DNA of 64,000 nucleotides from Chitinophagaceae bacterium (GTDB lineage: Bacteria > Bacteroidota > Bacteroidia > Chitinophagales > Chitinophagaceae). The notes beneath the pieces were generated by a model. It searched no databases and was not told the origin of the DNA. It worked only from the letters and a program-made list of their open reading frames with translations. The stretch covers positions 124,001 through 188,000 of the forward strand of contig CANLAE010000001.1 of the NCBI GenBank assembly GCA_947488765.1, in the 5' to 3' direction. Of the stretch, positions 1 to 64,000 are shown in pieces. Each line of letters begins with the position of its first letter. Position 1 is the stretch's first letter. The translations under genes and the position numbers were made by a program.

Positions 1-3000
1 ACAAAATCAATATTCAAACCAACAGCAAGTGGAAACAAACCCAACATTGTAGCCAATGCAGTAAGCATTACAGGAATGATACGAATTTTACCTGCTTCAA
101 TAGCTGCATGTTTTGTTTTATAGCCTCTTGCTCTTAATTCATCTGTAAATTCTATTAATAAAATTCCATTCTTAATTACAATTCCTGCAAGACCAATAAT
201 ACCAACGCCAAGCATTATGGTAGCAACGGTCATACCAGTTACTGCATACCCAATGAAAACTCCAATAATGCTGAAGAAAATTTCTGTTAATACAATAAAT
301 GGTTTACTCAATCCATTAAACTGTAAAACCAAAATCAAGAAAATAATGAGCAAAGCTGAAACCAATGAAGTAACTAAAAATATCCCTGTTTCTTTTTCTT
401 GCTCACCTTGTCCGGTTTGTTTAATACTTACATCAGCAGGTATTTTTATTTTGGTTTTAAACACCTCAATTAACTTAGTAATTTCTTTATTTGCAGGTCC
501 GGCTAAAGAAGCTTCTGTAACATTAGATTGTATTTGAATGGTACGTTTTACATTCTTTCTTTTTACTGCTCCCGAAGTATTTGTATAATCTACTGTTGCT
601 ACTGCATTTAATGGCACTTGCTTGATAGAGTTGTTGCTAAAATCTCTATATGTAATCCGCATGTTCATCAAATCGGTAATATTATTTCTTTGTAAATCGG
701 CATAACGAATTTGAATTTTATATTCCTCTTCGCCATCTTTTAATTTACTTGCTTCTTTACCAAAAACAGCATTACGAATTTCCATTCCCACTTGTGCGGT
801 ACTCAAACCTTCATGCATTACTTTTTCTCTGTCAATTAAAATAGATATTTCAGGATTATTCAAATCAATATCCATTTTCAACCCTTCCACACCAAAAATT
901 CTATTGGTATCTAAATGGTTTTGAAGTGCATAAGCAACTTTAGAAATTTCATCAAAGTTATCTCCGGTAATTTCAATGTTAACCGGCGGATCTGTTGGTG
1001 GGCCAGCATCTTCCTGTGCAACTTGAATATTTGCTCCCGGAATGCCCGTCATCTGTTTTCTGATTTCTTCCATAAAAGGCATTGTAGTTTTGCCTTCACG
1101 ATTTTCAAACTCTACAAAACTTACTTGTATTCTTCCAAGATTACTTTGTGTACTTCTGTTATTGTCTCTTGGGTTATTGGCACTCACCGCAACATTGGTA
1201 ATAATACTTTCTACAATACCGCCCGGTTTTGTAGGCAATTCATTGGCTAAGATTTTCTGCACACATTTTTCTAAAATAGACGTTACAGAATCCGTGGTAG
1301 CAATTTTTGTACCTACTGGCATTTTGATATATACATAAATAAAACTTGGATCACCACTAGGGAAGAAAGTACTTTTATTTCCTCTTGCAATTAATAAGAT
1401 TAAAGAAATTGGAAATAAAATAAACAACGCAATCAATGCTTTCATTGGACGTTTGCCTACTAAAATCCATTTCAATAATGTCTCATAACGATTCATTAAT
1501 TTAGGCAAGGCTTTTTCCTGAAAGAAGTGTATAATATCTCTCAACACATACCTTTCTAAAATGGCTACCAATGGCATAAAAATTAAAAAATTTCCTGTTC
1601 CATGCCATCCTGCAATATTGAATATGATGCCAAGCAATAAACACAACCAAAACCAATTTGCTTTGAAAATTTGATTCTTCGGTTTTTCAAATGCTCGTCC
1701 CTCGGGCTTCATGAAACTTACTGCAAAAACTGGGTTGATTATAAAGGCAACAATAAGCGAAGCCGCTAAAGTTAAAATCAACATCGTAGGCAAGTAAATC
1801 ATAAACTTACCAATCAATCCTTTCCATAATAACAACGGAAAGAAAGGAGCCAATGTAGTTAATGTTCCGGCTAATACAGGTATAAACACTTCGCCTGCAG
1901 CTTCTTTTGCAGCTCGTTCAATTTTTACCCTTCCATTATTGTAAATACGATGTGTGTTTTCTATTACCACAATGGCATCATCTACAATAATTCCTAAGCC
2001 AAAAAGTAATGCAAATAATACAATGAAATTCAATGTTACATGCGTACCTACAATGTAATCGGCTGCCGGTAAAAATAGTAATGCGACAAAAACCGATAAG
2101 GGCACACTCAATGCCACAAAGAAGGCATTATTTACACCCATAAAAAACATCAACACCAACAATACCAAAATAAATCCAATGATAATGGTATTAACTAAAT
2201 CTTTAAATGAGGTGGCTGTTTTTTTACTTTGATCACCGGTAATTACAATATTCAATTTTCCTTTAGGAGGCAATTGCCCATTGGTTTGTAGCTCGTCAAC
2301 AATTGCATTTACTTTTGTTGCAGCTTCAATCAGATTCTCTCCGCTTCGTTTTACAATGTTTAGTGTTACAACATTTCTGCCGTCCAATCTGGCATAGCTT
2401 TCTGTTTCTTTTACGGTATCAATAATCTGTGCTACATCACGCAAATAAATTGGTCCGCCTTGTAAGTTTTTTACAATAATATTTTGCAAATCAAATGCCG
2501 ATGTAAACTGTCCTTTTACACGAATACTTCTCTTCATATTACCCACTTCAACCAACCCGCCGCTAATGTCTCTGTTTTCATAATTAATGGCATTTCCAAT
2601 ATCATTAAATGAAAGTTTTGCAGCTTGCATTTTAAACGGATCTACATTAATCTGAATTTCTCTTACCGGAGCACCAACAATATCTGCACGATTTATTTCG
2701 GTCAACTCTTCAAACTTATCCTGCATTTTTTCTGCATACTTCTTCAAAGTAATTGCATCATAATCACCACTCACATTTACATACATGATAGGCATTTCAC
2801 TAAAGTCAAATTCCTGCACATTTGGTTGTTGTGTAAGGTCATTTGGCAAATCAGTTCTTGCTTTATCAACTGCATCTTTTACTTTTTGTTTGGCAATTTC
2901 AGTTTTTACATCGGTATCAAACTCAACAATAATCAAACTAAAATCTTGCTGAGAAGTGCTCTGAATTTTTTTCACTTTTGCTCCACTAATTCCTTTCAAT

Positions 3001-3248
3001 TGTTTTTCAATGGGCCTTGTAACAAGGTTCTCCATGTCTTTCGCAGAGTTCCCAAAATAAATCGTATTAATACTAATCGTAGGCACCACAATATCCGGAA
3101 ACTGTTCCTTAGGTAATGTGTTGAACTTGGTTAGCCCATACAACGAAATCAAAATCGTAATTATATAAGTAGCCGTTCTGTTGTCTATCGCCCAACTTGT
3201 GGGTTTAAACTGTTTAAACTTTGCAGCTACATCTTTTAATATTTGCAT
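1..3248 (-). CDS. RND efflux transporter inner-membrane permease, 3' end beyond window
   Basis: The reading frame opens at the ATG at 3248 (MQILKDVAAKF) and stays open to the left edge, giving about 1082 residues, so only a short C-terminal part is missing. It has the AcrB-type layout: one N-terminal membrane helix (about residues 27-43), a large periplasmic porter domain, a helix bundle, and the same plan repeated. The proton-relay pair D423-D424 lies in the motif GLGIIVDDAIVVIEN. The protein should drive proton-coupled export through the adaptor and TolC partner encoded just upstream. It is the last visible gene of the tetR-tolC-adaptor-permease operon. Substrates cannot be told from sequence; the overall form suggests the HAE family rather than metal-specific CusA pumps. 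Confidence 0.93.
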   Translation of the reverse strand, partial: MQILKDVAAKFKQFKPTSWAIDNRTATYIITILISLYGLTKFNTLPKEQFPDIVVPTISINTIYFGNSAKDMENLVTRPIEKQLKGISGAKVKKIQSTSQQDFSLIIVEFDTDVKTEIAKQKVKDAVDKARTDLPNDLTQQPNVQEFDFSEMPIMYVNVSGDYDAITLKKYAEKMQDKFEELTEINRADIVGAPVREIQINVDPFKMQAAKLSFNDIGNAINYENRDISGGLVEVGNMKRSIRVKGQFTSAFDLQNIIVKNLQGGPIYLRDVAQIIDTVKETESYARLDGRNVVTLNIVKRSGENLIEAATKVNAIVDELQTNGQLPPKGKLNIVITGDQSKKTATSFKDLVNTIIIGFILVLLVLMFFMGVNNAFFVALSVPLSVFVALLFLPAADYIVGTHVTLNFIVLFALLFGLGIIVDDAIVVIENTHRIYNNGRVKIERAAKEAAGEVFIPVLAGTLTTLAPFFPLLLWKGLIGKFMIYLPTMLILTLAASLIVAFIINPVFAVSFMKPEGRAFEKPKNQIFKANWFWLCLLLGIIFNIAGWHGTGNFLIFMPLVAILERYVLRDIIHFFQEKALPKLMNRYETLLKWILVGKRPMKALIALFILFPISLILLIARGNKSTFFPSGDPSFIYVYIKMPVGTKIATTDSVTSILEKCVQKILANELPTKPGGIVESIITNVAVSANNPRDNNRSTQSNLGRIQVSFVEFENREGKTTMPFMEEIRKQMTGIPGANIQVAQEDAGPPTDPPVNIEITGDNFDEISKVAYALQNHLDTNRIFGVEGLKMDIDLNNPEISILIDREKVMHEGLSTAQVGMEIRNAVFGKEASKLKDGEEEYKIQIRYADLQRNNITDLMNMRITYRDFSNNSIKQVPLNAVATVDYTNTSGAVKRKNVKRTIQIQSNVTEASLAGPANKEITKLIEVFKTKIKIPADVSIKQTGQGEQEKETGIFLVTSLVSALLIIFLILVLQFNGLSKPFIVLTEIFFSIIGVFIGYAVTGMTVATIMLGVGIIGLAGIVIKNGILLIEFTDELRARGYKTKHAAIEAGKIRIIPVMLTALATMLGLFPLAVGLNIDF

Positions 3249-3295
3249 ACAGTCAAATTATTTTTTTTGGTAACAAACAAGTGAACAACATGCAA

Positions 3296-3320
3296 CACCT
3301 GTTGCGTCGCACACTTGTAC
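3296..3320. repeat. 25-bp dispersed repeat, copy 1
   Basis: This 25-base stretch (core GTTGCGTCGCACACTTGTAC) recurs exactly at 40391-40415. Both copies have the same orientation and both lie between consecutive minus-strand genes. Here it sits in the 101-base gap between the adaptor stop and the permease start. It contains the short palindrome TGCG-T-CGCA. Its function is unknown. Confidence 0.7.
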
Positions 3321-3349
3321 GGTTGGTGCTATATTCAGCAATAACCAGC

Positions 3350-4540
3350 TTATTGAATTTTTAAAACTTGTCCTTCATAAATATCCTGATAACCATCGGT
3401 AATTAATTTATCGCCGGCAGCCAATCCGCTTTTCACCTCAATCATTTGATTGTATAATTCACCAATGATAATGTTCTTTTTACGGGCAACTGTTTTATTT
3501 CCTTCAGCAACTGCAACAAATACGTACTTTCCTTTTTCGTCAGTACTTACCGTATTTACAGGGATTGCAATCGCATTTTTAGCAGCATAATCTTCAATAC
3601 GTACTTGTGCATTTTGATTCGGTCTCAACAATCCGTCAGCCGGCAATTTTGCTTCGGCTGCAAAGCTTCTGTTGCTTGGATTAATTACTTTTCCTGAAAT
3701 AGAGATATTGGTATTAAACGATTTATTTACATCTGGTAAATTCACAATTACTTTACTGCCTACTTTTACTTTAGAAGCATAATTTTCAGGAACATCCGTA
3801 ATCACTTTTAAGGTACTTGTATTTACAATTTTAATTTGCGGACCCATTGCACCCATACCACTAAAGGTTTCGCCAACTCTTACATTTACTTCATCAGCAA
3901 CACCATCTACATCGCTGAAAATATTTGTAGCACTTGCTTGTTCCTGAATTGTTTTAATATTCTCTTCGCCTGCACGTAATTGTTTTTCTATGGTTTCAAC
4001 ATTTGTTTTTGCACTAATTAGTTGCACTTCTGTTCCTATGCCTTGTTTCCACAAATTACTTTGACGATTATAAATATCTTTTGCGTATGCAAGTTGAATT
4101 TTAGCAGTTTCTAAATTTTGTTTTGCAGCTGCAATGCTTTGTTTAATAACAGCATCGTCTAACTTTAGCAATAACTGACCCCTTTTTACATTATCACCTT
4201 TTTTTACATACAATGCTTTCACTTGTCCCGGACCTAAACGTGGAGAGATATAAGAAATATTATCGGCATCAACCCTGCCTTGTAAATCAATATAATGAAA
4301 AAAGTCTTGTGTAACAACAGGCTGAACAGCAACCAACTTTGCTATATCTTCTTTAACTGCAGAGGTATCTAACTTTAAAATTTCCTGTTCAAGTGATTTA
4401 ATTTTATCTGCAGTTTTTACTTGCTCAGATTTTAATTTTTCCAATTCTGCTTTTTTCTTTGAGAGCTCATCTTTTGCAGAACAGGCAACCAAAGAAACAA
4501 TTAGCATTAAAGCAGTGATTTTGTTTATAGTTCGTATCAT
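3350..4540 (-). CDS. RND efflux periplasmic adaptor subunit (membrane fusion protein), lipoprotein
   Basis: This 396-residue protein bridges the inner-membrane pump and the outer-membrane TolC channel. The N-terminus is a lipoprotein signal (lipobox LVAC, Cys20), followed by a charged coiled coil at about 22-62. Residues 85-130 form the first biotinyl-lipoyl-like half (SPRLGPGQVKALYVKKGDNV). A helical hairpin at about 130-205 and the returning barrel domains follow. Length and order match the HlyD/AcrA adaptor family. It lies 30 bases after tolC and 101 bases before the permease, in the same operon. An extra coiled coil ahead of the first domain is common in Bacteroidota adaptors. Confidence 0.93.
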   Translation of the reverse strand: MIRTINKITALMLIVSLVACSAKDELSKKKAELEKLKSEQVKTADKIKSLEQEILKLDTSAVKEDIAKLVAVQPVVTQDFFHYIDLQGRVDADNISYISPRLGPGQVKALYVKKGDNVKRGQLLLKLDDAVIKQSIAAAKQNLETAKIQLAYAKDIYNRQSNLWKQGIGTEVQLISAKTNVETIEKQLRAGEENIKTIQEQASATNIFSDVDGVADEVNVRVGETFSGMGAMGPQIKIVNTSTLKVITDVPENYASKVKVGSKVIVNLPDVNKSFNTNISISGKVINPSNRSFAAEAKLPADGLLRPNQNAQVRIEDYAAKNAIAIPVNTVSTDEKGKYVFVAVAEGNKTVARKKNIIIGELYNQMIEVKSGLAAGDKLITDGYQDIYEGQVLKIQ

Positions 4541-4570
4541 AAGATTTGTTTTTTATTATTATAAGTTGTA

Positions 4571-5977
4571 TTAAAGTTTTCCAATTGATTTTAGCAAACC
4601 AACCTTTGCAATTACTGCATCATAAAGGCTTTGGAAATAATTGTTTTGAGCATCTTGCAAGCTTTGCTCTACCTGTAACAATTCAAAACTGCTACCCAAA
4701 CCTTGCTCATATTTTTTCTTGGTTAGTTGATATACTCTTTCAGCCAAAGCCACATTTCTATCTTGAATATCAAGTGAGCTTAAAGCATTTACCAAAGTAA
4801 TTTTAGAAACCTGTTGTTGCAAGTCAATTGCTTGTTTTACTTGGTTGATGGTATTATCTGTTTTACTTAAGTTCAATTGTGCTTGTTTAATTTTTGCTAG
4901 TCTTTGTCCGCCATTCCAAATAGGAACATTAATGTTTAAGCCAACTAAATTTGTTGTAAACCAATCACCATTATTAAAAAAATTAAACTCCTGACGTTGT
5001 GCGTTTTTATTGAAATTCCAATATGCTGAAACTGTAGGAATATATTGTAGTTTGTTTCTTTGAACATCTAGTTTTTGCAGATCTCTTACCGTTCCGAGCA
5101 TTTTAATTTCAGGTCTGTCTTCATATACAAAATTTTCAAATCCAAGTACACCCTTTTTGATGCTTTCATTGCTCAGGGTATCAACAAGTGTCAGCGTATC
5201 TTTTTGAGAAATTCCCAACACAAATTTCAGAGCAGCATAACCCAATCCAACACCGTTCTCTACTTGCTTTTGAGTGGCTTTAATGTTGTTTAAATTAACT
5301 TGTGTTTTATCTAAATCCAGTCTTTCAATAAAACCATTTTTAAACATTACCTCCTGATCTGCATACAATTTTTCTAAACGTTTTACCCCATCTTTTAAAA
5401 AGCCCAATCGTTTATTTGCAATTAATACAGCATAGTAGCTTCTATACACGTTACTCTTAACGCTGTCTTTCATCATTCTAATATTATTACCCGCATAATC
5501 AAGAGATTTGTCTCTTGCTTTCAGGCCTACAAATACATCGGGCTGAAATAATAATTGACTAACTGTAAATCCTGCCCCTGCGGTCCAGGGTACTCCAAAT
5601 TGTGCAGGAAAACTACCAAATGAATTGGGCATTTGAATAGGATTACCAGTGGCATCTTTAACCCCTTCTTTTTTCAATACAGAATAAATAGAAGGTGAAA
5701 TAAAATCGGGCAAAACGGTTACTGGAATATTGAAGTAATGAGACGACGTAATTGAACCACTTATTTGAGGCAATGCCGAACCTGTAATTTCTCTATTTTT
5801 TTGACGCTGAATAAAAGAATCAATTTGCAGATTCTTCAGTTCTGTAACATTGTTGAATGCTACAACTACAGCACTGTCGGCAGTAAGCACATAATTTTTT
5901 TGTGCGGTTGCTGCTGTTACTGTATAGAATAAGATATAAACTAATCCCAATCTTTGTATTCTATTTTTATTTATCAT
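4571..5977 (-). CDS. TolC family outer-membrane efflux channel protein
   Basis: The product is an outer-membrane efflux protein of about 468 residues. I choose the ATG at 5977 (MINKNRIQRLG), which gives a clean signal peptide ending near TAATAQ; an upstream in-frame start would add 13 residues inside tetR. The body has two repeats of long helices with beta segments, and the C-terminal half carries the usual sequence KKYEQGLGSSFELLQVEQSLQ in parts. The start overlaps the tetR stop by 11 bases, which suggests translational coupling. It should form the exit duct for the adaptor/permease pair downstream. Confidence 0.92.
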   Translation of the reverse strand: MINKNRIQRLGLVYILFYTVTAATAQKNYVLTADSAVVVAFNNVTELKNLQIDSFIQRQKNREITGSALPQISGSITSSHYFNIPVTVLPDFISPSIYSVLKKEGVKDATGNPIQMPNSFGSFPAQFGVPWTAGAGFTVSQLLFQPDVFVGLKARDKSLDYAGNNIRMMKDSVKSNVYRSYYAVLIANKRLGFLKDGVKRLEKLYADQEVMFKNGFIERLDLDKTQVNLNNIKATQKQVENGVGLGYAALKFVLGISQKDTLTLVDTLSNESIKKGVLGFENFVYEDRPEIKMLGTVRDLQKLDVQRNKLQYIPTVSAYWNFNKNAQRQEFNFFNNGDWFTTNLVGLNINVPIWNGGQRLAKIKQAQLNLSKTDNTINQVKQAIDLQQQVSKITLVNALSSLDIQDRNVALAERVYQLTKKKYEQGLGSSFELLQVEQSLQDAQNNYFQSLYDAVIAKVGLLKSIGKL

Positions 5978-6596
5978 AAGCTTTACTTTTTTTGCTTTGT
6001 ACCTTGTATTTATCAATTAGTTTATTGCCTTTTACCGTAACGAGACCATGCAAAAAGTTGGCGGTTATTTCCCAGAATGTTTCTGTTAAATTGTATTTAA
6101 GGGATGGAAATACTTCGGGATTGAAAATTAAAAAAATGGAACTAACCCTAAATCTTGAGAGGATATCAATATTAATATCTTCTTTGTACACATTCTCTGC
6201 AATACCTCGTTTCAGATTATTGCACATAATGCCATAATAAAAATTATTCTTATGGTCGTTAAGCTTTTTATATGCTGTAGGATGGTATTTTTCCAAATCA
6301 AATAATATAGATGGATTCATTCCTTTAAGCATTTCCTGTATCAAATCAATATCCAAGAAAATTTCGTGTACCGCATTTTCGGCATTTTGTTGCTGTTGCG
6401 TAAAGTTTTTTTCATTCATTTCAATTTCAATATTCAATACGCCATCAACAATGGCATCTTTATCTTCAAAATATTGATAAATTGTTTTTTTACTCATGCC
6501 TAAGTGAGCCGCAATTTCATCCATACTCACACTACGTATGCCATACAGCATAAACAATTCATGTGCTTTTTTAACAATTCTTTCTTTCGTTTCCAT
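5967..6596 (-). CDS. TetR/AcrR family transcriptional regulator
   Basis: This 209-residue regulator begins at the ATG at 6596 (METKERIVKK), which lies 12 bases after a good -7 element; the longer upstream frame would run through the promoter. The N-terminal helix-turn-helix is at about residues 22-46, with the family signature SMDEIAAHLGMSKKTIYQYF. The remaining 150 residues are the helical ligand-binding and dimerisation domain, which is too variable to name a ligand. It is first in the efflux operon and is expected to repress that operon. An inverted repeat sits inside its promoter (see 6619-6644). Confidence 0.93.
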   Translation of the reverse strand: METKERIVKKAHELFMLYGIRSVSMDEIAAHLGMSKKTIYQYFEDKDAIVDGVLNIEIEMNEKNFTQQQQNAENAVHEIFLDIDLIQEMLKGMNPSILFDLEKYHPTAYKKLNDHKNNFYYGIMCNNLKRGIAENVYKEDINIDILSRFRVSSIFLIFNPEVFPSLKYNLTETFWEITANFLHGLVTVKGNKLIDKYKVQSKKSKAYDK

Positions 6597-6608
6597 AATT
6601 AAAGTATG

Positions 6609-6639
6609 CAAAACTAAAGAAACTTTTTTTGTAACCAAA
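6609..6639 (-). promoter_or_regulatory. Bacteroidota-type promoter of the tetR efflux operon
   Basis: On the minus strand the sequence reads TTTG (6639-6636), 19 bases, then TAGTTTTG (6616-6609), 12 bases before the tetR ATG. This matches the Bacteroidota housekeeping form TTTG-N19-TAnnTTTG exactly. It is a sequence match only. Confidence 0.6.
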
Positions 6640-6644
6640 GTTTC
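6619..6644. promoter_or_regulatory. Candidate TetR operator (inverted repeat)
   Basis: GAAACTTT (6619-6626) and AAAGTTTC (6637-6644) are perfect 8-base inverted arms separated by 10 bases. They lie between and over the promoter elements of tetR. TetR-family repressors commonly bind palindromes of this size in their own promoter, so autorepression is a reasonable inference. Confidence 0.45.
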
Positions 6645-6721
6645 CAACAAAAAAAATTATTATTTAATACTAATTTCATTCGTTAGTAGAACCAAAGTCA
6701 TTGTAGTTACTTTTATTTCTG

Positions 6722-6753
6722 TTCGAGCCTTAATGCATTGTTGGTTACTTTTG
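6722..6753 (+). promoter_or_regulatory. Candidate promoter of the DUF502 gene
   Basis: TTCG (6722-6725), 20 bases, then TACTTTTG (6746-6753). The -7 box matches exactly and the -33 box has one mismatch. The ATG is at 6773. This is divergent from the tetR promoter. Confidence 0.4.
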
Positions 6754-6772
6754 CAACAAATCAAATGGAGCA

Positions 6773-7423
6773 ATGGATAAGCAACAGATAAAAAATGCCT
6801 ATAATTTTCAACTGAAAAAAGTATTCAGGTATTTTCTTCAAGGATTGATTGTGTTGGCACCAATCGGAATTTCTATTTGGGTGATTATTTCTTTGTTTAA
6901 TATGGTGGATAGTATTTTACCCAATTTGCTTCATTCCGTTTTTCCAAACTGGATAAAAAAAGATGCAGAAGGAAATATTGATCGTATTCCGGGACTTGGT
7001 TTTTTAGTAGAAGTCATAATTGTATTAATAGTTGGTTGGTTGTCTAATTTATTTGTAGTAGGCAAATTGGTTACTTTATTAGATACCATTTTAGAAAAAA
7101 CACCCGGAATAAAATTTATTTACAGTTCAGTAAAAGATTTTTTAGAAGCATTTACGGGCAACAAAAAAAAGTTTGACAAACCCGTTTTAGTAAATGTGGA
7201 TGGTGCTGATATTTGGCGGGTTGGCTTTATTACAAGATTAGATGCATCAGAATTTGAGTTGTTAGAACACCTAACTGTTTATGTACCACATTCTTATGCT
7301 ATTAGTGGTGTTACTTATTTTGTACCCAAAGAAAAAATAAAACCATTGGTAAATGTATCCGCAGCTGATGCGATGAAATTTACAGTGAGTGGTGGAGTGG
7401 CAGATATTACTGAGGTTAAATAA
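6773..7423 (+). CDS. DUF502 family membrane protein
   Basis: The 216-residue product has two predicted membrane helices (about residues 20-43 and 73-98) joined by a loop with the sequence DRIPGLGFL, then a soluble C-terminal domain. KTPGIKFIYSSVKDFLEAF after the second helix is the conserved core of the DUF502 family (COG2928). Length is normal for the family. Family function is unknown. The gene stands alone, transcribed away from the efflux operon, 69 bases before serC. Confidence 0.88.
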   Translation: MDKQQIKNAYNFQLKKVFRYFLQGLIVLAPIGISIWVIISLFNMVDSILPNLLHSVFPNWIKKDAEGNIDRIPGLGFLVEVIIVLIVGWLSNLFVVGKLVTLLDTILEKTPGIKFIYSSVKDFLEAFTGNKKKFDKPVLVNVDGADIWRVGFITRLDASEFELLEHLTVYVPHSYAISGVTYFVPKEKIKPLVNVSAADAMKFTVSGGVADITEVK

Positions 7424-7492
7424 ATATTCATTTGATAAATCACATCATTCATCCTTGCAAATATGTTATTTTGCAGCACTTACTAAAGTATA

Positions 7493-8563
7493 ATGAGGCA
7501 ACATAATTTTAATTCAGGTCCATCAGTCTTACCACAACAGGTATTACAGGAAGCAGCAAAAGCAATCATTGATTTTAATGGTATCGGTTTATCATTATTG
7601 GAAGTAGGTCACAGAACACCTCATTTTGTTGCAGTAATTGAAGAAGCCAAACAATTGGTAAAAGAATTGATGCAGTTGAATGATGAATACGAAGTACTTT
7701 TTTTACATGGCGGTGCAACTACACAGTTTATGCAAATTCCGATGAACTTGCTAGACACCAATGCTACTGCAGCTTACATAGATAATGGCATTTGGGGAAA
7801 CAAAGCGGTTAAAGAGGCTAGTTTATTTGGAAATATAAATGTAATTGCAAGCTCTGCGGATAAAAAACATACCTACATCAACCAAAATTTTGATATTCCT
7901 GCAAATGCTGCATATTTACACATCACTTCAAACAATACCGTAGAAGGAACACAATGGCATCAATTTCCAACTACAGATGTTCCTTTGATTGCCGATATGA
8001 GCAGCGATATTTTTAGCAGGCAAATCGATTTTAAAAAATTCTCTTTAATCTATGCCGGTGCACAAAAAAACATGGGTGCAGCTGGAGTGAATTTGGTAGT
8101 TGTAAAAAAATCAATTCTTGGTAAAATTGAAAGAAAAATTCCGGCTATCATGGATTACAGAAATCATATTGAAGCAGGTAGTTTATTAAACACACCACCT
8201 GTATTTGCAATTTATGTAGCAATGCTTACATTAAGATGGATTAAGCAGGAAGGTGGTTTAGAAATAATGGAACTAAATGCCATTGCAAAAGCAACTTTGT
8301 TGTATGACACAATTGATAGCTTACCATTATTTAATTGCAGAATTGATAAAGCATCTCGCAGTAATATGAATGCCGTGTTTTTTATAGACAACGAAGACCT
8401 TCAAAATAAATTTTTAGAAGAGTGCAAAGCCAACGGTATGGTTGGTGTAAAAGGTTACAGAACAGTAGGCGGCATTCGAGTAAGCATGTACAATGCATTG
8501 GCAATGGAAAGTGTGATAGCCATTACCGATTTAATGAAAAACTTTGCTGCAAAGCATAGTTAA
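7493..8563 (+). CDS. serC: 3-phosphoserine / phosphohydroxythreonine aminotransferase
   Basis: SerC converts 3-phosphohydroxypyruvate and glutamate to phosphoserine, step two of serine synthesis, and the matching step of pyridoxal phosphate synthesis. The protein has 356 residues and starts with the family N-terminus HNFNSGPSVLP. The PLP lysine is K192 in YAGAQKNMGAAG, and substrate-binding parts include LHGGATTQF and SNNTVEGTQ. The stop is 38 bases before the DUF1015 gene, so they probably form one operon. In many Bacteroidota serA lies between these two genes, but it is absent here. Confidence 0.96.
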   Translation: MRQHNFNSGPSVLPQQVLQEAAKAIIDFNGIGLSLLEVGHRTPHFVAVIEEAKQLVKELMQLNDEYEVLFLHGGATTQFMQIPMNLLDTNATAAYIDNGIWGNKAVKEASLFGNINVIASSADKKHTYINQNFDIPANAAYLHITSNNTVEGTQWHQFPTTDVPLIADMSSDIFSRQIDFKKFSLIYAGAQKNMGAAGVNLVVVKKSILGKIERKIPAIMDYRNHIEAGSLLNTPPVFAIYVAMLTLRWIKQEGGLEIMELNAIAKATLLYDTIDSLPLFNCRIDKASRSNMNAVFFIDNEDLQNKFLEECKANGMVGVKGYRTVGGIRVSMYNALAMESVIAITDLMKNFAAKHS

Positions 8564-8601
8564 TTATCACAGCATTTTAATTCAAATCAATCAACATATT
8601 C

Positions 8602-9834
8602 ATGAGTATTATTAAACCTTTTAAAGCCTTACGTCCTCAAGCACAATTTGCAAAACAAGTAGCAAGCCGCCCTTATGATGTGTTGAATAGTGCAGAAGCA
8701 AAAGTAGAAGCACAAGGCAACAATCATTCTTTTTTATACATTACAAAAAGTGAAATTAGTTTGCCTGAAAGTGCAGATATACATGCACCAGAAGTATATG
8801 AAACTGCCAAACAAAACTTGGCAGCTTTTATGCAAAGAGATGTATTGTTTAAAGAAAACAAAGAATGTTATTATATCTATCAACTGATTATGAACGGAAG
8901 AAGCCAAACGGGTTTGGTAGCCGTAAGCAGTGTAGATGATTATGAAAATGATATCATTAAAAAACACGAATTTACTCGTCCTGAAAAAGAATTAGACAGA
9001 ATTAATCACATCAAAACTACCGGTGCACAAACAGGAAATGTTTTTTTAGCTTATCGGAATAATGATAGCATCGACAGCATTATTGAAAACTGGAAAAAAA
9101 TAAAAAGTCCGGTGTACGATTTTATAGCTGATGATACTATTCAACATACAATCTGGATTGTAAATGAAGACGAAACAATTGCTTCAATTACAGAAATATT
9201 TGATACACAAATTCCTTGCACCTACATAGCAGACGGGCATCACAGGGCCGCATCAGCAGCAAAAGTTCGTAAAGCGTTAGGTAACGATATTACTTATGAA
9301 AGTAATTATTTTTTAACCACTTTATTTCCTTCCAATCAGTTGTACATCATGGATTACAACCGTGTGGTAAAAGATTTGAACGGTTTGGATAACGAGCATT
9401 TTTTAACTGAGTTAAGCAAAAGTTTTGATGTAGAATTAATAGGAAATGAAATTGTTACACCTACAACATTGCACGAATTTGGAATGTACTTAGATACCAA
9501 CTGGTACAAGCTAGTTGCCAAAGAAGGAACTTATACTAACGACCCAATTGGGGTATTGGATGTAACAATTTTATCTGATTTAATCTTAGACAAAATTTTA
9601 GGAATTGCTGACCAACGTACCGACAAACGAATTGATTTTGTAGGTGGTATCAGAGGCTTAAAAGAATTGGAAAGAAGAGTTGATAGTGGTGATATGAAAG
9701 TTGCATTTAGTTTATTTCCTGTAACAATCAATCAGTTGTTTGATATTTCTGATAGTGGAAATGTAATGCCACCAAAAAGCACCTGGTTTGAACCTAAATT
9801 AAGAGATGGTTTATTAACGCATTTAATAAATTGA
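8602..9834 (+). CDS. DUF1015 family protein
   Basis: This 410-residue protein opens with the family start IIKPFKALRPQ and carries the diagnostic ADGHHRAASAAKVRK block at about residues 210-225, with further conserved parts DYNRVVKDLN and GIRGLKELERRVDSG. The family (COG4198) is widespread, strongly linked by gene neighbourhood to serine synthesis, and has no settled biochemical role in what I know. No signal peptide or membrane helix is seen, so it should be cytoplasmic. It lies directly after serC and before a strong terminator. Confidence 0.9.
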   Translation: MSIIKPFKALRPQAQFAKQVASRPYDVLNSAEAKVEAQGNNHSFLYITKSEISLPESADIHAPEVYETAKQNLAAFMQRDVLFKENKECYYIYQLIMNGRSQTGLVAVSSVDDYENDIIKKHEFTRPEKELDRINHIKTTGAQTGNVFLAYRNNDSIDSIIENWKKIKSPVYDFIADDTIQHTIWIVNEDETIASITEIFDTQIPCTYIADGHHRAASAAKVRKALGNDITYESNYFLTTLFPSNQLYIMDYNRVVKDLNGLDNEHFLTELSKSFDVELIGNEIVTPTTLHEFGMYLDTNWYKLVAKEGTYTNDPIGVLDVTILSDLILDKILGIADQRTDKRIDFVGGIRGLKELERRVDSGDMKVAFSLFPVTINQLFDISDSGNVMPPKSTWFEPKLRDGLLTHLIN

Positions 9835-9893
9835 TAAATAAATTATCTTAGGTCTAATATTCAAATCTATCTGCAAGCAGTAGATTATTAAAT

Positions 9894-9932
9894 AAAAAAA
9901 CTTCTCATAAATAAATTTATGAGAAGTTTTTT
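9894..9932. terminator. Bidirectional intrinsic terminator
   Basis: Arms CTTCTCATAAA (9901-9911) and TTTATGAGAAG (9916-9926) form an 11-bp stem with a 4-base loop. Seven A lie before it and six T after it, so it can act on both strands. It separates the convergent DUF1015 and DUF2752 genes, and its right arm holds the last codons of the DUF2752 gene. Confidence 0.85.
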
Positions 9933-10231
9933 CTTAAACGACTAAATGTTTTTACTTCTTTATAAAACAGAACTCCCCAATAAGTAGCAAGTACAGGAAA
10001 TGAAATAAAACTTCCCATGTTGTATGCAAATGCTTCTTCAAATTCAAAGTGAATTAGGTGCATACATGCCCTTGTGAGTCCACAGGCATAACATTCCATA
10101 CTAAAAAGTAATTTTGAGATACAAAGTGATTGACCATTATCGAAAAAATTTGCCGGAAGGCATAATAAAACGATAGGAACCCCTGTTAAAAAAAATAATT
10201 TTAAGTATGAAATTACTATCCTTTTTTTCAT
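9917..10231 (-). CDS. DUF2752 domain-containing membrane protein
   Basis: The 104-residue protein has an N-terminal hydrophobic segment (about 8-27) and a second near 72-90. Between them is the DUF2752 hallmark: a cysteine pair in MECYACGLTRACMHLIHF, followed by FEEAFAYN. The family is a short integral membrane protein of unknown function that often sits next to a TM2-domain gene, as here. Only 16 bases separate it from the upstream TM2 gene, so they are likely co-transcribed. The last codons lie in the terminator stem. Confidence 0.85.
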   Translation of the reverse strand: MKKRIVISYLKLFFLTGVPIVLLCLPANFFDNGQSLCISKLLFSMECYACGLTRACMHLIHFEFEEAFAYNMGSFISFPVLATYWGVLFYKEVKTFSRLRKNFS

Positions 10232-10247
10232 AAATTAATAAAATTGA

Positions 10248-10757
10248 TTAAAGTTTTGAACTATATTCTCCATCTTTTGGTTTAAGATCTCCAGTAATAA
10301 TTCTAATAAAATCAATTAATGCCCATATTCCACATCCACCAGCTGTTAATAATTGAACAACACCTTGCCATGTATAACCTAAATAAAATCTATGAATTCC
10401 TAAACCACCAAGAAAGAAAGCTAGAAGCAAGGCAATTAATTGAGATTTACCCTCACCACCAGCAGATTTTTGTTCCATGAATTTGTTAGAAATCTTCTTT
10501 CCAAAAAGTTTAATTGCTACTTTTTCTTTGAATGATAATTTTTCTCCTTTTGCAGTAGCTGCAACTTCAGAAAGTTCTTTGTATGAAAGTTTTCCATCTT
10601 TTGAAAAATTATCAAACTTTTCATACGCAGCATCCATGTTGAATTTTTTAATTGTTTCAATTTTGGATTTGTCGTAACCATTAGATGGTACAGCTGAAGT
10701 TAAAGTGATTACCAAGGCAAAAAGAGAGAGTCCTGCAAGAAATTTTTTTAATTTCAT
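10248..10757 (-). CDS. TM2 domain-containing protein
   Basis: The 169-residue protein starts with a signal-peptide-like helix (residues 1-22), followed by a charged, helix-prone segment and then a TM2 domain at about residues 105-155. The domain shows its usual features: LGGLGIHRFYLGYTWQGVVQ, a GGCGIWALIDFIRI second helix, and a short polar tail. The TM2 family consists of two helices joined by a tight turn, and its role is not settled. It lies upstream of the DUF2752 gene in a likely two-gene unit. Confidence 0.88.
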   Translation of the reverse strand: MKLKKFLAGLSLFALVITLTSAVPSNGYDKSKIETIKKFNMDAAYEKFDNFSKDGKLSYKELSEVAATAKGEKLSFKEKVAIKLFGKKISNKFMEQKSAGGEGKSQLIALLLAFFLGGLGIHRFYLGYTWQGVVQLLTAGGCGIWALIDFIRIITGDLKPKDGEYSSKL

Positions 10758-11034
10758 AATCTAGTTTTGATTTTGATTTTCCCTACTCATATGGCTTTTC
10801 AGAATACGCCCCGTTTGAATGGTTTCTGGTCTCCATTATTTATTAGAAATTAATAACAGCAATTTTAATGAATAATATTTAAAAAATGAAAAAATTTTTT
10901 CTAATGTGTGTAAAGCATTTTTAAACCAGCTTTCACAGATGAAGTGTTTAATTAAAAGGAAAGAATATTGTTTTGGATTATAAAATCGGACAAATTATAA
11001 TTCTAAAACGAAATGAGGAATTGGAGTTTTACTC

Positions 11035-11667
11035 CTAATCCGGTTGCGGCGTATATCGCAAATAAGGCTTTATAACTTTTACTCCTTTTGGGAATTTTTC
11101 TATGGCATCTTCTGTGCTAATTGCAGGAACTACAATTACATCTTCACCTTGCTTCCAGTCTGCTGGTGTTGCTACACTATGATTTGAGGTAAGTTGTAAT
11201 GAATCTATTACTCTAAGTATTTCATAAAAATTTCTTCCAGTAGAAGCAGGATAAACAATAATCAACTTTATTTTTTTATCCGGACCAATAATGAACAACG
11301 AACGAACTGTTTGTGTTTCTGATGCATTGGGATGAATCATATCATACAACACGGCTACTACTTTTTTTTCATCAGCAATAATGGGAAAATTTACAGTTGC
11401 TTGTTGTGTTTCATTGATATCCTTAATCCAATTATGATGGCTATCAATATCATCTACACTCACTGCCATAACCTTTATATTCCTGCTTGCAAATGATTCT
11501 TGCAATAAAGCTGTTTTCCCTAATTCGGTTGTACAAACGGGTGTGAAATCTGCGGGGTGTGAAAATAAAATCCCCCAGCTATTTCCGAGATATGCATAAA
11601 AATCAATGAATCCCAAAGTAGTGTTCGCCTGAAAATTCGGAGCAATATCACCTAATCGTAAACCCAT
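11035..11667 (-). CDS. 1-Cys peroxiredoxin (Prx6 family)
   Basis: This 210-residue peroxiredoxin reduces hydroperoxides through the peroxidatic cysteine C45 in the active-site run HPADFTPVCTTELG. The PVCTTELG form and the length with a long C-terminal extension (TPADWKQGEDVIVVPAIS) are typical of the Prx6/1-Cys group rather than short AhpC or BCP proteins. There is no signal peptide, so it acts in the cytoplasm. No reductase partner lies beside it. It is transcribed alone, about 270 bases from the TM2 gene and 100 bases downstream of the helicase gene. Confidence 0.93.
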   Translation of the reverse strand: MGLRLGDIAPNFQANTTLGFIDFYAYLGNSWGILFSHPADFTPVCTTELGKTALLQESFASRNIKVMAVSVDDIDSHHNWIKDINETQQATVNFPIIADEKKVVAVLYDMIHPNASETQTVRSLFIIGPDKKIKLIIVYPASTGRNFYEILRVIDSLQLTSNHSVATPADWKQGEDVIVVPAISTEDAIEKFPKGVKVIKPYLRYTPQPD

Positions 11668-11725
11668 AAGAATTTATTTTTTGGTTGAAAATATTTGGAT
11701 GAACTTACCGAACTCCTATACTTTT

Positions 11726-11769
11726 AAACTCTTTAAACTACTTCAACTCTTTGAACCTCTTCAACCTCA
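11726..11769. repeat. Degenerate 9-bp tandem repeat
   Basis: Five imperfect 9-base units follow one another: AAACTCTTT, AAACTACTT, CAACTCTTT, GAACCTCTT, CAACCTCAA. They fill the gap after the helicase gene, and the last unit includes its stop codon. No function is evident. Confidence 0.7.
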
Positions 11770-14121
11770 AATAACAATTCTCAACTTGGCATAATTTAGC
11801 ATAATTTTTTTCTCGCCATTGTTCTCAAAGTCAATGGTAGCAACAGGATTGTGTGCAGAACCTTCCATTTTTTTCACAATACCAAAGCCAAACTTTTGAT
11901 GCTCAACTTTTTGGCCTTCTTGCAAATCGCTTGTATCGCTTGGTTCAAAGTTGGTTGATGGAATATGGTTAACCACTTTTTGTACCGGAGGTACTTGCGC
12001 TAAGAATGCAGGCTTCGCTTCTTTTTTAGAAGGCGGTGCTCCATATTTTTTTTCTGTATGTGCATTGTCATTGTAATCATTGCCGCCAAATCCTTTTTGC
12101 ATTCGCTGAAATGCCGAACCCATATTGCTGAAGCCTTGATTTTTTGCTCCGCCACCGGCATAACTTTTATCTAAATATTGCTCAGGCATTTCATCTAAAA
12201 ATCTGCTTGGTTCATTTTGTACCAAACTCCCAAAACGATAGCGCGCATTGGCATAGGTAAGCCACAACATTTTTTTAGCACGGGTAACAGCCACATAAAA
12301 TAACCTGCGTTCTTCTTCCAATTCTTCTCTTGTGTTAATGCTCATTGCATTTGGAAACAAAGTTTCTTCAATGCCGCCAACAAAAACACAACTAAACTCC
12401 AAACCCTTTGCAGCATGGATAGTCATGAGTTTTACAGCATCTGCATTTTCTTTGTCATTGTCTGTATCGGTAAGCAAAGTAATTTGTTGTAAGTAAGCAC
12501 CTAAGTTTTTACTAACGAGTTCTCCATCTTCATTATCAGGGCTTTCAGTCCACTCTTTAATAGAGTTCAACAATTCCTGAATATTTTCATAACGAGCTAA
12601 ACCTTCGGTGGTTTTATCGTTAAATAATTCCTTTACAATATTGGTATGCTTACCCACTTGTACCGCTACATCATACGCATTTTTATCGGTGAGTAAACTT
12701 TGGAAATACCGGTTCATGGTAACAAAATTCTGCAACGCTTCCAATGTACCTGCTTTAAAGCCAAACTCGCCTGCACGTTGTATTACATCGTACATTGTAA
12801 TACTTTGTTCGTTGGCAATGATTACCAATTTTTCTATTGTTGTTTTACCAATTCCACGGGCGGGATAATTAATAATTCTTTTCAATGCTTCTTCATCTTT
12901 GGTATTTACAATCAATCGTAAATAAGCAATTAAATCTTTTACTTCTTTACGTTGATAAAAGCTCAATCCGCCATAAATTTTATAGGGAATTCCTTGTCGG
13001 CGAAGGCTTTCTTCAAATGCCCGGCTTTGTGCATTTGTTCTGTATAAAATAGCAAATTCGTTGTTGTGATAATGATTGCGTAATTGTTGTTCTTTAATAG
13101 TATCGGCAACAAATTTTCCTTCTTCATTGTCCGTCATGGTACGAACTACTTTTATCTTTTCACCGGTTTCATTTTCTGTCCATAATTCTTTTGGTAATTG
13201 CCCTTTGTTTTTACTGATTACTTCATTGGCAACACTTAAAATACTTTGTGTGCTTCTGTAATTCTGTTCCAGCTTCACCACTTTTACATCATCATAATCT
13301 TTTTGAAACTGTAAAATATTTTCAATGGTAGCGCCTCTGAAACTATAAATACTTTGTGCATCATCACCCACTACACAAATGTTTTCATGTACGGCCGACA
13401 AGAGTTTTGTAATTTGGTATTGAACGGCGTTGGTATCTTGATACTCATCAATTAACACATACTTAAACTTGTGTTGGTATTTTACCAATGCTTCATTATG
13501 ATGCTTTAAAAGCTCATACATTTTAAACAACAAATCATCAAAATCCATTGCCCCATTTTTAAAACAACGTGCAGCATACGCAGCATAAATCTGAGCAATT
13601 GCAGGTCTGTTAGCCCGCATATCATCTTGTTGAATGTAATAATCCGTTGCATATTCTGCAGCACTAACCAAGGCATTTTTTGCTCCCGAAATTCTGTTGT
13701 ACACTACGTTTGGCTTGTAGTGTTTGTCATCCAGATTCAATTCATTGATTACCGTTTTCAATACGCTCTTGGTATCATCAGAATCATAAATGGTAAAATT
13801 GCTGGGATATCCCAAACGATTGGCTTCTGCTCTTAAAATTCTTGCAAAAACACTATGAAAAGTTCCAATGTATAAATTCCTTGCTTCATTATTGCCCAAT
13901 ATTTTTTCAATACGCTCCTTCATTTCGGCAGCGGCTTTATTGGTAAACGTAAGTGCCAAAATATTAAATGAATCTACCCCATGCGCCATTAAATTAGCAA
14001 TACGTGTGGTTAAAACTTTTGTCTTACCGCTTCCTGCACCGGCAATAATCATCAGCGGTCCGTTAATATGTGTTACAGCTTCTTTTTGCTGTTCATTCAA
14101 TCCACTTAAAATATCAATCAT
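11767..14121 (-). CDS. ATP-dependent DNA helicase, UvrD/PcrA type (SF1A)
   Basis: The 784-residue protein is a superfamily 1A 3'-5' helicase for nucleotide excision repair, mismatch repair or replication restart. Motif I is AGAGSGKT at about 27-34, motif Ia LTFTNKAAAEM, motif II DEYQDTNAVQYQ, motif III GDDAQSIYSFRGA, motif IV YRTNAQSR, motif V TIHAAKGLEF and motif VI YVAVTRAKK. The last 60 residues form the tudor-like tail usual for PcrA (GQKVEHQKFGFGIV). The length is complete. UvrB is encoded 36 kb away in this window. PcrA and UvrD cannot be told apart by sequence here. Confidence 0.95.
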   Translation of the reverse strand: MIDILSGLNEQQKEAVTHINGPLMIIAGAGSGKTKVLTTRIANLMAHGVDSFNILALTFTNKAAAEMKERIEKILGNNEARNLYIGTFHSVFARILRAEANRLGYPSNFTIYDSDDTKSVLKTVINELNLDDKHYKPNVVYNRISGAKNALVSAAEYATDYYIQQDDMRANRPAIAQIYAAYAARCFKNGAMDFDDLLFKMYELLKHHNEALVKYQHKFKYVLIDEYQDTNAVQYQITKLLSAVHENICVVGDDAQSIYSFRGATIENILQFQKDYDDVKVVKLEQNYRSTQSILSVANEVISKNKGQLPKELWTENETGEKIKVVRTMTDNEEGKFVADTIKEQQLRNHYHNNEFAILYRTNAQSRAFEESLRRQGIPYKIYGGLSFYQRKEVKDLIAYLRLIVNTKDEEALKRIINYPARGIGKTTIEKLVIIANEQSITMYDVIQRAGEFGFKAGTLEALQNFVTMNRYFQSLLTDKNAYDVAVQVGKHTNIVKELFNDKTTEGLARYENIQELLNSIKEWTESPDNEDGELVSKNLGAYLQQITLLTDTDNDKENADAVKLMTIHAAKGLEFSCVFVGGIEETLFPNAMSINTREELEEERRLFYVAVTRAKKMLWLTYANARYRFGSLVQNEPSRFLDEMPEQYLDKSYAGGGAKNQGFSNMGSAFQRMQKGFGGNDYNDNAHTEKKYGAPPSKKEAKPAFLAQVPPVQKVVNHIPSTNFEPSDTSDLQEGQKVEHQKFGFGIVKKMEGSAHNPVATIDFENNGEKKIMLNYAKLRIVI

Positions 14122-14192
14122 GGGTGCAATTTAAGATAGTACAACTTCAAAAATCAGGTAGTGAATAAGTTCATTAAAATACCGGTGTTTTT

Positions 14193-14495
14193 CTACCATT
14201 TTTCTTCTTTTGACTCAGTATCATCAAACCTAAAATGCTTACGGGAAACCATTTTTTCTTTCTGCCGTTCAATAATTGCATTGGCGATTATTTCCCCCGC
14301 ATCGGAGGTAGATTTATTTTCTAGTAACTGTTTGATTTTTTGTTCACTAACATCAATACGATACAATAAATAGACCAACTTTTCAAAATCTGTGTCTATT
14401 AAAAAACGGATATAATCTACAAACTGCTGATGCCAGTCTGATGCCAATTCAATGCCCGCCTCTTTTTCAATTCCTGATTTGATCAAATCTTCCAT
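14193..14495 (-). CDS. Conserved hypothetical protein, 100 residues
   Basis: I do not recognise a named family. I use the ATG at 14495 (MEDLIKSGIEKEAG); the frame can be extended upstream only by a TTG inside the preceding gene. The protein is acidic at the N-terminus and helix-rich (RFLIDTDFEKLVYLLYRIDVSEQKIKQLL), with no signal peptide or membrane helix. It begins 4 bases after the TIGR02757 gene ends, so the two are almost surely co-translated. Similar small proteins follow this gene in other Bacteroidota as far as I recall. Confidence 0.7.
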   Translation of the reverse strand: MEDLIKSGIEKEAGIELASDWHQQFVDYIRFLIDTDFEKLVYLLYRIDVSEQKIKQLLENKSTSDAGEIIANAIIERQKEKMVSRKHFRFDDTESKEEKW

Positions 14496-14499
14496 AGTG

Positions 14500-15288
14500 T
14501 TAAATATATTTTTCAACTACGCCCAAACCAAATAATGCAAAATCATATTTCACAGGATCATGTGTATTCAATTGTTTTAAACATTGGGTTAATTCAATTG
14601 CTGCTTGCCAATCGGTTTGTGTTCTTTGCAACAATCCAAACCGTTTTGCAACTCTTGAAACGTGTACATCAATTGGGCAAATTAATTGACTGGGTTGTAT
14701 GTTTTTCCAGATGCCAAAATCTACTCCGCAATTGTCTTTTCGTACCATCCAACGCAAATACATATTCAATCTTTTGCATGCTGATTTTTTAAATGGGGCT
14801 GCAATATGTTTTTGTGTTCGGGTTGGATAATCTTCAAAAAATTCAGCATTGAAAACGTAATGATAAAATCCATTCAATCCTCGCTCAATATTGTCATCAT
14901 TGGGTTGTAGCCATTTACTGAAAGCTGTTTCCAAACTTTTTTCGGATTGTTTGTAATAATGAAAATGTAAGAAATCTAGCAAATGCAATAAATCGGTAGC
15001 GTTGAATGTTCGATGTACAAATTTCATCATTGGAATATAATCTTTGCCATTTTTATTCATGATAAAATCGTACGGAGCATTATCCATTAAATTCATTAAA
15101 TGGTTACACGAATTAATGATTGATTTACGATTCCCCCATGCTAATAAAGCTGCAAAAAAACCGGCAATTTCAATGTCTTGCTGTTTTTTAAATTTATGCG
15201 GAATACAAACGGGATCATCTGCAATAAAATTGGGATGATTGTATAATAAGACTTTACTATTTAAAAATTCTGAAAGTTTATTTTCCAT
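14500..15288 (-). CDS. TIGR02757 (DUF2400) family protein
   Basis: The 262-residue protein starts at the ATG at 15288 (MENKLSEFLNSK); a GTG seven codons earlier is less likely. It carries the family signs PVCIPHKFKKQQDIEIAGFF near residue 30, then LLAWGNRKSII, and in the second half MYLRWMVRKDNCGVDFGIW and PIDVHVSRVAKRFGLL. The last two resemble helix-hairpin-helix DNA glycosylase sequences, so a nucleic-acid role is plausible, but the family is uncharacterised. It is cytoplasmic and sits directly upstream of the small 100-residue gene. Confidence 0.85.
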   Translation of the reverse strand: MENKLSEFLNSKVLLYNHPNFIADDPVCIPHKFKKQQDIEIAGFFAALLAWGNRKSIINSCNHLMNLMDNAPYDFIMNKNGKDYIPMMKFVHRTFNATDLLHLLDFLHFHYYKQSEKSLETAFSKWLQPNDDNIERGLNGFYHYVFNAEFFEDYPTRTQKHIAAPFKKSACKRLNMYLRWMVRKDNCGVDFGIWKNIQPSQLICPIDVHVSRVAKRFGLLQRTQTDWQAAIELTQCLKQLNTHDPVKYDFALFGLGVVEKYI

Positions 15289-15361
15289 ATTTCTCAAAGT
15301 AAATAGCACTAAAACAAATGAATAGTGACTGCTATTAAAGATAATTATTTAATATTGAACT

Positions 15362-15841
15362 ATGGATAATAACATGCTTACGATTCAAAAGTTTTACACT
15401 GCATTTCAACAGAAAGATTTTGCTACAATGAATAGTTGTTATGCAGATAATATTCCTTTTAATGACCCAGTTTTTGGTTTGTTGGTTGGCAACGAAACCA
15501 AAGCAATGTGGCAAATGTTGTGTACGAGTGCCAAAGATTTTTCTTTACAATTCAGCAATATTGAAACTGATGATGGTGAATATTATACTTGCGACTGGAC
15601 GGCATCATATCTTTTTTCTACTACCAATAGAAGGGTTATCAATAAATGCAAAGCTTATATGCGCATGAATGATGGTGTTATTTTAGAACATTCAGATGCA
15701 TTTAATTATTACCGCTGGTGCAGGCAAGCATTGGGTTTGAGGGGATTAATTTTTGGCTGGACCGGTTTCATGCACAATAAAGTAAACAAAAAAGCAAAGC
15801 AGCGCCTGATTCATTTTATGAACCAAAACAATATTGGATAA
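15362..15841 (+). CDS. SnoaL/NTF2-like fold protein
   Basis: The 159-residue protein opens with the NTF2-like pattern NMLTIQKFYTAFQQKDFATMNSCYADNIPFNDPVF, here cited in outline, which fits a cone-shaped alpha+beta fold used both by enzymes and by binding proteins. Later parts include MWQMLCTSAKDFSLQF and a C-terminal basic tail. No catalytic residues can be assigned. It stands alone between divergent and convergent neighbours, so context gives no hint of its substrate. The gene ends 12 bases from the convergent DUF1801 gene. Confidence 0.75.
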   Translation: MDNNMLTIQKFYTAFQQKDFATMNSCYADNIPFNDPVFGLLVGNETKAMWQMLCTSAKDFSLQFSNIETDDGEYYTCDWTASYLFSTTNRRVINKCKAYMRMNDGVILEHSDAFNYYRWCRQALGLRGLIFGWTGFMHNKVNKKAKQRLIHFMNQNNIG

Positions 15842-15853
15842 AGGGCAGCCATT

Positions 15854-16318
15854 TTATTTTGATTTAGCAACAAAACTATTTTCATAACACGCAACCCAAT
15901 CTGCAACACTCATTTTTTTGGCTAATTGTTTAAACAATTCGTAAGGAATCGTTTCAGGTTTTTTAAAGCGAATACAACTTTTGCCCATGTCCAATTTTGC
16001 AGAAGTATGTTTGGGATATTCATCTATAAACCATTGTAATAAATCCGGATTTGCATAAATACCCATGTGATACACAGCAATAAATTTTTTTTGTGCTGCT
16101 ATATTGATGAAAGGCAATGCCTGATTGGGTTTGCAATGATATCCTTTGGGATAAATACTATACGGAACTACATAACCAATCATGCCATAACACATTGCTT
16201 CTTCAAACCCTTTGGGTAAATTTTTTCTGAAAATAGAACAAAGTTTTTCAACAGTATTTCTTTTGTCGTCAGGAATTGTTTCTAAATATGCTTGAATGCT
16301 TGTTGCTGCTGATGCCAT
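15854..16318 (-). CDS. DUF1801 domain-containing protein
   Basis: I start it at the ATG at 16318 (MASAATSIQAYLETIP), giving 154 residues; a TTG 16 codons upstream would run into the promoter of the divergent gene. Residues 8-130 match the DUF1801/YdhG pattern: IPDDKRNTVEKLCSIF, then GFEEAMCYGMIGYVVP, then NIAAQKKFIAVYHMG. The C-terminus has GKSCIRFKKPETIPYELF. The family has a frataxin-like fold and no assigned reaction. It is cytoplasmic. The gene is divergent from aguB. Confidence 0.83.
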   Translation of the reverse strand: MASAATSIQAYLETIPDDKRNTVEKLCSIFRKNLPKGFEEAMCYGMIGYVVPYSIYPKGYHCKPNQALPFINIAAQKKFIAVYHMGIYANPDLLQWFIDEYPKHTSAKLDMGKSCIRFKKPETIPYELFKQLAKKMSVADWVACYENSFVAKSK

Positions 16319-16370
16319 TGTTTCAAATGATTTTATAGGAGCATAAAAATATAAATTAATACCCAATAGT

Positions 16371-16378
16371 TACATTTG
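16371..16378 (+). promoter_or_regulatory. -7 promoter element of aguB
   Basis: TACATTTG matches the Bacteroidota -7 box TAnnTTTG and ends 18 bases before the aguB ATG. No clear -33 TTTG is seen at the expected distance. Confidence 0.35.
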
Positions 16379-16396
16379 CAACCTAATTGTATTACT

Positions 16397-17275
16397 ATGA
16401 GTAAAGTTCAAATAGGATTGGTGCAGATGAGTTGTTCTGCAGACAAGAACGACAACATGCAAAAAGCAATTGGTAAAATAAAAGATGCTGCTGCAAAAGG
16501 AGCTCAGATTGTTTGTTTGCAAGAGTTGTTTACTTCTTTGTATTTCTGCGATGTAGAAGATTATGAAAATTTCAAATTGGCAGAATCAATTCCTGGTGCA
16601 TCAACTGATGCATTAAGTGTTGTAGCAAAGGAATTGGGCGTTGTTATCATTGCTTCTTTATTTGAAAAAAGAACACAAGGACTTTACCACAACACCACTG
16701 CCGTAATAGATGCCGATGGAAATTATTTAGGCAAGTATCGTAAAATGCATATTCCTGATGATCCTGCTTATTACGAAAAATTTTATTTCACACCGGGTGA
16801 TTTAGGCTACAAAGTTTTCGAAACAAAATTTGCAACAATAGGTGTGTTAATATGCTGGGATCAATGGTATCCGGAAGCAGCAAGAATTACAGCTTTGATG
16901 GGTGCAGAAATTTTATTTTATCCTACTGCAATTGGTTGGGCAACTGCACAAGATGAAGCAACTAATATCGAACAATACAATGCTTGGCAAACGATACAAC
17001 GCAGTCATGCCATAGCAAACGGAGTGCATGTGGTAAGTGTAAACAGAGTTGGTTTGGAACAAAATGGATTAATGAAATTTTGGGGCGGAAGTTTTGTATC
17101 AAATCCTTTTGGAAGCCTTTTGTACAAAGCATCACACGACGATGAAGAAACTACTATGGTTGAAATAGATACTGAAAAAACAGATCAATACAGAACACAT
17201 TGGCCATTTTTAAGAGACAGAAGAATTGACAGTTATCAGCCGATTACGAAGCGATTCATAGATGGGGAGGAGTGA
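16397..17275 (+). CDS. aguB: N-carbamoylputrescine amidase (nitrilase superfamily)
   Basis: The enzyme hydrolyses N-carbamoylputrescine to putrescine, the last step of the agmatine route. I use the ATG at 16397 (MSKVQIGLVQMSC), giving 292 residues. The nitrilase catalytic triad is visible: Glu in LQELFTSLYF, Lys in GKYRKMHIPDD and Cys in LICWDQWYPEAAR. The last block and HVVSVNRVGLE fit the AguB branch. The partner aguA lies downstream on the same strand, but an extra gene and repeats now separate them. Its final codons (DGEE) abut the left repeat block. Confidence 0.93.
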   Translation: MSKVQIGLVQMSCSADKNDNMQKAIGKIKDAAAKGAQIVCLQELFTSLYFCDVEDYENFKLAESIPGASTDALSVVAKELGVVIIASLFEKRTQGLYHNTTAVIDADGNYLGKYRKMHIPDDPAYYEKFYFTPGDLGYKVFETKFATIGVLICWDQWYPEAARITALMGAEILFYPTAIGWATAQDEATNIEQYNAWQTIQRSHAIANGVHVVSVNRVGLEQNGLMKFWGGSFVSNPFGSLLYKASHDDEETTMVEIDTEKTDQYRTHWPFLRDRRIDSYQPITKRFIDGEE

Positions 17276-17322
17276 GGGGAAAGACGGGAAAGTCAGTAAA
17301 GTCGGGAGTTTAGGGAAGACAG
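17276..17322. repeat. GAAAGTC-like repeat block, left
   Basis: Directly after the aguB stop the sequence is a purine-rich run of related units: GAAAGAC, GGAAAGTC, AGTAAAGTC, GGGAGTT, GGGAAGAC. The block at 17791-17844 is made of the same units on the opposite strand. Together they flank the four-helix-bundle gene in inverted orientation. Confidence 0.6.
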
Positions 17323-17405
17323 AAATTTGGGGTTTCGTTAAAGAAATGCTCTCATATTTTGATTGAGTAGTTAATTATAAATACAAATTAATTTAAACTT
17401 TATCT

Positions 17406-17702
17406 ATGCCCTTCAAATTTGAAAAGTTAATCGTTTGGCAAAAGGCTTTGGAGTTATCAGCTTTTGTAAATGAAGTAACTCGGTCTTTTCCAAAAGATGA
17501 GTTATATATTTTGACTTCTCAAATAAAAAGGGCGGCTGATTCTGTCGCATTAAATATTGCAGAAGGCTCTACCGGACAATCAAATCCGGAGTTCAATAAG
17601 TTTTTAGGATATGCACTTCGCTCAAATGTTGAAGTAGTAAGTTGTATATATGTTGCTCAAAAAAGAAACATTATAAAACAAGAAGATTTCGATAAGATTT
17701 AA
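17406..17702 (+). CDS. Four-helix-bundle protein (23S rRNA intervening-sequence protein family), C-terminus cut by an in-frame stop
   Basis: The 98-residue frame has the family (TIGR02436, S23/IVP) signs: FEKLIVWQKALEL at the start, then SFPKDELYILTSQIKRAADSVALNIAEG, quoted in outline, and FNKFLGYALRSNVEV. It ends at a TAA (17700-17702) where the family normally continues. The same frame after this stop reads NMCEEILVMTAALRKSLK and stops at 17757-17759, which is just how full-length members end. The TAA therefore probably replaces a tyrosine codon, and the intact gene would have 117 codons. Members form pentameric helical bundles; their free-standing role is unknown. It interrupts aguB-aguA and is flanked by repeats. 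Confidence 0.85.
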   Translation: MPFKFEKLIVWQKALELSAFVNEVTRSFPKDELYILTSQIKRAADSVALNIAEGSTGQSNPEFNKFLGYALRSNVEVVSCIYVAQKRNIIKQEDFDKI

Positions 17703-17766
17703 AACATGTGTGAAGAAATTTTAGTAATGACTGCAGCACTCCGTAAATCTTTAAAATAAAACATTT

Positions 17767-18879
17767 ATGAATCACATTAATGACAATATTCCGAACTCAA
17801 AACTTTCCGACCTCGGTCTTCCTGACTTCAGTCTTTCGGACTCGCCCAAAAACCTTGGCTATTACTTTCCCGCAGAGTTTGCGCCACATGATGCAACCTG
17901 GTTAAGCTGGCCTCACAAAGAAGCATCTTGGCCCGGAAAAATTGATACGATTTATCCATATTACAGCACGTTTGTAAAACATCTTGCAGAAAGTGAAAGA
18001 GTATGTATAAATGTGAATGATACCGCGATGCAACAATTTGCTTTGAATCATTTACAACAAGCAAATGTTGATGTTTCAAAAGTTGAATTTTTTATACACC
18101 CTACCAATGATGCTTGGTGCAGAGATCATGGTCCGGCTTTTTTATTGCATCGAACCGAAAAAAAGAAAGCTATTGTAGATTGGGGTTACAATGCCTGGGG
18201 TGGAAAATATCCTCCATTTGATTTAGATGATGTTATTCCAACTTTAATTGGAAAACACTACAATCTTCCGGTGTTTTATCCGGGGATAGTAATGGAAGGC
18301 GGCTCGGTAGAATTTAATGGAGCCGGAACTTTATTAACTTCTACAGCATGTTTGCTGAATGAAAATAGAAACCCGCATTTGAATCAGGCACAAATAGAAC
18401 AATTCCTCATTCATTATTATGGCGTAGAACAAATATTGTGGGTAGAAGAAGGTATTGTGGGTGACGATACCGATGGACATATTGATGATACAGTAAGATT
18501 TGTGAATGCAGACACCGTGCTCACTGTGGTTGAACAAAATAAAAACGATGAAAATTATGGATTACTCCAGCATAATTTAAAACAGCTGCAAGCCATGCGA
18601 TTGTTGAATGGCAAGCAATTGAACATTGTAGAATTACCAATGACAGATGCCGTGATTTATGAAGACCAAAGATTACCGGCTTCTTATGCCAATTTTTATA
18701 TCAGTAATAAAAATGTAATTGTCCCTACATTTCGTTGTGCAAAAGATGATGTTGCTTTACAAATTATACAATCTTGTTTTACAGATAGAAAAGTAATTGG
18801 CATCGATTCTACCGAAATCATTTGGGGCTTGGGAAGTTTTCATTGCCTTAGCCAACAAGAGCCTTCTATAGTGTTGTAG
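17767..18879 (+). CDS. aguA: Agmatine deiminase
   Basis: AguA converts agmatine to N-carbamoylputrescine and ammonia, feeding AguB. The protein has 370 residues. The core begins at about residue 28 with NLGYYFPAEFAPHDATWLSWP, quoted in part, and includes WCRDHGPAF, EGGSVEFNGAGTLL, DDTDGHIDD and the catalytic cysteine C360 in LGSFHCLSQQEP. All belong to the peptidyl-arginine deiminase (guanidino-modifying) fold. The first 27 residues are unusual: residues 9-27 are translated from the right GAAAGTC-like repeat block, so the native start may lie further in or may have been replaced. No ATG is seen near residue 28. Confidence 0.93.
   Translation: MNHINDNIPNSKLSDLGLPDFSLSDSPKNLGYYFPAEFAPHDATWLSWPHKEASWPGKIDTIYPYYSTFVKHLAESERVCINVNDTAMQQFALNHLQQANVDVSKVEFFIHPTNDAWCRDHGPAFLLHRTEKKKAIVDWGYNAWGGKYPPFDLDDVIPTLIGKHYNLPVFYPGIVMEGGSVEFNGAGTLLTSTACLLNENRNPHLNQAQIEQFLIHYYGVEQILWVEEGIVGDDTDGHIDDTVRFVNADTVLTVVEQNKNDENYGLLQHNLKQLQAMRLLNGKQLNIVELPMTDAVIYEDQRLPASYANFYISNKNVIVPTFRCAKDDVALQIIQSCFTDRKVIGIDSTEIIWGLGSFHCLSQQEPSIVL
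17791..17844. repeat. GAAAGTC-like repeat block, right (inverted), overlapping aguA start
   Basis: The units read ACTTTCCGACC, GGTCTTCC, TGACTTCAG, TCTTTCGGACT. On the opposite strand these become GAAAGACTGAAGTC and GGAAGACC, the same kind as the left block. The block encodes about residues 9-26 of the annotated AguA. Confidence 0.6.
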
Positions 18880-18889
18880 CAATTTTCAC

Positions 18890-18919
18890 TTTGCTTATTC
18901 AAATGGCAGCCTATATTTG
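18890..18919 (+). promoter_or_regulatory. Bacteroidota-type promoter of the DUF5606 gene
   Basis: TTTG (18890-18893), 18 bases, then TATATTTG (18912-18919), with the ATG 20 bases later at 18940. Both boxes match the consensus exactly. Confidence 0.6.
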
Positions 18920-18939
18920 CAGTCCTATAAAAACGAACA

Positions 18940-19359
18940 ATGGAATACAGTAAATTAATATCAGTTACAGGTTTACCGGGTTTATTTGAATTAGTAGCCA
19001 GTAAAACCGATGGTGCAATTGTAAAAAGTATAGAAGACGGTACTACCAAATTTGTGAGTAGCCGAGTACACAACTTTTCGCACTTGGAAAGTATAGAAGT
19101 ATATACCATCAGAGAAAATGAAAATCTAATACAAGTATTGCAGGCAATGGATGCAAGCAAAGAAAAATTACCTGATGAAAAGGATGCAAAAGCAGTAACG
19201 GCATACATGAAAAAAGTATATCCCAATATGGATTTTGACAGAGTGTATCCGAGCGATATGAAGAAAATGGTGAAATGGTTTGCTATTTTAAAAGCACATA
19301 ATGTTGAATTAAAAATTACTGAAGTACCTGATGAAGAAGCTGCGGATGAAGAAGCATAA
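18940..19359 (+). CDS. DUF5606 domain-containing protein
   Basis: The 139-residue protein matches the Bacteroidota-specific DUF5606 family over its whole length: YSKLISVTGLPGLFELVASK at the start, then DGAIVKSIEDGTTKFVSSR, and later DFDRVYPSDMKKMVKWF. The C-terminal tail is very acidic (DEEAADEEA), as is usual. There is no signal peptide. Function is unknown. It has its own promoter upstream and a terminator 22 bases downstream, so it is a single-gene unit. Confidence 0.9.
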   Translation: MEYSKLISVTGLPGLFELVASKTDGAIVKSIEDGTTKFVSSRVHNFSHLESIEVYTIRENENLIQVLQAMDASKEKLPDEKDAKAVTAYMKKVYPNMDFDRVYPSDMKKMVKWFAILKAHNVELKITEVPDEEAADEEA

Positions 19360-19380
19360 TTTTCTTATTGAAAAATATAT

Positions 19381-19408
19381 AGCCACTCTTTTTAGGGTGG
19401 CTTTTTTT
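19381..19408 (+). terminator. Intrinsic terminator after the DUF5606 gene
   Basis: AGCCACTCT and AGGGTGGCT form a stem with one G-T pair and a short T loop, followed by a run of seven T. It lies 22 bases after the stop codon. Confidence 0.8.
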
Positions 19409-19597
19409 ATTGCTTAAAAATTAACAATGATATTAGATGATTTATAACAATGCTATTTTTGAAAAAATCGCTATGAGGTTGCCCTATAAACTCACACTTA
19501 AATACATTTTCAAATATTAGCATTTTTTTGGGTTGAATTCCCCATAAAAAATTTCATACTTGCCAATTTATATTAAATTGCTTCTTTAAATTCCTGT

Positions 19598-22501
19598 ATG
19601 AAAAAAATTTGTCTTGCCCTAGTGCTGTTTAGTGTCGGTATCCCTGTTTCATTTGCACAAAAATTTTCTGAACAAACCCCTGCTGCAATTCATTGGGCAG
19701 ACAGTGTTGCCAATACTTTAACACCAGAGCAAAAAATTGCTCAATTAATGATCATCCGTGCACACAGCAATCTTGGAAAAGATCATATAGATCAAGTTAC
19801 CAACTTAATTAAAACGTATAATGTAGGTGGTTTGTGTTTTTTTCAAGGAGGTCCTATTCGCCAAGCAACACTAACCAACTACTATCAAAATATTGCTAAA
19901 ACCCCACTCATGATTGCTATTGATGGTGAATGGGGATTGGGTATGCGTTTGGATAGTGTGATTAATTTTCCTCGTCAATTAATGATGGGTGCAATTGCCG
20001 ATGCACAATTAGTTTATCAGTTTGGTAAAGCTGTTGGTCAACAATGCAAACGAATGGGTATACAGGTAAATTATGCTCCGGATATTGATGTAAACAACAA
20101 TCCCAATAACCCTGTTATCAACGACAGAAGTTTTGGAGAAGACAAATACAAGGTTGCATTGTTTGGCATTCAATACATGAAAGGTATGCAAGACATGGGC
20201 GTAATGGCTTGTGCCAAACACTTTCCAGGTCATGGTGATGTTGCAGTTGATAGTCATTTTGATTTGCCGGTAATCAATAAATCAAGGGCACAATTAGATA
20301 GTCTGGAATTATATCCATTCAGAGAATTAATCAAAGCCGGTGTTGGCAGTATGATGATGGCACATTTGTATATTCCTGCAATTGACAGCACGGCAAATCA
20401 GGCTACATCATTGTCTAAAAAAAATGTAACAGATTTATTAAGAAATGAATTGGGCTACAACGGACTTACTTTTACTGATGCGCTTGAAATGAAAGGCGTT
20501 GCTAAATTTTATCCTGCAGGAGAAGCTGCGGTTCAGAGTTTGATTGCCGGAAATGATATGTTGTGTTTGCCTGGTGATGTAGCCAATAGCATTCAAAAAA
20601 TTATGGAGGCAATTGCTACCGGAAAACTTACACAGGCCGATATAGATACAAAACTAAAAAAAGTATTAATTAGCAAATACCATTTGGGTTTACATACCAA
20701 CACCCCAATTGCTTTGGATAATCTTGCTGAAGATTTGAACGCTGCAACAAATGCTATCAAACAAAAATTAAGTGAACAAGCACTTACATTGTTGCGATTA
20801 GAAAACAAAAAATTATTGCCGCTATTATCAAAAAAGAAAATTATTTATGTAGGAATTGGTGTCAATCAAATGAATGCATTTGCAGCCGAATTAAAAGAGA
20901 ATTACCATGCAAAAATTTTGTTGATGGATTATAAAGATTCTACTTCCCTGAACAATATTCTTAAAAAAATAAAAGGCAAAAAGAAAACAATAATTGTTGG
21001 ATTACACAATTATAATCGCAGACCAGCCAACAACTTTGGCTTAAGCAAAGATGCTGTTACATTGTTACAAGCAGTAGAACAAAAAAAGAATGCAATTATA
21101 TTTTCATTTGGGAATCCTTATGCTATTAAAAACTATTGCAATGCACAAAATCTAGTGGCTTGTTATGAAGATGATGCCTTTACACAACTTGCTGCTATTG
21201 GATTATTACAAGGAAAAAGTAATGCAACAGGAAAGCTTCCTGTAACAGTTTGTGAGCAATTCCCTTTCGGTAGTGGCATTACAACGAAAGCCAATTTCAA
21301 TTACACAACACCTGAATCAGTTGGATTAACCAGTTCAAAATTAAATGCAATTGATACGATTGCCAATAACGCAATTGCCAATGGTGCAATGCCCGGTTGC
21401 GTTGTTTTAGTAGCTAAAAATGGAAAAATTGCATTTCATAAAGCGTATGGTTATACCAACTTTGATAAACAACAATCAGTTACCACAGATATGGTATATG
21501 ACCTTGCATCGGTTACAAAAATTTCTGCTACAACCATTGCTGTGATGAAGTTGTATGAAGAAAATAAAATTGATTTGGATAAAACATTAGGTGATTATTT
21601 ATCCTGGACCAAAGGCACAGACAAAGCGCCATTGAAAATAAAAGATATCCTTTTGCACCAAGCCGGACTAACTCCGTTTATTCCTTTTTACAAAGAAGTG
21701 ATTGACAACAACGGCGTTCCTAAAAAAGATTTTTTTACTGCAAGTTATAGTTCAAATTTTCCGATAAGAGTTGCAGAAAATTTATACTTACGACAAGATT
21801 ATCAAGATACTTTGTACCAACGTATTTTGAGTAGCAAATTATCTGCACCCGGTAAATATGTGTACAGCGATAATGATTTTATTTTTTTAGGTAAAATTGT
21901 GGAAACCCTTACAGGCAAGGGGTTACAAGACTATGTAAGAGAACAATTTTATTTGCCTATGCAAATGATGAGTACCACATTTAGTCCTAAAGAACACTAT
22001 ACAACACAATTAATAGCACCAACAGAATTAGAAAAAAATTTCCGCAATCAATTATTGCATGGAGATGTGCATGATGAAGGTGCAGCAATGTTTGGTGGTG
22101 TTGCAGGACATGCCGGATTATTCAGCAATGCCTATGATTTGGCAACTTTATATCAAATGTTGTTGAATGGCGGAACAATGAATGGGGTAACTTTTTTACA
22201 ACCTTCAACTATACAAAAATTTACAGCATATCAAACGAATGACAGCAGAAGAGGATTGGGTTTTGATAAACCAGAAAAAGATAATACTACTCGAAAAGAA
22301 CCCTATCCTAGCAAATCTGTTTCTGCTGAAACCTTTGGCCACACAGGGTTTACGGGTACTTGTGTTTGGGTTGATCCAAAAGAACAATTGATTTATATTT
22401 TTCTCTCCAACAGAGTAACTCCTACACGAGCTAACAACAAATTAGGGCAGATGAATGTGCGGCCAAATATTCAGGAAGCAATTTATAATTCGTTGAAATA
22501 A
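19598..22501 (+). CDS. Glycoside hydrolase family 3 / serine hydrolase (beta-lactamase fold) fusion, secreted
   Basis: The 967-residue protein has a signal peptide (residues 1-20). Residues about 25-370 form a GH3 domain of the beta-N-acetylhexosaminidase type, with the KHFPGHGDVAVDSH loop and the nucleophile aspartate in GLTFTDALEMKG. A GH3 C-terminal-like linker domain (about 390-560) follows. Residues about 575-960 form a class C beta-lactamase/PBP4-like domain with SVTKIS (Ser-x-x-Lys), YSDND (Tyr-Ser-x) and HTGFTGT (Lys/His-Thr-Gly). Such fusions are common in Bacteroidota and suggest periplasmic cell-wall fragment processing. It is convergent with rodA, with only 5 bases between stops. 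Confidence 0.92.
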   Translation: MKKICLALVLFSVGIPVSFAQKFSEQTPAAIHWADSVANTLTPEQKIAQLMIIRAHSNLGKDHIDQVTNLIKTYNVGGLCFFQGGPIRQATLTNYYQNIAKTPLMIAIDGEWGLGMRLDSVINFPRQLMMGAIADAQLVYQFGKAVGQQCKRMGIQVNYAPDIDVNNNPNNPVINDRSFGEDKYKVALFGIQYMKGMQDMGVMACAKHFPGHGDVAVDSHFDLPVINKSRAQLDSLELYPFRELIKAGVGSMMMAHLYIPAIDSTANQATSLSKKNVTDLLRNELGYNGLTFTDALEMKGVAKFYPAGEAAVQSLIAGNDMLCLPGDVANSIQKIMEAIATGKLTQADIDTKLKKVLISKYHLGLHTNTPIALDNLAEDLNAATNAIKQKLSEQALTLLRLENKKLLPLLSKKKIIYVGIGVNQMNAFAAELKENYHAKILLMDYKDSTSLNNILKKIKGKKKTIIVGLHNYNRRPANNFGLSKDAVTLLQAVEQKKNAIIFSFGNPYAIKNYCNAQNLVACYEDDAFTQLAAIGLLQGKSNATGKLPVTVCEQFPFGSGITTKANFNYTTPESVGLTSSKLNAIDTIANNAIANGAMPGCVVLVAKNGKIAFHKAYGYTNFDKQQSVTTDMVYDLASVTKISATTIAVMKLYEENKIDLDKTLGDYLSWTKGTDKAPLKIKDILLHQAGLTPFIPFYKEVIDNNGVPKKDFFTASYSSNFPIRVAENLYLRQDYQDTLYQRILSSKLSAPGKYVYSDNDFIFLGKIVETLTGKGLQDYVREQFYLPMQMMSTTFSPKEHYTTQLIAPTELEKNFRNQLLHGDVHDEGAAMFGGVAGHAGLFSNAYDLATLYQMLLNGGTMNGVTFLQPSTIQKFTAYQTNDSRRGLGFDKPEKDNTTRKEPYPSKSVSAETFGHTGFTGTCVWVDPKEQLIYIFLSNRVTPTRANNKLGQMNVRPNIQEAIYNSLK

Positions 22502-22506
22502 TAAGA

Positions 22507-23841
22507 TTATCTCAAAACCATTTGTCTGTCTGCATCTAAACGAAGCAGGATAAACAGTAGTATGGTAAAAGTGAGCAAGGATGAACCGCCATAACTAATG
22601 AGTGGCAAAGGAATTCCGATGATTGGAAATAAACCAATTGTCATACATACATTTACCGTTATGTGAAAAAACAAAATACTCGCTACACAATAAGCATATA
22701 CCCTGCTGAATGTACTTCGTTGCCGTTCTGCAATTCTTACAATCCTAAACAACAGAAAAAGATACAACCCTAAAAAAACTGTACACCCTACAAAACCAAA
22801 AGCTTCGCCAAGTGAAGTAAAAATAAAATCGGTATGTTGTTCGGGTACGTACTTGCCCCTTGTTTGTGTTCCTTTCAAAAATCCTTTGCCCCAAAAACCT
22901 CCAGAGCCAATAGCAATGATACTTTGACGCACATTATAATCATCCGTTTTTTTAGGTGGCTTGCTGCTTTTTTGTGCTTTTTTGTTTTGTGAACAATCAT
23001 ATTCTTTTCCCACCATGCTATATATTCTAGTGCTTTGGTAGCACTCGAATGTGTTGTTGAAAATATAAGGCACAACAAAACGCTGAATGCCTACACAAAT
23101 CATCCAAATAGAAATAATAATTGGCAGTAGATTTTTCTTTCTTTTAATCTGTCTGCGTAAAGTATATACTGTAATTGCTGCAATAATGGTTAGTAGAATT
23201 GCCAAAACATTGGGTTCAATTAATAAAGTTGCAACTACTAAAACCGCAAATGAAAAACTTATAACTAATATCCCAGGTGGAAGTCCTTCTCTATACATTA
23301 CAATAAAAAATGTAAGATAAACCAATGCCAATCCAAGCTCATGTTGTGCAATAGATAATACAGCCGGCATTAAAGCAATAGCTGCTGCGATAATTTGCGA
23401 TTTCAATTTTGTAAAATCTGTTTCCTGACGAGATAAAAACTTTGCAATTGCAAGTGCAGTAAACACTTTACACAATTCGGCAGGTTGTAAATTAAAACCT
23501 CCGCCCAGGGGTATCCAACTTTTGCTACCACTAATACTTTTTCCAATAACAAATGTTGCAAGCATTAATACAATTCCAAATGCATACATCAGGTTGGCAA
23601 ATGCGGTAAATAATTTACTGTCTGCCAGCAAAATAAACGTTGCAAGTACTACACAAATCCCCGAAAAAATAAGTTGTTTACCATAATTCGTTTTGCCGCT
23701 AATGAAACTTTGGAAAACATCAATTCCGGGTTTGTACTCTACCATAAAAATGCAAAGAATACCAATGCCAACTAAGATGGCATATAGCCACATTACAGTA
23801 GCATCAAAATTTTGTGTACTATTTTTTTTTCTATCGTTCAT
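22507..23841 (-). CDS. rodA: Rod-shape SEDS peptidoglycan glycosyltransferase RodA
   Basis: This 444-residue integral membrane protein polymerises glycan strands during lateral wall growth, paired with PBP2. It has about ten membrane helices and family motifs such as SKSWIPLGGGFNLQPAELCK (in part), AQHELGLALV (RodA lipid II site), QHTDFIFTSLGEAFGFVG and FPIIGIPLPLISYGG. There is a longer-than-usual cytoplasmic/periplasmic insert (about 215-310) of the kind seen in Bacteroidota. Its ATG overlaps the mrdA stop by one base (TAATG), which indicates coupled translation. Confidence 0.94.
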   Translation of the reverse strand: MNDRKKNSTQNFDATVMWLYAILVGIGILCIFMVEYKPGIDVFQSFISGKTNYGKQLIFSGICVVLATFILLADSKLFTAFANLMYAFGIVLMLATFVIGKSISGSKSWIPLGGGFNLQPAELCKVFTALAIAKFLSRQETDFTKLKSQIIAAAIALMPAVLSIAQHELGLALVYLTFFIVMYREGLPPGILVISFSFAVLVVATLLIEPNVLAILLTIIAAITVYTLRRQIKRKKNLLPIIISIWMICVGIQRFVVPYIFNNTFECYQSTRIYSMVGKEYDCSQNKKAQKSSKPPKKTDDYNVRQSIIAIGSGGFWGKGFLKGTQTRGKYVPEQHTDFIFTSLGEAFGFVGCTVFLGLYLFLLFRIVRIAERQRSTFSRVYAYCVASILFFHITVNVCMTIGLFPIIGIPLPLISYGGSSLLTFTILLFILLRLDADRQMVLR

Positions 23842-25934
23842 TATCTTTTTGGCTTTGCATTTTTCTTCAAACTGTTTTTCTTATCGGCATTAGGTAAAAT
23901 AGCGGGAGATTTCTTTTTATTGCTTTCAGGAGATTTTGCAGGAATATTAGGAAGTCCTTCCTGAAGTAAATTAGAAGGCACAACCTCTTCTTCAACAGAA
24001 ATACTGTCTTCTTCAATTGGTTCATCAACAGGCTTTAGTTTTGCACGCTTAATCGAATCAATACGTTCTAATGCCATTTGCATTTTAGGCGGAATTAAAT
24101 TGGTTTTGGTCATAGATTCCACTTTGTCTTTTCTTTCTTTTCCTGCAATAGAATCTCTTAAATATTTTTCAATTAATAAGCTAGCAATTGGACCAGAATA
24201 AGCTGCTCCGAAACCGGCATTTTCGCAGATTACCGCTATAGCAATTTTTGGATTTTCCCTCGGAGCAAATGCGCCAAAGAAGGAATGGTTTTTTTGTTTT
24301 ATTCCTTTGTCATAGTTTTCAACTGTTCCTGTTTTTCCGCAAACAGTAATTCCGTCAATTTTAAATCCACTTCCCGTTCCAAAATCCATAACGGCTTGCA
24401 TCCCATCTTGTACCGCATTGAAAACAGTATCCGCAACCCCTTTTGTATAATGTTTTTCCTTGAATTTTTCCAATAATGCATATTCATCACCTCCTTCAAT
24501 TGAATCAATTAAATGCGGTGTGTAATACCAGCCTTTATTGGCAATGGTAGACATTACGTTGGCAAGTTGCACAATAGTTGTTTCTACTTCTCCCTGCCCA
24601 ATTGCATTACTAATGATATTACAAGTTTGCCATTTGCTGCCAAATATTTTTCGATAATATTTTGAAGTAGGCAGATTCCCTCTTTTTTCAGAAGGTAAAT
24701 CAACGCCTAGCTTGTCCCCCAATCCAAAAGAAGCAGCATATCGGTTGAATGCCGTTAATCCACTATCTGCGCTACCAAATTTTGGTTGATCTAATGTTCT
24801 TCTAAAAACGGTTGCAAAATAGGTATTACAACTGTGTGCAATTGCCTCGGTAAGTTTAAATGTGCCGGGGTCTAAGCATTTGGGTTTTCCTGTGCCACAG
24901 CCCAAGTAGGCTCCCGTACAACCAATCGTTGAGTTTACATCAATCACTCCTTCCGCCAACCCAATCATGCCAACCATTGTTTTAAATGTAGAACCCGGAG
25001 AATACTTTGTACCAATAGTTCTATTGATTAAAGGCAATCGGGGATCCAATAACAACTCTCCTAAATGTTTTTTTCTTTGACTTCCTGTAATGTAATTGGG
25101 ATTATAGTTTGGTGCACTAACCATACACAATACCCCGCCCGTTTTTGGATTAATGGCAACAATGCTTCCTACTTTGTTGGTCATCAATTTTTCGCCAAGT
25201 TGTTGTAGCTCTACGTCTATACTTGAATACAAATTCTTTCCGGCAACAGCAGCTGTATCATATTCTCCATTTGCAAAAGAACCTTGTATCCGACTTTTAT
25301 TATCGCGAATTAATTGTTTGATTCCTCGTTGGCCCATTAATATTTTTTCATAACTACGTTCTAGTCCGGTATAACCTGCATAGTCACCCATTTCATAGCC
25401 TTCATCTTTATGTCTTCTTAGAAAGCCGGTATCTACTTCTTGTATATATCCCAAAATATTTCCTGCTGCATTGTAAGGATAAGTTCTGATACTTCTTTCT
25501 TGCAACACAAAGCCCGGAAATTTATACAAATTTTCATTCACTTTAGAATACATTTCAGGAGAAAGCAATGGTTCAAAAACACTTGGTTTTACGGCTGTGT
25601 TTTTAAAAATAATATCATGAATTCTTTTTTTATAATTAGCGGTATCAATATTGAGTAACGCACAAAATGCAGCCGTATCAATACCTTTAGCCTCATTGGG
25701 CGTAACCACTAAATCAAACATGATACTATTTTCTAGAATAGCACGTTTTTTTCTATCGAAAATAATTCCTCTGTCGGGATAAATTACTTTTCTAAAAATA
25801 GCATTGTTTCTAGCCAGAACATCATACTTGCTCGAAAAAATTTGGAGGTGAATTAACTGACCAATAATTACAATGAATACTAATACAAAAATGATTTGTA
25901 TGCTTCTGCTTCTGCTTTGATTGTAAACCGACAT
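23841..25934 (-). CDS. mrdA: Penicillin-binding protein 2 (peptidoglycan D,D-transpeptidase)
   Basis: The 697-residue class B PBP cross-links peptidoglycan for rod elongation. It has one N-terminal membrane helix (about 10-30), a PBP dimerisation domain (about 50-215), and a transpeptidase domain with S315-T-F-K318, the SCN motif at 368-370 and KTG at 533-535. The last 80 residues are a proline/lysine-rich low-complexity tail (EEDSISVEEEVVPSN, KKKSPAILPN), common in this phylum. It is followed without a gap by rodA. The usual partners mreBCD are 4 kb away on the other strand. Confidence 0.95.
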   Translation of the reverse strand: MSVYNQSRSRSIQIIFVLVFIVIIGQLIHLQIFSSKYDVLARNNAIFRKVIYPDRGIIFDRKKRAILENSIMFDLVVTPNEAKGIDTAAFCALLNIDTANYKKRIHDIIFKNTAVKPSVFEPLLSPEMYSKVNENLYKFPGFVLQERSIRTYPYNAAGNILGYIQEVDTGFLRRHKDEGYEMGDYAGYTGLERSYEKILMGQRGIKQLIRDNKSRIQGSFANGEYDTAAVAGKNLYSSIDVELQQLGEKLMTNKVGSIVAINPKTGGVLCMVSAPNYNPNYITGSQRKKHLGELLLDPRLPLINRTIGTKYSPGSTFKTMVGMIGLAEGVIDVNSTIGCTGAYLGCGTGKPKCLDPGTFKLTEAIAHSCNTYFATVFRRTLDQPKFGSADSGLTAFNRYAASFGLGDKLGVDLPSEKRGNLPTSKYYRKIFGSKWQTCNIISNAIGQGEVETTIVQLANVMSTIANKGWYYTPHLIDSIEGGDEYALLEKFKEKHYTKGVADTVFNAVQDGMQAVMDFGTGSGFKIDGITVCGKTGTVENYDKGIKQKNHSFFGAFAPRENPKIAIAVICENAGFGAAYSGPIASLLIEKYLRDSIAGKERKDKVESMTKTNLIPPKMQMALERIDSIKRAKLKPVDEPIEEDSISVEEEVVPSNLLQEGLPNIPAKSPESNKKKSPAILPNADKKNSLKKNAKPKR

Positions 25935-26207
25935 AAGTGTGTACGAAGTATGGAAAGTGAAGTACTTTGTAGTAATACAAAATTGATGAATGTGCAGGGA
26001 TATACCAATAGTTTTTTTGTAAAAAGTTATTAATAGGTGTTAATAATGCCAATGATATTTTACGGTTATTGTCATAACTATTCAAAAAACATTTAATCTT
26101 GGAAAAAAAGGGTGTGTTTTCATAAGAAAATTTGAATACAATACTTGCCACAAAATCATTTTACTGTATTTTCACGGCTCAATTTTTAAAGCGCAACAGA
26201 TAATACT

Positions 26208-27851
26208 ATGGCAGAAGTTATTTTAATGCCCCGTTTAAGTGATACCATGACCGAAGGCGTAATTGCAGCATGGCATAAAAAAGTGGGGGATATTGTAAAA
26301 AAAGGAGATGTTTTAGCAGAAATTGAAACTGATAAAGCAACTATGGAATTAGAAAGCTATCAGCAGGGAACATTGTTGCATATTGGCACACCAATTGGTG
26401 GAAAATTACAAGTAAACGATTTATTGGCAATCATAGGAAATGCGGGTGAAGATATTTCAGCTTTGGTTGCACAACACATTGGTGTGAGCAAGATTCATGT
26501 AGAAGCTCCAAAAGAAGAAAGTAATAAAATTGAAACTCCGGCTTCAGCGGCTAATGAGAGTCCTTCCGCTCTTGATATTAGTAAAATGGATGAAGTGGTG
26601 TTGATGCCCCGTTTAAGTGATACCATGACTGAAGGCGTTATTGCGGGCTGGCAAAAACAAGTGGGTGATATAGTAAAGAAAGGTGAAGTGTTAGCCGATA
26701 TTGAAACAGATAAAGCCACCATGGAATTGGAAAGTTATAAAGATGGGGTTTTATTATACCAAGGTGCTCAAGCAGGCGAAAAAATATTGGTAAATGATTT
26801 GTTGTGTATTATTGGTAAAGAAGGATTAGATGTAAATGCAATTATTGCAGCAGTAAAAGCTGGCGCAAGCGTTGCATCAGAAAGTCCGAAGGAAGTAAGT
26901 AAGCAAACGGAAAATCCAAAGATGGAAACTCCGGCATTGGTTTCTCCGATAGAAGAAGTTGTAAATGAAGGAAGAATTTTTGCCTCCCCATTAGCAAAAA
27001 AATTAGCAAGTGATAAAGGTATTGATTTAAAATATGTGAAAGGGAGTGGAGATAATGGCAGAATTACAAAAAGCGATGTAGATGCTTTTACACCGCAAGC
27101 GCAAGCTGCAACTACAACATCTGTAGCTGCACATGTTGTTGCTCCTGCTGTAACTTATGCTTCAGGTACAGTAAGTTTTGATGAAGTTCCTGTAAGCCAA
27201 ATGCGAAAAATAATTGCAAAACGCTTAAGTGAAAGTTTATTTACTGCTCCGCATTTTTATTTAACCATGCGTGTTGATATGGATGCAGCAATTGCAGCCA
27301 GAGGAGTTTTGAATGCTGATGGTAAAACAAAAATTAGCTTTAATGATATGGTATTGAAAGCAACAGCATTGGCATTAAAAGTTCACCCAAAAATTAATAG
27401 CAGTTGGTTAGGCGATAAAATAAGATACAATCATCATGTAAATATTGGCGTTGCAGTTGCTGTAGATGAAGGTTTATTAGTACCTGTTGTTCGTTTTGCA
27501 GATACATTAAGTTTCAAACAAATCAATGCACAGGTAAAAGATTTTGCCCAAAAAGCAAAAGATAAAAAATTACAACCTTCAGATTGGGAAGGAAGCACAT
27601 TCACCATTAGTAACTTAGGTATGTATGGTATTGATGAATTTACTGCAATCATCAACCCTCCTGACGCATGTATATTAGCGGTTGGCGGAATTAGTCAGGT
27701 ACCTGTTGTAAAAAATGGAGCTGTTGTGCCAGGAAACATTATGAAATTAACATTAAGTTGCGACCACAGAGTTGTAGATGGTGCCACAGGTGCTGCCTTT
27801 TTACAAACACTGAAAAGCTTGTTAGAAGAGCCTTTAAGGATGCTATTGTAA
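26208..27851 (+). CDS. Pyruvate dehydrogenase complex dihydrolipoamide acetyltransferase (E2)
   Basis: The 547-residue E2 core of pyruvate dehydrogenase moves acetyl groups from the lipoyl arm to CoA. Two lipoyl domains carry the modified lysines K43 and K169, each in ETDKATMELES. They are followed by a peripheral subunit-binding domain at about 255-293 (FASPLAKKLASDKGI) and the catalytic domain (about 325-547) with H520 in DHRVVDG. The two lipoyl segments are nearly identical at DNA level near 26226 and 26604, a sign of duplication or gene conversion. No E1 or E3 genes are in the window. Confidence 0.94.
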   Translation: MAEVILMPRLSDTMTEGVIAAWHKKVGDIVKKGDVLAEIETDKATMELESYQQGTLLHIGTPIGGKLQVNDLLAIIGNAGEDISALVAQHIGVSKIHVEAPKEESNKIETPASAANESPSALDISKMDEVVLMPRLSDTMTEGVIAGWQKQVGDIVKKGEVLADIETDKATMELESYKDGVLLYQGAQAGEKILVNDLLCIIGKEGLDVNAIIAAVKAGASVASESPKEVSKQTENPKMETPALVSPIEEVVNEGRIFASPLAKKLASDKGIDLKYVKGSGDNGRITKSDVDAFTPQAQAATTTSVAAHVVAPAVTYASGTVSFDEVPVSQMRKIIAKRLSESLFTAPHFYLTMRVDMDAAIAARGVLNADGKTKISFNDMVLKATALALKVHPKINSSWLGDKIRYNHHVNIGVAVAVDEGLLVPVVRFADTLSFKQINAQVKDFAQKAKDKKLQPSDWEGSTFTISNLGMYGIDEFTAIINPPDACILAVGGISQVPVVKNGAVVPGNIMKLTLSCDHRVVDGATGAAFLQTLKSLLEEPLRMLL

Positions 27852-27873
27852 TATTAAGAAACTTAGAATATAC

Positions 27874-27904
27874 AAAAAAGGCTACCAAATTGGTAGCCTT
27901 TTTT
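27874..27904. terminator. Intrinsic terminator between E2 and folE genes
   Basis: GGCTACCAA and TTGGTAGCC form a perfect stem, with an A run before and a T run after, so it can work on both strands. It lies 22 bases after the E2 stop and 16 bases from the convergent folE stop. Confidence 0.85.
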
Positions 27905-27919
27905 AGGACAATTTGTTGA

Positions 27920-28642
27920 TTAAAATTCAGTTGTAAAAGAAAGGTATTTTAGAAACTCATTTTTCTTGTCTTCAGTTTTAAAAACACCACCATAAAATGC
28001 AGTTATAGTGCTACTTGTATCATCTTCTACGCCTCTGCTGGCAACACATAAATGTTTGGCATCAATGATTACGGCAACATCGTTTGTTTCCAAAATTTTT
28101 TGTAAATCAGTTCCTATTTGATTGGTTAATCGTTCTTGTACTTGAGGACGTTTAGCAAAATATTCTACCAATCTGTTTAATTTACTTAGACCAATCACTT
28201 TACCGCTACTGATATAAGCAAGATGTGCTTTTCCGATGATTGGTACAAAATGATGTTCGCAGGTACTATAAAAAGATATATTTTTTTCAACCAACATTTC
28301 CTGATACTTATACTTGTTTTCAAACAATGCCATTTTAGGTTTATTAGCAGGATTTAACCCCTGAAAAATTTCTTTGATGTACATTTTTGCAACCCTGTGT
28401 GGTGTGCCTTTTAAGCTATCATCCGCACGGTCTAAGCCCATGATATCCATGATGCTTTCAAAGTGTTTTTCAATTGCTTTTATTTTATCACTATCAGACA
28501 TATCAAAAGCATCAGCCCTCATAGGAGTATCAATACTTGTACTTATGTGGTTATCACCAATTTCATCTATCATAATATCACTTAATTCAATATTTAAAGC
28601 ATTTTTATGCGGGGTATTCAACATAGTTTCTTTCTGTTTCAT
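27920..28642 (-). CDS. folE: GTP cyclohydrolase I
   Basis: FolE converts GTP to dihydroneopterin triphosphate, the entry step for folate, biopterin and queuosine. The 240-residue protein has a 45-residue N-terminal leader and the catalytic domain with YSTCEHHFVPIIGKAH, where Cys and His bind zinc, and RPQVQERLTNQI. Its ATG lies inside the preceding pterin synthase gene (38-base overlap; an alternative ATG at 28624 still overlaps), so translation is coupled. The product is the direct substrate of the pterin synthases encoded just upstream. Confidence 0.95.
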   Translation of the reverse strand: MKQKETMLNTPHKNALNIELSDIMIDEIGDNHISTSIDTPMRADAFDMSDSDKIKAIEKHFESIMDIMGLDRADDSLKGTPHRVAKMYIKEIFQGLNPANKPKMALFENKYKYQEMLVEKNISFYSTCEHHFVPIIGKAHLAYISSGKVIGLSKLNRLVEYFAKRPQVQERLTNQIGTDLQKILETNDVAVIIDAKHLCVASRGVEDDTSSTITAFYGGVFKTEDKKNEFLKYLSFTTEF

Positions 28643-29015
28643 ATAGTCGTATTTGAAGTTCCAAATCCTTATCCAGCTTGGCTCTCAGCAAATCGTAAAT
28701 AACAACTGCTATATGCTCAGCAGTAGGGTTTAGATGTTTAAATTCTTTAGTATCTAGGTTTAAATTTTTATGATCAAAGCGGTCTAATACTTCTTCTTTA
28801 ATTAGATCACTTAATATTTTCATGTCTAACACATAGCCGGTATCTTGGTTCGGTATACCCACAACTTTAACAATCAACTCATAGTTGTGACCATGGAAGT
28901 TTTTGTTGTTGCATTTGCCAAAAACTGCTGCATTTTTTTCATCATTCCATGCATCATTGTTTAAGCGATGTGCTGCATTAAAATGTTCCTTACGGTATAT
29001 GGCAATTTTATTCAT
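28605..29015 (-). CDS. 6-pyruvoyl-/6-carboxy-tetrahydropterin synthase family protein, copy 1
   Basis: The 136-residue protein belongs to the PTPS/QueD family, which acts on dihydroneopterin triphosphate. Zinc ligands are visible in HFNAAH and in HGH, and the catalytic Cys is in FGKCNNKNFHGHNYE. The spacing Cys-x5-His-Gly-His is that of the pyruvoyl-tetrahydropterin synthase type known from animals, whereas classical QueD has Cys-x3-HGH. LDHKNLNLD and the Glu near the C-terminus (YETERNYVEYPA) are also present. It overlaps folE by 38 bases. A second copy lies 273 bases upstream. I would not assign QueD outright. Confidence 0.87.
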   Translation of the reverse strand: MNKIAIYRKEHFNAAHRLNNDAWNDEKNAAVFGKCNNKNFHGHNYELIVKVVGIPNQDTGYVLDMKILSDLIKEEVLDRFDHKNLNLDTKEFKHLNPTAEHIAVVIYDLLRAKLDKDLELQIRLYETERNYVEYPA

Positions 29016-29288
29016 TACTACTTTTATAAAAGGTTTATTTATTCAACGAAAGAATTTTTTGTTTGAATAGAATTTTATTTGAATACCAAGTATAAAATAA
29101 ATACAAACTAAAACTCTTGTTATTAATTTACAGGTACTGCGGCAAAAGTGTGTTGCTCAAGTGTCCCGGAATTGAAGAGAACCATAAAATTGATAACAAT
29201 CCTGAAATAAATTTGGTGATACAATACTACAAATATTATAGTGTATGAATAACGATTTAAAAAGGATTTAGTTCATTGTAACATAAAA

Positions 29289-29696
29289 TTATCCAAAATA
29301 CTCCACATAAATTCTTGGAGTTTCGTACAATTTAATGCAATGTAACTGAACAGAAGATGGTAAAAAAGGCGCTAATTGCTGCCAAATAGCTATTGCCAGA
29401 TTTTCGGTACTGCACATTTGGTCTTTCATAAAATCTACATCAAGATTCAAGTTCTTATGATCAAGTTTGTCAATTACTTTTTCTTTAATTAACATACTCA
29501 GCTTTTTTACATCATACAAAAAGCCAGTTTCACTATCTGGTTCCCCTTTAATAGTTACGTAAAGGTCGTAATTATGCCCATGCCAGTTTTCATTGGCACA
29601 AACCCCAAACATCAGTTCATTTTTCTCCTGACTCCATTTTGGATTATATAGTTTGTGTGCTGCGTTAAAATGTTCTTGTCTTGTAAGGTACACCAT
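29289..29696 (-). CDS. 6-pyruvoyl-/6-carboxy-tetrahydropterin synthase family protein, copy 2
   Basis: The ATG at 29696 (MVYLTRQEHFNAAH) gives 135 residues; a TTG extension upstream is unlikely because it would cover the -7 box. Zinc ligands (HFNAAH, HGH), the catalytic Cys in FGVCANENWHGHNYD (Cys-x5-HGH), KLDHKNLNLDV and YETPRIYVEY are all intact. It is a diverged paralogue of the copy at 28605-29015, with roughly half of the residues shared by eye. The two copies are in line with folE on the minus strand. Separate roles in queuosine and a reduced pterin cofactor are possible but unproven. Confidence 0.86.
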   Translation of the reverse strand: MVYLTRQEHFNAAHKLYNPKWSQEKNELMFGVCANENWHGHNYDLYVTIKGEPDSETGFLYDVKKLSMLIKEKVIDKLDHKNLNLDVDFMKDQMCSTENLAIAIWQQLAPFLPSSVQLHCIKLYETPRIYVEYFG

Positions 29697-29716
29697 TGTA
29701 ATTAAATCTAAAAGGA

Positions 29717-29724
29717 CAAAGGTA
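29717..29724 (-). promoter_or_regulatory. -7 promoter element of pterin synthase copy 2
   Basis: On the minus strand this reads TACCTTTG, an exact TAnnTTTG match, ending 20 bases before the ATG. No -33 TTTG is seen at the right distance. Confidence 0.35.
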
Positions 29725-29757
29725 AGGGTAGAAAAATAATGAATGTGCATTGAGTAC

Positions 29758-29793
29758 AATCACCAATTTTAAACGTTGTAAAAATTGGTGATT
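29758..29793. promoter_or_regulatory. Perfect 13-bp inverted repeat in a divergent promoter region
   Basis: AATCACCAATTTT (29758-29770) and AAAATTGGTGATT (29781-29793) are exact inverted arms around a 10-base centre. No T run follows on either strand, and the site lies between divergent genes, so an operator or a leader structure is more likely than a terminator. Confidence 0.5.
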
Positions 29794-29959
29794 TATATTT
29801 TGAAAGAAAACCGTTTTTAAAGTATGCAATACAAAAGTTTTTATCTTACTTTGTTAGTAAAGAATATTACCATGAAAAATCTGCTGTTAAATTGTTGTTT
29901 TTTCAATTTATTCTATGACCTTTGTTAACTTAACTTTCATTTAATTTTATAACATATAC

Positions 29960-30985
29960 ATGGGAATTTTTAATTTTTTTACGCAAGAGATTGCAATGGA
30001 TTTGGGCACTGCAAACACCCTAATCATACACAATGATGAAATTGTAGTAAATGAGCCGAGTATTGTTGCTTTAAATAGGAACAATCCGAAGGAAGTGCTC
30101 GCAGTTGGAAAGAAGGCATTATTGATGCACGAAAAAACCCACGAAAGCATTAGAACCGTTCGTCCTTTACGTGATGGTGTAATTGCAGATTTTAATGCTG
30201 CAGAGCTGATGATCAGAGAATTGATAAAATTGGTTTATCCAAAAAAACCTTTATTTCCGCCAAGCTGGAGAATGGTTATTTGTATCCCGTCATCTATTAC
30301 CGAGGTAGAAAAAAGAGCCGTACGCGATAGTGCCGAACAAGCAGGTGCAAAAGAAGTATATATGATTCACGAACCTATGGCAGCAGCATTAGGAATTGGT
30401 ATTGATGTTGAAGAGCCTGTTGGAAATATGATTATTGATATTGGTGGAGGTACTACAGGTATTACCGTAATTGCATTAGCGGGAATTGTATGCGATCAAA
30501 GTATAAGAATTGCGGGTGATGAATTTACTGCCGATATTATGGAAGCATTGCGCAGATACCATAGCTTATTAATTGGTGAGCGTACTGCTGAGCAAATAAA
30601 AATACACGTTGGGGCGGCAATGAAAGATTTAGAAAACCCTCCTGAAGACATGCCTGTAAATGGTAGAGACTTGGTAACAGGTATTCCTAAACAAATCATG
30701 GTAAGCTACACAGAAATAGCTGAGGCATTGGATAAAAGTATTTTTAAAATTGAAGAAGCAATTCTTAAAGCATTAGAAACAACTCCACCGGAATTGGCTT
30801 CTGATATTTATAAAAGAGGATTGTACTTAACTGGTGGCGGTGCTTTGTTGCGTGGATTAGACAAACGCTTAAGTGCCAAAATAAAGTTACCGGTTCATGT
30901 TGCAGATGATCCTTTGAAAAGCGTGGTGCGTGGTACAGGTTTGGCTTTAAAAAATTATCAAAGATTTCCTTTTATCATGAGATAA
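29960..30985 (+). CDS. mreB: Rod-shape determining actin homologue MreB
   Basis: MreB polymerises under the inner membrane and directs the elongasome. The 341-residue protein has the actin-fold ATPase motifs: MDLGTANTLI (phosphate 1), IDIGGGTTGITVIAL (phosphate 2), and LTGGGALLRGLD (adenosine). The hydrophobic N-terminus GIFNFFTQEIA can act as a membrane anchor. Length is normal. mreC follows after a gap of 67 bases (start at 31053), and mreD overlaps mreC, so the three form one operon. Confidence 0.97.
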   Translation: MGIFNFFTQEIAMDLGTANTLIIHNDEIVVNEPSIVALNRNNPKEVLAVGKKALLMHEKTHESIRTVRPLRDGVIADFNAAELMIRELIKLVYPKKPLFPPSWRMVICIPSSITEVEKRAVRDSAEQAGAKEVYMIHEPMAAALGIGIDVEEPVGNMIIDIGGGTTGITVIALAGIVCDQSIRIAGDEFTADIMEALRRYHSLLIGERTAEQIKIHVGAAMKDLENPPEDMPVNGRDLVTGIPKQIMVSYTEIAEALDKSIFKIEEAILKALETTPPELASDIYKRGLYLTGGGALLRGLDKRLSAKIKLPVHVADDPLKSVVRGTGLALKNYQRFPFIMR

Positions 30986-31052
30986 AAACTGAATAATAAT
31001 TTCTTACATATAATCGGAACATTATTTTTGGTCTGTCATTAATTTGCTTCTG

Positions 31053-31904
31053 TTGAAAAACATTTTTCTTTTCATAAGTCATTATTTTATTTTTATCTGC
31101 TTTATAATTTTGCAGATTGTATGTATTGTTTTACTGAGCAATAGCAGCAAAACACATCAGGCTTTTTTTGCAGCATACACAAATGAAATAACTGGTAAAG
31201 TAGATCATCAATATGATAATTGGATTGAGTATTTTTCTTTGAAAAAAGTAAACAAACAACTGTCTGATGAAAATGCAAGACTCAGAAATTTATTAGCTGC
31301 AGATATTTTGTCGACTGACAGCAGTAAAAAAACAATTGTTGATTCATCTATCAGAGACACCTTAAACCGAGTTAGAAAATATACATACCTGCCAGCTAAA
31401 GTTGTTGGCAACTCCCTTTATTTAAGAGCCAATTATTTACAATTAGAACGAGGCTCTTTACAAGGCGTAACAAAAGGAATGAGTGTAGTTTCTCCTCAGG
31501 GTATTGTTGGCGTTGTGGTAGAGGTTAGTGATAATTATAGTAAGGTAATGAGTTTGTTGCACAGCAACACAAGGGTAAGTGCGATGATGCAAAAATCAAA
31601 GTCGAGCGGCGATATTGAGTGGGACGGATCAGACCCTCATTTTGTTACCATGAAAAAAGTAAGCAAAAGCGCTGCCGTTGCAATAGGAGATACTGTTGTA
31701 ACAAGCACCTATTCTGCTAATTTCCCTTCCAATATTTTGATAGGAACAGTAGTAGAAGTAAAGCCTGAAGTGGGTTCAAGTTTTAATAATATAAAAGTAA
31801 AAGTTGCAACAAATTTTTTCAGTTTGCAATATGTATATCTAGTTGAAAACATTCGTTATGTAGAGCAGACTACCTTGACAAACAAGAAAGACAATAAAGA
31901 ATAA
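31053..31904 (+). CDS. mreC: Rod-shape determining protein MreC
   Basis: MreC is a bitopic scaffold that activates PBP2. No ATG exists before the conserved region; the TTG at 31053 gives the usual Bacteroidota N-terminus KNIFLFISHYF, and a TTG at 31044 would add three residues. The protein then has 283 residues: one membrane helix (about 8-30), a coiled coil (about 55-95, KKVNKQLSDENARLRNLL) and the double beta-barrel domain with GMSVVSPQGIVGVV and SNTRVSAMM. It shares one base with mreD. Confidence 0.92.
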   Translation: MKNIFLFISHYFIFICFIILQIVCIVLLSNSSKTHQAFFAAYTNEITGKVDHQYDNWIEYFSLKKVNKQLSDENARLRNLLAADILSTDSSKKTIVDSSIRDTLNRVRKYTYLPAKVVGNSLYLRANYLQLERGSLQGVTKGMSVVSPQGIVGVVVEVSDNYSKVMSLLHSNTRVSAMMQKSKSSGDIEWDGSDPHFVTMKKVSKSAAVAIGDTVVTSTYSANFPSNILIGTVVEVKPEVGSSFNNIKVKVATNFFSLQYVYLVENIRYVEQTTLTNKKDNKE

Positions 31905-32437
31905 TGAGCAGTGTAATAAAAAATATTTTTCGGTTTGTTTTATTCATCTTAATACAAGTATTTGTATTAAATCACGTACCGCCATTACATCATTTTTTTA
32001 TCCCTTACTTATATTTTTTATTCTTGCTATGGTTGCCATTTTCTATCAACCGATTGTTTTTATTAATACTCTCTTTTGTATATGGATTTACTTTAGATGC
32101 ATTTACAGGTAATTATGGAATGTATACGGCACCTTGTGTTTTAATTGCTTATATAAGACCTTTTATACTTAACCTTTTAATTCCGCAAGAAACATCTGAA
32201 CAGAGTTATATAGAGCCTAGTCCAAGCAGTATGGGTTGGATGCCATATGGATTATATATTACACTATTAACCTTGTTGCACCATACTTATTTGGTATTAA
32301 TTGAATGGTTGCAAGTTGGTAATTTTTTACAGTTTTTGGGTAAGGTTTTGGGAACAACAGCTGTCAGTTTACTCTTGATATTTATAACAGAATTACTGTT
32401 TTTTAGAAAAAGTAAATACAGAAATAAGGAAGCTTAG
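31904..32437 (+). CDS. mreD: Rod-shape determining protein MreD
   Basis: The 177-residue protein is almost entirely hydrophobic, with about five membrane helices, beginning IRFVLFILIQVFVL-like after a short polar start. It matches the poorly conserved MreD family by position, size and the segment FTLDAFTGNYGMYTAPCVL. The start overlaps the mreC stop by one base (TAATG). In related genomes mrdA and rodA usually follow mreD; here an aminotransferase gene follows. Confidence 0.9.
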   Translation: MSSVIKNIFRFVLFILIQVFVLNHVPPLHHFFIPYLYFLFLLWLPFSINRLFLLILSFVYGFTLDAFTGNYGMYTAPCVLIAYIRPFILNLLIPQETSEQSYIEPSPSSMGWMPYGLYITLLTLLHHTYLVLIEWLQVGNFLQFLGKVLGTTAVSLLLIFITELLFFRKSKYRNKEA

Positions 32438-32516
32438 TAAAAATAAATACAAGGGTTTTGTAGTAAAAAATTTCTATTTAAAGAGTAGTTGTTTTTTCAG
32501 TTACACTTGCAAAATA

Positions 32517-32524
32517 TACCTTTG
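32517..32524 (+). promoter_or_regulatory. -7 promoter element of the aminotransferase gene
   Basis: TACCTTTG matches TAnnTTTG exactly and ends 16 bases before the ATG at 32541. The -33 region is only a T run. Confidence 0.35.
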
Positions 32525-32540
32525 TTTCAAACATTCATTT

Positions 32541-33800
32541 ATGGGCAAATTAAGCCAGTTAGCAGAAACTTTGATTGGGAGTGAAATTGTAAAACTCGGC
32601 AATGCAATTAGTGAGCGCATTCGTAATGGTGAAAAGATTTTCAATTATACAATTGGTGATTTTGACTCTTCCATTTTCCCAATACCCAAAGAGCTGGAAG
32701 ATTTAATTATTGCAGAATATCAAAATGGAAGTACAAGTTATCCTCCGGCAGATGGTGTACTTGAATTGCGTATAGCTGTAGCTGCATTTATTCATGAATG
32801 GGAAGGATTGGATTATTCGGCAGATGAAATTCAAATTGCAGCAGGCGGCAGACCGCTTATTTATACTTTATTCAAAGCTATTGTAGATAAAGGTGACAAA
32901 GTAATTTATGGTGTACCAAGCTGGAACAACAATCATTATGTTCATTTAACTGATGCCGAACATTGTGTAATTGAATGTACTCCCGAAAATAATTTCATGC
33001 CAACAGTTGAAGATGTGGCAACACACATTAAAGGGGCCACATTAATCTGTTTATGTAGCCCTCAAAACCCAACAGGCACAACACTTTCAAAAGATAGTCT
33101 TGCAAAAATCTGTGATTTAATTTTAGAAGAAAATAAACGCAGAGTCGATTATGAAAAGAAATTGTATTTGATGTATGACCAAATGTACTGGACACTTACT
33201 TATGGCGATACAGAACATTACAACCCAATTACTTTAAGACCGGAAATGAAAGAATATACTATTTTTATTGATGGAATTTCTAAGGCATTTTGTGCAACAG
33301 GTGTACGTGTAGGTTGGAGTATGGGGCCTGCAGCTGTTATTTCTAAAATGAAAGCAGTACTAAGTCATATAGGGGCATGGAGCCCATTGGCAGAACAAAA
33401 AGCAACTGCAAAATATTTGTCAAATACCGCAGCTATCAAAAATTATTTATACCACTACAAACAAGAATTAGAATACCGCTTACAAAATATTTACGCTGGC
33501 ATTGTTGCTTTAAAAGAAAAAGGATTTGCAATTGATGCCGTAACGCCACAAGCAGCAATTTATCTGACCGTAAAAATTGATTTAGTTGGCAAGCAAACAA
33601 ACGATGGCAAATTATTATCAACGCAATCAGATGTTACTGCTTATTTATTAAGTGATGCAAAACTTGCCATAGTTCCATTTTATGCGTTTGGAGCGGGAAA
33701 GCAAAGTCCTTGGTATAGAATAAGTGTAGGGACTTGCAAAAAAGAAGAAATACCTGAAATGTTGGAAATGTTAGAGAATGCTTTAGTAGCGTTACACTAA
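32541..33800 (+). CDS. Pyridoxal-phosphate-dependent aminotransferase, class I/II
   Basis: The 419-residue enzyme has fold type I aminotransferase features: YPPADGVLELR near residue 70, AAGGRPLIYTLFKAI (cofactor phosphate region), CLCSPQNPTGTTLS (substrate carboxylate Asn), YDQMYWTLTYG, and the cofactor lysine in DGISKAFCATGVRVGW. It resembles aspartate/aromatic aminotransferases, but the insert between NPTGT and YDQMY (EENKRRVDYEKKLYL) marks a separate Bacteroidota subgroup. The substrate cannot be named. It stands alone with its own promoter. Confidence 0.9.
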   Translation: MGKLSQLAETLIGSEIVKLGNAISERIRNGEKIFNYTIGDFDSSIFPIPKELEDLIIAEYQNGSTSYPPADGVLELRIAVAAFIHEWEGLDYSADEIQIAAGGRPLIYTLFKAIVDKGDKVIYGVPSWNNNHYVHLTDAEHCVIECTPENNFMPTVEDVATHIKGATLICLCSPQNPTGTTLSKDSLAKICDLILEENKRRVDYEKKLYLMYDQMYWTLTYGDTEHYNPITLRPEMKEYTIFIDGISKAFCATGVRVGWSMGPAAVISKMKAVLSHIGAWSPLAEQKATAKYLSNTAAIKNYLYHYKQELEYRLQNIYAGIVALKEKGFAIDAVTPQAAIYLTVKIDLVGKQTNDGKLLSTQSDVTAYLLSDAKLAIVPFYAFGAGKQSPWYRISVGTCKKEEIPEMLEMLENALVALH

Positions 33801-33803
33801 AAA

Positions 33804-34061
33804 TTAATTTTTACAGCAAATAAAAATGAATGGTTTATTGCCGCGTTCTTTAATGGCTTGCTGAACAAGCAATGGCTTACTGATAATTTTATAGCGATTA
33901 ACATCAATGACTTCATTGGCAATACAAAAATTTAAAGTGCTTTCCATTTCATAAAAAATCTTGTGAAGGCTGGCAACTTCTAATGCCATAGTATCTTCAC
34001 TCCAGTGAAATGATTTTGAAAGTATTAAAATATCTCTGTTGCTATTATTCATAAAGCTCAT
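33804..34061 (-). CDS. Hypothetical protein, 85 residues
   Basis: I do not recognise the family. The ATG at 34061 (MSFMNNSNRD) lies 4 bases after the stop of a small lipoprotein gene; a second ATG is at 34052. The protein is soluble by composition, with DILILSKSFHWSEDTMALEV, ESTLNFCIANEVI and a cysteine pair at the end (FIFICCKN). Tight spacing to the lipoprotein gene suggests co-expression. It is convergent with the aminotransferase gene, 3 bases away. Coding status is moderately certain. Confidence 0.55.
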   Translation of the reverse strand: MSFMNNSNRDILILSKSFHWSEDTMALEVASLHKIFYEMESTLNFCIANEVIDVNRYKIISKPLLVQQAIKERGNKPFIFICCKN

Positions 34062-34065
34062 TTGA

Positions 34066-34188
34066 TTATCCAACAACCTTTCTTGTTGGACACATACATT
34101 GGGTCCTTTCTCTACTTACACCACAAGATGAAACAAATACCATTAGAAATAACAGAAAAAAAATTATTTGGTTTGCTTTTATTTTCAT
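34066..34188 (-). CDS. Small lipoprotein, 40 residues
   Basis: This short frame runs from the ATG at 34188 to a TAA at 34066. It encodes a charged start (MKIKANQ), a hydrophobic helix (IIFFLLFLMVFV) and a lipobox VSSC with Cys22. An 18-residue mature tail follows (GVSRERTQCMCPTRKVVG), which itself has the Cys-x-Cys-Pro pattern. This is a complete lipoprotein signal followed by a very short mature part. Small lipoproteins with this form occur in Bacteroidota, as far as I recall, but I know no function. It is 4 bases upstream of the 85-residue gene. Confidence 0.65.
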   Translation of the reverse strand: MKIKANQIIFFLLFLMVFVSSCGVSRERTQCMCPTRKVVG

Positions 34189-34239
34189 TTCTCGAAATTA
34201 AGTTAGTATTTCTTTGAAATAATTTATTTTTATTAAAAT

Positions 34240-35334
34240 TTGGAACAAAAATCTAAAATAGCTACCGTATTAATTGCACCATTAGATTGGGGTTTGGGTC
34301 ATGCAACAAGGTGTATCCCAATTATCAGAATAATGAATAACAGTGGCTGGCGGGTAATACTTGCAGCCGATGGAAATACAGCAACATTGTTAAAAAATGA
34401 ATTCCCGGATCTTTTGTTACTTTCATTAAAGGGCTACAACATTTATTATTCTACAAAAAAATGGATGCTTCCGTTTACCATTTTACTCCAAGTGCCCAAA
34501 ATACTTTGTGCCATAAAAAATGAATACCGCTGGCTTCAAAATAAAATTGATACACATCAAATAGATTTAGTAATCAGCGACAATCGTTATGGCTTACATT
34601 CTTCCAAAATACCTTCTGTTTTTATTACCCATCAACTTACCATTAAAATGCCATTTGCTTGGTTGGAAAATTGGGTGCAAAAAATCAATTACCATTACAT
34701 TCAAAAATTTACACAATGCTGGGTGCCTGACTTTGCCGGTACAAAAAATATTGCAGGCATTTTATCTCATCCAAAAATATTACCCAATATTCCAATAAAT
34801 TATATTGGTCCGCTATCAAGATTTACAACAAAAGAAAAAGTTGCTTTTCAATATACTTTTTGCATATTACTTTCAGGTCCTGAACCACAAAGAACAATTT
34901 TAGAAAAAATTATTTTAAATGAGATTGCTACACTTAACGAAAAAATTATTTTAGTAAGAGGAAAACCAAACAGAACAGATATTTTAAGCGATTCTGATAA
35001 GCTCACGATTTATAATCATCTTTCCGGAGAAGCTTTAAACAATATAATACAAGCAAGCGAATACATTATTAGCAGAAGCGGTTATACTACAGTAATGGAG
35101 TTATTGTGCTTACAAAAAAAATCAATTCTTATACCTACACCAGCACAAACAGAGCAAGAATATTTAGCCAAAAAGTTACATCAACAGCAATGGTGCTATA
35201 CAGCGCCACAACACCATTTCAATATTCAATCAGCAATGATTGATGCAAAACAATTTGATTATCAATTACCCGAGATAAACAACGAAACATTATCCTCCAC
35301 TATTCTCAAATTAATACAGCAAATCAAAAATTAG
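34240..35334 (+). CDS. Glycosyltransferase family protein (MurG/UGT-like, GT-B fold)
   Basis: The 364-residue protein begins at a TTG (34240); the next ATG falls after the conserved N-terminal loop, so TTG is needed. It has PLDWGLGHATRCIPIIRIM, the glycine-rich acceptor loop of MurG-like enzymes. In the second half are a LSGPEPQRTILEKII segment and a sugar-nucleotide site ASEYIISRSGYTTVMELL, followed by PTPAQTEQEYLAKKL. The order fits GT-B glycosyltransferases related to MurG and to UDP-GlcNAc:diglyceride enzymes. Acceptor unknown. No membrane helix is evident. Confidence 0.85.
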   Translation: MEQKSKIATVLIAPLDWGLGHATRCIPIIRIMNNSGWRVILAADGNTATLLKNEFPDLLLLSLKGYNIYYSTKKWMLPFTILLQVPKILCAIKNEYRWLQNKIDTHQIDLVISDNRYGLHSSKIPSVFITHQLTIKMPFAWLENWVQKINYHYIQKFTQCWVPDFAGTKNIAGILSHPKILPNIPINYIGPLSRFTTKEKVAFQYTFCILLSGPEPQRTILEKIILNEIATLNEKIILVRGKPNRTDILSDSDKLTIYNHLSGEALNNIIQASEYIISRSGYTTVMELLCLQKKSILIPTPAQTEQEYLAKKLHQQQWCYTAPQHHFNIQSAMIDAKQFDYQLPEINNETLSSTILKLIQQIKN

Positions 35335-35353
35335 CTTCATTATTTTGTTCCAA

Positions 35354-36235
35354 ATGAAAGACACAACAAAAGCACATATTGCCGCTTTACTTGGCAACTT
35401 CTTTTTTGGCGCATCTATTGTTGCAATAAAACATTTAATTCCAGAAGTAATGCCATCATTGGCATTGAATGTATTAAGGGTTGGCATTGCATTGATTTTA
35501 TTTTGGGTATCGTATTTATTCAATCCCGGCAAAGTCTCTATCCAAAAAAAACACATTCCATTATTTTTATTATGCGGCTGTACCGGTGTTGCTATCAATC
35601 AAATTTTATTTATAAAAGGCACTGCGCTTACAAGTGGCATTCATGCGTCTTTGTTAGGATTATGTACACCAATTGCAATTACCATTATTGCGGCTTGGTT
35701 GTTAAAAGATAGAATCACAACCAACAAATTAATCGGGCTTTTATTGGGTGTGAGTGGTGCTGCAACTCTAGTTTTAGTAAAAACACAATCTGTTACAGAC
35801 AGTGATGCATTAGGTGATATATTAATCATTCTGAATGCTGTTTCCTATGCATTTTATTTGGTATTGGTTGCCCCTTTAATGCAGTCATACAAACCAATAC
35901 ATGTAATTCGCTGGGTATTTTTAATAGGCTCGATTATTATTATTCCAATTGGGTTACATGATTTCACACAAATTCATTGGGAGTTATTTAATTGGACGCA
36001 TTGGGTTGCATTGACTTTTGTAGTATTTGGTGCAACCTTTTCAGCTTATTTGCTAATCGTTTATGCCATTGGAAAATTAGGAGCGCCTAAAGTAGGCACC
36101 TATATTTATACACAACCTGTTTTTGCAACAATTACCTCAATGCTACTATATAATGAACAGCTTACTCCCATAAAAATTATTGCTGCATTTTTAATATTTG
36201 GTGGTGTTTTTATGGTAAACCGGAGAAATTCGTGA
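35354..36235 (+). CDS. DMT superfamily (EamA) transporter
   Basis: I use the ATG at 35354 (MKDTTKAHIAALLGN), which gives 293 residues; a TTG three codons before is the only extension. The protein has ten predicted membrane helices in two EamA repeats. LLGNFFFGASIVAIKHLIPE and GCTGVAINQILFIKGTALT are in the first repeat, and GTYIYTQPVFATITSMLLYNEQL in the second. These are the marks of drug/metabolite exporters. The substrate is not predictable. It follows the glycosyltransferase gene by 19 bases, so the two could be co-transcribed. Confidence 0.9.
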   Translation: MKDTTKAHIAALLGNFFFGASIVAIKHLIPEVMPSLALNVLRVGIALILFWVSYLFNPGKVSIQKKHIPLFLLCGCTGVAINQILFIKGTALTSGIHASLLGLCTPIAITIIAAWLLKDRITTNKLIGLLLGVSGAATLVLVKTQSVTDSDALGDILIILNAVSYAFYLVLVAPLMQSYKPIHVIRWVFLIGSIIIIPIGLHDFTQIHWELFNWTHWVALTFVVFGATFSAYLLIVYAIGKLGAPKVGTYIYTQPVFATITSMLLYNEQLTPIKIIAAFLIFGGVFMVNRRNS

Positions 36236-36323
36236 TAAGTAATCGTAATAATTTTTCATTAATTGAATAAAAAAAATTATTTTAGGCGGAGAAAACAATT
36301 TTGCCATTAAAAAAACTACTTCT

Positions 36324-36749
36324 ATGAGAGGTGTAAACAGAGTCATGTTAATTGGTAATTTAGGGAAGGATCCGCACGTAGATTACCTAGATGGAAATAT
36401 TGGTGTTGCCAAATTTCCTTTGGCTACAACTGAAACATATAAGGATAGAAATGGAAAATTGGTAAGCCAAACAGAATGGCACACTGTGGTATTATGGAGG
36501 GGTTTAGCAGATTTAGCTGCAAAGTATTTACACAAAGGAAGCTTGGTATATATAGAAGGCAGATTAAGAACTCGCAGCTGGGAAGATAAAGAAGGCAATA
36601 AAAAATTTGCAACAGAAATTGTTGGCGACAATCTAATTATGTTGGAGAAAAAAAGTGATGGAGGCGGTAGTCATCCCGAACTTTTGGAAGGTTTTACAAG
36701 TAATGATGAGCCGCCATTAACAGACCCAAGTGAATCTTTGCCGTTTTAA
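36324..36749 (+). CDS. ssb: Single-stranded DNA-binding protein
   Basis: SSB coats single-stranded DNA during replication and repair. The 141-residue protein has the OB fold (about 1-108: GVNRVMLIGNLGKDP, TEWHTVVLWRGLADLAAKYL, KGSLVYIEGRLRTRSW), a short linker, and the acidic C-terminal tip ending in SLPF that recruits partner enzymes. Length is at the short end for the family because the linker is short. It is upstream of gldE and gldD, as in many Bacteroidota. Confidence 0.96.
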   Translation: MRGVNRVMLIGNLGKDPHVDYLDGNIGVAKFPLATTETYKDRNGKLVSQTEWHTVVLWRGLADLAAKYLHKGSLVYIEGRLRTRSWEDKEGNKKFATEIVGDNLIMLEKKSDGGGSHPELLEGFTSNDEPPLTDPSESLPF

Positions 36750-36833
36750 TTGAAATTAAAAGTATTTTCGTTTTAGGTTTATACAAGCGGTTACTAAAAA
36801 GCCACTTGTTATTGTTCAATAAAAATCACTGCT

Positions 36834-38153
36834 TTGGATTATCATTCGGTTTTATTTAAACCATTTCACCTTGCAATTATTAATGTACAAGGGACTACCG
36901 TTTTAATTATACTTCTTTTATGTTTACTCATTTTTTCTTTTATGATGAGTGGCGCCGAAGTGGCTTTTTTTTCTTTGACTTATAAAGACATCAATTCTTT
37001 AAAAGCTAAGCAGCAAGCGGGTTACAAGCGCATTGTAGAACTGCTGGAACAGCCCAAAATTTTATTGGGCACACTGCTTATTGCAAATAGCTTTGTAAAC
37101 ATTGCAATTATCATCATCAGTAATTTATTGATTAATAATTTTTTTCCTGCCGGACAAACATTGGAATGGATAGAATTTTTAATTAAAGTTGTTTCCGTCA
37201 CTTTTTTATTGGTGATGTTTGGAGAAGTCATGCCAAAAGTTTTGGCTACACAAAATAATATTCGCTTTGCAAAAGATGTAGGACCAATTGTAGAATTAAT
37301 ATTTTACCTCTTCAAAAACATCAGCAGTTGGCTAGTAAAATATAGCGATATCATTGAAAAAAAATTGGCACGCAGAACCAATGGATCTATTACCAATGAA
37401 GAGCTGTATCATGCTATTGATATTACCGATACTGGTACCAATGAAAAAGAAAAAACAATTTTAAAAGGCATTTTAAAATTTGGTAACACAAGTGTAAAGC
37501 AAATCATGAAAACCAGATTAGATGTGCATGGTGTTGATTATGATATTGCTTTTAATGACTTAATTGAAAAAGTTGGAGAACTTCACTACAGCAGACTTCC
37601 GGTGTATAAAGAAGATTTAGATGAAGTTGTAGGAATGATACATACCAAAGATTTAGTGCCTTTTTTACAACAAGATGCAACATTTGACTGGCACAAGATT
37701 ATGCGTCAGCCTTACTTTGTGCATGAGCAAAAGATGATTGAAGATTTATTAAAAGAATTTCAAAGTAAGCGAATACACTTTGCAGTAGTAGTAGATGAGT
37801 TTGGGGGCACAAGCGGCATTGTAACCATGGAAGATATTTTAGAAGAAGTGATTGGTGAAATAACAGATGAGTTTGATGAAGATGATGCAGAATACAAAAA
37901 GTTAGATGACTATAATTATCTTTTTGAAGGCAGAACGATGATTAATGATGTATGTAATTTTATGGAGCTTCCCACTGAAACTTTCGATGCAGTAAAAGGG
38001 GAAAGCGATTCACTTGCAGGTTTAGTTTTAGAAATTGCAGGTGAAATCCCAAAAGTACTTTCTGTAATTTCTTGCGGCGATTTTGATTTTACAATTATAG
38101 AAATGGAACGCAACAGAATTAATAAAATTAAGATTACAATCAAACCGCAATAG
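36834..38153 (+). CDS. gldE: Gliding motility protein GldE (CNNM/CorC-type membrane protein)
   Basis: The 439-residue protein starts at a TTG (36834), because the first ATG lies beyond the first membrane helix. It has an N-terminal CNNM domain with three or four helices (SGAEVAFFSL signature), a CBS pair (about 210-335: DVHGVDYD, HYSRLPVYKEDLDEVVGMIH, VVDEFGGTSGIVTMEDILEE) and a CorC/HlyC C-terminal domain. Such proteins resemble magnesium/cobalt efflux proteins. In Flavobacterium, GldE supports gliding together with GldD, whose gene follows 29 bases later. Confidence 0.93.
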   Translation: MDYHSVLFKPFHLAIINVQGTTVLIILLLCLLIFSFMMSGAEVAFFSLTYKDINSLKAKQQAGYKRIVELLEQPKILLGTLLIANSFVNIAIIIISNLLINNFFPAGQTLEWIEFLIKVVSVTFLLVMFGEVMPKVLATQNNIRFAKDVGPIVELIFYLFKNISSWLVKYSDIIEKKLARRTNGSITNEELYHAIDITDTGTNEKEKTILKGILKFGNTSVKQIMKTRLDVHGVDYDIAFNDLIEKVGELHYSRLPVYKEDLDEVVGMIHTKDLVPFLQQDATFDWHKIMRQPYFVHEQKMIEDLLKEFQSKRIHFAVVVDEFGGTSGIVTMEDILEEVIGEITDEFDEDDAEYKKLDDYNYLFEGRTMINDVCNFMELPTETFDAVKGESDSLAGLVLEIAGEIPKVLSVISCGDFDFTIIEMERNRINKIKITIKPQ

Positions 38154-38182
38154 GAGCCATAGTTTTGCAGAAATTGGATATC

Positions 38183-38776
38183 ATGAAAAAGCAGGTACTT
38201 TATTTATTTTGTTTCTTTGTTATTGCATGTAACAGTCCATTTACACCGAAGCCGAAAGGATATTTTAAAATTGATTTCCCCGAAAAAAAATACCAAACTT
38301 TTAATACAGCAAACTACCCGTATTCATTCGAATATCCCACTTATGCAGAGGTTGTCAAAGACTCTACTTTCTTTGGTGGTGCTACCGAAAATCCCTGGTG
38401 GATTAATATCAACTTCCCGCAGTTCAACAGCAAAATTTATATAAGCTATAAAGAAATTGGGAAAAATAGTTTCGACACTTTGGTAACAGATGCATTTAAA
38501 CTTACGGGGAAACATGCTCAAAAGGCTTATTCTATAGATGATTCAGCTTTTGCTACCCTAAATGGAGTACATGGTATTTATTTTAATGTTGGAGGTGAAG
38601 TGGCAACAGCCAATCAGTTTTTTTTAACAGACAGCACCAAACATTTTTTACGTGGGGCTTTGTATTTTGATGCAACCCCCAATGAAGATTCTCTTAGCAT
38701 TGTGAATCGTTTTATAGTAGCTGATTTAAAACACATGATCAATACTTTTCGGTGGACAAATACATCCAAAAAATAA
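38183..38776 (+). CDS. gldD: Gliding motility lipoprotein GldD
   Basis: I choose the ATG at 38183 (MKKQVLYLF), giving 197 residues with a lipobox VIAC and Cys16. The mature part has the family start PFTPKPKGYFKIDFPEKKYQ (in part), then PYSFEYP and ATENPWWININFPQFNSKIY. GldD is needed for gliding and is tied to the type IX secretion machinery; its biochemical role is not known. It follows gldE in the conserved ssb-gldE-gldD order. Confidence 0.94.
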   Translation: MKKQVLYLFCFFVIACNSPFTPKPKGYFKIDFPEKKYQTFNTANYPYSFEYPTYAEVVKDSTFFGGATENPWWININFPQFNSKIYISYKEIGKNSFDTLVTDAFKLTGKHAQKAYSIDDSAFATLNGVHGIYFNVGGEVATANQFFLTDSTKHFLRGALYFDATPNEDSLSIVNRFIVADLKHMINTFRWTNTSKK

Positions 38777-38828
38777 GCCCCGATTTTAGTCAAGGCTTAT
38801 CTTCAATATTTGTACTTTTTTCTTGTAA

Positions 38829-40301
38829 TTAAAATATTTCTTTCATTACCAAATCCTTCAAAGCACTCATGGCAACACGTTCTTGCAACATGCTGTCTCG
38901 GTAACGAATAGTAACTGTTCCATCTTCTTTTGTTTGATGGTCTATCGTAACACAAAACGGTGTACCAATAGCATCTTGTCGTCTGTAGCGCTTTCCAATT
39001 GCGTCTTTTTCTTCGTAGAAGCAATGAAAATATGGCTTACACTCCCTCATTAATTGTTGAGCCAATTCGGGTAACCCATCTTTTTTGGTAAGAGGCAAAA
39101 CTGCCAATTTCACCGGAGCAAGTTTTGCAGGCAAATGCAATACCACTCTTGTATCTGTTGTACCATCTTCTTTCGTTAATACTTCTTCTTCATAGGCATT
39201 AGACAACAACAATAAAAACATTCTGTCCAAACCAATAGATGTTTCTACAACATACGGAACATAGTTGCCATAAGGCTTTCCGGTGCTTTCATCAATATCA
39301 TTATCAAAATATTGTTGTTTCTTTTTGCTGTATTGTTGGTGTTGTGTTAAGTCAAAATCACTTCTGCTGTGTATGCCTTCTACTTCTTTAAAACCAAAAG
39401 GAAATTCATATTCAATATCACAAGCTTCTTTTGCATAATGCGCCAGCTTCACATGATCATGGTAACGATATTTTGTTGCAGGTAACCCCAAACTCAAATG
39501 CCATTTCAATCTTTCTTCTTTCCAATATTGATACCAAGTTCCTTCGGTGCCAGGGCGAACAAAAAACTGCATTTCCATTTGTTCAAATTCACGCATTCTA
39601 AAAATAAATTGTCTGGCTACAATTTCATTTCTAAAGGCTTTCCCTGTTTGGGCAATACCAAAAGGAATTTTCATTCTCGCTGTCTTTTGCACATTGAGAA
39701 AATTCACAAAAATTCCTTGTGCTGTTTCCGGACGTAAGTATACTTTATTGTCTTCTTCATTATCAGATACTGCACCAAACTCTGTTGAGAACATGAGGTT
39801 AAACTGACGCACATCTGTCCAATTGCCTGTGCCGCTTACGCTACAAACTATTTTATGATCTTCAATCAATTTTTTTAATCCGCCAAAATCTTCTGCAGCA
39901 AGCAAGGCTTCCATTGTTGCAATTAATGTTGCAGCTTCTTCACTTTTACCAGCAGCTGTTAATTGGTCAGCTTTTGCTTCAATCAAATGATCTACTCTGT
40001 AACGCTTGTTGCTATCCTTGTTATCAATCATCGGATCACTGAAATTATCTACATGCCCGCTTGCTTTCCAGATTGTCGGATGCATAAAAATTGCAGCATC
40101 AATACCCACAATATTTTCGTGCATTTGCGTCATACTCTTCCACCAGTAATCACGAATATTTTTTTTCAATTCACTGCCGTACGGACCATAATCGTACACG
40201 GCACTAAGCCCATCATAAATTTCACTTGACGGAAAAACAAAGCCATATTCTTTGGCATGCGAAATAATTGCTTGAAACGTATTCTCAGATTGTATGCTCA
40301 T
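38829..40301 (-). CDS. glyS: Glycyl-tRNA synthetase (homodimeric, class II)
   Basis: The enzyme charges tRNA-Gly. The 490-residue protein is the single-chain alpha2 type: GFVFPSSEIYDGLSAVYDYG opens the catalytic core, motif 2 is FRNEIVARQFIFRMREFEQME, motif 3 is ETSIGLDRMFLLLL. The anticodon-binding domain covers about 390-490 (LPAKLAPVKLAVLPL). A cysteine-poor insertion at about 95-170 is present. It is separated from the upstream MazG-like gene by a 137-base gap that holds the second copy of the 25-bp repeat. Confidence 0.96.
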   Translation of the reverse strand: MSIQSENTFQAIISHAKEYGFVFPSSEIYDGLSAVYDYGPYGSELKKNIRDYWWKSMTQMHENIVGIDAAIFMHPTIWKASGHVDNFSDPMIDNKDSNKRYRVDHLIEAKADQLTAAGKSEEAATLIATMEALLAAEDFGGLKKLIEDHKIVCSVSGTGNWTDVRQFNLMFSTEFGAVSDNEEDNKVYLRPETAQGIFVNFLNVQKTARMKIPFGIAQTGKAFRNEIVARQFIFRMREFEQMEMQFFVRPGTEGTWYQYWKEERLKWHLSLGLPATKYRYHDHVKLAHYAKEACDIEYEFPFGFKEVEGIHSRSDFDLTQHQQYSKKKQQYFDNDIDESTGKPYGNYVPYVVETSIGLDRMFLLLLSNAYEEEVLTKEDGTTDTRVVLHLPAKLAPVKLAVLPLTKKDGLPELAQQLMRECKPYFHCFYEEKDAIGKRYRRQDAIGTPFCVTIDHQTKEDGTVTIRYRDSMLQERVAMSALKDLVMKEIF

Positions 40302-40390
40302 AAGGCTGCAAAGATAATTGTATGCAAGTGGATTTTAAAGGCATATATGATTGGGTTTTTTATTACCCCAACAGCAGCATTTCAATTCAG

Positions 40391-40415
40391 CACCTGTTGC
40401 GTCGCACACTTGTAC
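40391..40415. repeat. 25-bp dispersed repeat, copy 2
   Basis: This is an exact copy, in the same orientation, of 3296-3320. It lies between the minus-strand MazG-like and glyS genes, again in a gap between co-directional genes. Bases on either side differ between the copies. Confidence 0.7.
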
Positions 40416-40438
40416 ACCATGAAATACTGTTCAACATT

Positions 40439-40777
40439 TTATCCCTTCAGCTTCTCATTTTCTAAATGCCTATTTGCATCTCTGTTTGTTTTCTTTTCAA
40501 AATTATTATGCAATGCTTCTGTAAGATTTACACCAGTTTGGTTGGCTAAGCAAATTAATACCCATAAAATATCGGCCATTTCATCGGGTAAATTTTTTTC
40601 CAAATCCGATTTTTTAAAGGATTGGTCGCCATAAGTTCTTGCCATTATTCTTGCTAATTCACCAACTTCTTCGGTAAGTATAGTCATATTAGTTAATTCG
40701 CTGAAATAGCGTACACCAATAGTTTTTATCCATTCATCTGCTTTTTGTTGTGCCTCGTGTAGTGTTATCTCTTGCAT
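40439..40777 (-). CDS. MazG-like nucleotide pyrophosphohydrolase
   Basis: The 112-residue protein is a small all-alpha NTP pyrophosphatase. The metal-binding acidic residues appear in LTEEVGELARIMARTYGDQ and in DEMADILWVLICLANQTG, the ExxE-DxxD pattern of the MazG superfamily. Such enzymes hydrolyse (d)NTPs, often non-canonical ones, to monophosphates. Length fits the short single-domain group. Its ATG shares one base with the dtd stop, so the two are translated together. Confidence 0.9.
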   Translation of the reverse strand: MQEITLHEAQQKADEWIKTIGVRYFSELTNMTILTEEVGELARIMARTYGDQSFKKSDLEKNLPDEMADILWVLICLANQTGVNLTEALHNNFEKKTNRDANRHLENEKLKG

Positions 40778-41229
40778 TATTCTTTATTTTTAGAATCAAT
40801 AATTATTGTTACAGGTCCGTCATTTACCAAAGCTACTTTCATATCTGCACCAAAGGTGCCGGTTTGTATAGGTTTGTTACTATCTTCTGTCAATTGAGCA
40901 ATCATTTTTTCATACATCTGTATGGCAAATTCGGGTTTGCTTGCTTTGATGTAAGATGGTCTATTTCCTTTTTTGGTGGCTGCAAATAAAGTAAACTGAC
41001 TAATCAATAATATACTTCCATCAACCTCCGAAACACTTTTATTCATTACACCATTTTCGTCATCAAATATTCTGATGTTGCTTATTTTGTTGCTCAGCCA
41101 AATAATGTCTTCTTCAGTATCTGCATCCTCAACACCCAACAATATCAATAGCCCATGATTTATTTGTCCGATAATGTTCCCATCAACTGTTACTTTGGCT
41201 TCACTTACACGTTGTAACACAACTCTCAT
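40777..41229 (-). CDS. dtd: D-aminoacyl-tRNA deacylase
   Basis: Dtd removes D-amino acids (and glycine from tRNA-Ala) from mischarged tRNA. The 150-residue protein has both active-site motifs: ISQFTLFAATKKGNRPS (SQFTL) and ALVNDGPVTIIID (here NDGPVT where NSGPVT or NxGPVT is usual). Length is standard. It is coupled to the MazG-like gene by TAATG, and that gene precedes glycyl-tRNA synthetase, so charging and proofreading enzymes cluster here. It is divergent from arfB. Confidence 0.95.
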   Translation of the reverse strand: MRVVLQRVSEAKVTVDGNIIGQINHGLLILLGVEDADTEEDIIWLSNKISNIRIFDDENGVMNKSVSEVDGSILLISQFTLFAATKKGNRPSYIKASKPEFAIQMYEKMIAQLTEDSNKPIQTGTFGADMKVALVNDGPVTIIIDSKNKE

Positions 41230-41251
41230 TTTTTACATTTAATTTTATGAA

Positions 41252-41659
41252 ATGAAGGTAGATATTACAAATGAAATATTTTTTAAAACAGCACGCAGTG
41301 GGGGTAGTGGTGGGCAAAATGTAAATAAAGTAGAAACTATGGTAGAAGGCAGGTGGAATGTTGCTGAAAGTATTATTACTACTAAAGATCAAAAAAACCT
41401 GATTGCTGAAAAGTTAAAAAATAAAATTACTGCTGAAGGATATTTACTTGTAAAATCACAAGAAACAAGAACGCAACTTGGCAATAAAGAAATTGTGATT
41501 AAGAAGATGAATGACCTGGTGAATATGGCTTTAGTAAAAAAGAAAAGCAGGATTGCAACTAAAATTCCGAAAGTTGAAATTGAAAAAAGAATTGAAAGTA
41601 AAAAGAGAAAATCACAACACAAACAAGGAAGAAAACGTTTAAAGCTCGGAGAATATTAA
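41252..41659 (+). CDS. arfB: Alternative ribosome-rescue factor ArfB (YaeJ-type peptidyl-tRNA hydrolase)
   Basis: The 135-residue protein releases peptides from ribosomes stalled without a stop codon. The catalytic GGQ motif lies in RSGGSGGQNVNKVET. The C-terminal 35 residues are strongly basic (KKRKSQHKQGRKRLK), the tail that enters the empty mRNA channel. Length and tail fit ArfB rather than RF1/RF2. The gene ends 2 bases before the di-heme peroxidase gene, so the two are co-transcribed although unrelated in function. Confidence 0.94.
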   Translation: MKVDITNEIFFKTARSGGSGGQNVNKVETMVEGRWNVAESIITTKDQKNLIAEKLKNKITAEGYLLVKSQETRTQLGNKEIVIKKMNDLVNMALVKKKSRIATKIPKVEIEKRIESKKRKSQHKQGRKRLKLGEY

Positions 41660-41661
41660 TC

Positions 41662-42714
41662 ATGAAAATGCTGAAAGTTATTTTGTTTTTATGCATACTC
41701 ATTTTTGTGGGAGAGGGTTTTATTGTGCTGCATAAACCCAAGCCCATCAAATTTAAAATCCCAAAAGGTTGGAAAAAGCCTTTGTATGATTTTAAAAATA
41801 ATCCCTTAACAGAAGAAGGTTTTTTATTGGGCAAAACATTATTTTATGATGAAATTTTAAGCAAAGACAGCAGCATCAGTTGTGCTAGTTGTCATCAACA
41901 GTTTGCAGCATTCTCAACTTACGATCATGCTCTTAGCCACGGCTACAATAATGTCTTTACAACCCGCAATGCACCTGCATTACAGAATTTGGCATGGCAG
42001 CCCAATTTTATGGCTGATGGCAGTATTGCTCACTTAGATGATCAACCCATTCATCCTATTACTGCAACAAATGAAATGGGTGAAACCATCGAAAATGTTA
42101 TTATCAAATTACAACGAAGTGCTAATTATCGTTCTTTATTTAAAGCAGCTTTTGGTGATGAAGCTATTACTACAACCCGCATGAATAAAGCCTTGAGCCA
42201 ATTTATTTTGCTATTGGTTAGCAGCAATAGTAAATACGACAAAGTAATGCGTAAAGAAGATTCCTTCAACCTTCCGCAACAATTGGGTTATGAAATATTT
42301 TTACAAAAATGCAATAGCTGTCATACTGCTCCCATGTTTACAGATTATACTTTTCGCAACAATGGAATGCGACAAGACAATTTGTTAAATGATTTGGGAA
42401 GAATGAAAGCAACGAATAACAAAAATGATTCACTAAAATTCAGGATTCCATCTTTACGAAACATAGCAATGACAATGCCTTACGGACATGATGGAAGATT
42501 TTTTAGTTTGCATCATGTGTTTGAACACTACAGAAAAAATATGGATGTGCAGCCAACAACAGATTCCTTATTTAAAAATAAATTGTTCTTATCCAATTTC
42601 GAAATTGGGCAGCTTACTGCATTTTTATACACATTAACAGACAGTTCATTTTTAAAAAATCCAATGTTTGCTCCGCCTGCTTTTACTGTAAAACCATCCA
42701 CACATGAGCATTAA
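41662..42714 (+). CDS. Di-heme cytochrome c peroxidase (MauG/CcpA family)
   Basis: The 350-residue exported protein reduces hydrogen peroxide in the periplasm with electrons from cytochrome c, or acts on another substrate as MauG does. An N-terminal hydrophobic segment (about 1-22) serves as signal or anchor. Two heme c sites are visible: CASCHQQ at about residue 75 and CNSCHTAP at about 220. The order with TRNAPALQNLAWQPNFMADG and FRIPSLRNIAMTMPYGHDGRF is typical of the family. No partner cytochrome is adjacent. Confidence 0.92.
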   Translation: MKMLKVILFLCILIFVGEGFIVLHKPKPIKFKIPKGWKKPLYDFKNNPLTEEGFLLGKTLFYDEILSKDSSISCASCHQQFAAFSTYDHALSHGYNNVFTTRNAPALQNLAWQPNFMADGSIAHLDDQPIHPITATNEMGETIENVIIKLQRSANYRSLFKAAFGDEAITTTRMNKALSQFILLLVSSNSKYDKVMRKEDSFNLPQQLGYEIFLQKCNSCHTAPMFTDYTFRNNGMRQDNLLNDLGRMKATNNKNDSLKFRIPSLRNIAMTMPYGHDGRFFSLHHVFEHYRKNMDVQPTTDSLFKNKLFLSNFEIGQLTAFLYTLTDSSFLKNPMFAPPAFTVKPSTHEH

Positions 42715-42755
42715 CAACATTCTATCCCTACTTTTGATTAAATAAATAATACAAG

Positions 42756-44252
42756 TTGAGCAAAATAAAAAAACTAGCCGGACAAACAATGTGGTATGGA
42801 ATAAGTTCTATTGCTGCAAGGTTTGTAAATTATTTGCTCACGCCTTATTTAACGTATAAATTTTCTGATACACAATACGGTGAAATGAGTATGGTATATG
42901 CATTTATACCATTCATGAATATCATTTTTACGTATGGCTTAGAAACGGCTTTTTTTCGGTTTGCAAATACCAATGATAAACAAACAATTTACAGCACCAC
43001 TAGTATTTCCATAATTGTTTCTACTATTTTGCTTTGTTTTGTTTTGGTGGGTTTAAAAACACCAATTACTACTTTACTACAAATCAATGAACACCCCGAT
43101 TATTTTTTGTATGTTGCTGCTATTATTGCGCTAGATGCCCTGTCATCTGTGCCTTTTGCAAAACTGCGACAAGACGGACGACCGGTAAAATATGCATTAG
43201 TACGTGTAGGCAGCATCTTAATAAATATTGTTTGCATTTATTTTTTCTTAAGCCTTTGTCCAAAATGGTTGGCAGAAAATCCTGCACATTGGTGTGCATC
43301 TTTTTTTAAACCCAACTGGGCGGTTGGTTATGTTTTGTTGGCTAATGTTGTTCAATCTGGTGTTGCACTTTTATTGTTGTCAAAAGAATTTTTTGGTTTC
43401 CAATGGAAGTTTGATGCGGCGCTATGGAAACAAATGATGTGGTATGGTATGCCATTGATTATTGCTGGTTTTGCTGGTATGATTAATGAAACTTTTGATA
43501 GAATCATGCTTGGCTGGTGGGCGCCTGTAAGTACTGTAGCTGCTGCAAAAGCAGAGGTTGGCGTATATTCGGCATGTTATAAATTATCTATTTTAATTAC
43601 CTTGGCAGTACAAGGTTTTAGAATGGGTGCAGAGCCTTTTTTCTTCAATCAATCAAAAGAAACAGATGCACCAAAAACATATGCAAGGGTAATGAAGTTT
43701 TTTGTGATTACACTTTGTTGTATGTTTTTAGCAGTGGTATTGTATTTAGATATTTGGAAACAATTTATTCGTAATCCAAAAATGTGGGTAGGATTAAGAG
43801 TGGTGCCTATTTTATTATTGGCAAATATTTTTTTAGGCATTTATTACAACTTGAATATTTGGTATAAGCTAGGAAACAAGACTATTGCAGGAGCCTATAT
43901 TACATTAATAGGAGCAACAATTACGCTTACCATTAATTACTTTTTCATTCCGCATTTTAGTTATTTGGCTTGCGCTTGGGCAACCTTTGCTTGTTATGGA
44001 AGTATGATGGTTATTAGTTTTTTATGGGGACAAAAAGAATACCCAATTCCTTATGCCTGGAAGAAATTAGTAGCTTATATTATAATTGTTGTTGTCATTT
44101 TTGGTATACACCAAACGATTATTTATTTCTATCAGCCCCTTTGGTTCAGCCTTGTAGCTGGTTCCATTTTATTCTTTGTTTTTCTAAAATTTATTTTATC
44201 AGCAGAAAGAAGAGAGTTTCAGAGTTTACCAATTATTGGTAAGTTTTTATAG
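42756..44252 (+). CDS. Polysaccharide biosynthesis flippase (Wzx/MATE-like)
   Basis: This 498-residue membrane protein starts at a TTG (42756), giving the usual N-terminus SKIKKLAGQTMWYGISSI; an ATG eleven codons later would cut into the first helix. It has about twelve to fourteen helices of the MOP superfamily and resembles O-antigen/capsule repeat-unit flippases (YLLTPYLTYKFSDTQYGEM, GMPLIIAGFAGMINETFDR). It probably moves lipid-linked glycan across the inner membrane. The next genes downstream are broken fragments, one from a polysaccharide export gene. Confidence 0.9.
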   Translation: MSKIKKLAGQTMWYGISSIAARFVNYLLTPYLTYKFSDTQYGEMSMVYAFIPFMNIIFTYGLETAFFRFANTNDKQTIYSTTSISIIVSTILLCFVLVGLKTPITTLLQINEHPDYFLYVAAIIALDALSSVPFAKLRQDGRPVKYALVRVGSILINIVCIYFFLSLCPKWLAENPAHWCASFFKPNWAVGYVLLANVVQSGVALLLLSKEFFGFQWKFDAALWKQMMWYGMPLIIAGFAGMINETFDRIMLGWWAPVSTVAAAKAEVGVYSACYKLSILITLAVQGFRMGAEPFFFNQSKETDAPKTYARVMKFFVITLCCMFLAVVLYLDIWKQFIRNPKMWVGLRVVPILLLANIFLGIYYNLNIWYKLGNKTIAGAYITLIGATITLTINYFFIPHFSYLACAWATFACYGSMMVISFLWGQKEYPIPYAWKKLVAYIIIVVVIFGIHQTIIYFYQPLWFSLVAGSILFFVFLKFILSAERREFQSLPIIGKFL

Positions 44253-44533
44253 TAAACAGACCTAATTTCTCTGAGCCAAATTTTTTGCAGATAAATAATA
44301 ATTTTATTGATTCGTTCAAGGACAAGTTTATTTTGATACTTTTCTGTTTTTTAATCTTCGGAATTTTGTTTTTTCTAAAATAATTGTTAAGAACAAGTAC
44401 TTACCAATGCGTAAAGCATTGTAAAACAAAGACAAAAAATAAATCCATTTTTCTACCATTTATTTTGGCATGCCTTGGCTTAATATTTGTTTTTCAACTG
44501 GCAACTTCATTTTTTAAAATCCAATATTCAATT

Positions 44534-44920
44534 ATGAAAAAGCCAGTAGGTATTTTCCTGTCCATTCTATGCTTGTTCGTGCTGATGAGCCATAGAACAT
44601 TTGCAACAACTTATTATGTTGATCCATCATCAACATCAGCCACAGCGAATGGCTCATTAGCCAGTCCGTGGAAAACAATTGCACAGGTAAACAGCGGTGC
44701 AACAGCATTAAATCCTGGAGACATGGTGCTCTTTAAAAGAGGACAAACCTTTTCGGGAAAACTGAGTATTCCCAGATCCGGAACGGCTACAAGCCCAATT
44801 GTGTATGGGAATTATGGAACGGGAAATTTACCCGAGTTTAACAATGCGGTAAGTGATATTATCAATATCAGTTCAAAACAATATGTGGTGATTGATGGGA
44901 TAAAAATTATTGACAATTCT
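44534..44920 (+). pseudogene. 5' fragment of a secreted parallel beta-helix (pectate lyase-like) protein gene
   Basis: The ATG at 44534 starts a clear signal peptide (MKKPVGIFLSILC, cleavage near TFA/TTYYVD). The mature part follows the beginning of right-handed beta-helix proteins: YYVDPSSTSATANGSLASPW, then GDMVLFKRGQTFSGKL and KQYVVIDGIKIIDNSIS. Homology-like sequence ends near 44920. The frame then runs for 33 more codons through sequence that is antisense to another gene and stops at 45019. Normal members are several hundred residues longer, so only the N-terminal 129 or so codons remain. It may be a real rearrangement or an assembly join. Confidence 0.7.
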
Positions 44921-45321
44921 ATCAGTAATTTTTTTTCTAAAATAGTATTGGTAATATTATCCTTTAATTGTTTTTTAGACATTCCGTCTGCTTTAATGTT
45001 TCCTAAAATGGGAAGTTGAATGTAGCCATCCGCATTTACTAAATAACCAGCAGATTGTGTATTGGTTCCGGAAGCTGTTGATGCACTGATTACAAAATTA
45101 TTGGTGGTATTAAATATGGCAGAAGCCTCCGGATTTAAACTGCTGATTGCAATACTGAGTATATCATTTTTTTGAATCAATACAACACTGTCTCTGTTTG
45201 TTTGTAAATACGTAGCATCCGCTGCATTATTTATGTAGCTTGCATTTTTCGTAGTGATACAAGAGGAGTTTTGTAGAAAAGCAAGAAATGTCATTAAATA
45301 AATGAAATGTTTTTGAATCAT
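44918..45321 (-). pseudogene. 5' fragment of a polysaccharide export (Wza-like) lipoprotein gene
   Basis: The ATG at 45321 starts a lipoprotein signal (lipobox NSSC, Cys21). The mature part shows the Poly_export domain: LIQKNDILSIAISSLNPEAS, then SAGYLVNADGYIQLPILGNIKADGMSKKQLKDNI in outline. Then, where DPxVxVR is expected after KKLLI, it changes to sequence antisense to the beta-helix fragment. The frame stops at 44812 without further family features, and the SLBB domains are missing. Intact homologues have about 260 residues or more. It faces the beta-helix fragment head to head across 44920. Confidence 0.72.
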
Positions 45322-45607
45322 GGTTTTATCAATATTGGTTCAGTAATATTTTATTGACCGCAAAAAATCTTACTGATGAATCTGCTATTTATAACACGAA
45401 AATATTGTTACAACTATGCACAGAATATGATTGCAAAGCATAAACAAAGTGATACCAATCATTTTCAAAAAACAACTTCTGTTTTTAGATAAATGACAGA
45501 CAAAAAAGTTATTCATTATTATACAGAAATGAATTACTGTAATTCCGCTTAATTCAATACATTTACTTCTTCATTAACCCCTTTTTATATAAAATGAAAA
45601 ACAACAG

Positions 45608-45967
45608 ATGAAAAAATTATTGCTAAGTTTAATGATTGTTTGTGCATCTGCAATATCTGTTTCGGCACAACAATTAACACCCGATGAAGCAGCAAAACAT
45701 ATTGGTGAAACAGTAACCATTTGTGGAAAAATTTATGGCGGAAAATATTTTGACAATGGAAACAAAATGACCCTATTAAACATGGGTGCTGCTTTTCCTA
45801 AATCTCCATTAACTATTGTTATTAATGCAGATGACCGTAAAAACTTTAAAAATGCGCCAGAAGATTTTTATACCAACAAAACAGTTTGCATTAAAGGTGT
45901 AATTAAAGAATACAAGGGCAAACCACAAATCATTATCCAATCAGAAGAAGATTTAAAATCAGAATAA
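45608..45967 (+). CDS. Exported OB-fold-like protein, unknown function
   Basis: The 119-residue protein has a signal peptide (MKKLLLSLMIVCASAISVSA/QQ). The mature part, about 98 residues, looks like a small OB fold of the tRNA_anti/YdeI kind: IGETVTICGKIYGGKYF, then LTIVINADDRKNF, then TVCIKGVIKEYKGKPQIIIQ. Two cysteines (in TICGK and TVCIKG) could form a disulfide. I know no function. It is a single-gene unit with a strong terminator. Confidence 0.78.
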   Translation: MKKLLLSLMIVCASAISVSAQQLTPDEAAKHIGETVTICGKIYGGKYFDNGNKMTLLNMGAAFPKSPLTIVINADDRKNFKNAPEDFYTNKTVCIKGVIKEYKGKPQIIIQSEEDLKSE

Positions 45968-45984
45968 TTTATTTTATTACGATT

Positions 45985-46018
45985 AAAAATTGCCCAATAA
46001 TATTGGGCAATTTTTTTT
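45985..46018. terminator. Intrinsic terminator after the OB-fold gene
   Basis: ATTGCCCAATA and TATTGGGCAAT form a perfect 11-bp stem with a single-base loop, with A before and eight T after. It begins 18 bases after the stop codon. Confidence 0.85.
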
Positions 46019-46106
46019 GCTGACATCAATCATAACAAACGCCTATTACCTGCATTTCTATTGCTAAAAGCCTTGATTAATTTTATACAAACAAAAAAAT
46101 TAAATC

Positions 46107-46610
46107 ATGGAAACAACAATCCTGGAAGCAAAACAAACCAACCTAAATACAATTGGATTGGATAAAAAACATGCGAAAGAACTTGCCAAAAAACTAAATG
46201 TTCTACTAGCCAACTATTCTGTTTTTTACCAAAATGTAAGAGGCTATCACTGGAATCTTAAGGGAGAAAACTTTTTTGAACTGCATGTAAAGTTTGAAGA
46301 ACTATATAGCCACTTGTATAAGAAAATTGATGTCATTGCGGAAAGAATTGCAACCTTGGGTTTTATTGCAAACCATAATTTTTCAGTATATCATTTAGAG
46401 TCTAGAATTATAGAGCAAACAGATGTTGAAGGCGATATTTCTGCAGCAGAAGATATTGTTGAATCACTATACAAAGTAATTGCCATTGAAAGAGAAATTC
46501 TATCTTTTGCTACTGAAATGAAAGATGCCGGAACATACCAATTGTTTGGCGATGTTATTAAAGCAGAAGAAAAAATTGCTTGGATGTATCGTGCTTATTT
46601 GGCAAAATAA
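46107..46610 (+). CDS. dps: Dps family ferritin-like DNA-protection protein
   Basis: The 167-residue protein forms dodecamers that oxidise ferrous iron with peroxide and protect DNA. It has the ferroxidase residues in RGYHWNLKGENFFELHVKFEELY (outline: His, then Asp/Glu) and the second-helix region KKIDVIAERIATLG, with a further DVEGDISAAEDIV segment. There is no signal peptide. It is followed 22 bases later by a small conserved gene. Regulation by peroxide or stationary phase is usual but not visible here. Confidence 0.95.
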   Translation: METTILEAKQTNLNTIGLDKKHAKELAKKLNVLLANYSVFYQNVRGYHWNLKGENFFELHVKFEELYSHLYKKIDVIAERIATLGFIANHNFSVYHLESRIIEQTDVEGDISAAEDIVESLYKVIAIEREILSFATEMKDAGTYQLFGDVIKAEEKIAWMYRAYLAK

Positions 46611-46631
46611 TGATTGCAAAAAAATCAGTTT

Positions 46632-46949
46632 ATGATTCGGCATTTTCACTACGGCACCGTTACCGAAGCAATCAACTACTTCGCAAAACAAGGCTATACA
46701 ATTGATTTTAATTTAAAAGATAATTTTTTTAACGCTTCAGGGAAAAAGATTTTTGATCCTGAAGCTTTTGAAATAATTGACCTTTACCATTATGAAGGCA
46801 ACTCAGACCCCGGAGATGAAGCTACCGTTTATGCAATAGAATCAGCAACCGGCGGCAAAGGAGTTTTTGTAAGTGGTAATGGTAATGACATAGATATTGA
46901 AACAGCCAAAATGTTGTCTTTCCTACATTTTAAACATACTACCAAATAA
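46632..46949 (+). CDS. Conserved small protein of Bacteroidota (family often mislabelled phosphoribosylpyrophosphate synthetase)
   Basis: I use the ATG at 46632 (MIRHFHYGTVTEAINYF), giving 105 residues. The sequence TEAINYFAKQGYTIDFNLKDN, then PEAFEIIDLYHYEGNSDPGDE and ATVYAIES define a small Bacteroidota family. Database entries of this family often carry the name phosphoribosylpyrophosphate synthetase, but the protein lacks the PRPP-binding loop and is a third of that enzyme's size. The true role is unknown. It follows dps by 21 bases and is probably co-transcribed. Confidence 0.8.
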   Translation: MIRHFHYGTVTEAINYFAKQGYTIDFNLKDNFFNASGKKIFDPEAFEIIDLYHYEGNSDPGDEATVYAIESATGGKGVFVSGNGNDIDIETAKMLSFLHFKHTTK

Positions 46950-47031
46950 AATAATAATTTTTTTGCAGAATAATATAGTCCAATTTTCAAGCCAATGCCA
47001 CCCCACCAATATTATTCAATTAAAGCAAAAA

Positions 47032-48171
47032 TCATCCAATTGCTTTGTTCAAATCCTCAATCAAATCATCTGCATCTTCAATACCAACACTCAATCTTAT
47101 CAATCCATCGCTCAATCCGTTTTTAAGTCTTTCCTCTCTCGGAATACTTGCATGCGTCATTGTTGCCGGATGATTAATTAAACTTTCCACCCCACCCAAA
47201 CTTTCTGCCAATGAAAATAAATGTGTAGAAGACAACACCCTATTCACTTCTGCAATACTATCATTTTTCAGCTCAAAGCTAATCATACCGCCAAATCCAC
47301 GCATTTGTTGCTTTGCAATTGCATAGCCTTTGCTGTCTTCAAAACCTGGCCAATATACTTTTGCAACTTTCGGATTATTGCGCAACCAATGCGCAATCTT
47401 AATCCCATTTTCACAATGTCGTTGCATACGGACATGCAATGTTTTAATACCTCGCAACACCAAAAAACAATCCTGCGGACCAGGCACTGCACCACAACTT
47501 TTTTGTATAAAATACAATTGATCTCTCAATGAAGTATCATTCATTACAAGGCATCCTTGAATTACATCACTATGACCGCCCAAATATTTTGTAGCACTGT
47601 GCATTACAATGTCAGCGCCCAAATCCAATGGGTTTTGAAGGTACGGCGACGCAAAAGTATTGTCCACGCAAAGCAAACAACCATGTGCTTTTGTTATCGC
47701 AGCCACAGCAACAATATCCGTAATATTCATCAACGGATTGGTAGGTGTTTCAAGCCAAACTAATTTCGTTTTAGCAGAAATTGCATTTGCAATATTTTCT
47801 ACGTTCGTAGTATCAACATACTTAAATACAATTCCAAATTTTTCAAACACTTTTGTAAACAATCGATAAGTGCCACCATACATATCATTTGCAGCAACCA
47901 CTTCATCACCCGGAGAAAGCAATTTAATTACCGCATCGGTAGCAGCCACACCACTGCTAAAAGCCAAACCATGTTTTCCATTTTCAATTACTGCAAAAGC
48001 CGCTTCCAGCGCAGATCTTGTAGGATTTTGGCTGCGTGCATATTCGTATCCTTTGTGTTTTCCCGGAGCCTCTTGCACATAAGTGCTTGTCTGATAAATA
48101 GGCACCATTACCGATCCGGTACTTGGGTCGGGCTCCATTCCGGCATGTATCATTTTCGTAGCAAGTTTCAT
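47032..48171 (-). CDS. Cystathionine gamma-synthase/gamma-lyase family PLP enzyme
   Basis: I start at the ATG at 48171 (MKLATKMIHAGMEPD), giving 379 residues; the open frame upstream is a shadow of another gene. Features are PIYQTSTYVQ, YEYARSQNPTRSALE, AFSSGVAATDAVIKLL, the PLP lysine in HSATKYLGGHSD, and SLGGVESLINHPATMTHASI. These belong to the transsulfuration family that makes cystathionine from O-acylhomoserine and cysteine, or cleaves it. MetB and gamma-lyase activities cannot be separated by sequence. It lies 44 bases after a surface-protein fragment. Confidence 0.93.
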   Translation of the reverse strand: MKLATKMIHAGMEPDPSTGSVMVPIYQTSTYVQEAPGKHKGYEYARSQNPTRSALEAAFAVIENGKHGLAFSSGVAATDAVIKLLSPGDEVVAANDMYGGTYRLFTKVFEKFGIVFKYVDTTNVENIANAISAKTKLVWLETPTNPLMNITDIVAVAAITKAHGCLLCVDNTFASPYLQNPLDLGADIVMHSATKYLGGHSDVIQGCLVMNDTSLRDQLYFIQKSCGAVPGPQDCFLVLRGIKTLHVRMQRHCENGIKIAHWLRNNPKVAKVYWPGFEDSKGYAIAKQQMRGFGGMISFELKNDSIAEVNRVLSSTHLFSLAESLGGVESLINHPATMTHASIPREERLKNGLSDGLIRLSVGIEDADDLIEDLNKAIG

Positions 48172-48215
48172 CGTTTCGTTAATTTTATTTTTATTAGTAA
48201 AATGATTGGTAGCTA

Positions 48216-48494
48216 TCAGCAAAAGTTGACAACCCAACTGTTGTAAGGGCTTTTCGCAGTAGTACCTGTAAATGTTTCTATCGTTTTTTTGTCTGTATTG
48301 TAAATCTGCAAGCCGGTGGCAGGTAAGGAAATAGCATCTCGCTGAGCAGTGGTCATACGTGGTGGCAAAAGGCTTTGGGTGGTTGATGTTATATCTAATT
48401 TTGCAGATGCATCGGGAGTGCAAGTACCTATACCTACTTGAGAAAAAATGTTTAATGACAACGCTAGCATTAAAGCCAATAAAAATTGTTTCAT
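48216..48494 (-). CDS. Short exported protein resembling the N-terminus of large surface proteins (likely truncated)
   Basis: From the ATG at 48494 (MKQFLLALMLALSLNIFSQ) the 92-residue product has a signal peptide and then VGIGTCTPDASAKLDITSTT followed by SLLPPRMTTAQRDAISLPATGLQIYNTDKK. This segment typically opens much larger cell-surface proteins in Chitinophagales. Here the frame stops shortly after (TAKSPYNSWVVNFC). It could be a truncated remnant or a genuine short form. It lies between a structured repeat-like element and the transsulfuration gene. Confidence 0.6.
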   Translation of the reverse strand: MKQFLLALMLALSLNIFSQVGIGTCTPDASAKLDITSTTQSLLPPRMTTAQRDAISLPATGLQIYNTDKKTIETFTGTTAKSPYNSWVVNFC

Positions 48495-48620
48495 AGTTAC
48501 TGTTTTGAAAACCAATTGGGGGTTGTTTTAATAAAATCCAACGATAGGGCTAAATTATGATTATATTACCACATACTCTTAAATGACAGGGTTGAGATAA
48601 AGAGTTTTGTTCAATCTTAT

Positions 48621-48728
48621 TGCCCTGCGCAAGGGCTGCGTGATGGAAGTGGTTAGCACCCGATGCAATCGGGACTATTAACGCACAGCACGAAATTCAG
48701 CCGGGGTAAGCGATACAGCCGATAGCCC
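48621..48728. repeat. GC-rich structured intergenic element, possible dispersed repeat or structured RNA
   Basis: This stretch is visibly richer in G and C than its surroundings. It holds hairpins GCCCT-GCGCA-AGGGC (48622-48636) and CCCGAT-GCA-ATCGGG (48659-48673). A longer-range pairing joins GCTGCGT (48635-48641) with ACG-CA-CAGC (48681-48689). No good reading frame crosses it. It resembles dispersed intergenic repeats of Chitinophagaceae, but that is from memory and only one copy is in this window. Confidence 0.45.
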
Positions 48729-48748
48729 AAAATTTTTTTGATTTTTGT

Positions 48749-49480
48749 TTAAAATTTTGTGTCAATAATGTATGGCAACATCTTACACCAAGTAGACCAA
48801 TCGTGGTGAATATCACCTCCCCAAATATCAAAATCGTGCCAGATGCCTTTGTCCCAAAGGATTTGAGAGAACCGTTTGTTGGCATCAGGAGCTTCGTAGT
48901 TGCCGCTTCCGGTATATATGTGTATGTTGCGACTTGCTTTTATTTTGTCAACATACCATTCATTATTTAGGTTGGGAATATAATGCGCAGGAGAATTGTA
49001 ATACACTTGCTCGTCCCAAAAGCCTTTGGTGTATTCAGTTAAATCGTACACGCCGCTCATACAAATACATCCGTTGATAATATCGGGGCGTTTTAAAAAT
49101 AAATTCATGCTATGCAGTGCACCAAAGCTTGCACCCGATGTATAAATCATGGTATTGCTGCCAACAATATTTCGTATATACGGAATCGTTTCATTGAATA
49201 CATAATGATTGAAATCATTGTGACGTATGGCTTTATGCTCGGGCAGAATTTCGTTGTTCATCCAACTTTCGTTGTTAATGCTGTTGATACTAAAAATACG
49301 CAACTTGCCGGCGTGTATTTGTGTTGCCAAAGACTGTATCAGCTGAAATCTTTCATACTCTAAATAATCTGCAGCAGCTGTTGGAACCAGCAACAAAACA
49401 AATCCACTATAGCCATAAGAGACGATAGGCATTTCTTTTTGCAATGCTTGGCTATACCAAGAAGCTAGTTGTCTGTTCAT
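48749..49480 (-). CDS. Alpha/beta-hydrolase fold esterase-like protein
   Basis: The 243-residue protein resembles the putative esterase group (COG4947/esterase D-like). The nucleophile elbow is SGASFGALHSM with S118. DGNY-like acids lie after HIYTGSGNYEAPD, and the histidine is probably in GGDIHHDWSTW. The protein is full-length for the group, with no signal peptide. The natural substrate is unknown. It lies 30 bases downstream of the ParA gene on the same strand, so the two could be one operon. Confidence 0.82.
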   Translation of the reverse strand: MNRQLASWYSQALQKEMPIVSYGYSGFVLLLVPTAAADYLEYERFQLIQSLATQIHAGKLRIFSINSINNESWMNNEILPEHKAIRHNDFNHYVFNETIPYIRNIVGSNTMIYTSGASFGALHSMNLFLKRPDIINGCICMSGVYDLTEYTKGFWDEQVYYNSPAHYIPNLNNEWYVDKIKASRNIHIYTGSGNYEAPDANKRFSQILWDKGIWHDFDIWGGDIHHDWSTWCKMLPYIIDTKF

Positions 49481-49510
49481 GAATAAATTACTTGGTATAT
49501 TTTTGCTGTT

Positions 49511-50245
49511 TTAAAGACATTGTTTTTTAATTTCTTTCCACAAATCTCTAAAACATTGGGCTGCATAACTTGTATTGGCAAATTCAAATAGGGGTTGTTG
49601 ATGAATACCCATTTTTTCAATATCACTCAAATAAGGAATATAGCATTTAAAGAAAAGTCGGTTATTGTAAAATGCCTGAATAGTTTCTTGGTGCAAGGTT
49701 TTGCGGTGATCTACCATGCTGAAAAAACATTTTAGTTTTAATTTGTCTAACTCGTTTTCTTTGAAATAAGCTGCAACCATTTCATAACTTCTGATAGAAA
49801 GTGTAGTAGGAATATTGGGCATTATTACAAAGTCTGATGCAGTGAAAACACTATCGTGCAACAAAGAAATTCCCGGCGGACAATCGAGTATTACCAGATC
49901 AAAATCTTTCAATCCGCTTAATAGTGATTTTATTTTTTTCTTGCTTTGTCTTACATCATCTAAAACAAGATCTACATTTCTTGCCGATATATCTGCGGGG
50001 ATGACATACAAATTTTCAAAAGGTGATTGTTGGATAGAATCTTTGATTTCTGTTTTATCTAAAAATATTTTTTCGCTTTCGTTTTTATCATTTTTTACAT
50101 GCAAATAAAATGAGGAAGAGCCTTGTGGGTCTAAATCCCAAACCAACGTTTTAATTCCATCGGCTGCGGCTAAGTAAGCAAAATTTACTGCGGCAGCGGT
50201 TTTTCCAACTCCACCTTTGAGGTTATAAAAAGCAAGCGTTTTCAT
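49511..50245 (-). CDS. Orphan ParA-family ATPase
   Basis: The 244-residue protein has the deviant Walker A motif KGGVGKT (K10-T16), Walker A' VWDLDPQGSSS, and Walker B LVILDCPPG. These mark ParA/Soj-type ATPases that position DNA or protein cargo on the nucleoid. No ParB-like gene is adjacent, and the neighbours are an esterase and uvrB. Chromosome segregation is less likely than placing some other cargo. Two parS-like sites occur about 8.5 kb away near mnmG, but a link is speculative. Confidence 0.9.
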   Translation of the reverse strand: MKTLAFYNLKGGVGKTAAAVNFAYLAAADGIKTLVWDLDPQGSSSFYLHVKNDKNESEKIFLDKTEIKDSIQQSPFENLYVIPADISARNVDLVLDDVRQSKKKIKSLLSGLKDFDLVILDCPPGISLLHDSVFTASDFVIMPNIPTTLSIRSYEMVAAYFKENELDKLKLKCFFSMVDHRKTLHQETIQAFYNNRLFFKCYIPYLSDIEKMGIHQQPLFEFANTSYAAQCFRDLWKEIKKQCL

Positions 50246-50395
50246 ATTTTGTCTTTTTTGGTTTTTTATTTATCCGGTTAATGAAAAGAACAACTGCTTT
50301 GATTGGAGCAGATGCTTCATTGGTCGGGATGGGTTTTACGGTAGGAAAATTAAGCAAATGTTGCCGATACAACAACTTTGTGTGGAGTTGTTTTT

Positions 50396-52435
50396 TTATA
50401 CTTTCATTTTTTCTAGTTCTTTTTGCAGTCGGAACATTTCGTCTCTTAATCTTGCGGCTTCCATAAAATCCAAATCTCTTGCGGTTTTTTCCATTTGCTT
50501 TTTTATTTGTGCAATGGCTTTTTCTGTTTGTGGAATCGTTTGATAGGTTTCCTGCTCTTCGGCTGCAATGTTTATTGCACCTGGTTCTCCGGTGATAGCG
50601 TATGGATTGGTTGGGTCAAATCCTTTAATATCTAACACCGAGGTTTGCTTCATAATCTCTTCAATGTTCTTTTTAACGGTTGTAGGTATTATTCCATGTT
50701 TTAAATTATATGCTACTTGCTTTTCTCGTCTTCTGTCGGTTTCATCCATCGTACGCTGCATACTTTTGGTAATTTTATCTGCATAAAATATTACTTTACC
50801 ATCTACATTTCTTGCAGCACGACCGGCCGTTTGTGTAAGGCTTCTTTCGTTTCTTAAAAACCCTTCTTTATCGGCATCTAAAATGGCAACCAAAGACACT
50901 TCAGGCAAATCCAATCCTTCTCTTAATAAATTAACACCCACCAATACATCAATATCTCCCAACCGCAGCTGCCGCAATATTTCTATGCGTTCCAGCGTAT
51001 CTACATCGCTGTGAATATATTTTGATTTTATGTTGATTCTGCCCAGGTATTTATCCATTTCTTCAGCCATTCTTTTGGTTAAAGTTGTTACCAAAACACG
51101 GTCTCCTTTTTTTACGGTTTTATCAATTTCATCGAGCAAATCATCAATTTGATTTACACTTGGTCGTACTTCAATTGGCGGTTCAATTAATCCCGTTGGT
51201 CTTACCACTTGTTCAACTACCACACCACCGGTTTTTTCCAATTCATAATCTCCCGGAGTGGCACTTACGAAAACGGTTTGACCAATCATGTTTTCAAATT
51301 CATAAAAATTGAGCGGTCTGTTGTCTAATGCCGATGGTAAACGAAAGCCATAATCTACAAGCACCAATTTTCTGCTTCTATCGCCTCCGTACATACCAGC
51401 AATTTGTGGAATTGTTTGATGGCTTTCATCAATCATACAAATAAAATCTTTGGGGAAATAATCTAATAAACAAAAGGGTCTTGTGCCCGGCGTTCGTCTG
51501 TCAAAAAAACGGGAATAGTTTTCAATGCCGCTACAATAGCCGAGCTCTCTAATCATTTCCAAATCATATTCTACTCTTTCTTTGATACGTTGTGCTTCTA
51601 AAAATTTTCCTACGCCCTTAAAGTATTCTACCTGCGCCATCATCTCATCCTGAATTTCATGAATCACTTGCTGCATCATGTCTTTAGGAGCAAGGTATAA
51701 ATTAGCGGGAAAAATTGCAGCCGTTTCTAAAGTTGCAATGCGCTTGCTAGTTGTTTTTTCAATGCTTTCAATCTCTTCAATTTCGTCTCCAAAAAAAGTA
51801 ATGCGGTAACCATAATCTACATAAGGTAAATTAATATCTACGGTATCCCCTTTTACACGAAAGTTTCCTCTTGCAAAATCTCCCTGAGACCTGCTGTACA
51901 AGCTATTCACAAGCGCATGCAAAAAACCTTGTCTTGAAATAACCTGTCCTTTTTGAATGCGAATAATTCCATTTTCAAATTCAGTAGGATTGCCCATACC
52001 ATAAATACAGCTTACGCTTGCAACAATGATAATGTCTCTTCTGCCACTGAGCAATTCGGATGTGGCTTGTAAACGAAGCTTATCCAGCTCTTCATTAATG
52101 CTTAAATCTTTTTCAATGTACACACCACTTACCGGCATGTATGCTTCGGGCTGATAATAATCATAATAGCTTACAAAATAACCCACTGCATTATCCGGAA
52201 AAAATTGTTTAAACTCTCCATACAATTGCGCCACAAGTGTTTTGTTGTGTGTTAAGACCAATGTTGGACGTTGCAATTGGGTAATTACATTGGCCATGGT
52301 AAATGTTTTTCCGCTGCCGGTAACGCCTAATAAAGTTTGGAATTGTTCGCCGGAATGAATCGTTTCAACCAATTGTTGAATTGCTGTTGGCTGATCGCCG
52401 CTTGGCTGATAAGAAGATTGTAACTGGAAAAGCAT
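50396..52435 (-). CDS. uvrB: Excinuclease ABC subunit B
   Basis: UvrB verifies DNA damage and loads UvrC in nucleotide excision repair. The 679-residue protein is complete. Walker A is GVTGSGKT (37-44), the beta-hairpin wedge is FVSYYDYYQPEAYMP (about 88-102), and the helicase motifs continue to GVNLLREGLDLPEVSLVAILDADKEG and QTAGRAARNVDGK. The C-terminal UVR coiled coil (KQMEKTARDLDFMEAARLRDEM) binds UvrC. The UvrA and UvrC genes are not in the window. Confidence 0.97.
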   Translation of the reverse strand: MLFQLQSSYQPSGDQPTAIQQLVETIHSGEQFQTLLGVTGSGKTFTMANVITQLQRPTLVLTHNKTLVAQLYGEFKQFFPDNAVGYFVSYYDYYQPEAYMPVSGVYIEKDLSINEELDKLRLQATSELLSGRRDIIIVASVSCIYGMGNPTEFENGIIRIQKGQVISRQGFLHALVNSLYSRSQGDFARGNFRVKGDTVDINLPYVDYGYRITFFGDEIEEIESIEKTTSKRIATLETAAIFPANLYLAPKDMMQQVIHEIQDEMMAQVEYFKGVGKFLEAQRIKERVEYDLEMIRELGYCSGIENYSRFFDRRTPGTRPFCLLDYFPKDFICMIDESHQTIPQIAGMYGGDRSRKLVLVDYGFRLPSALDNRPLNFYEFENMIGQTVFVSATPGDYELEKTGGVVVEQVVRPTGLIEPPIEVRPSVNQIDDLLDEIDKTVKKGDRVLVTTLTKRMAEEMDKYLGRINIKSKYIHSDVDTLERIEILRQLRLGDIDVLVGVNLLREGLDLPEVSLVAILDADKEGFLRNERSLTQTAGRAARNVDGKVIFYADKITKSMQRTMDETDRRREKQVAYNLKHGIIPTTVKKNIEEIMKQTSVLDIKGFDPTNPYAITGEPGAINIAAEEQETYQTIPQTEKAIAQIKKQMEKTARDLDFMEAARLRDEMFRLQKELEKMKV

Positions 52436-52607
52436 GTATGCAAATTAGATTAATTAAAGAATTTTTCGTGAAGAATTTTTGAATAAAGGCTAGGGGTGCA
52501 AAACGTTTTTAAATAGCCAGGGGTAGTTTTTTACAATAAAATTAAATACCAAGAACTTATATTGTTGCAACAACTCTATTTCATTTTTTATAAGTCGCAG
52601 CAAAGTA

Positions 52608-52615
52608 TAATTTTG
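52608..52615 (+). promoter_or_regulatory. -7 promoter element of the 88-residue gene
   Basis: TAATTTTG matches TAnnTTTG exactly, 43 bases before the ATG at 52659. The -33 region is a T run with no TTTG. Confidence 0.35.
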
Positions 52616-52658
52616 CGAAGAAGCATTATTAGATAACACAATATCAAACAAAAATATT

Positions 52659-52925
52659 ATGAACAGGGTTCAAGCAATTTTAACCATCGACACAGATAAC
52701 CTTCCGGATAATTTTCCTGAAATATTAAAAGAAGAACAGGCAGTCGTAGCACTATGGAAAGAGCAAGGATTTTTAGACCATTTCTTTTTAAGACAAACCA
52801 AAAATGGTGCAGTATTAATTTTTAAAGATCTTGATGAAGAAAAGGTAAAAGAATTAATGCAACAACTTCCATTTTACAAACTGAAAAAAAGCATTGAATA
52901 TTTTAGCTTGATAAAACAATATTAA
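52659..52925 (+). CDS. Small muconolactone isomerase-like fold protein
   Basis: The 88-residue protein fits the ferredoxin-like fold seen in muconolactone delta-isomerase and YCII-type proteins: a beta strand with VQAILTIDTD, a helix EEQAVVALWKEQGFLDHFFL, and a second pair RQTKNGAVLIFKDLDEEKVKELMQQLPFYK (outline). No catalytic residues can be assigned. It has a promoter-like site upstream and is divergent from uvrB. Whether it is an enzyme or a binding protein is unknown. Confidence 0.65.
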   Translation: MNRVQAILTIDTDNLPDNFPEILKEEQAVVALWKEQGFLDHFFLRQTKNGAVLIFKDLDEEKVKELMQQLPFYKLKKSIEYFSLIKQY

Positions 52926-53108
52926 AGCCCGATTTAATCTTTATTTAAATTTTTTCTTTCGGATAAAAAGATTAGGTGCATCATTTTTGTAACAAACTAT
53001 CGGCGCATTTTTGATAAATATTATATCACAGTTTAGCCTAATTTTATTTTTTTAATCCCACCAAGTTTTGCACCAGATGATTATTTATTTACAAAAAGTT
53101 TCTTCCTA

Positions 53109-54632
53109 ATGTTTTCAAAAAAATCTATTGTATTCATTTTATCTTTTGTTTTTGTTTCGTTTGTTTCTGCACAAAACAATATTCCTGATACTCTTACACA
53201 AGCCAAACAACAAATTGCTAAAGGAAATATTAAAGAAGCAAATGAGATATTGGTTCTTTACATATCAAAACACCCAAAGGAGCTGAACACTTTGTGGTTA
53301 AACGCTCAATGCAATTATTGGTTAAATAATTTTACTGCGGCCAAAGCATGTTATAAGAATGCCATGCAATTATTCCCCGATAATTATTACCTGCAACTTG
53401 ATTATGCAAAAATGTTGATAGAGATTGGTGCTTATAATGAGGGCGAAGTTTTATTAAAAAAATATTTGTCTTACGATCCCGAAGACACAACGTCTTTGTA
53501 TTATCTAGCCAAACTAAATTACTGGCAAGGTAATTACAACGATGCTTTAAACTGGACAAAAAAAATAATTGCAAAAAATCCAAATCACGAAGGTGCCAAT
53601 CAAATCAACAATGAAATAGCCCTATTAAAAGGCACACAACTTGAAATTAAAAGCAGCTATTACAGCGATGATCAGCCCATGCAAATATTGAGCGATGGCA
53701 TTACTGTTAGCAAACATTTCAATTCAAATTTTTCGCCAATTTTTTCTTTTCAAAATACTCAATTTACCGTTCATGATACAGTAAGAAGTGCCAACACGTT
53801 TCAATTAAGCAACCGGTTTAATTTGTATAAACTTAAAAGCGTTGTTACCACATCGCTTGGTTTTATTATGAGTCCTTTAGGGAGTCATAATTTTATTGGA
53901 AGTATTGCAGTTGAAAAAAAATTAACGCCTCGTTTGTCATTTTCAATTGCAGGAGAGGGTTATCAATATTTTATTTCAGCAGAAAGTGTTTCAAAAAATA
54001 TTGTCGCCAACAAGTTTGCTTTTACCGGAAGTTACAACAAAGAAAATTTTATTACTGCTAAGATTGGATATGAAAACAATGTATTTGAAGACAATAACAA
54101 TGTAGATGCTATTTTTGGCTGGGCTTTGGGACCTCAATTCAAATTTTCTATTTTTGAAATGAGTTTTGGCTATGCTTATAATTATAGTTCCTCATCAAAA
54201 AATTTATGTGCCCACAAGCTAAGCCAGGCAGCAATAATTGCTGCAGCTCCCGACAAGCCCATTACAGTATATTATCCAACATATTTCACCCCACAGCATC
54301 AGGTTGCTCATTCTATTTTGGGAAACATTAATGCTGTTTTTTCAACCCGTTTTTCATTGAGTATAAATGGTAGTATTGGATTTATTGCAAGCAGAGATGT
54401 TCTTAATTTCTTTATCAATTATGTGAACCTTGATGTAAACAAACCGTTTATTGATAAAAGGATTTACAATGAAACATTTATGCCGCTTGAATTAAAAGCT
54501 CAGGCATTGTATACCGTCAACCCAAAAACATCTGTTCAGGTAAACTATCATTATAACAATGGATTTTTCTTTACCTGCAACCAAATCAGTCTTGGAATAA
54601 AAACAAATTTTGTTAAGGCGTTAAAGAAATAA
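53109..54632 (+). CDS. TPR-repeat protein with a C-terminal outer-membrane beta-barrel
   Basis: The 507-residue exported protein has a signal peptide (cleavage after VSAQ). Three or four tetratricopeptide repeats cover about 28-170 (NTLWLNAQCNYWLNNFTAAK, NYYLQLDYAKMLIEIGAYNEGEVLL in outline, YYLAKLNYWQGNYNDALNW). Residues about 185-507 alternate hydrophobic and polar strands rich in aromatic residues (FGYAYNYSSSSKN, VQVNYHYNNGFFF) and end in an aromatic strand, as outer-membrane barrels do. The plan is like YaiO-family proteins with fused TPRs, but I cannot confirm the family. Context gives no partner. Confidence 0.72.
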   Translation: MFSKKSIVFILSFVFVSFVSAQNNIPDTLTQAKQQIAKGNIKEANEILVLYISKHPKELNTLWLNAQCNYWLNNFTAAKACYKNAMQLFPDNYYLQLDYAKMLIEIGAYNEGEVLLKKYLSYDPEDTTSLYYLAKLNYWQGNYNDALNWTKKIIAKNPNHEGANQINNEIALLKGTQLEIKSSYYSDDQPMQILSDGITVSKHFNSNFSPIFSFQNTQFTVHDTVRSANTFQLSNRFNLYKLKSVVTTSLGFIMSPLGSHNFIGSIAVEKKLTPRLSFSIAGEGYQYFISAESVSKNIVANKFAFTGSYNKENFITAKIGYENNVFEDNNNVDAIFGWALGPQFKFSIFEMSFGYAYNYSSSSKNLCAHKLSQAAIIAAAPDKPITVYYPTYFTPQHQVAHSILGNINAVFSTRFSLSINGSIGFIASRDVLNFFINYVNLDVNKPFIDKRIYNETFMPLELKAQALYTVNPKTSVQVNYHYNNGFFFTCNQISLGIKTNFVKALKK

Positions 54633-54705
54633 AAAATTCTTTATCAATTCAAGAGGCAAAGTTTTAATACTCTCAGGATGAGAATTTAATCTCAAATAAA
54701 TTAAA

Positions 54706-55890
54706 TTACGTTGTTTCAATTATTTTTTCTGTTCTTCTTGTACCGGCATATAATTCGTATTCTAATAATCTGCAATCAATTGTACTGTTATAAAATTCAA
54801 TTCTTCGTTTTGCTTTCAAGCCAATTTTTTTTGCAAGGTCTAGGTTGCCAGTAAAAACATAACCCAAATATCCACCACATTGTTGTTTCATGAAATCACC
54901 AATTCGACTGTAAGTTTCTTCCAGTTCCTGTAAGTCGCCTAAGCGTTCGCCATACTCGGGATTTACCATCATTACGCCTTGTTTATTTTGGGGTACTTGT
55001 GTTGCTGCAAAATCACATACTGCAAAATGGATCAAATCTTCTACGCCTGCTGTAGTGGCGTTTTTTTTCGCATTTTCTATGGCTTTGTTGCTTAAGTCTG
55101 TAGCGAATATTTTTAAATTTGGAACTGTTTTTATTTGATCATCCAATCGTTTTCTTTCTTTTTCATACACCATTTTATCATATCCTTCAATATGCATAAA
55201 AGCATAATTTGTTCTAAACAAACCAGGAGTTCGATTGGTAGCAATTAAAGCGGCTTCTATAGCAAGCGTTCCCGAACCACACATGGGATTTACAAACGGA
55301 GAAGTCCTGTCCCAATTAGTTGCATATATTGTTGCGGCAGCTAGTCCCTCTAACATTGGAGCAAGTCCTGGAATTTTACGATAGCCATGTCTTGCCAAAG
55401 AATCTCCTGACGTATCTATAAAAACCTCGGCTTCATCGTTTTTCCAAAACAAATGGATGACCGCTCCAATTAATTCAGCACCGGTGCTTGGCCTGTTGCC
55501 TCTCACTTCTCGCATTCTATCTACAATAGCATCTTTAACTCGTAAATTGGCAAACAAATTATTATTGATAGTTTCGTTTTGTACGTTACTTGTTATAGAA
55601 AAATAACCGGGATTTGGAATTATTTTTTCCCATGGAAAAGATTTTAAATGCTGGTGAATGCTGTCTGCATCTTTCGCAATAAAGCTTTGTAAACTATATA
55701 AAACTTGGCTTGCACAACGCAAGTTCAAGTTTAATTTAATGCAATCATTGACAGTTCCATTTAATCTTACGCCTGTAACAAAACTATCTTCAACAACAAA
55801 ACCAAGTGCCTCTACTTCTTTTGACAAATAAGGCACAATGCGTTTATGACAAGTAATAATGATTGGTGCTTTTTCTTTAAATACATTCAT
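54706..55890 (-). CDS. THUMP domain class I SAM-dependent RNA methyltransferase (RlmL N-terminal/UPF0020 type)
   Basis: The 394-residue protein has a THUMP domain at about 60-160 and a UPF0020 methyltransferase domain at about 160-380. It shows FVNPMCGSGTLAIEAALIA (SAM motif I region), FATDLSNKAIENAKKNATTAGV, and MMVNPEYGERLGDLQELE. The latter is the catalytic region in which most methylases have NPPY; here the third residue is Glu. Homologues methylate the 23S rRNA at G2445. The protein lacks the second RlmK domain, as is usual outside Gammaproteobacteria. Confidence 0.9.
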   Translation of the reverse strand: MNVFKEKAPIIITCHKRIVPYLSKEVEALGFVVEDSFVTGVRLNGTVNDCIKLNLNLRCASQVLYSLQSFIAKDADSIHQHLKSFPWEKIIPNPGYFSITSNVQNETINNNLFANLRVKDAIVDRMREVRGNRPSTGAELIGAVIHLFWKNDEAEVFIDTSGDSLARHGYRKIPGLAPMLEGLAAATIYATNWDRTSPFVNPMCGSGTLAIEAALIATNRTPGLFRTNYAFMHIEGYDKMVYEKERKRLDDQIKTVPNLKIFATDLSNKAIENAKKNATTAGVEDLIHFAVCDFAATQVPQNKQGVMMVNPEYGERLGDLQELEETYSRIGDFMKQQCGGYLGYVFTGNLDLAKKIGLKAKRRIEFYNSTIDCRLLEYELYAGTRRTEKIIETT

Positions 55891-55953
55891 AAGTTGGTAA
55901 AGGTAAAGCTTGCCTAAAGAGTTTATTAGAAAGTTTGTATTGAAATATTTTTT

Positions 55954-56673
55954 TTAATTGATAAAGTGCGAATGTGTAAGATAATTTTGATCGTTAGCGT
56001 ACATAAACAAACAACTTCCATTTGCAATTGCACCAATGATTGCAGCATGTAGTTTCTCTGGAACAGCTGGGCACCCAAGGCTTCTTCCGATATAACCCTG
56101 CGCTTTTGCTACATCTTCATCTACGTAATTTGCTGCATGCATTACAATTCCTCTGCTTAATGCGTTGTTATTAAAGCCTTTTTCTAATCCATTTAATTGT
56201 AATGAAGATCCGTGTTTTCCGTTATAAATATTTTCTGTGCTATAAAACCCTAGGCTACTTTTAAAGCTCTCCGGTTGATTTGAAAAGGCTGTTGCAGTTT
56301 GTATTCCACTATTTCTGCCATGAGCTACATATGTATTGAACAACAATTTGAAATGTACAAGATCAAGCACAAACAAACGTTTTACTTTGGAGGGCATACT
56401 AAAATCTATAATAGAAAGCGTGTTTAGCTTTTTTAATTGGCCTAATTGCAAGAGTTGTTGATAGCCCTGAATTGCATAATCAAACACCTGCCTGTTAAGC
56501 CCTTTAATTTCTAAATGTAAGCTATCATACAAACTAAATTTACTAGTATCGATAATTATTGCTTTGGTTGTAGATAATACGGGTTTTGCTACACTCTTGA
56601 TTTTATTGGCAAAGGATGAAGCTAGAATCACCATGAATGATAACAACGATAGAATTAAATTTTTTTTTTGCAT
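55954..56673 (-). CDS. Exported L,D-transpeptidase catalytic domain-like protein
   Basis: I use the ATG at 56673 (MQKKNLILSLLSFMV), giving 239 residues with a signal peptide. The body matches the murein L,D-transpeptidase catalytic family (YkuD_2): LSIIDFSMPSKVKRLFVLDL, HGRNSGIQTATAFSN, GSSLQLNGLEKGFNNNA. The active site is IVMHAANYV with His and GRSLGCPAVP with the catalytic Cys. It probably makes or trims peptidoglycan cross-links in the periplasm, or attaches proteins to it. It is a single-gene unit between two minus-strand genes. Confidence 0.88.
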   Translation of the reverse strand: MQKKNLILSLLSFMVILASSFANKIKSVAKPVLSTTKAIIIDTSKFSLYDSLHLEIKGLNRQVFDYAIQGYQQLLQLGQLKKLNTLSIIDFSMPSKVKRLFVLDLVHFKLLFNTYVAHGRNSGIQTATAFSNQPESFKSSLGFYSTENIYNGKHGSSLQLNGLEKGFNNNALSRGIVMHAANYVDEDVAKAQGYIGRSLGCPAVPEKLHAAIIGAIANGSCLFMYANDQNYLTHSHFIN

Positions 56674-56793
56674 ATACAATATTTGAGGTTTCTATAAAAT
56701 TAGAACACTGTTTTTATATTGTGTGCAGCAGAATTCAAATTTAACTTAGTTGGGTTAAGCTAAAACAAGAAGTTTAACAAGCCGAAAGAAAAA

Positions 56794-58662
56794 TTACCTA
56801 CCCATAAATACCATCAAGATCTGAACATCGCTTGGGTTTACGCCCGAAATTCTGGATGCCTGACCCAATGTTTGTGGTTTAATTTTTTTAAATTTTTGTA
56901 ATGCTTCGTTAGAAATAGCGGTTACTTTATCATAGTCAAAAGCGTTGGGAATAATCATATTTTCCAATTGGCTCATGCGTTGTACCAATTCTTCTTCTTT
57001 TTCTATGTAACGCTCATACTTCATTTGAATTTCGGCTTGTTCTAAAATATCAAAAGGCACATCTGGAAGTGCATTAGCCAAACGTGGCACATATTGTAAA
57101 AGGGTAGATAAGGTAACATTGGGTCTCAATAATAATTTAGCAGCTTTCTGTTTTTCTGTTACCAAAGCCGAATCAATTTCTTGAAAATAAGGGTTGATTT
57201 CTTGTGGCTCAATACTGAAAGATGCAAAAATTGCTTTAAGCGTTGAAACGGAATCATTTTTTATTTTAACCATTTCCATTCGTTCTTGTGAAGCCAACCC
57301 CAAACGATAACTTAGCTCGGTCAACCTTAAATCTGCGTTATCTTGTCTCAATAAAGTTCTGTATTCTGCCCTGCTCGTAAACATGCGATAGGGTTCATCG
57401 GTTCCTTTGCTTATCAAATCGTCAATCAACACGCCGATATATGCTTCATTTCTTTTCAATACAAAAGGAGAGAGGTTTGCAGCTTTCTGATGTGCATTGA
57501 TTCCTGCCATTAATCCCTGACAAGCAGCTTCTTCATATCCGGTTGTCCCATTGATTTGGCCGGCAAAGAATAAATTTGATATTAATTTTGTTTCTAATGT
57601 ATAGGTGAGCTGTGTTGGTGGAAAAAAGTCATATTCTATGGCATAACCAGGTCTAAAAATTTTACACTTTTCAAAGCCAGGAACCATTCTAAGTGCTTGA
57701 TTTTGAACATCTTCGGGTAATGAGGTGGAAAAGCCATTTACATAAATTTCTACTGTATTCCAGCCTTCCGGTTCTACAAACAATTGATGCCTCTCTCTTT
57801 CGGCAAAACGATTGATTTTGTCTTCTATACTTGGGCAATACCTTGGACCAACACCTTCAATTCTTCCCTGATACATTGGACTTCTGTCAAACCCCGTTTT
57901 CAACATTTCATGAACTTCGGAATTGGTGTAAGTTATATGGCAACTTCTTTGTTGTGAGGCTTTTATTTTTTCTACTGGTAAATATGAAAAGCCAACAATT
58001 TCATCATCCCCTTTTTGTTCCTCCATTTTGGAGTAATCTAGGCTTCTGCTGTCAACCCTTGGCGGTGTTCCTGTTTTTAAACGATCGCTTTCAAAACCAA
58101 GTTCTACAAGTTGTTCGGTAATTCCCGTTGCTGCTTTCTCAGAAATCCGTCCTCCGCCCAATCGTTTTTCACCAATATGAATTACCCCATTTAAAAAAGT
58201 TCCACTTGTAACAACAACAGACTTTGAATGAATTCGATGACCCATACCGGTCACAACACCACAAGCCTTATCGTTTTTGATGATGATAGATTGAACCATG
58301 TCTTGATAAAAATCTACTCTTTCGGTTTGCTCTAGCATTTCCCGCCACGTAGTAGCAAACAACATTCTGTCGCTTTGTGCTCTTGGGCTCCACATAGCAG
58401 GACCCTTACTACGATTCAACATCCTAAACTGAATCATACTTTTATCCGTAACAATGCCGCTGTAACCACCCAAAGCATCAATCTCGCGTACAATTTGCCC
58501 TTTGGCAATACCACCCATTGCCGGATTACAACTCATTTGTGCAATTGTTTGCATATTCATGGTAATTAATAACACCGTACTACCAAGGTTTGCTGCCGAA
58601 GCTGCGGCCTCACAGCCAGCGTGTCCGGCGCCAACAACAATTACATCATATTCTTGAAACAT
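56794..58662 (-). CDS. mnmG: tRNA uridine-34 carboxymethylaminomethyl modification enzyme MnmG
   Basis: With MnmE, MnmG installs the 5-carboxymethylaminomethyl group at wobble U34. The 622-residue FAD protein has VVGAGHAGCEAA (FAD site, residues 9-20), NPAMGGIAKGQIVREIDALGG in outline, GTFLNGVIHIGE, GRIEGVGPRYCPSIEDKI and TSRAEYRTLLRQDNADLRL. The helical C-terminal domain ends in ISGVNPSDVQILMVFMGR. Length is standard. It lies next to ybeY with two parS-like sites between; mnmG (gidA) is near the origin in many bacteria. Confidence 0.97.
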   Translation of the reverse strand: MFQEYDVIVVGAGHAGCEAAASAANLGSTVLLITMNMQTIAQMSCNPAMGGIAKGQIVREIDALGGYSGIVTDKSMIQFRMLNRSKGPAMWSPRAQSDRMLFATTWREMLEQTERVDFYQDMVQSIIIKNDKACGVVTGMGHRIHSKSVVVTSGTFLNGVIHIGEKRLGGGRISEKAATGITEQLVELGFESDRLKTGTPPRVDSRSLDYSKMEEQKGDDEIVGFSYLPVEKIKASQQRSCHITYTNSEVHEMLKTGFDRSPMYQGRIEGVGPRYCPSIEDKINRFAERERHQLFVEPEGWNTVEIYVNGFSTSLPEDVQNQALRMVPGFEKCKIFRPGYAIEYDFFPPTQLTYTLETKLISNLFFAGQINGTTGYEEAACQGLMAGINAHQKAANLSPFVLKRNEAYIGVLIDDLISKGTDEPYRMFTSRAEYRTLLRQDNADLRLTELSYRLGLASQERMEMVKIKNDSVSTLKAIFASFSIEPQEINPYFQEIDSALVTEKQKAAKLLLRPNVTLSTLLQYVPRLANALPDVPFDILEQAEIQMKYERYIEKEEELVQRMSQLENMIIPNAFDYDKVTAISNEALQKFKKIKPQTLGQASRISGVNPSDVQILMVFMGR

Positions 58663-58698
58663 AGTTTTCCCCCTTTATTAATTTAATTCACCAAATAA

Positions 58699-58714
58699 CA
58701 TTCCACGTGGAACA
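58699..58714. promoter_or_regulatory. parS-like site 1
   Basis: CATTCCACGTGGAACA matches the wide parS form TGTTNCACGTGNAACA at 14 of 16 positions, and its inner 12 bases (TTCCACGTGGAA) form a perfect palindrome. It lies in the gap between ybeY and mnmG. ParB binding is predicted only from sequence. Confidence 0.55.
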
Positions 58715-58731
58715 CTTTTAATGATGCAGAA

Positions 58732-59160
58732 TTAGTGTTCCACATGAAACATTTTTAAATATTTGTCCTCTTTGGCGCGCATTGCCGCTTTTTGATTGGG
58801 CGTCTTGTCTTTATATCCACAAAGGTGAAGCGCTCCATGATAAACCACTCGTTGCAGCTCATTTTCAAAGCTTGTCTTGTGAATTGTAGCATTTTCTTTA
58901 ACTCTTTCAACACTAATATATATTTCACCAACAACACCGCCCCGTTCACTTAAGTCAAAGGTAATTATATCGGTGAGGGTATTGTGTTGTAAATGACGCT
59001 GATTAAGCTGTAATAGATATTCATCAGAACAGAAAACATAATCTATTCTAGCAATGTACACGCCTTCCTGCCGAAAGAGATTAAATAAATCTGTTTTAAG
59101 CCGCGTCTTGCCTTTATAATACAAAGTTGCATCTGCGTAATTAAAGAATATCGGTGTCAT
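58732..59160 (-). CDS. ybeY: rRNA maturation endoribonuclease YbeY
   Basis: YbeY is a metal-dependent RNase for 16S rRNA 3'-end maturation and ribosome quality control. The 142-residue protein has the active-site helix VYHGALHLCGYKDKT: His-x3-His is kept, while the third ligand position has Asp (GYKD) where Proteobacteria have His, as in other Bacteroidota. TDIITFDLSERGGVVGEIYIS is also characteristic. The last residues MFHVEH are encoded by a parS-like site (58736-58751). The stop is 70 bases before the mnmG start. Confidence 0.93.
   Translation of the reverse strand: MTPIFFNYADATLYYKGKTRLKTDLFNLFRQEGVYIARIDYVFCSDEYLLQLNQRHLQHNTLTDIITFDLSERGGVVGEIYISVERVKENATIHKTSFENELQRVVYHGALHLCGYKDKTPNQKAAMRAKEDKYLKMFHVEH
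58736..58751. promoter_or_regulatory. parS-like site 2, within the 3' end of ybeY
   Basis: TGTTCCACATGAAACA matches TGTTNCACGTGNAACA at 15 of 16 positions, the single change being in the centre. It overlaps the last codons of ybeY and lies 21 bases from site 1. Confidence 0.6.
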
Positions 59161-59217
59161 GTTTAATATTGTGTCAAAATTCGTAAATTATTGATAGCAG
59201 ATGAGTTTATTTTTGTA

Positions 59218-59454
59218 ATGATGAAAGAAATTAAAAAGCTAAGTAGCCTTGGGGTAGGAGAACGTGGTATTATCCACTCTTTTGAGGATAGTGATTTGCT
59301 AATCAAACTATTAGAAATGGGGTGTGTACCCGGCGAAATTATAAAAGTAGAACAAAGGGCTCCTTTAGGCGATCCAATTTCTATTCGCGTTTCTGGTTAT
59401 TCGTTAAGCCTTCGAATTACAGAGGCGGATCAAATTTTAGTTGAAATTATTTAA
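59218..59454 (+). CDS. FeoA domain protein (ferrous iron transport accessory)
   Basis: I take the ATG at 59218; the next codon is also ATG, and the TTG extension further upstream is weaker. The 78-residue protein has the SH3-like FeoA pattern: LSSLGVGERGIIHSF, KLLEMGCVPGEIIKVEQRAPLGDP in outline, and SLRITEADQILVEI. FeoA aids the FeoB ferrous transporter, but no feoB is adjacent. It is followed 11 bases later by nadD, so it may be co-transcribed with an NAD gene. An independent FeoA-like role is possible. Confidence 0.87.
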   Translation: MMKEIKKLSSLGVGERGIIHSFEDSDLLIKLLEMGCVPGEIIKVEQRAPLGDPISIRVSGYSLSLRITEADQILVEII

Positions 59455-59465
59455 ATAAAGAGAGC

Positions 59466-60035
59466 ATGAAAGTTGGACTATATTTTGGTTCTTTTAATCC
59501 GATACACGTTGGACATTTAATTGTTGCAAGTCACGTTGCAAACACAAAATTGGTAGATCAGGTTTGGTTTGTAGTAAGTCCGCAAAATCCGCTTAAACCG
59601 GCAAACTCTTTACTCAATGAATACAACAGATTAAACCTAGTTCACCTTGCTATTGAGGGAGACAACAGATTTAGGGCTTGTGATGTTGAATTTAAGCTAC
59701 CAAAGCCGTCATTTACTATTGATACCCTAAGCTACCTAAATGAGCGGTATCCTCAACACGAATTCAGCATTATTATGGGCAGTGACAGCTTGTTGAATTT
59801 ACACAAATGGAAAAACTATGACCAATTAATAAAACATTTCGTTTTTTTTATATACGACAGGTTGGGCTTTGAAGCCAAGGAGAGCATTAGGGGCAATATT
59901 AATTATTTAGATGCTCCAATAGTAGAAATATCTTCAACGCAGATAAGAAAAAACATTAGAGAGAACGTATCAAACAGATACTTGCTAACCGATGCGGTAA
60001 GAATAGAAGTTGAAACAAATAATTATTATAAATAA
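59466..60035 (+). CDS. nadD: Nicotinate-nucleotide adenylyltransferase
   Basis: NadD makes deamido-NAD from nicotinate mononucleotide and ATP. The 189-residue protein has the nucleotidyltransferase site GSFNPIHVGHLIVA (about 8-21, HxGH), VWFVVSPQNPLKP, IMGSDSLLNLHKWKNYD and the C-terminal EISSTQIRKNI. It is full-length. The stop overlaps the convergent guanylyltransferase gene by 10 bases. It follows the FeoA gene closely. Confidence 0.95.
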   Translation: MKVGLYFGSFNPIHVGHLIVASHVANTKLVDQVWFVVSPQNPLKPANSLLNEYNRLNLVHLAIEGDNRFRACDVEFKLPKPSFTIDTLSYLNERYPQHEFSIIMGSDSLLNLHKWKNYDQLIKHFVFFIYDRLGFEAKESIRGNINYLDAPIVEISSTQIRKNIRENVSNRYLLTDAVRIEVETNNYYK

Positions 60036-61108
60036 TAATCCCCCTTGCTTCTTTTTACCTCTGCAACATATTCTTTAATGTCTTGTTCTTTGTCTTTTTT
60101 ACAAATTAATAGCGCATCCTTTGTATCTACAACAATACAATCATCTAATCCCTGAATCAACACCAACTTATCAGCAGGGGCAGAAATCATACACTTTGTA
60201 GCATCTATTATAATTACATTTTTACCAGCCACAGCGTTTCCTAAATAATCTTTTTCCAGGTTTTCATAAGCACTATTCCACGTTCCGAGATCACTCCAAC
60301 CAAAAGAGGATGGTATTACATAAACATTATTGGCTTTTTCCATCACAGCAACATCAATTGATACATTGATACACAAAGGATAAATTCTTTCAATTGCCTG
60401 ATATTCTGATGCTGTGTTAAAAAATGATTGTTCGGCTTCAAACAACTCATACATCTCAGATTGATAAAGCCGAAGGGCCCTTAAAATTGTTTGTATTTTC
60501 CAAATAAATATTCCTGCATTCCAGAGGAAATCACCACTTTGAATAAAAGATTTTGCAATCTCTAAATTGGGCTTTTCAGTAAATGTTTTGACTTTAAAAA
60601 CGTCGTTAGCAACATTAGATGTATCATATTGGATATATCCATAACCGGTATTAGGATATGTTGGCTCAATGCCCAAGGTTATCATAGCATCGTTGTTTGC
60701 AACAAAACCCAAAGCGGTGTTTGTTGTTTTAACAAACCCTAGTGTGTCCATTATTATATGATCGCTTGGTGCAACAATTAAACTTGCTTCTGGGTCTTTT
60801 TGAAATATTTTGAATGAAATATATGCAACACAGGGTGCCGTATTCTTTCTACTTGGTTCAGTTAAAATATTTATAGTTGGTATATTCGGTAGTTGTTGTT
60901 CTACGATTTTGGCATAATCAACAGAGGTGACCACAAATATATTTTCTACAGGAATAAAGGATGCATATCTCTCAAACGTTTGTTGTATCAGCGTTTTGCC
61001 TGTATTTAAAATATCTAAAAACTGCTTGGGATAGGATGTGCGGCTTTGTGGCCAGAACCTGCTTCCTATTCCGCCAGCCATAATAGCTACATATTGATGT
61101 TTGTTCAT
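60026..61108 (-). CDS. Mannose-1-phosphate guanylyltransferase
   Basis: The enzyme makes GDP-mannose from mannose-1-phosphate and GTP for surface glycans. The 360-residue protein shows the nucleotide site MAGGIGSRFWPQSRTSYPKQF, then TEPSRKNTAPCVAY, then VAPSDHIIMD, and FTEKPNLEIAKSFIQSGDFLWNAGIFIW in outline, with FGWSDLGTW near the end. It is the single-domain ManC/RfbM form without the isomerase half. It lies 33 bases downstream of kdsD on the same strand, which fits a shared envelope-sugar role. Confidence 0.93.
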   Translation of the reverse strand: MNKHQYVAIMAGGIGSRFWPQSRTSYPKQFLDILNTGKTLIQQTFERYASFIPVENIFVVTSVDYAKIVEQQLPNIPTINILTEPSRKNTAPCVAYISFKIFQKDPEASLIVAPSDHIIMDTLGFVKTTNTALGFVANNDAMITLGIEPTYPNTGYGYIQYDTSNVANDVFKVKTFTEKPNLEIAKSFIQSGDFLWNAGIFIWKIQTILRALRLYQSEMYELFEAEQSFFNTASEYQAIERIYPLCINVSIDVAVMEKANNVYVIPSSFGWSDLGTWNSAYENLEKDYLGNAVAGKNVIIIDATKCMISAPADKLVLIQGLDDCIVVDTKDALLICKKDKEQDIKEYVAEVKRSKGDYYL

Positions 61109-61141
61109 AATAACACTTCGTGTTGCGAAGTACGGAAATAA

Positions 61142-62107
61142 TTACAATATTCCTTCTTTTATTAGGTCGTGCAATTGTATAACCCCGAGGTAATGGTTGT
61201 TCATTACTACAGGTAAATGAGAGATATCAAATTTTTGGAAAACAGCTAGGGCTTCAACGGCCATAGCCTCGGGTTGAATAAACTTCGGATTTGGTGTGGC
61301 TATATCTTTGGCTAGAATATTTGCGATAGAATCATTTTGCTCTAACATTCTTCTCAAATCTCCATCTGTAATTATTCCTAACAACTCGTCAGATTCGTTA
61401 ACTACAGCAGTAACACCAAGCCTATGTTTGGTGATTTCCAAAATAACTTCTTTTATTGTAGCTGTTGGTAAAACTTGTGGTTTGGGGTTTAGAATATATA
61501 AATCAGAAACTTTTAAGAACAATCGTTTGCCCAAATTGCCGCCCGGGTGAAATTTTGCAAAATCATTTCCTGAAAAGTTTTTCAAATTCATTAAACAAAT
61601 CGACAACGCGTCGCCGATAACCAATTGTGCTGTAGTGCTGGTTGTTGGTGCTAAATTATTTGGACACGCTTCTTGTTGAACAGTACTATTTAATACGATG
61701 TCTGCCCGATTTGCAAGAAAACTAGTCATGTTACCCACAATAGCAATACAGGTGTTCTTGGTTGATTTAATAAACGGAACCAGCAATTTAATTTCGGGGC
61801 TTTCTCCGCTTTTACTAATAACAATAACGATATCTTTGGGCTGAATCATTCCCAAGTCTCCGTGTATGGCATCTGCAGCATGCATAAATAGTGAGGGGGT
61901 TCCTGTGCTATTTAGTGTTGCAACAATTTTTTGAGCAATGATTGCACTTTTTCCAATTCCCGTAATTACAACACGCCCGGAAGATTGATGTATCGTGTTT
62001 ACTGCATTTTCAAAATTTTCATCAATAAAATATTGAAGAGAATTAATTGATTCTGCCTGCAGCCTAATAGATTCTATAGCAGATTTTATAATAGTTGATT
62101 GTTCCAT
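61142..62107 (-). CDS. kdsD: D-arabinose-5-phosphate isomerase (KpsF/GutQ family)
   Basis: KdsD interconverts ribulose-5-phosphate and arabinose-5-phosphate, the first step to Kdo for lipopolysaccharide. I start at the ATG at 62107 (MEQSTIIKSAIES), giving 321 residues. Residues about 35-190 form the SIS domain (GRVVITGIGKSAIIAQKIVATLNSTGTPSLF in outline, SKSGESPEI, FHPGGNLGKRL). Two CBS domains follow (about 205-320: LGVTAVVNESDELLGIITDGDLRRML). It is divergent from recQ, a common arrangement in this phylum, and is followed by the guanylyltransferase gene. Confidence 0.94.
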   Translation of the reverse strand: MEQSTIIKSAIESIRLQAESINSLQYFIDENFENAVNTIHQSSGRVVITGIGKSAIIAQKIVATLNSTGTPSLFMHAADAIHGDLGMIQPKDIVIVISKSGESPEIKLLVPFIKSTKNTCIAIVGNMTSFLANRADIVLNSTVQQEACPNNLAPTTSTTAQLVIGDALSICLMNLKNFSGNDFAKFHPGGNLGKRLFLKVSDLYILNPKPQVLPTATIKEVILEITKHRLGVTAVVNESDELLGIITDGDLRRMLEQNDSIANILAKDIATPNPKFIQPEAMAVEALAVFQKFDISHLPVVMNNHYLGVIQLHDLIKEGIL

Positions 62108-62278
62108 ATTCAGCAAATGTATTGTATCAATATTTACGCTTGTTTATGTAAAAAAAAAATTTAAGTTTGTATTAAATAAAAAATTTAAATTGAAGATAGG
62201 AATTGTAAATTTATTTGTATCTTTTCATAAATAACACAATAAACCGACCCAAAGGATAAGTAATTTTGATTTACAATC

Positions 62279-64000
62279 ATGGAAAAGACTAAAAAGAAAA
62301 TTGTACTAACGAAAACCAATATAGCCGCTACAAAGATCAACAAACGAGACAGTTCAATCAAAAAAAAGCGCGTAGTTACTAAATACAACATTCACGATGG
62401 CTTACAACGTTATTTTGGGTTTAAAGAATTTAAAGGAACACAAGAAAAATCAATCAACAGCCTTTTAAGTGGGCAAGACACTTTTGTTATAATGCCAACC
62501 GGTGGCGGAAAAAGTTTGTGTTACCAATTACCCGCGTTAATAATGGAGGGGTGTGCAATTATTGTTTCTCCTTTAATTGCATTGATGAAAAACCAAGTTG
62601 ATTTAGTTAGGGGTTACAGCGAACAAGATAATGTAGCTCACTTTTTAAACTCCTCATTAAACAAGGGGCAGATAAAGGTTGTAAAAGACGATTTGGTTTC
62701 GGGAAATACAAAATTATTATACGTTGCCCCAGAAACATTAACAAAAGAAGAGAATCTTGAGTTTTTCAGTGATTTAAATATATCATTTTTTGCCGTTGAC
62801 GAAGCACATTGTATTAGCGAATGGGGTCACGACTTCAGACCCGAATACAGAAGGCTCAGAGAAATGATGGACATTATTAATCCTGCAATTCCGGTAATTG
62901 CATTAACTGCAACCGCAACACCAAAAGTACAAAGCGACATTATTAAAAATTTAATGCTGCGCAATCCAAATATTTATATTTCTTCCTTTAACCGAGACAA
63001 TCTTTTTTATGAGATACAACCAAAACAAGAAAAAGAAGCCACCATTAAACACATTGTAAAATTCATTACTTCCCACAAAGGAAAAAGCGGTATCATTTAT
63101 ACATTAAACAGAAGAACTACAGAGGAACTAGCCGATGTATTAATGGCAAATAATATTAAGGCTGTGGCATATCATGCAGGGTTAGACCAAAAATTAAGGG
63201 CAAGAAGACAGGACCAATTTTTGAATGAAGAAGTACAAGTAATTGTTGCAACCATTGCATTTGGTATGGGCATCGATAAGCCAGATATCCGTTTTGTAAT
63301 TCACTTCAACATTCCAAAATCGATAGAAAATTATTATCAAGAAACAGGAAGGGCGGGAAGAGATGGACTTGAAGGAATTTGTGTTTTATATTACTCATAC
63401 AAAGACGTCTCAAAGCTTGAACATCTAATGAGAGATAAACCACTTAGCGAAAGAGAGGTGGGGGCTCAACTTATTAACGAAACCGTTGCTTATGCTGAAA
63501 GTAGCGTATGCAGACGAAAGGTGTTGTTACATTATTTTGGAGAAGAATGGAATACTGAAAACTGTGGAAGTTGTGATAATTGCAAAAATGCGAAAGAAAA
63601 AATTGAAACAAAAGAGGAAGTAATAAAAGCTTTAAAAGTAATAAAAGCTTTAGACGAACGATTTGTTACAGATTATACGATTAATGTAATTATGGGTAAA
63701 CTTACCCCTCAAATTACAATGTTCAGACACGAAGGATTACCAGAGTTTGGAATTGGAAAAGATAAGGATGCGCACTTTTGGAATAGCCTTATCAGACAAA
63801 TGTTATTAGAAGACTTGATAACAAAAGACATAGAAGAATATGGGTTATTAAAGTTTACAGAAAATACAGAAAGCTGGATAAAAAAACCAAGCTCTTTCAA
63901 AATTGTATTAAATAATGTGATTAGTAGTGCTGATGATGATGACGAAGAGGACACAGAAAATAAACCCGAACCCGAAAAAACAGTAGACGAAGCATTATTT
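62279..64000 (+). CDS. recQ: ATP-dependent DNA helicase RecQ, 3' end beyond window
   Basis: RecQ unwinds DNA in recombination and repair. From the ATG at 62279, 574 codons lie in the window. After a basic 35-residue leader come motif I MPTGGGKSLCYQLP (around K78), the DEAH box AVDEAHCISEWGHDFRPEYR (D174-H177), and motif VI YYQETGRAGRDG. The zinc-binding domain has C411, C429, C432 and C435. A winged-helix domain begins, and an HRDC domain would lie past the edge. The acidic run DDDDEED near the end is a linker. It is divergent from kdsD. Confidence 0.96.
   Translation, partial: MEKTKKKIVLTKTNIAATKINKRDSSIKKKRVVTKYNIHDGLQRYFGFKEFKGTQEKSINSLLSGQDTFVIMPTGGGKSLCYQLPALIMEGCAIIVSPLIALMKNQVDLVRGYSEQDNVAHFLNSSLNKGQIKVVKDDLVSGNTKLLYVAPETLTKEENLEFFSDLNISFFAVDEAHCISEWGHDFRPEYRRLREMMDIINPAIPVIALTATATPKVQSDIIKNLMLRNPNIYISSFNRDNLFYEIQPKQEKEATIKHIVKFITSHKGKSGIIYTLNRRTTEELADVLMANNIKAVAYHAGLDQKLRARRQDQFLNEEVQVIVATIAFGMGIDKPDIRFVIHFNIPKSIENYYQETGRAGRDGLEGICVLYYSYKDVSKLEHLMRDKPLSEREVGAQLINETVAYAESSVCRRKVLLHYFGEEWNTENCGSCDNCKNAKEKIETKEEVIKALKVIKALDERFVTDYTINVIMGKLTPQITMFRHEGLPEFGIGKDKDAHFWNSLIRQMLLEDLITKDIEEYGLLKFTENTESWIKKPSSFKIVLNNVISSADDDDEEDTENKPEPEKTVDEALF

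Follow-up and report, generated by a model that had tools for sequence, protein, structure and literature searches.

The window analysed here, a 64,000-nucleotide stretch of a Chitinophagaceae genome (G000), contains at positions 44908–44927 a junction that is very likely the scar of one recent deletion, in which an exopolysaccharide cluster of at least 26.9 kb was lost between a beta-helix/SprB gene and a wza-like gene. The initial annotation had considered a misassembly or else a deletion or inversion, perhaps affecting a surface-polysaccharide region. Loss of a surface-polysaccharide cluster by deletion is strongly supported by collinearity with the close relative G005, by the content of the cluster found there, by the failure of searches to find that cluster in G000, and by the repeat at the join. 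The colliding gene stubs can be read as the trace of an entire surface-polysaccharide cluster that disappeared recently and whose content is known from G005: gene loss of an ordinary kind caught soon after the event. Searches of the literature on deletion and microdiversity listed no title on this locus.

Two open frames with overlapping 3' ends meet at the junction, one on the plus strand (44384–45019) and one on the minus strand (44812–45321). The plus-strand gene probably starts at the ATG at 44534 and not at the TTG at 44384, with a sequence that by eye resembles a signal peptide directly after it. The plus chimeric frame (44534–45019) comprises a beta-helix stub followed by approximately 32 antisense wza codons, and the minus chimeric frame (44812–45321) a wza stub followed by approximately 35 antisense beta-helix codons. 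Pfam searches yielded no significant match for the plus frame and a match of the minus frame to Poly_export (PF02563; E 9.6e-12), spanning residues 45–131 and lying entirely before the junction. The earlier description of two genes reading into the antisense of each other is therefore borne out; the term "head to head" is not, since it is the 3' ends of the stubs that come together, an arrangement that is strictly tail to tail.

Each side of the junction corresponds to a separate gene of G005, a member of the same genus with 84–91% DNA identity in the main blastn pieces, which confirms the proposed collision of a beta-helix-type and a wza-like fragment. Among 59 genomes, with G000 counted, the minus stub was matched in 36 and the plus stub in 12. 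The best matches outside G000 were, for the minus stub, an intact G005 protein (G005:C1:206850, 94% over 134 residues) and, for the plus stub, G005:C3:73345 (95% over 129 residues). Both are therefore real 5' gene stubs: on the plus strand, the signal sequence and about 100 residues of a beta-helix/SprB-repeat gene (44534–44920), and on the minus strand, 134 codons of a gene for a wza-like polysaccharide export lipoprotein (44920–45321), about 132 of them in common with G005. Alignment of each side separately to relatives, as had been advised, located longer genes on two G005 contigs, and a single real gene spanning the region is ruled out by these separate, longer counterparts.

The extent of what is missing from each gene can be read from the same comparison. 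The G005 wza-like protein is intact at 261 residues and covers profile positions 5–75 of Poly_export, with an SLBB match below the cut-off. The window frame covers only positions 5–65 of the 77-position profile, has no SLBB match at E 1, and accordingly lacks the complete Poly_export and SLBB region that a functional Wza-type export lipoprotein needs. The G005 homologue of the plus stub is likewise longer; it carries an SprB repeat, and its Beta_helix match is weak and falls under the curated cut-off. Its frame reaches the end of contig 3, at 676 residues counted from its ATG. Both stubs would be pseudogenes, and annotators are cautioned that the chimeric frames, too, are in all likelihood pseudogenes and not new fusion proteins. 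G005 contains two related beta-helix-type genes, L042:4639-6030 (minus strand) and L041:345-2372 (plus strand), which are 65–69% identical in their matched parts and flank the G005 cluster, one at each of the contig ends; the longer of the two carries SprB repeats and, on the other contig end, a Por_Secre_tail. The second beta-helix gene of G005 was rejected as the source of the stub, being 65% identical to it versus 95% for the first beta-helix gene, in which the stub has its best match.

To locate the junction, the window was compared by blastn with stretches fetched from G005. Positions 25200–44927 (25200 being the edge of the fetched stretch) are collinear with the right-hand end of contig 3 in G005, as far as the beta-helix gene, and positions 44908–64000 with G005 contig 1, reversed and beginning within wza, with alignment gaps in the latter series at 48267–48726 and 52481–54703 of the window. 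Because the matches to the two loci end at 44927 and start at 44908, respectively, the join lies within these 20 positions. The initial annotation was right that both frames lose their family sequence at one point, which it had placed at 44917–44922; the ends of the blastn matches set the interval at 44908–44927.

Contig 3 of G005 ends 1643 bases past the stub, within the beta-helix/SprB gene, and contig 1 runs for 25377 bases past the wza stub; at its end lies a partial beta-helix/SprB gene that encodes SprB repeats and a Por_Secre_tail. Since the two contig ends hold two gene parts and have 111 exact bases in common, the beta-helix/SprB gene and wza very probably bracket an exopolysaccharide cluster in G005. 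The simplest reading is that contigs 3 and 1 represent one locus that was split by repeats in the assembly. As expected of a deletion scar, both flanks are then collinear with an undeleted relative, given the adjacency that we infer for the G005 contigs. On the same assumption, the segment missing from the window would measure at least 26909 bases (roughly 27,000 or more), a size taken from G005 and a lower bound, as the repeat count in the gap between the contigs enters no figure. G005 is the one relative that carries the cluster at this place.

The content of the G005 segment was assessed in a Pfam scan of 20 proteins, 19 of them from G005. The scan identified Poly_export, Wzz/GNVR/AAA_31, Wzy_C, Bac_transf, a NusG-like protein, three Glycos_transf_1 proteins, a polysaccharide deacetylase, DUF354, a methyltransferase, an acyltransferase, a GFO/IDH/MocA oxidoreductase and a UDP-GlcNAc 2-epimerase (Epimerase_2). 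Three of the 19 G005 proteins (L038:2886-3908, L038:4999-6300 and the second beta-helix protein) had no Pfam match at E 0.001, and among the frames outside the scan, one was recognised by eye as flippase-like. We take the segment to be an exopolysaccharide cluster of the Wzx/Wzy type, a system name assigned from general knowledge to a Pfam content that was tested. It resembles such clusters with Wza/Wzc export in Poly_export, Wzz/GNVR/AAA_31, Wzy_C, Bac_transf, Glycos_transf_1, Epimerase_2 and the NusG-like protein, whereas the window retains just a 5' wza stub.

The cluster was then sought elsewhere in G000, using three DNA pieces that together span the contig-1 part of the G005 segment and scoring the best 40 candidates per genome (of 127, 186 and 163 in G000). 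Within these candidates, the first piece matched only two short stretches (72 bases and 33 bases); the second gave no match; and the third matched the plus stub (77% identity, to the second beta-helix gene) and one further stretch of 54 bases. A control on the second piece, rerun with G005 included, found it in G005 and not in G000. At the protein level, Wzy had no match in G000 versus one in G005 in the same search, and the long beta-helix protein, also searched with G005 included, matched G000 over its first 133 residues only, as the stub. Neither the 3' part of wza nor the remainder of the beta-helix gene was found elsewhere in G000.

The Wzc protein of the cluster, searched in 10 genomes of the genus, matched G005 at 100%, with an additional 29% homologue on contig C19. 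In G000, its matches were a full-length homologue at 29% (C8:84223) and, on C5, a weak partial hit containing a stop, with nothing closer; seven other genomes carried homologues at about 31%, and G004 had no match. The C8 contig of G000 also carries a wza-like frame without stops, 32% identical, and is collinear with G005 C19 at 90–93%. Bac_transf matches numbered two in G000 and four in G005, one of the latter with an internal stop. Because orthologues of the cluster were not found in G000 and the C8/C19 locus is collinear, one polysaccharide locus appears to have been lost and at least one other wza/wzc locus kept. The intervening DNA is thus absent from the genome, as in a deletion scar, within the best 40 DNA candidates and with only distant Wzc homologues present. 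The cell has very probably lost one surface polysaccharide while retaining at least one other wza/wzc locus.

The condition of the stubs bears on the age of the event. Neither contains a stop or a frameshift before the join, and their dN/dS values relative to G005 (NG86), 0.06 (127 codons) and 0.05 (132 codons), are close to those of intact neighbours, namely the flippase (0.04), the small protein at 45608–45967 (0.12), a dps-like gene (0.12) and a metB-like gene (0.05). Stubs that are free of stops and frameshifts and diverge like their intact neighbours indicate a recent loss. The values indicate that constraint on the stubs was normal during most of the period after the G005 lineage diverged, with the loss being recent on that scale. 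It is a tentative possibility that the assembled strain truly carries the deletion and that the cluster persists in other cells of the species, a situation that would add to the deletion reading and whose odds overlap with it. The slight decay of the stubs is consistent with such a mixed population, and deletions are described as common within lake bacterial populations, with lake bacterioplankton genomes carrying as many as hundreds of such variants inside populations (PMC9426551); against it, the assembly searches gave no sign of the cluster.

The sequence at the join points to how the deletion could have arisen. In the window, TATTGACAAT (44908–44917) is followed directly by TCTATCAGTA (44918–44927); each 10-mer occurs once in the window, counting both strands. 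The antisense of G005 wza reads TATTGACAAT, four extra bases and then TCTATCAGTA, and the G005 beta-helix gene reads exact TATTGACAAT followed by TCTATCAGTA with one mismatch and without the four bases. The exact in-register run at the break in G005 is 7 bases, the 10-base first block being out of register by four; an ancestor that already carried the base of the window would raise the run to 10. Among 2,000,000 junctions drawn at random between the two G005 genes, 0.08% showed a common run of 7 bases or more and 0.004% one of 10 bases or more. When these genes were aligned locally without constraints, the result was only a long noisy alignment. They also have six 10-base matches and one 11-base match elsewhere in common, so the short repeat at the break is not the sole candidate site.

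A short sequence common to both ends, imperfect and with 7–10 exact bases, is thus present in one copy at the join, which suggests a deletion between short direct repeats. The deletion would start within the beta-helix/SprB-repeat gene and end within the wza-like gene facing it across the cluster; the two ends would pair at the imperfect repeat, and the DNA between them would be lost. The repeat length suggests independence from RecA, and the scar makes slipped replication or single-strand annealing without RecA the most likely route. A comparable loss of DNA between imperfect direct repeats, with one repeat left at the join, is known from E. coli. There (PMC5426353), RecA-independent loss was seen in vivo for a perfect 46-bp plasmid repeat, and loss of an island with imperfect repeats (146/148 bp, 77% identity, 20 bp perfect) was seen by PCR only. 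Unlike these models, the window repeat spans about 20–24 bases, 7–10 of them exact, and its mechanism is read from the scar. Since deletion rates climb with repeat length (PMC5426353), few deletions are to be expected at such short repeats. It is very doubtful that the locus is a polysaccharide island under phage selection that is lost again and again, with the repeat in the beta-helix and wza genes making the loss recur in natural populations. The spread of the deletion might, speculatively, be explained by escape from phages or grazers or by cost saving.

Metagenome assembly often misses variable surface-polysaccharide loci, and the organism might have the cluster, its two ends having been misjoined and the cluster left out through assembly or binning. 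Such an artefact is unlikely: a misjoin by k-mers would be expected to involve more than the 7–10 exact common bases at the join, neither the missing gene ends nor the cluster turned up in the assembly (37 contigs, rated 100% complete), and both flanks stand where a single deletion would place them.

The initial annotation had placed the possible surface-polysaccharide region next to the flippase gene, which proved weak evidence on what kind of region this is. This flippase-like gene (42756–44252, plus strand; PF01943) is intact, lies in a conserved neighbourhood and is 95% identical in G005. In 29 of 49 named loci with a flippase relative, a dtd, arfB or MauG-like gene lies within 4 kb upstream, as in the window. 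The beta-helix stub matched one of the 49 loci (L060, G005's own record) and the wza stub none, with 44 of the 49 extending at least 2 kb past the flippase. In seven other members of the genus, the upstream flippase neighbourhood was present in two and absent from five, and neither stub matched in these stretches, one of which ends soon past the flippase; G004 had no flippase match. Given the conserved upstream neighbours and the single beta-helix match, the flippase was rejected as a marker of the cluster; it was probably not part of what was lost. On the other side, the next gene past the wza stub, in the window and G005 alike, is intact and encodes a small protein whose start looks like a signal sequence (45608–45967, plus strand).

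That an inversion or translocation brought two distant loci together with no cluster lost between them is extremely improbable, for although the two flanks lie on different G005 contigs, the ends of these contigs carry the two beta-helix/SprB gene parts with their overlap, and the failure to find the wza 3' part or the beta-helix remainder elsewhere in G000 speaks against an inversion with a reciprocal junction. Nor does a single deletion call for an inversion, because in the G005 order that we infer, wza and the beta-helix gene already point towards each other from opposite sides of the cluster.

Two further differences from G005 were observed in the window. A TPR-repeat gene lies at 53109–54632 (plus strand), and the matching place in G005 has short similar pieces only (23–94 bases); G005 may have lost this gene by deletion. 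A short frame at 48216–48515 (minus strand), mostly within the interval 48267–48726 that is unaligned with G005, resembles by eye the 5' part of a gene for a secreted surface protein and is possibly another gene stub.
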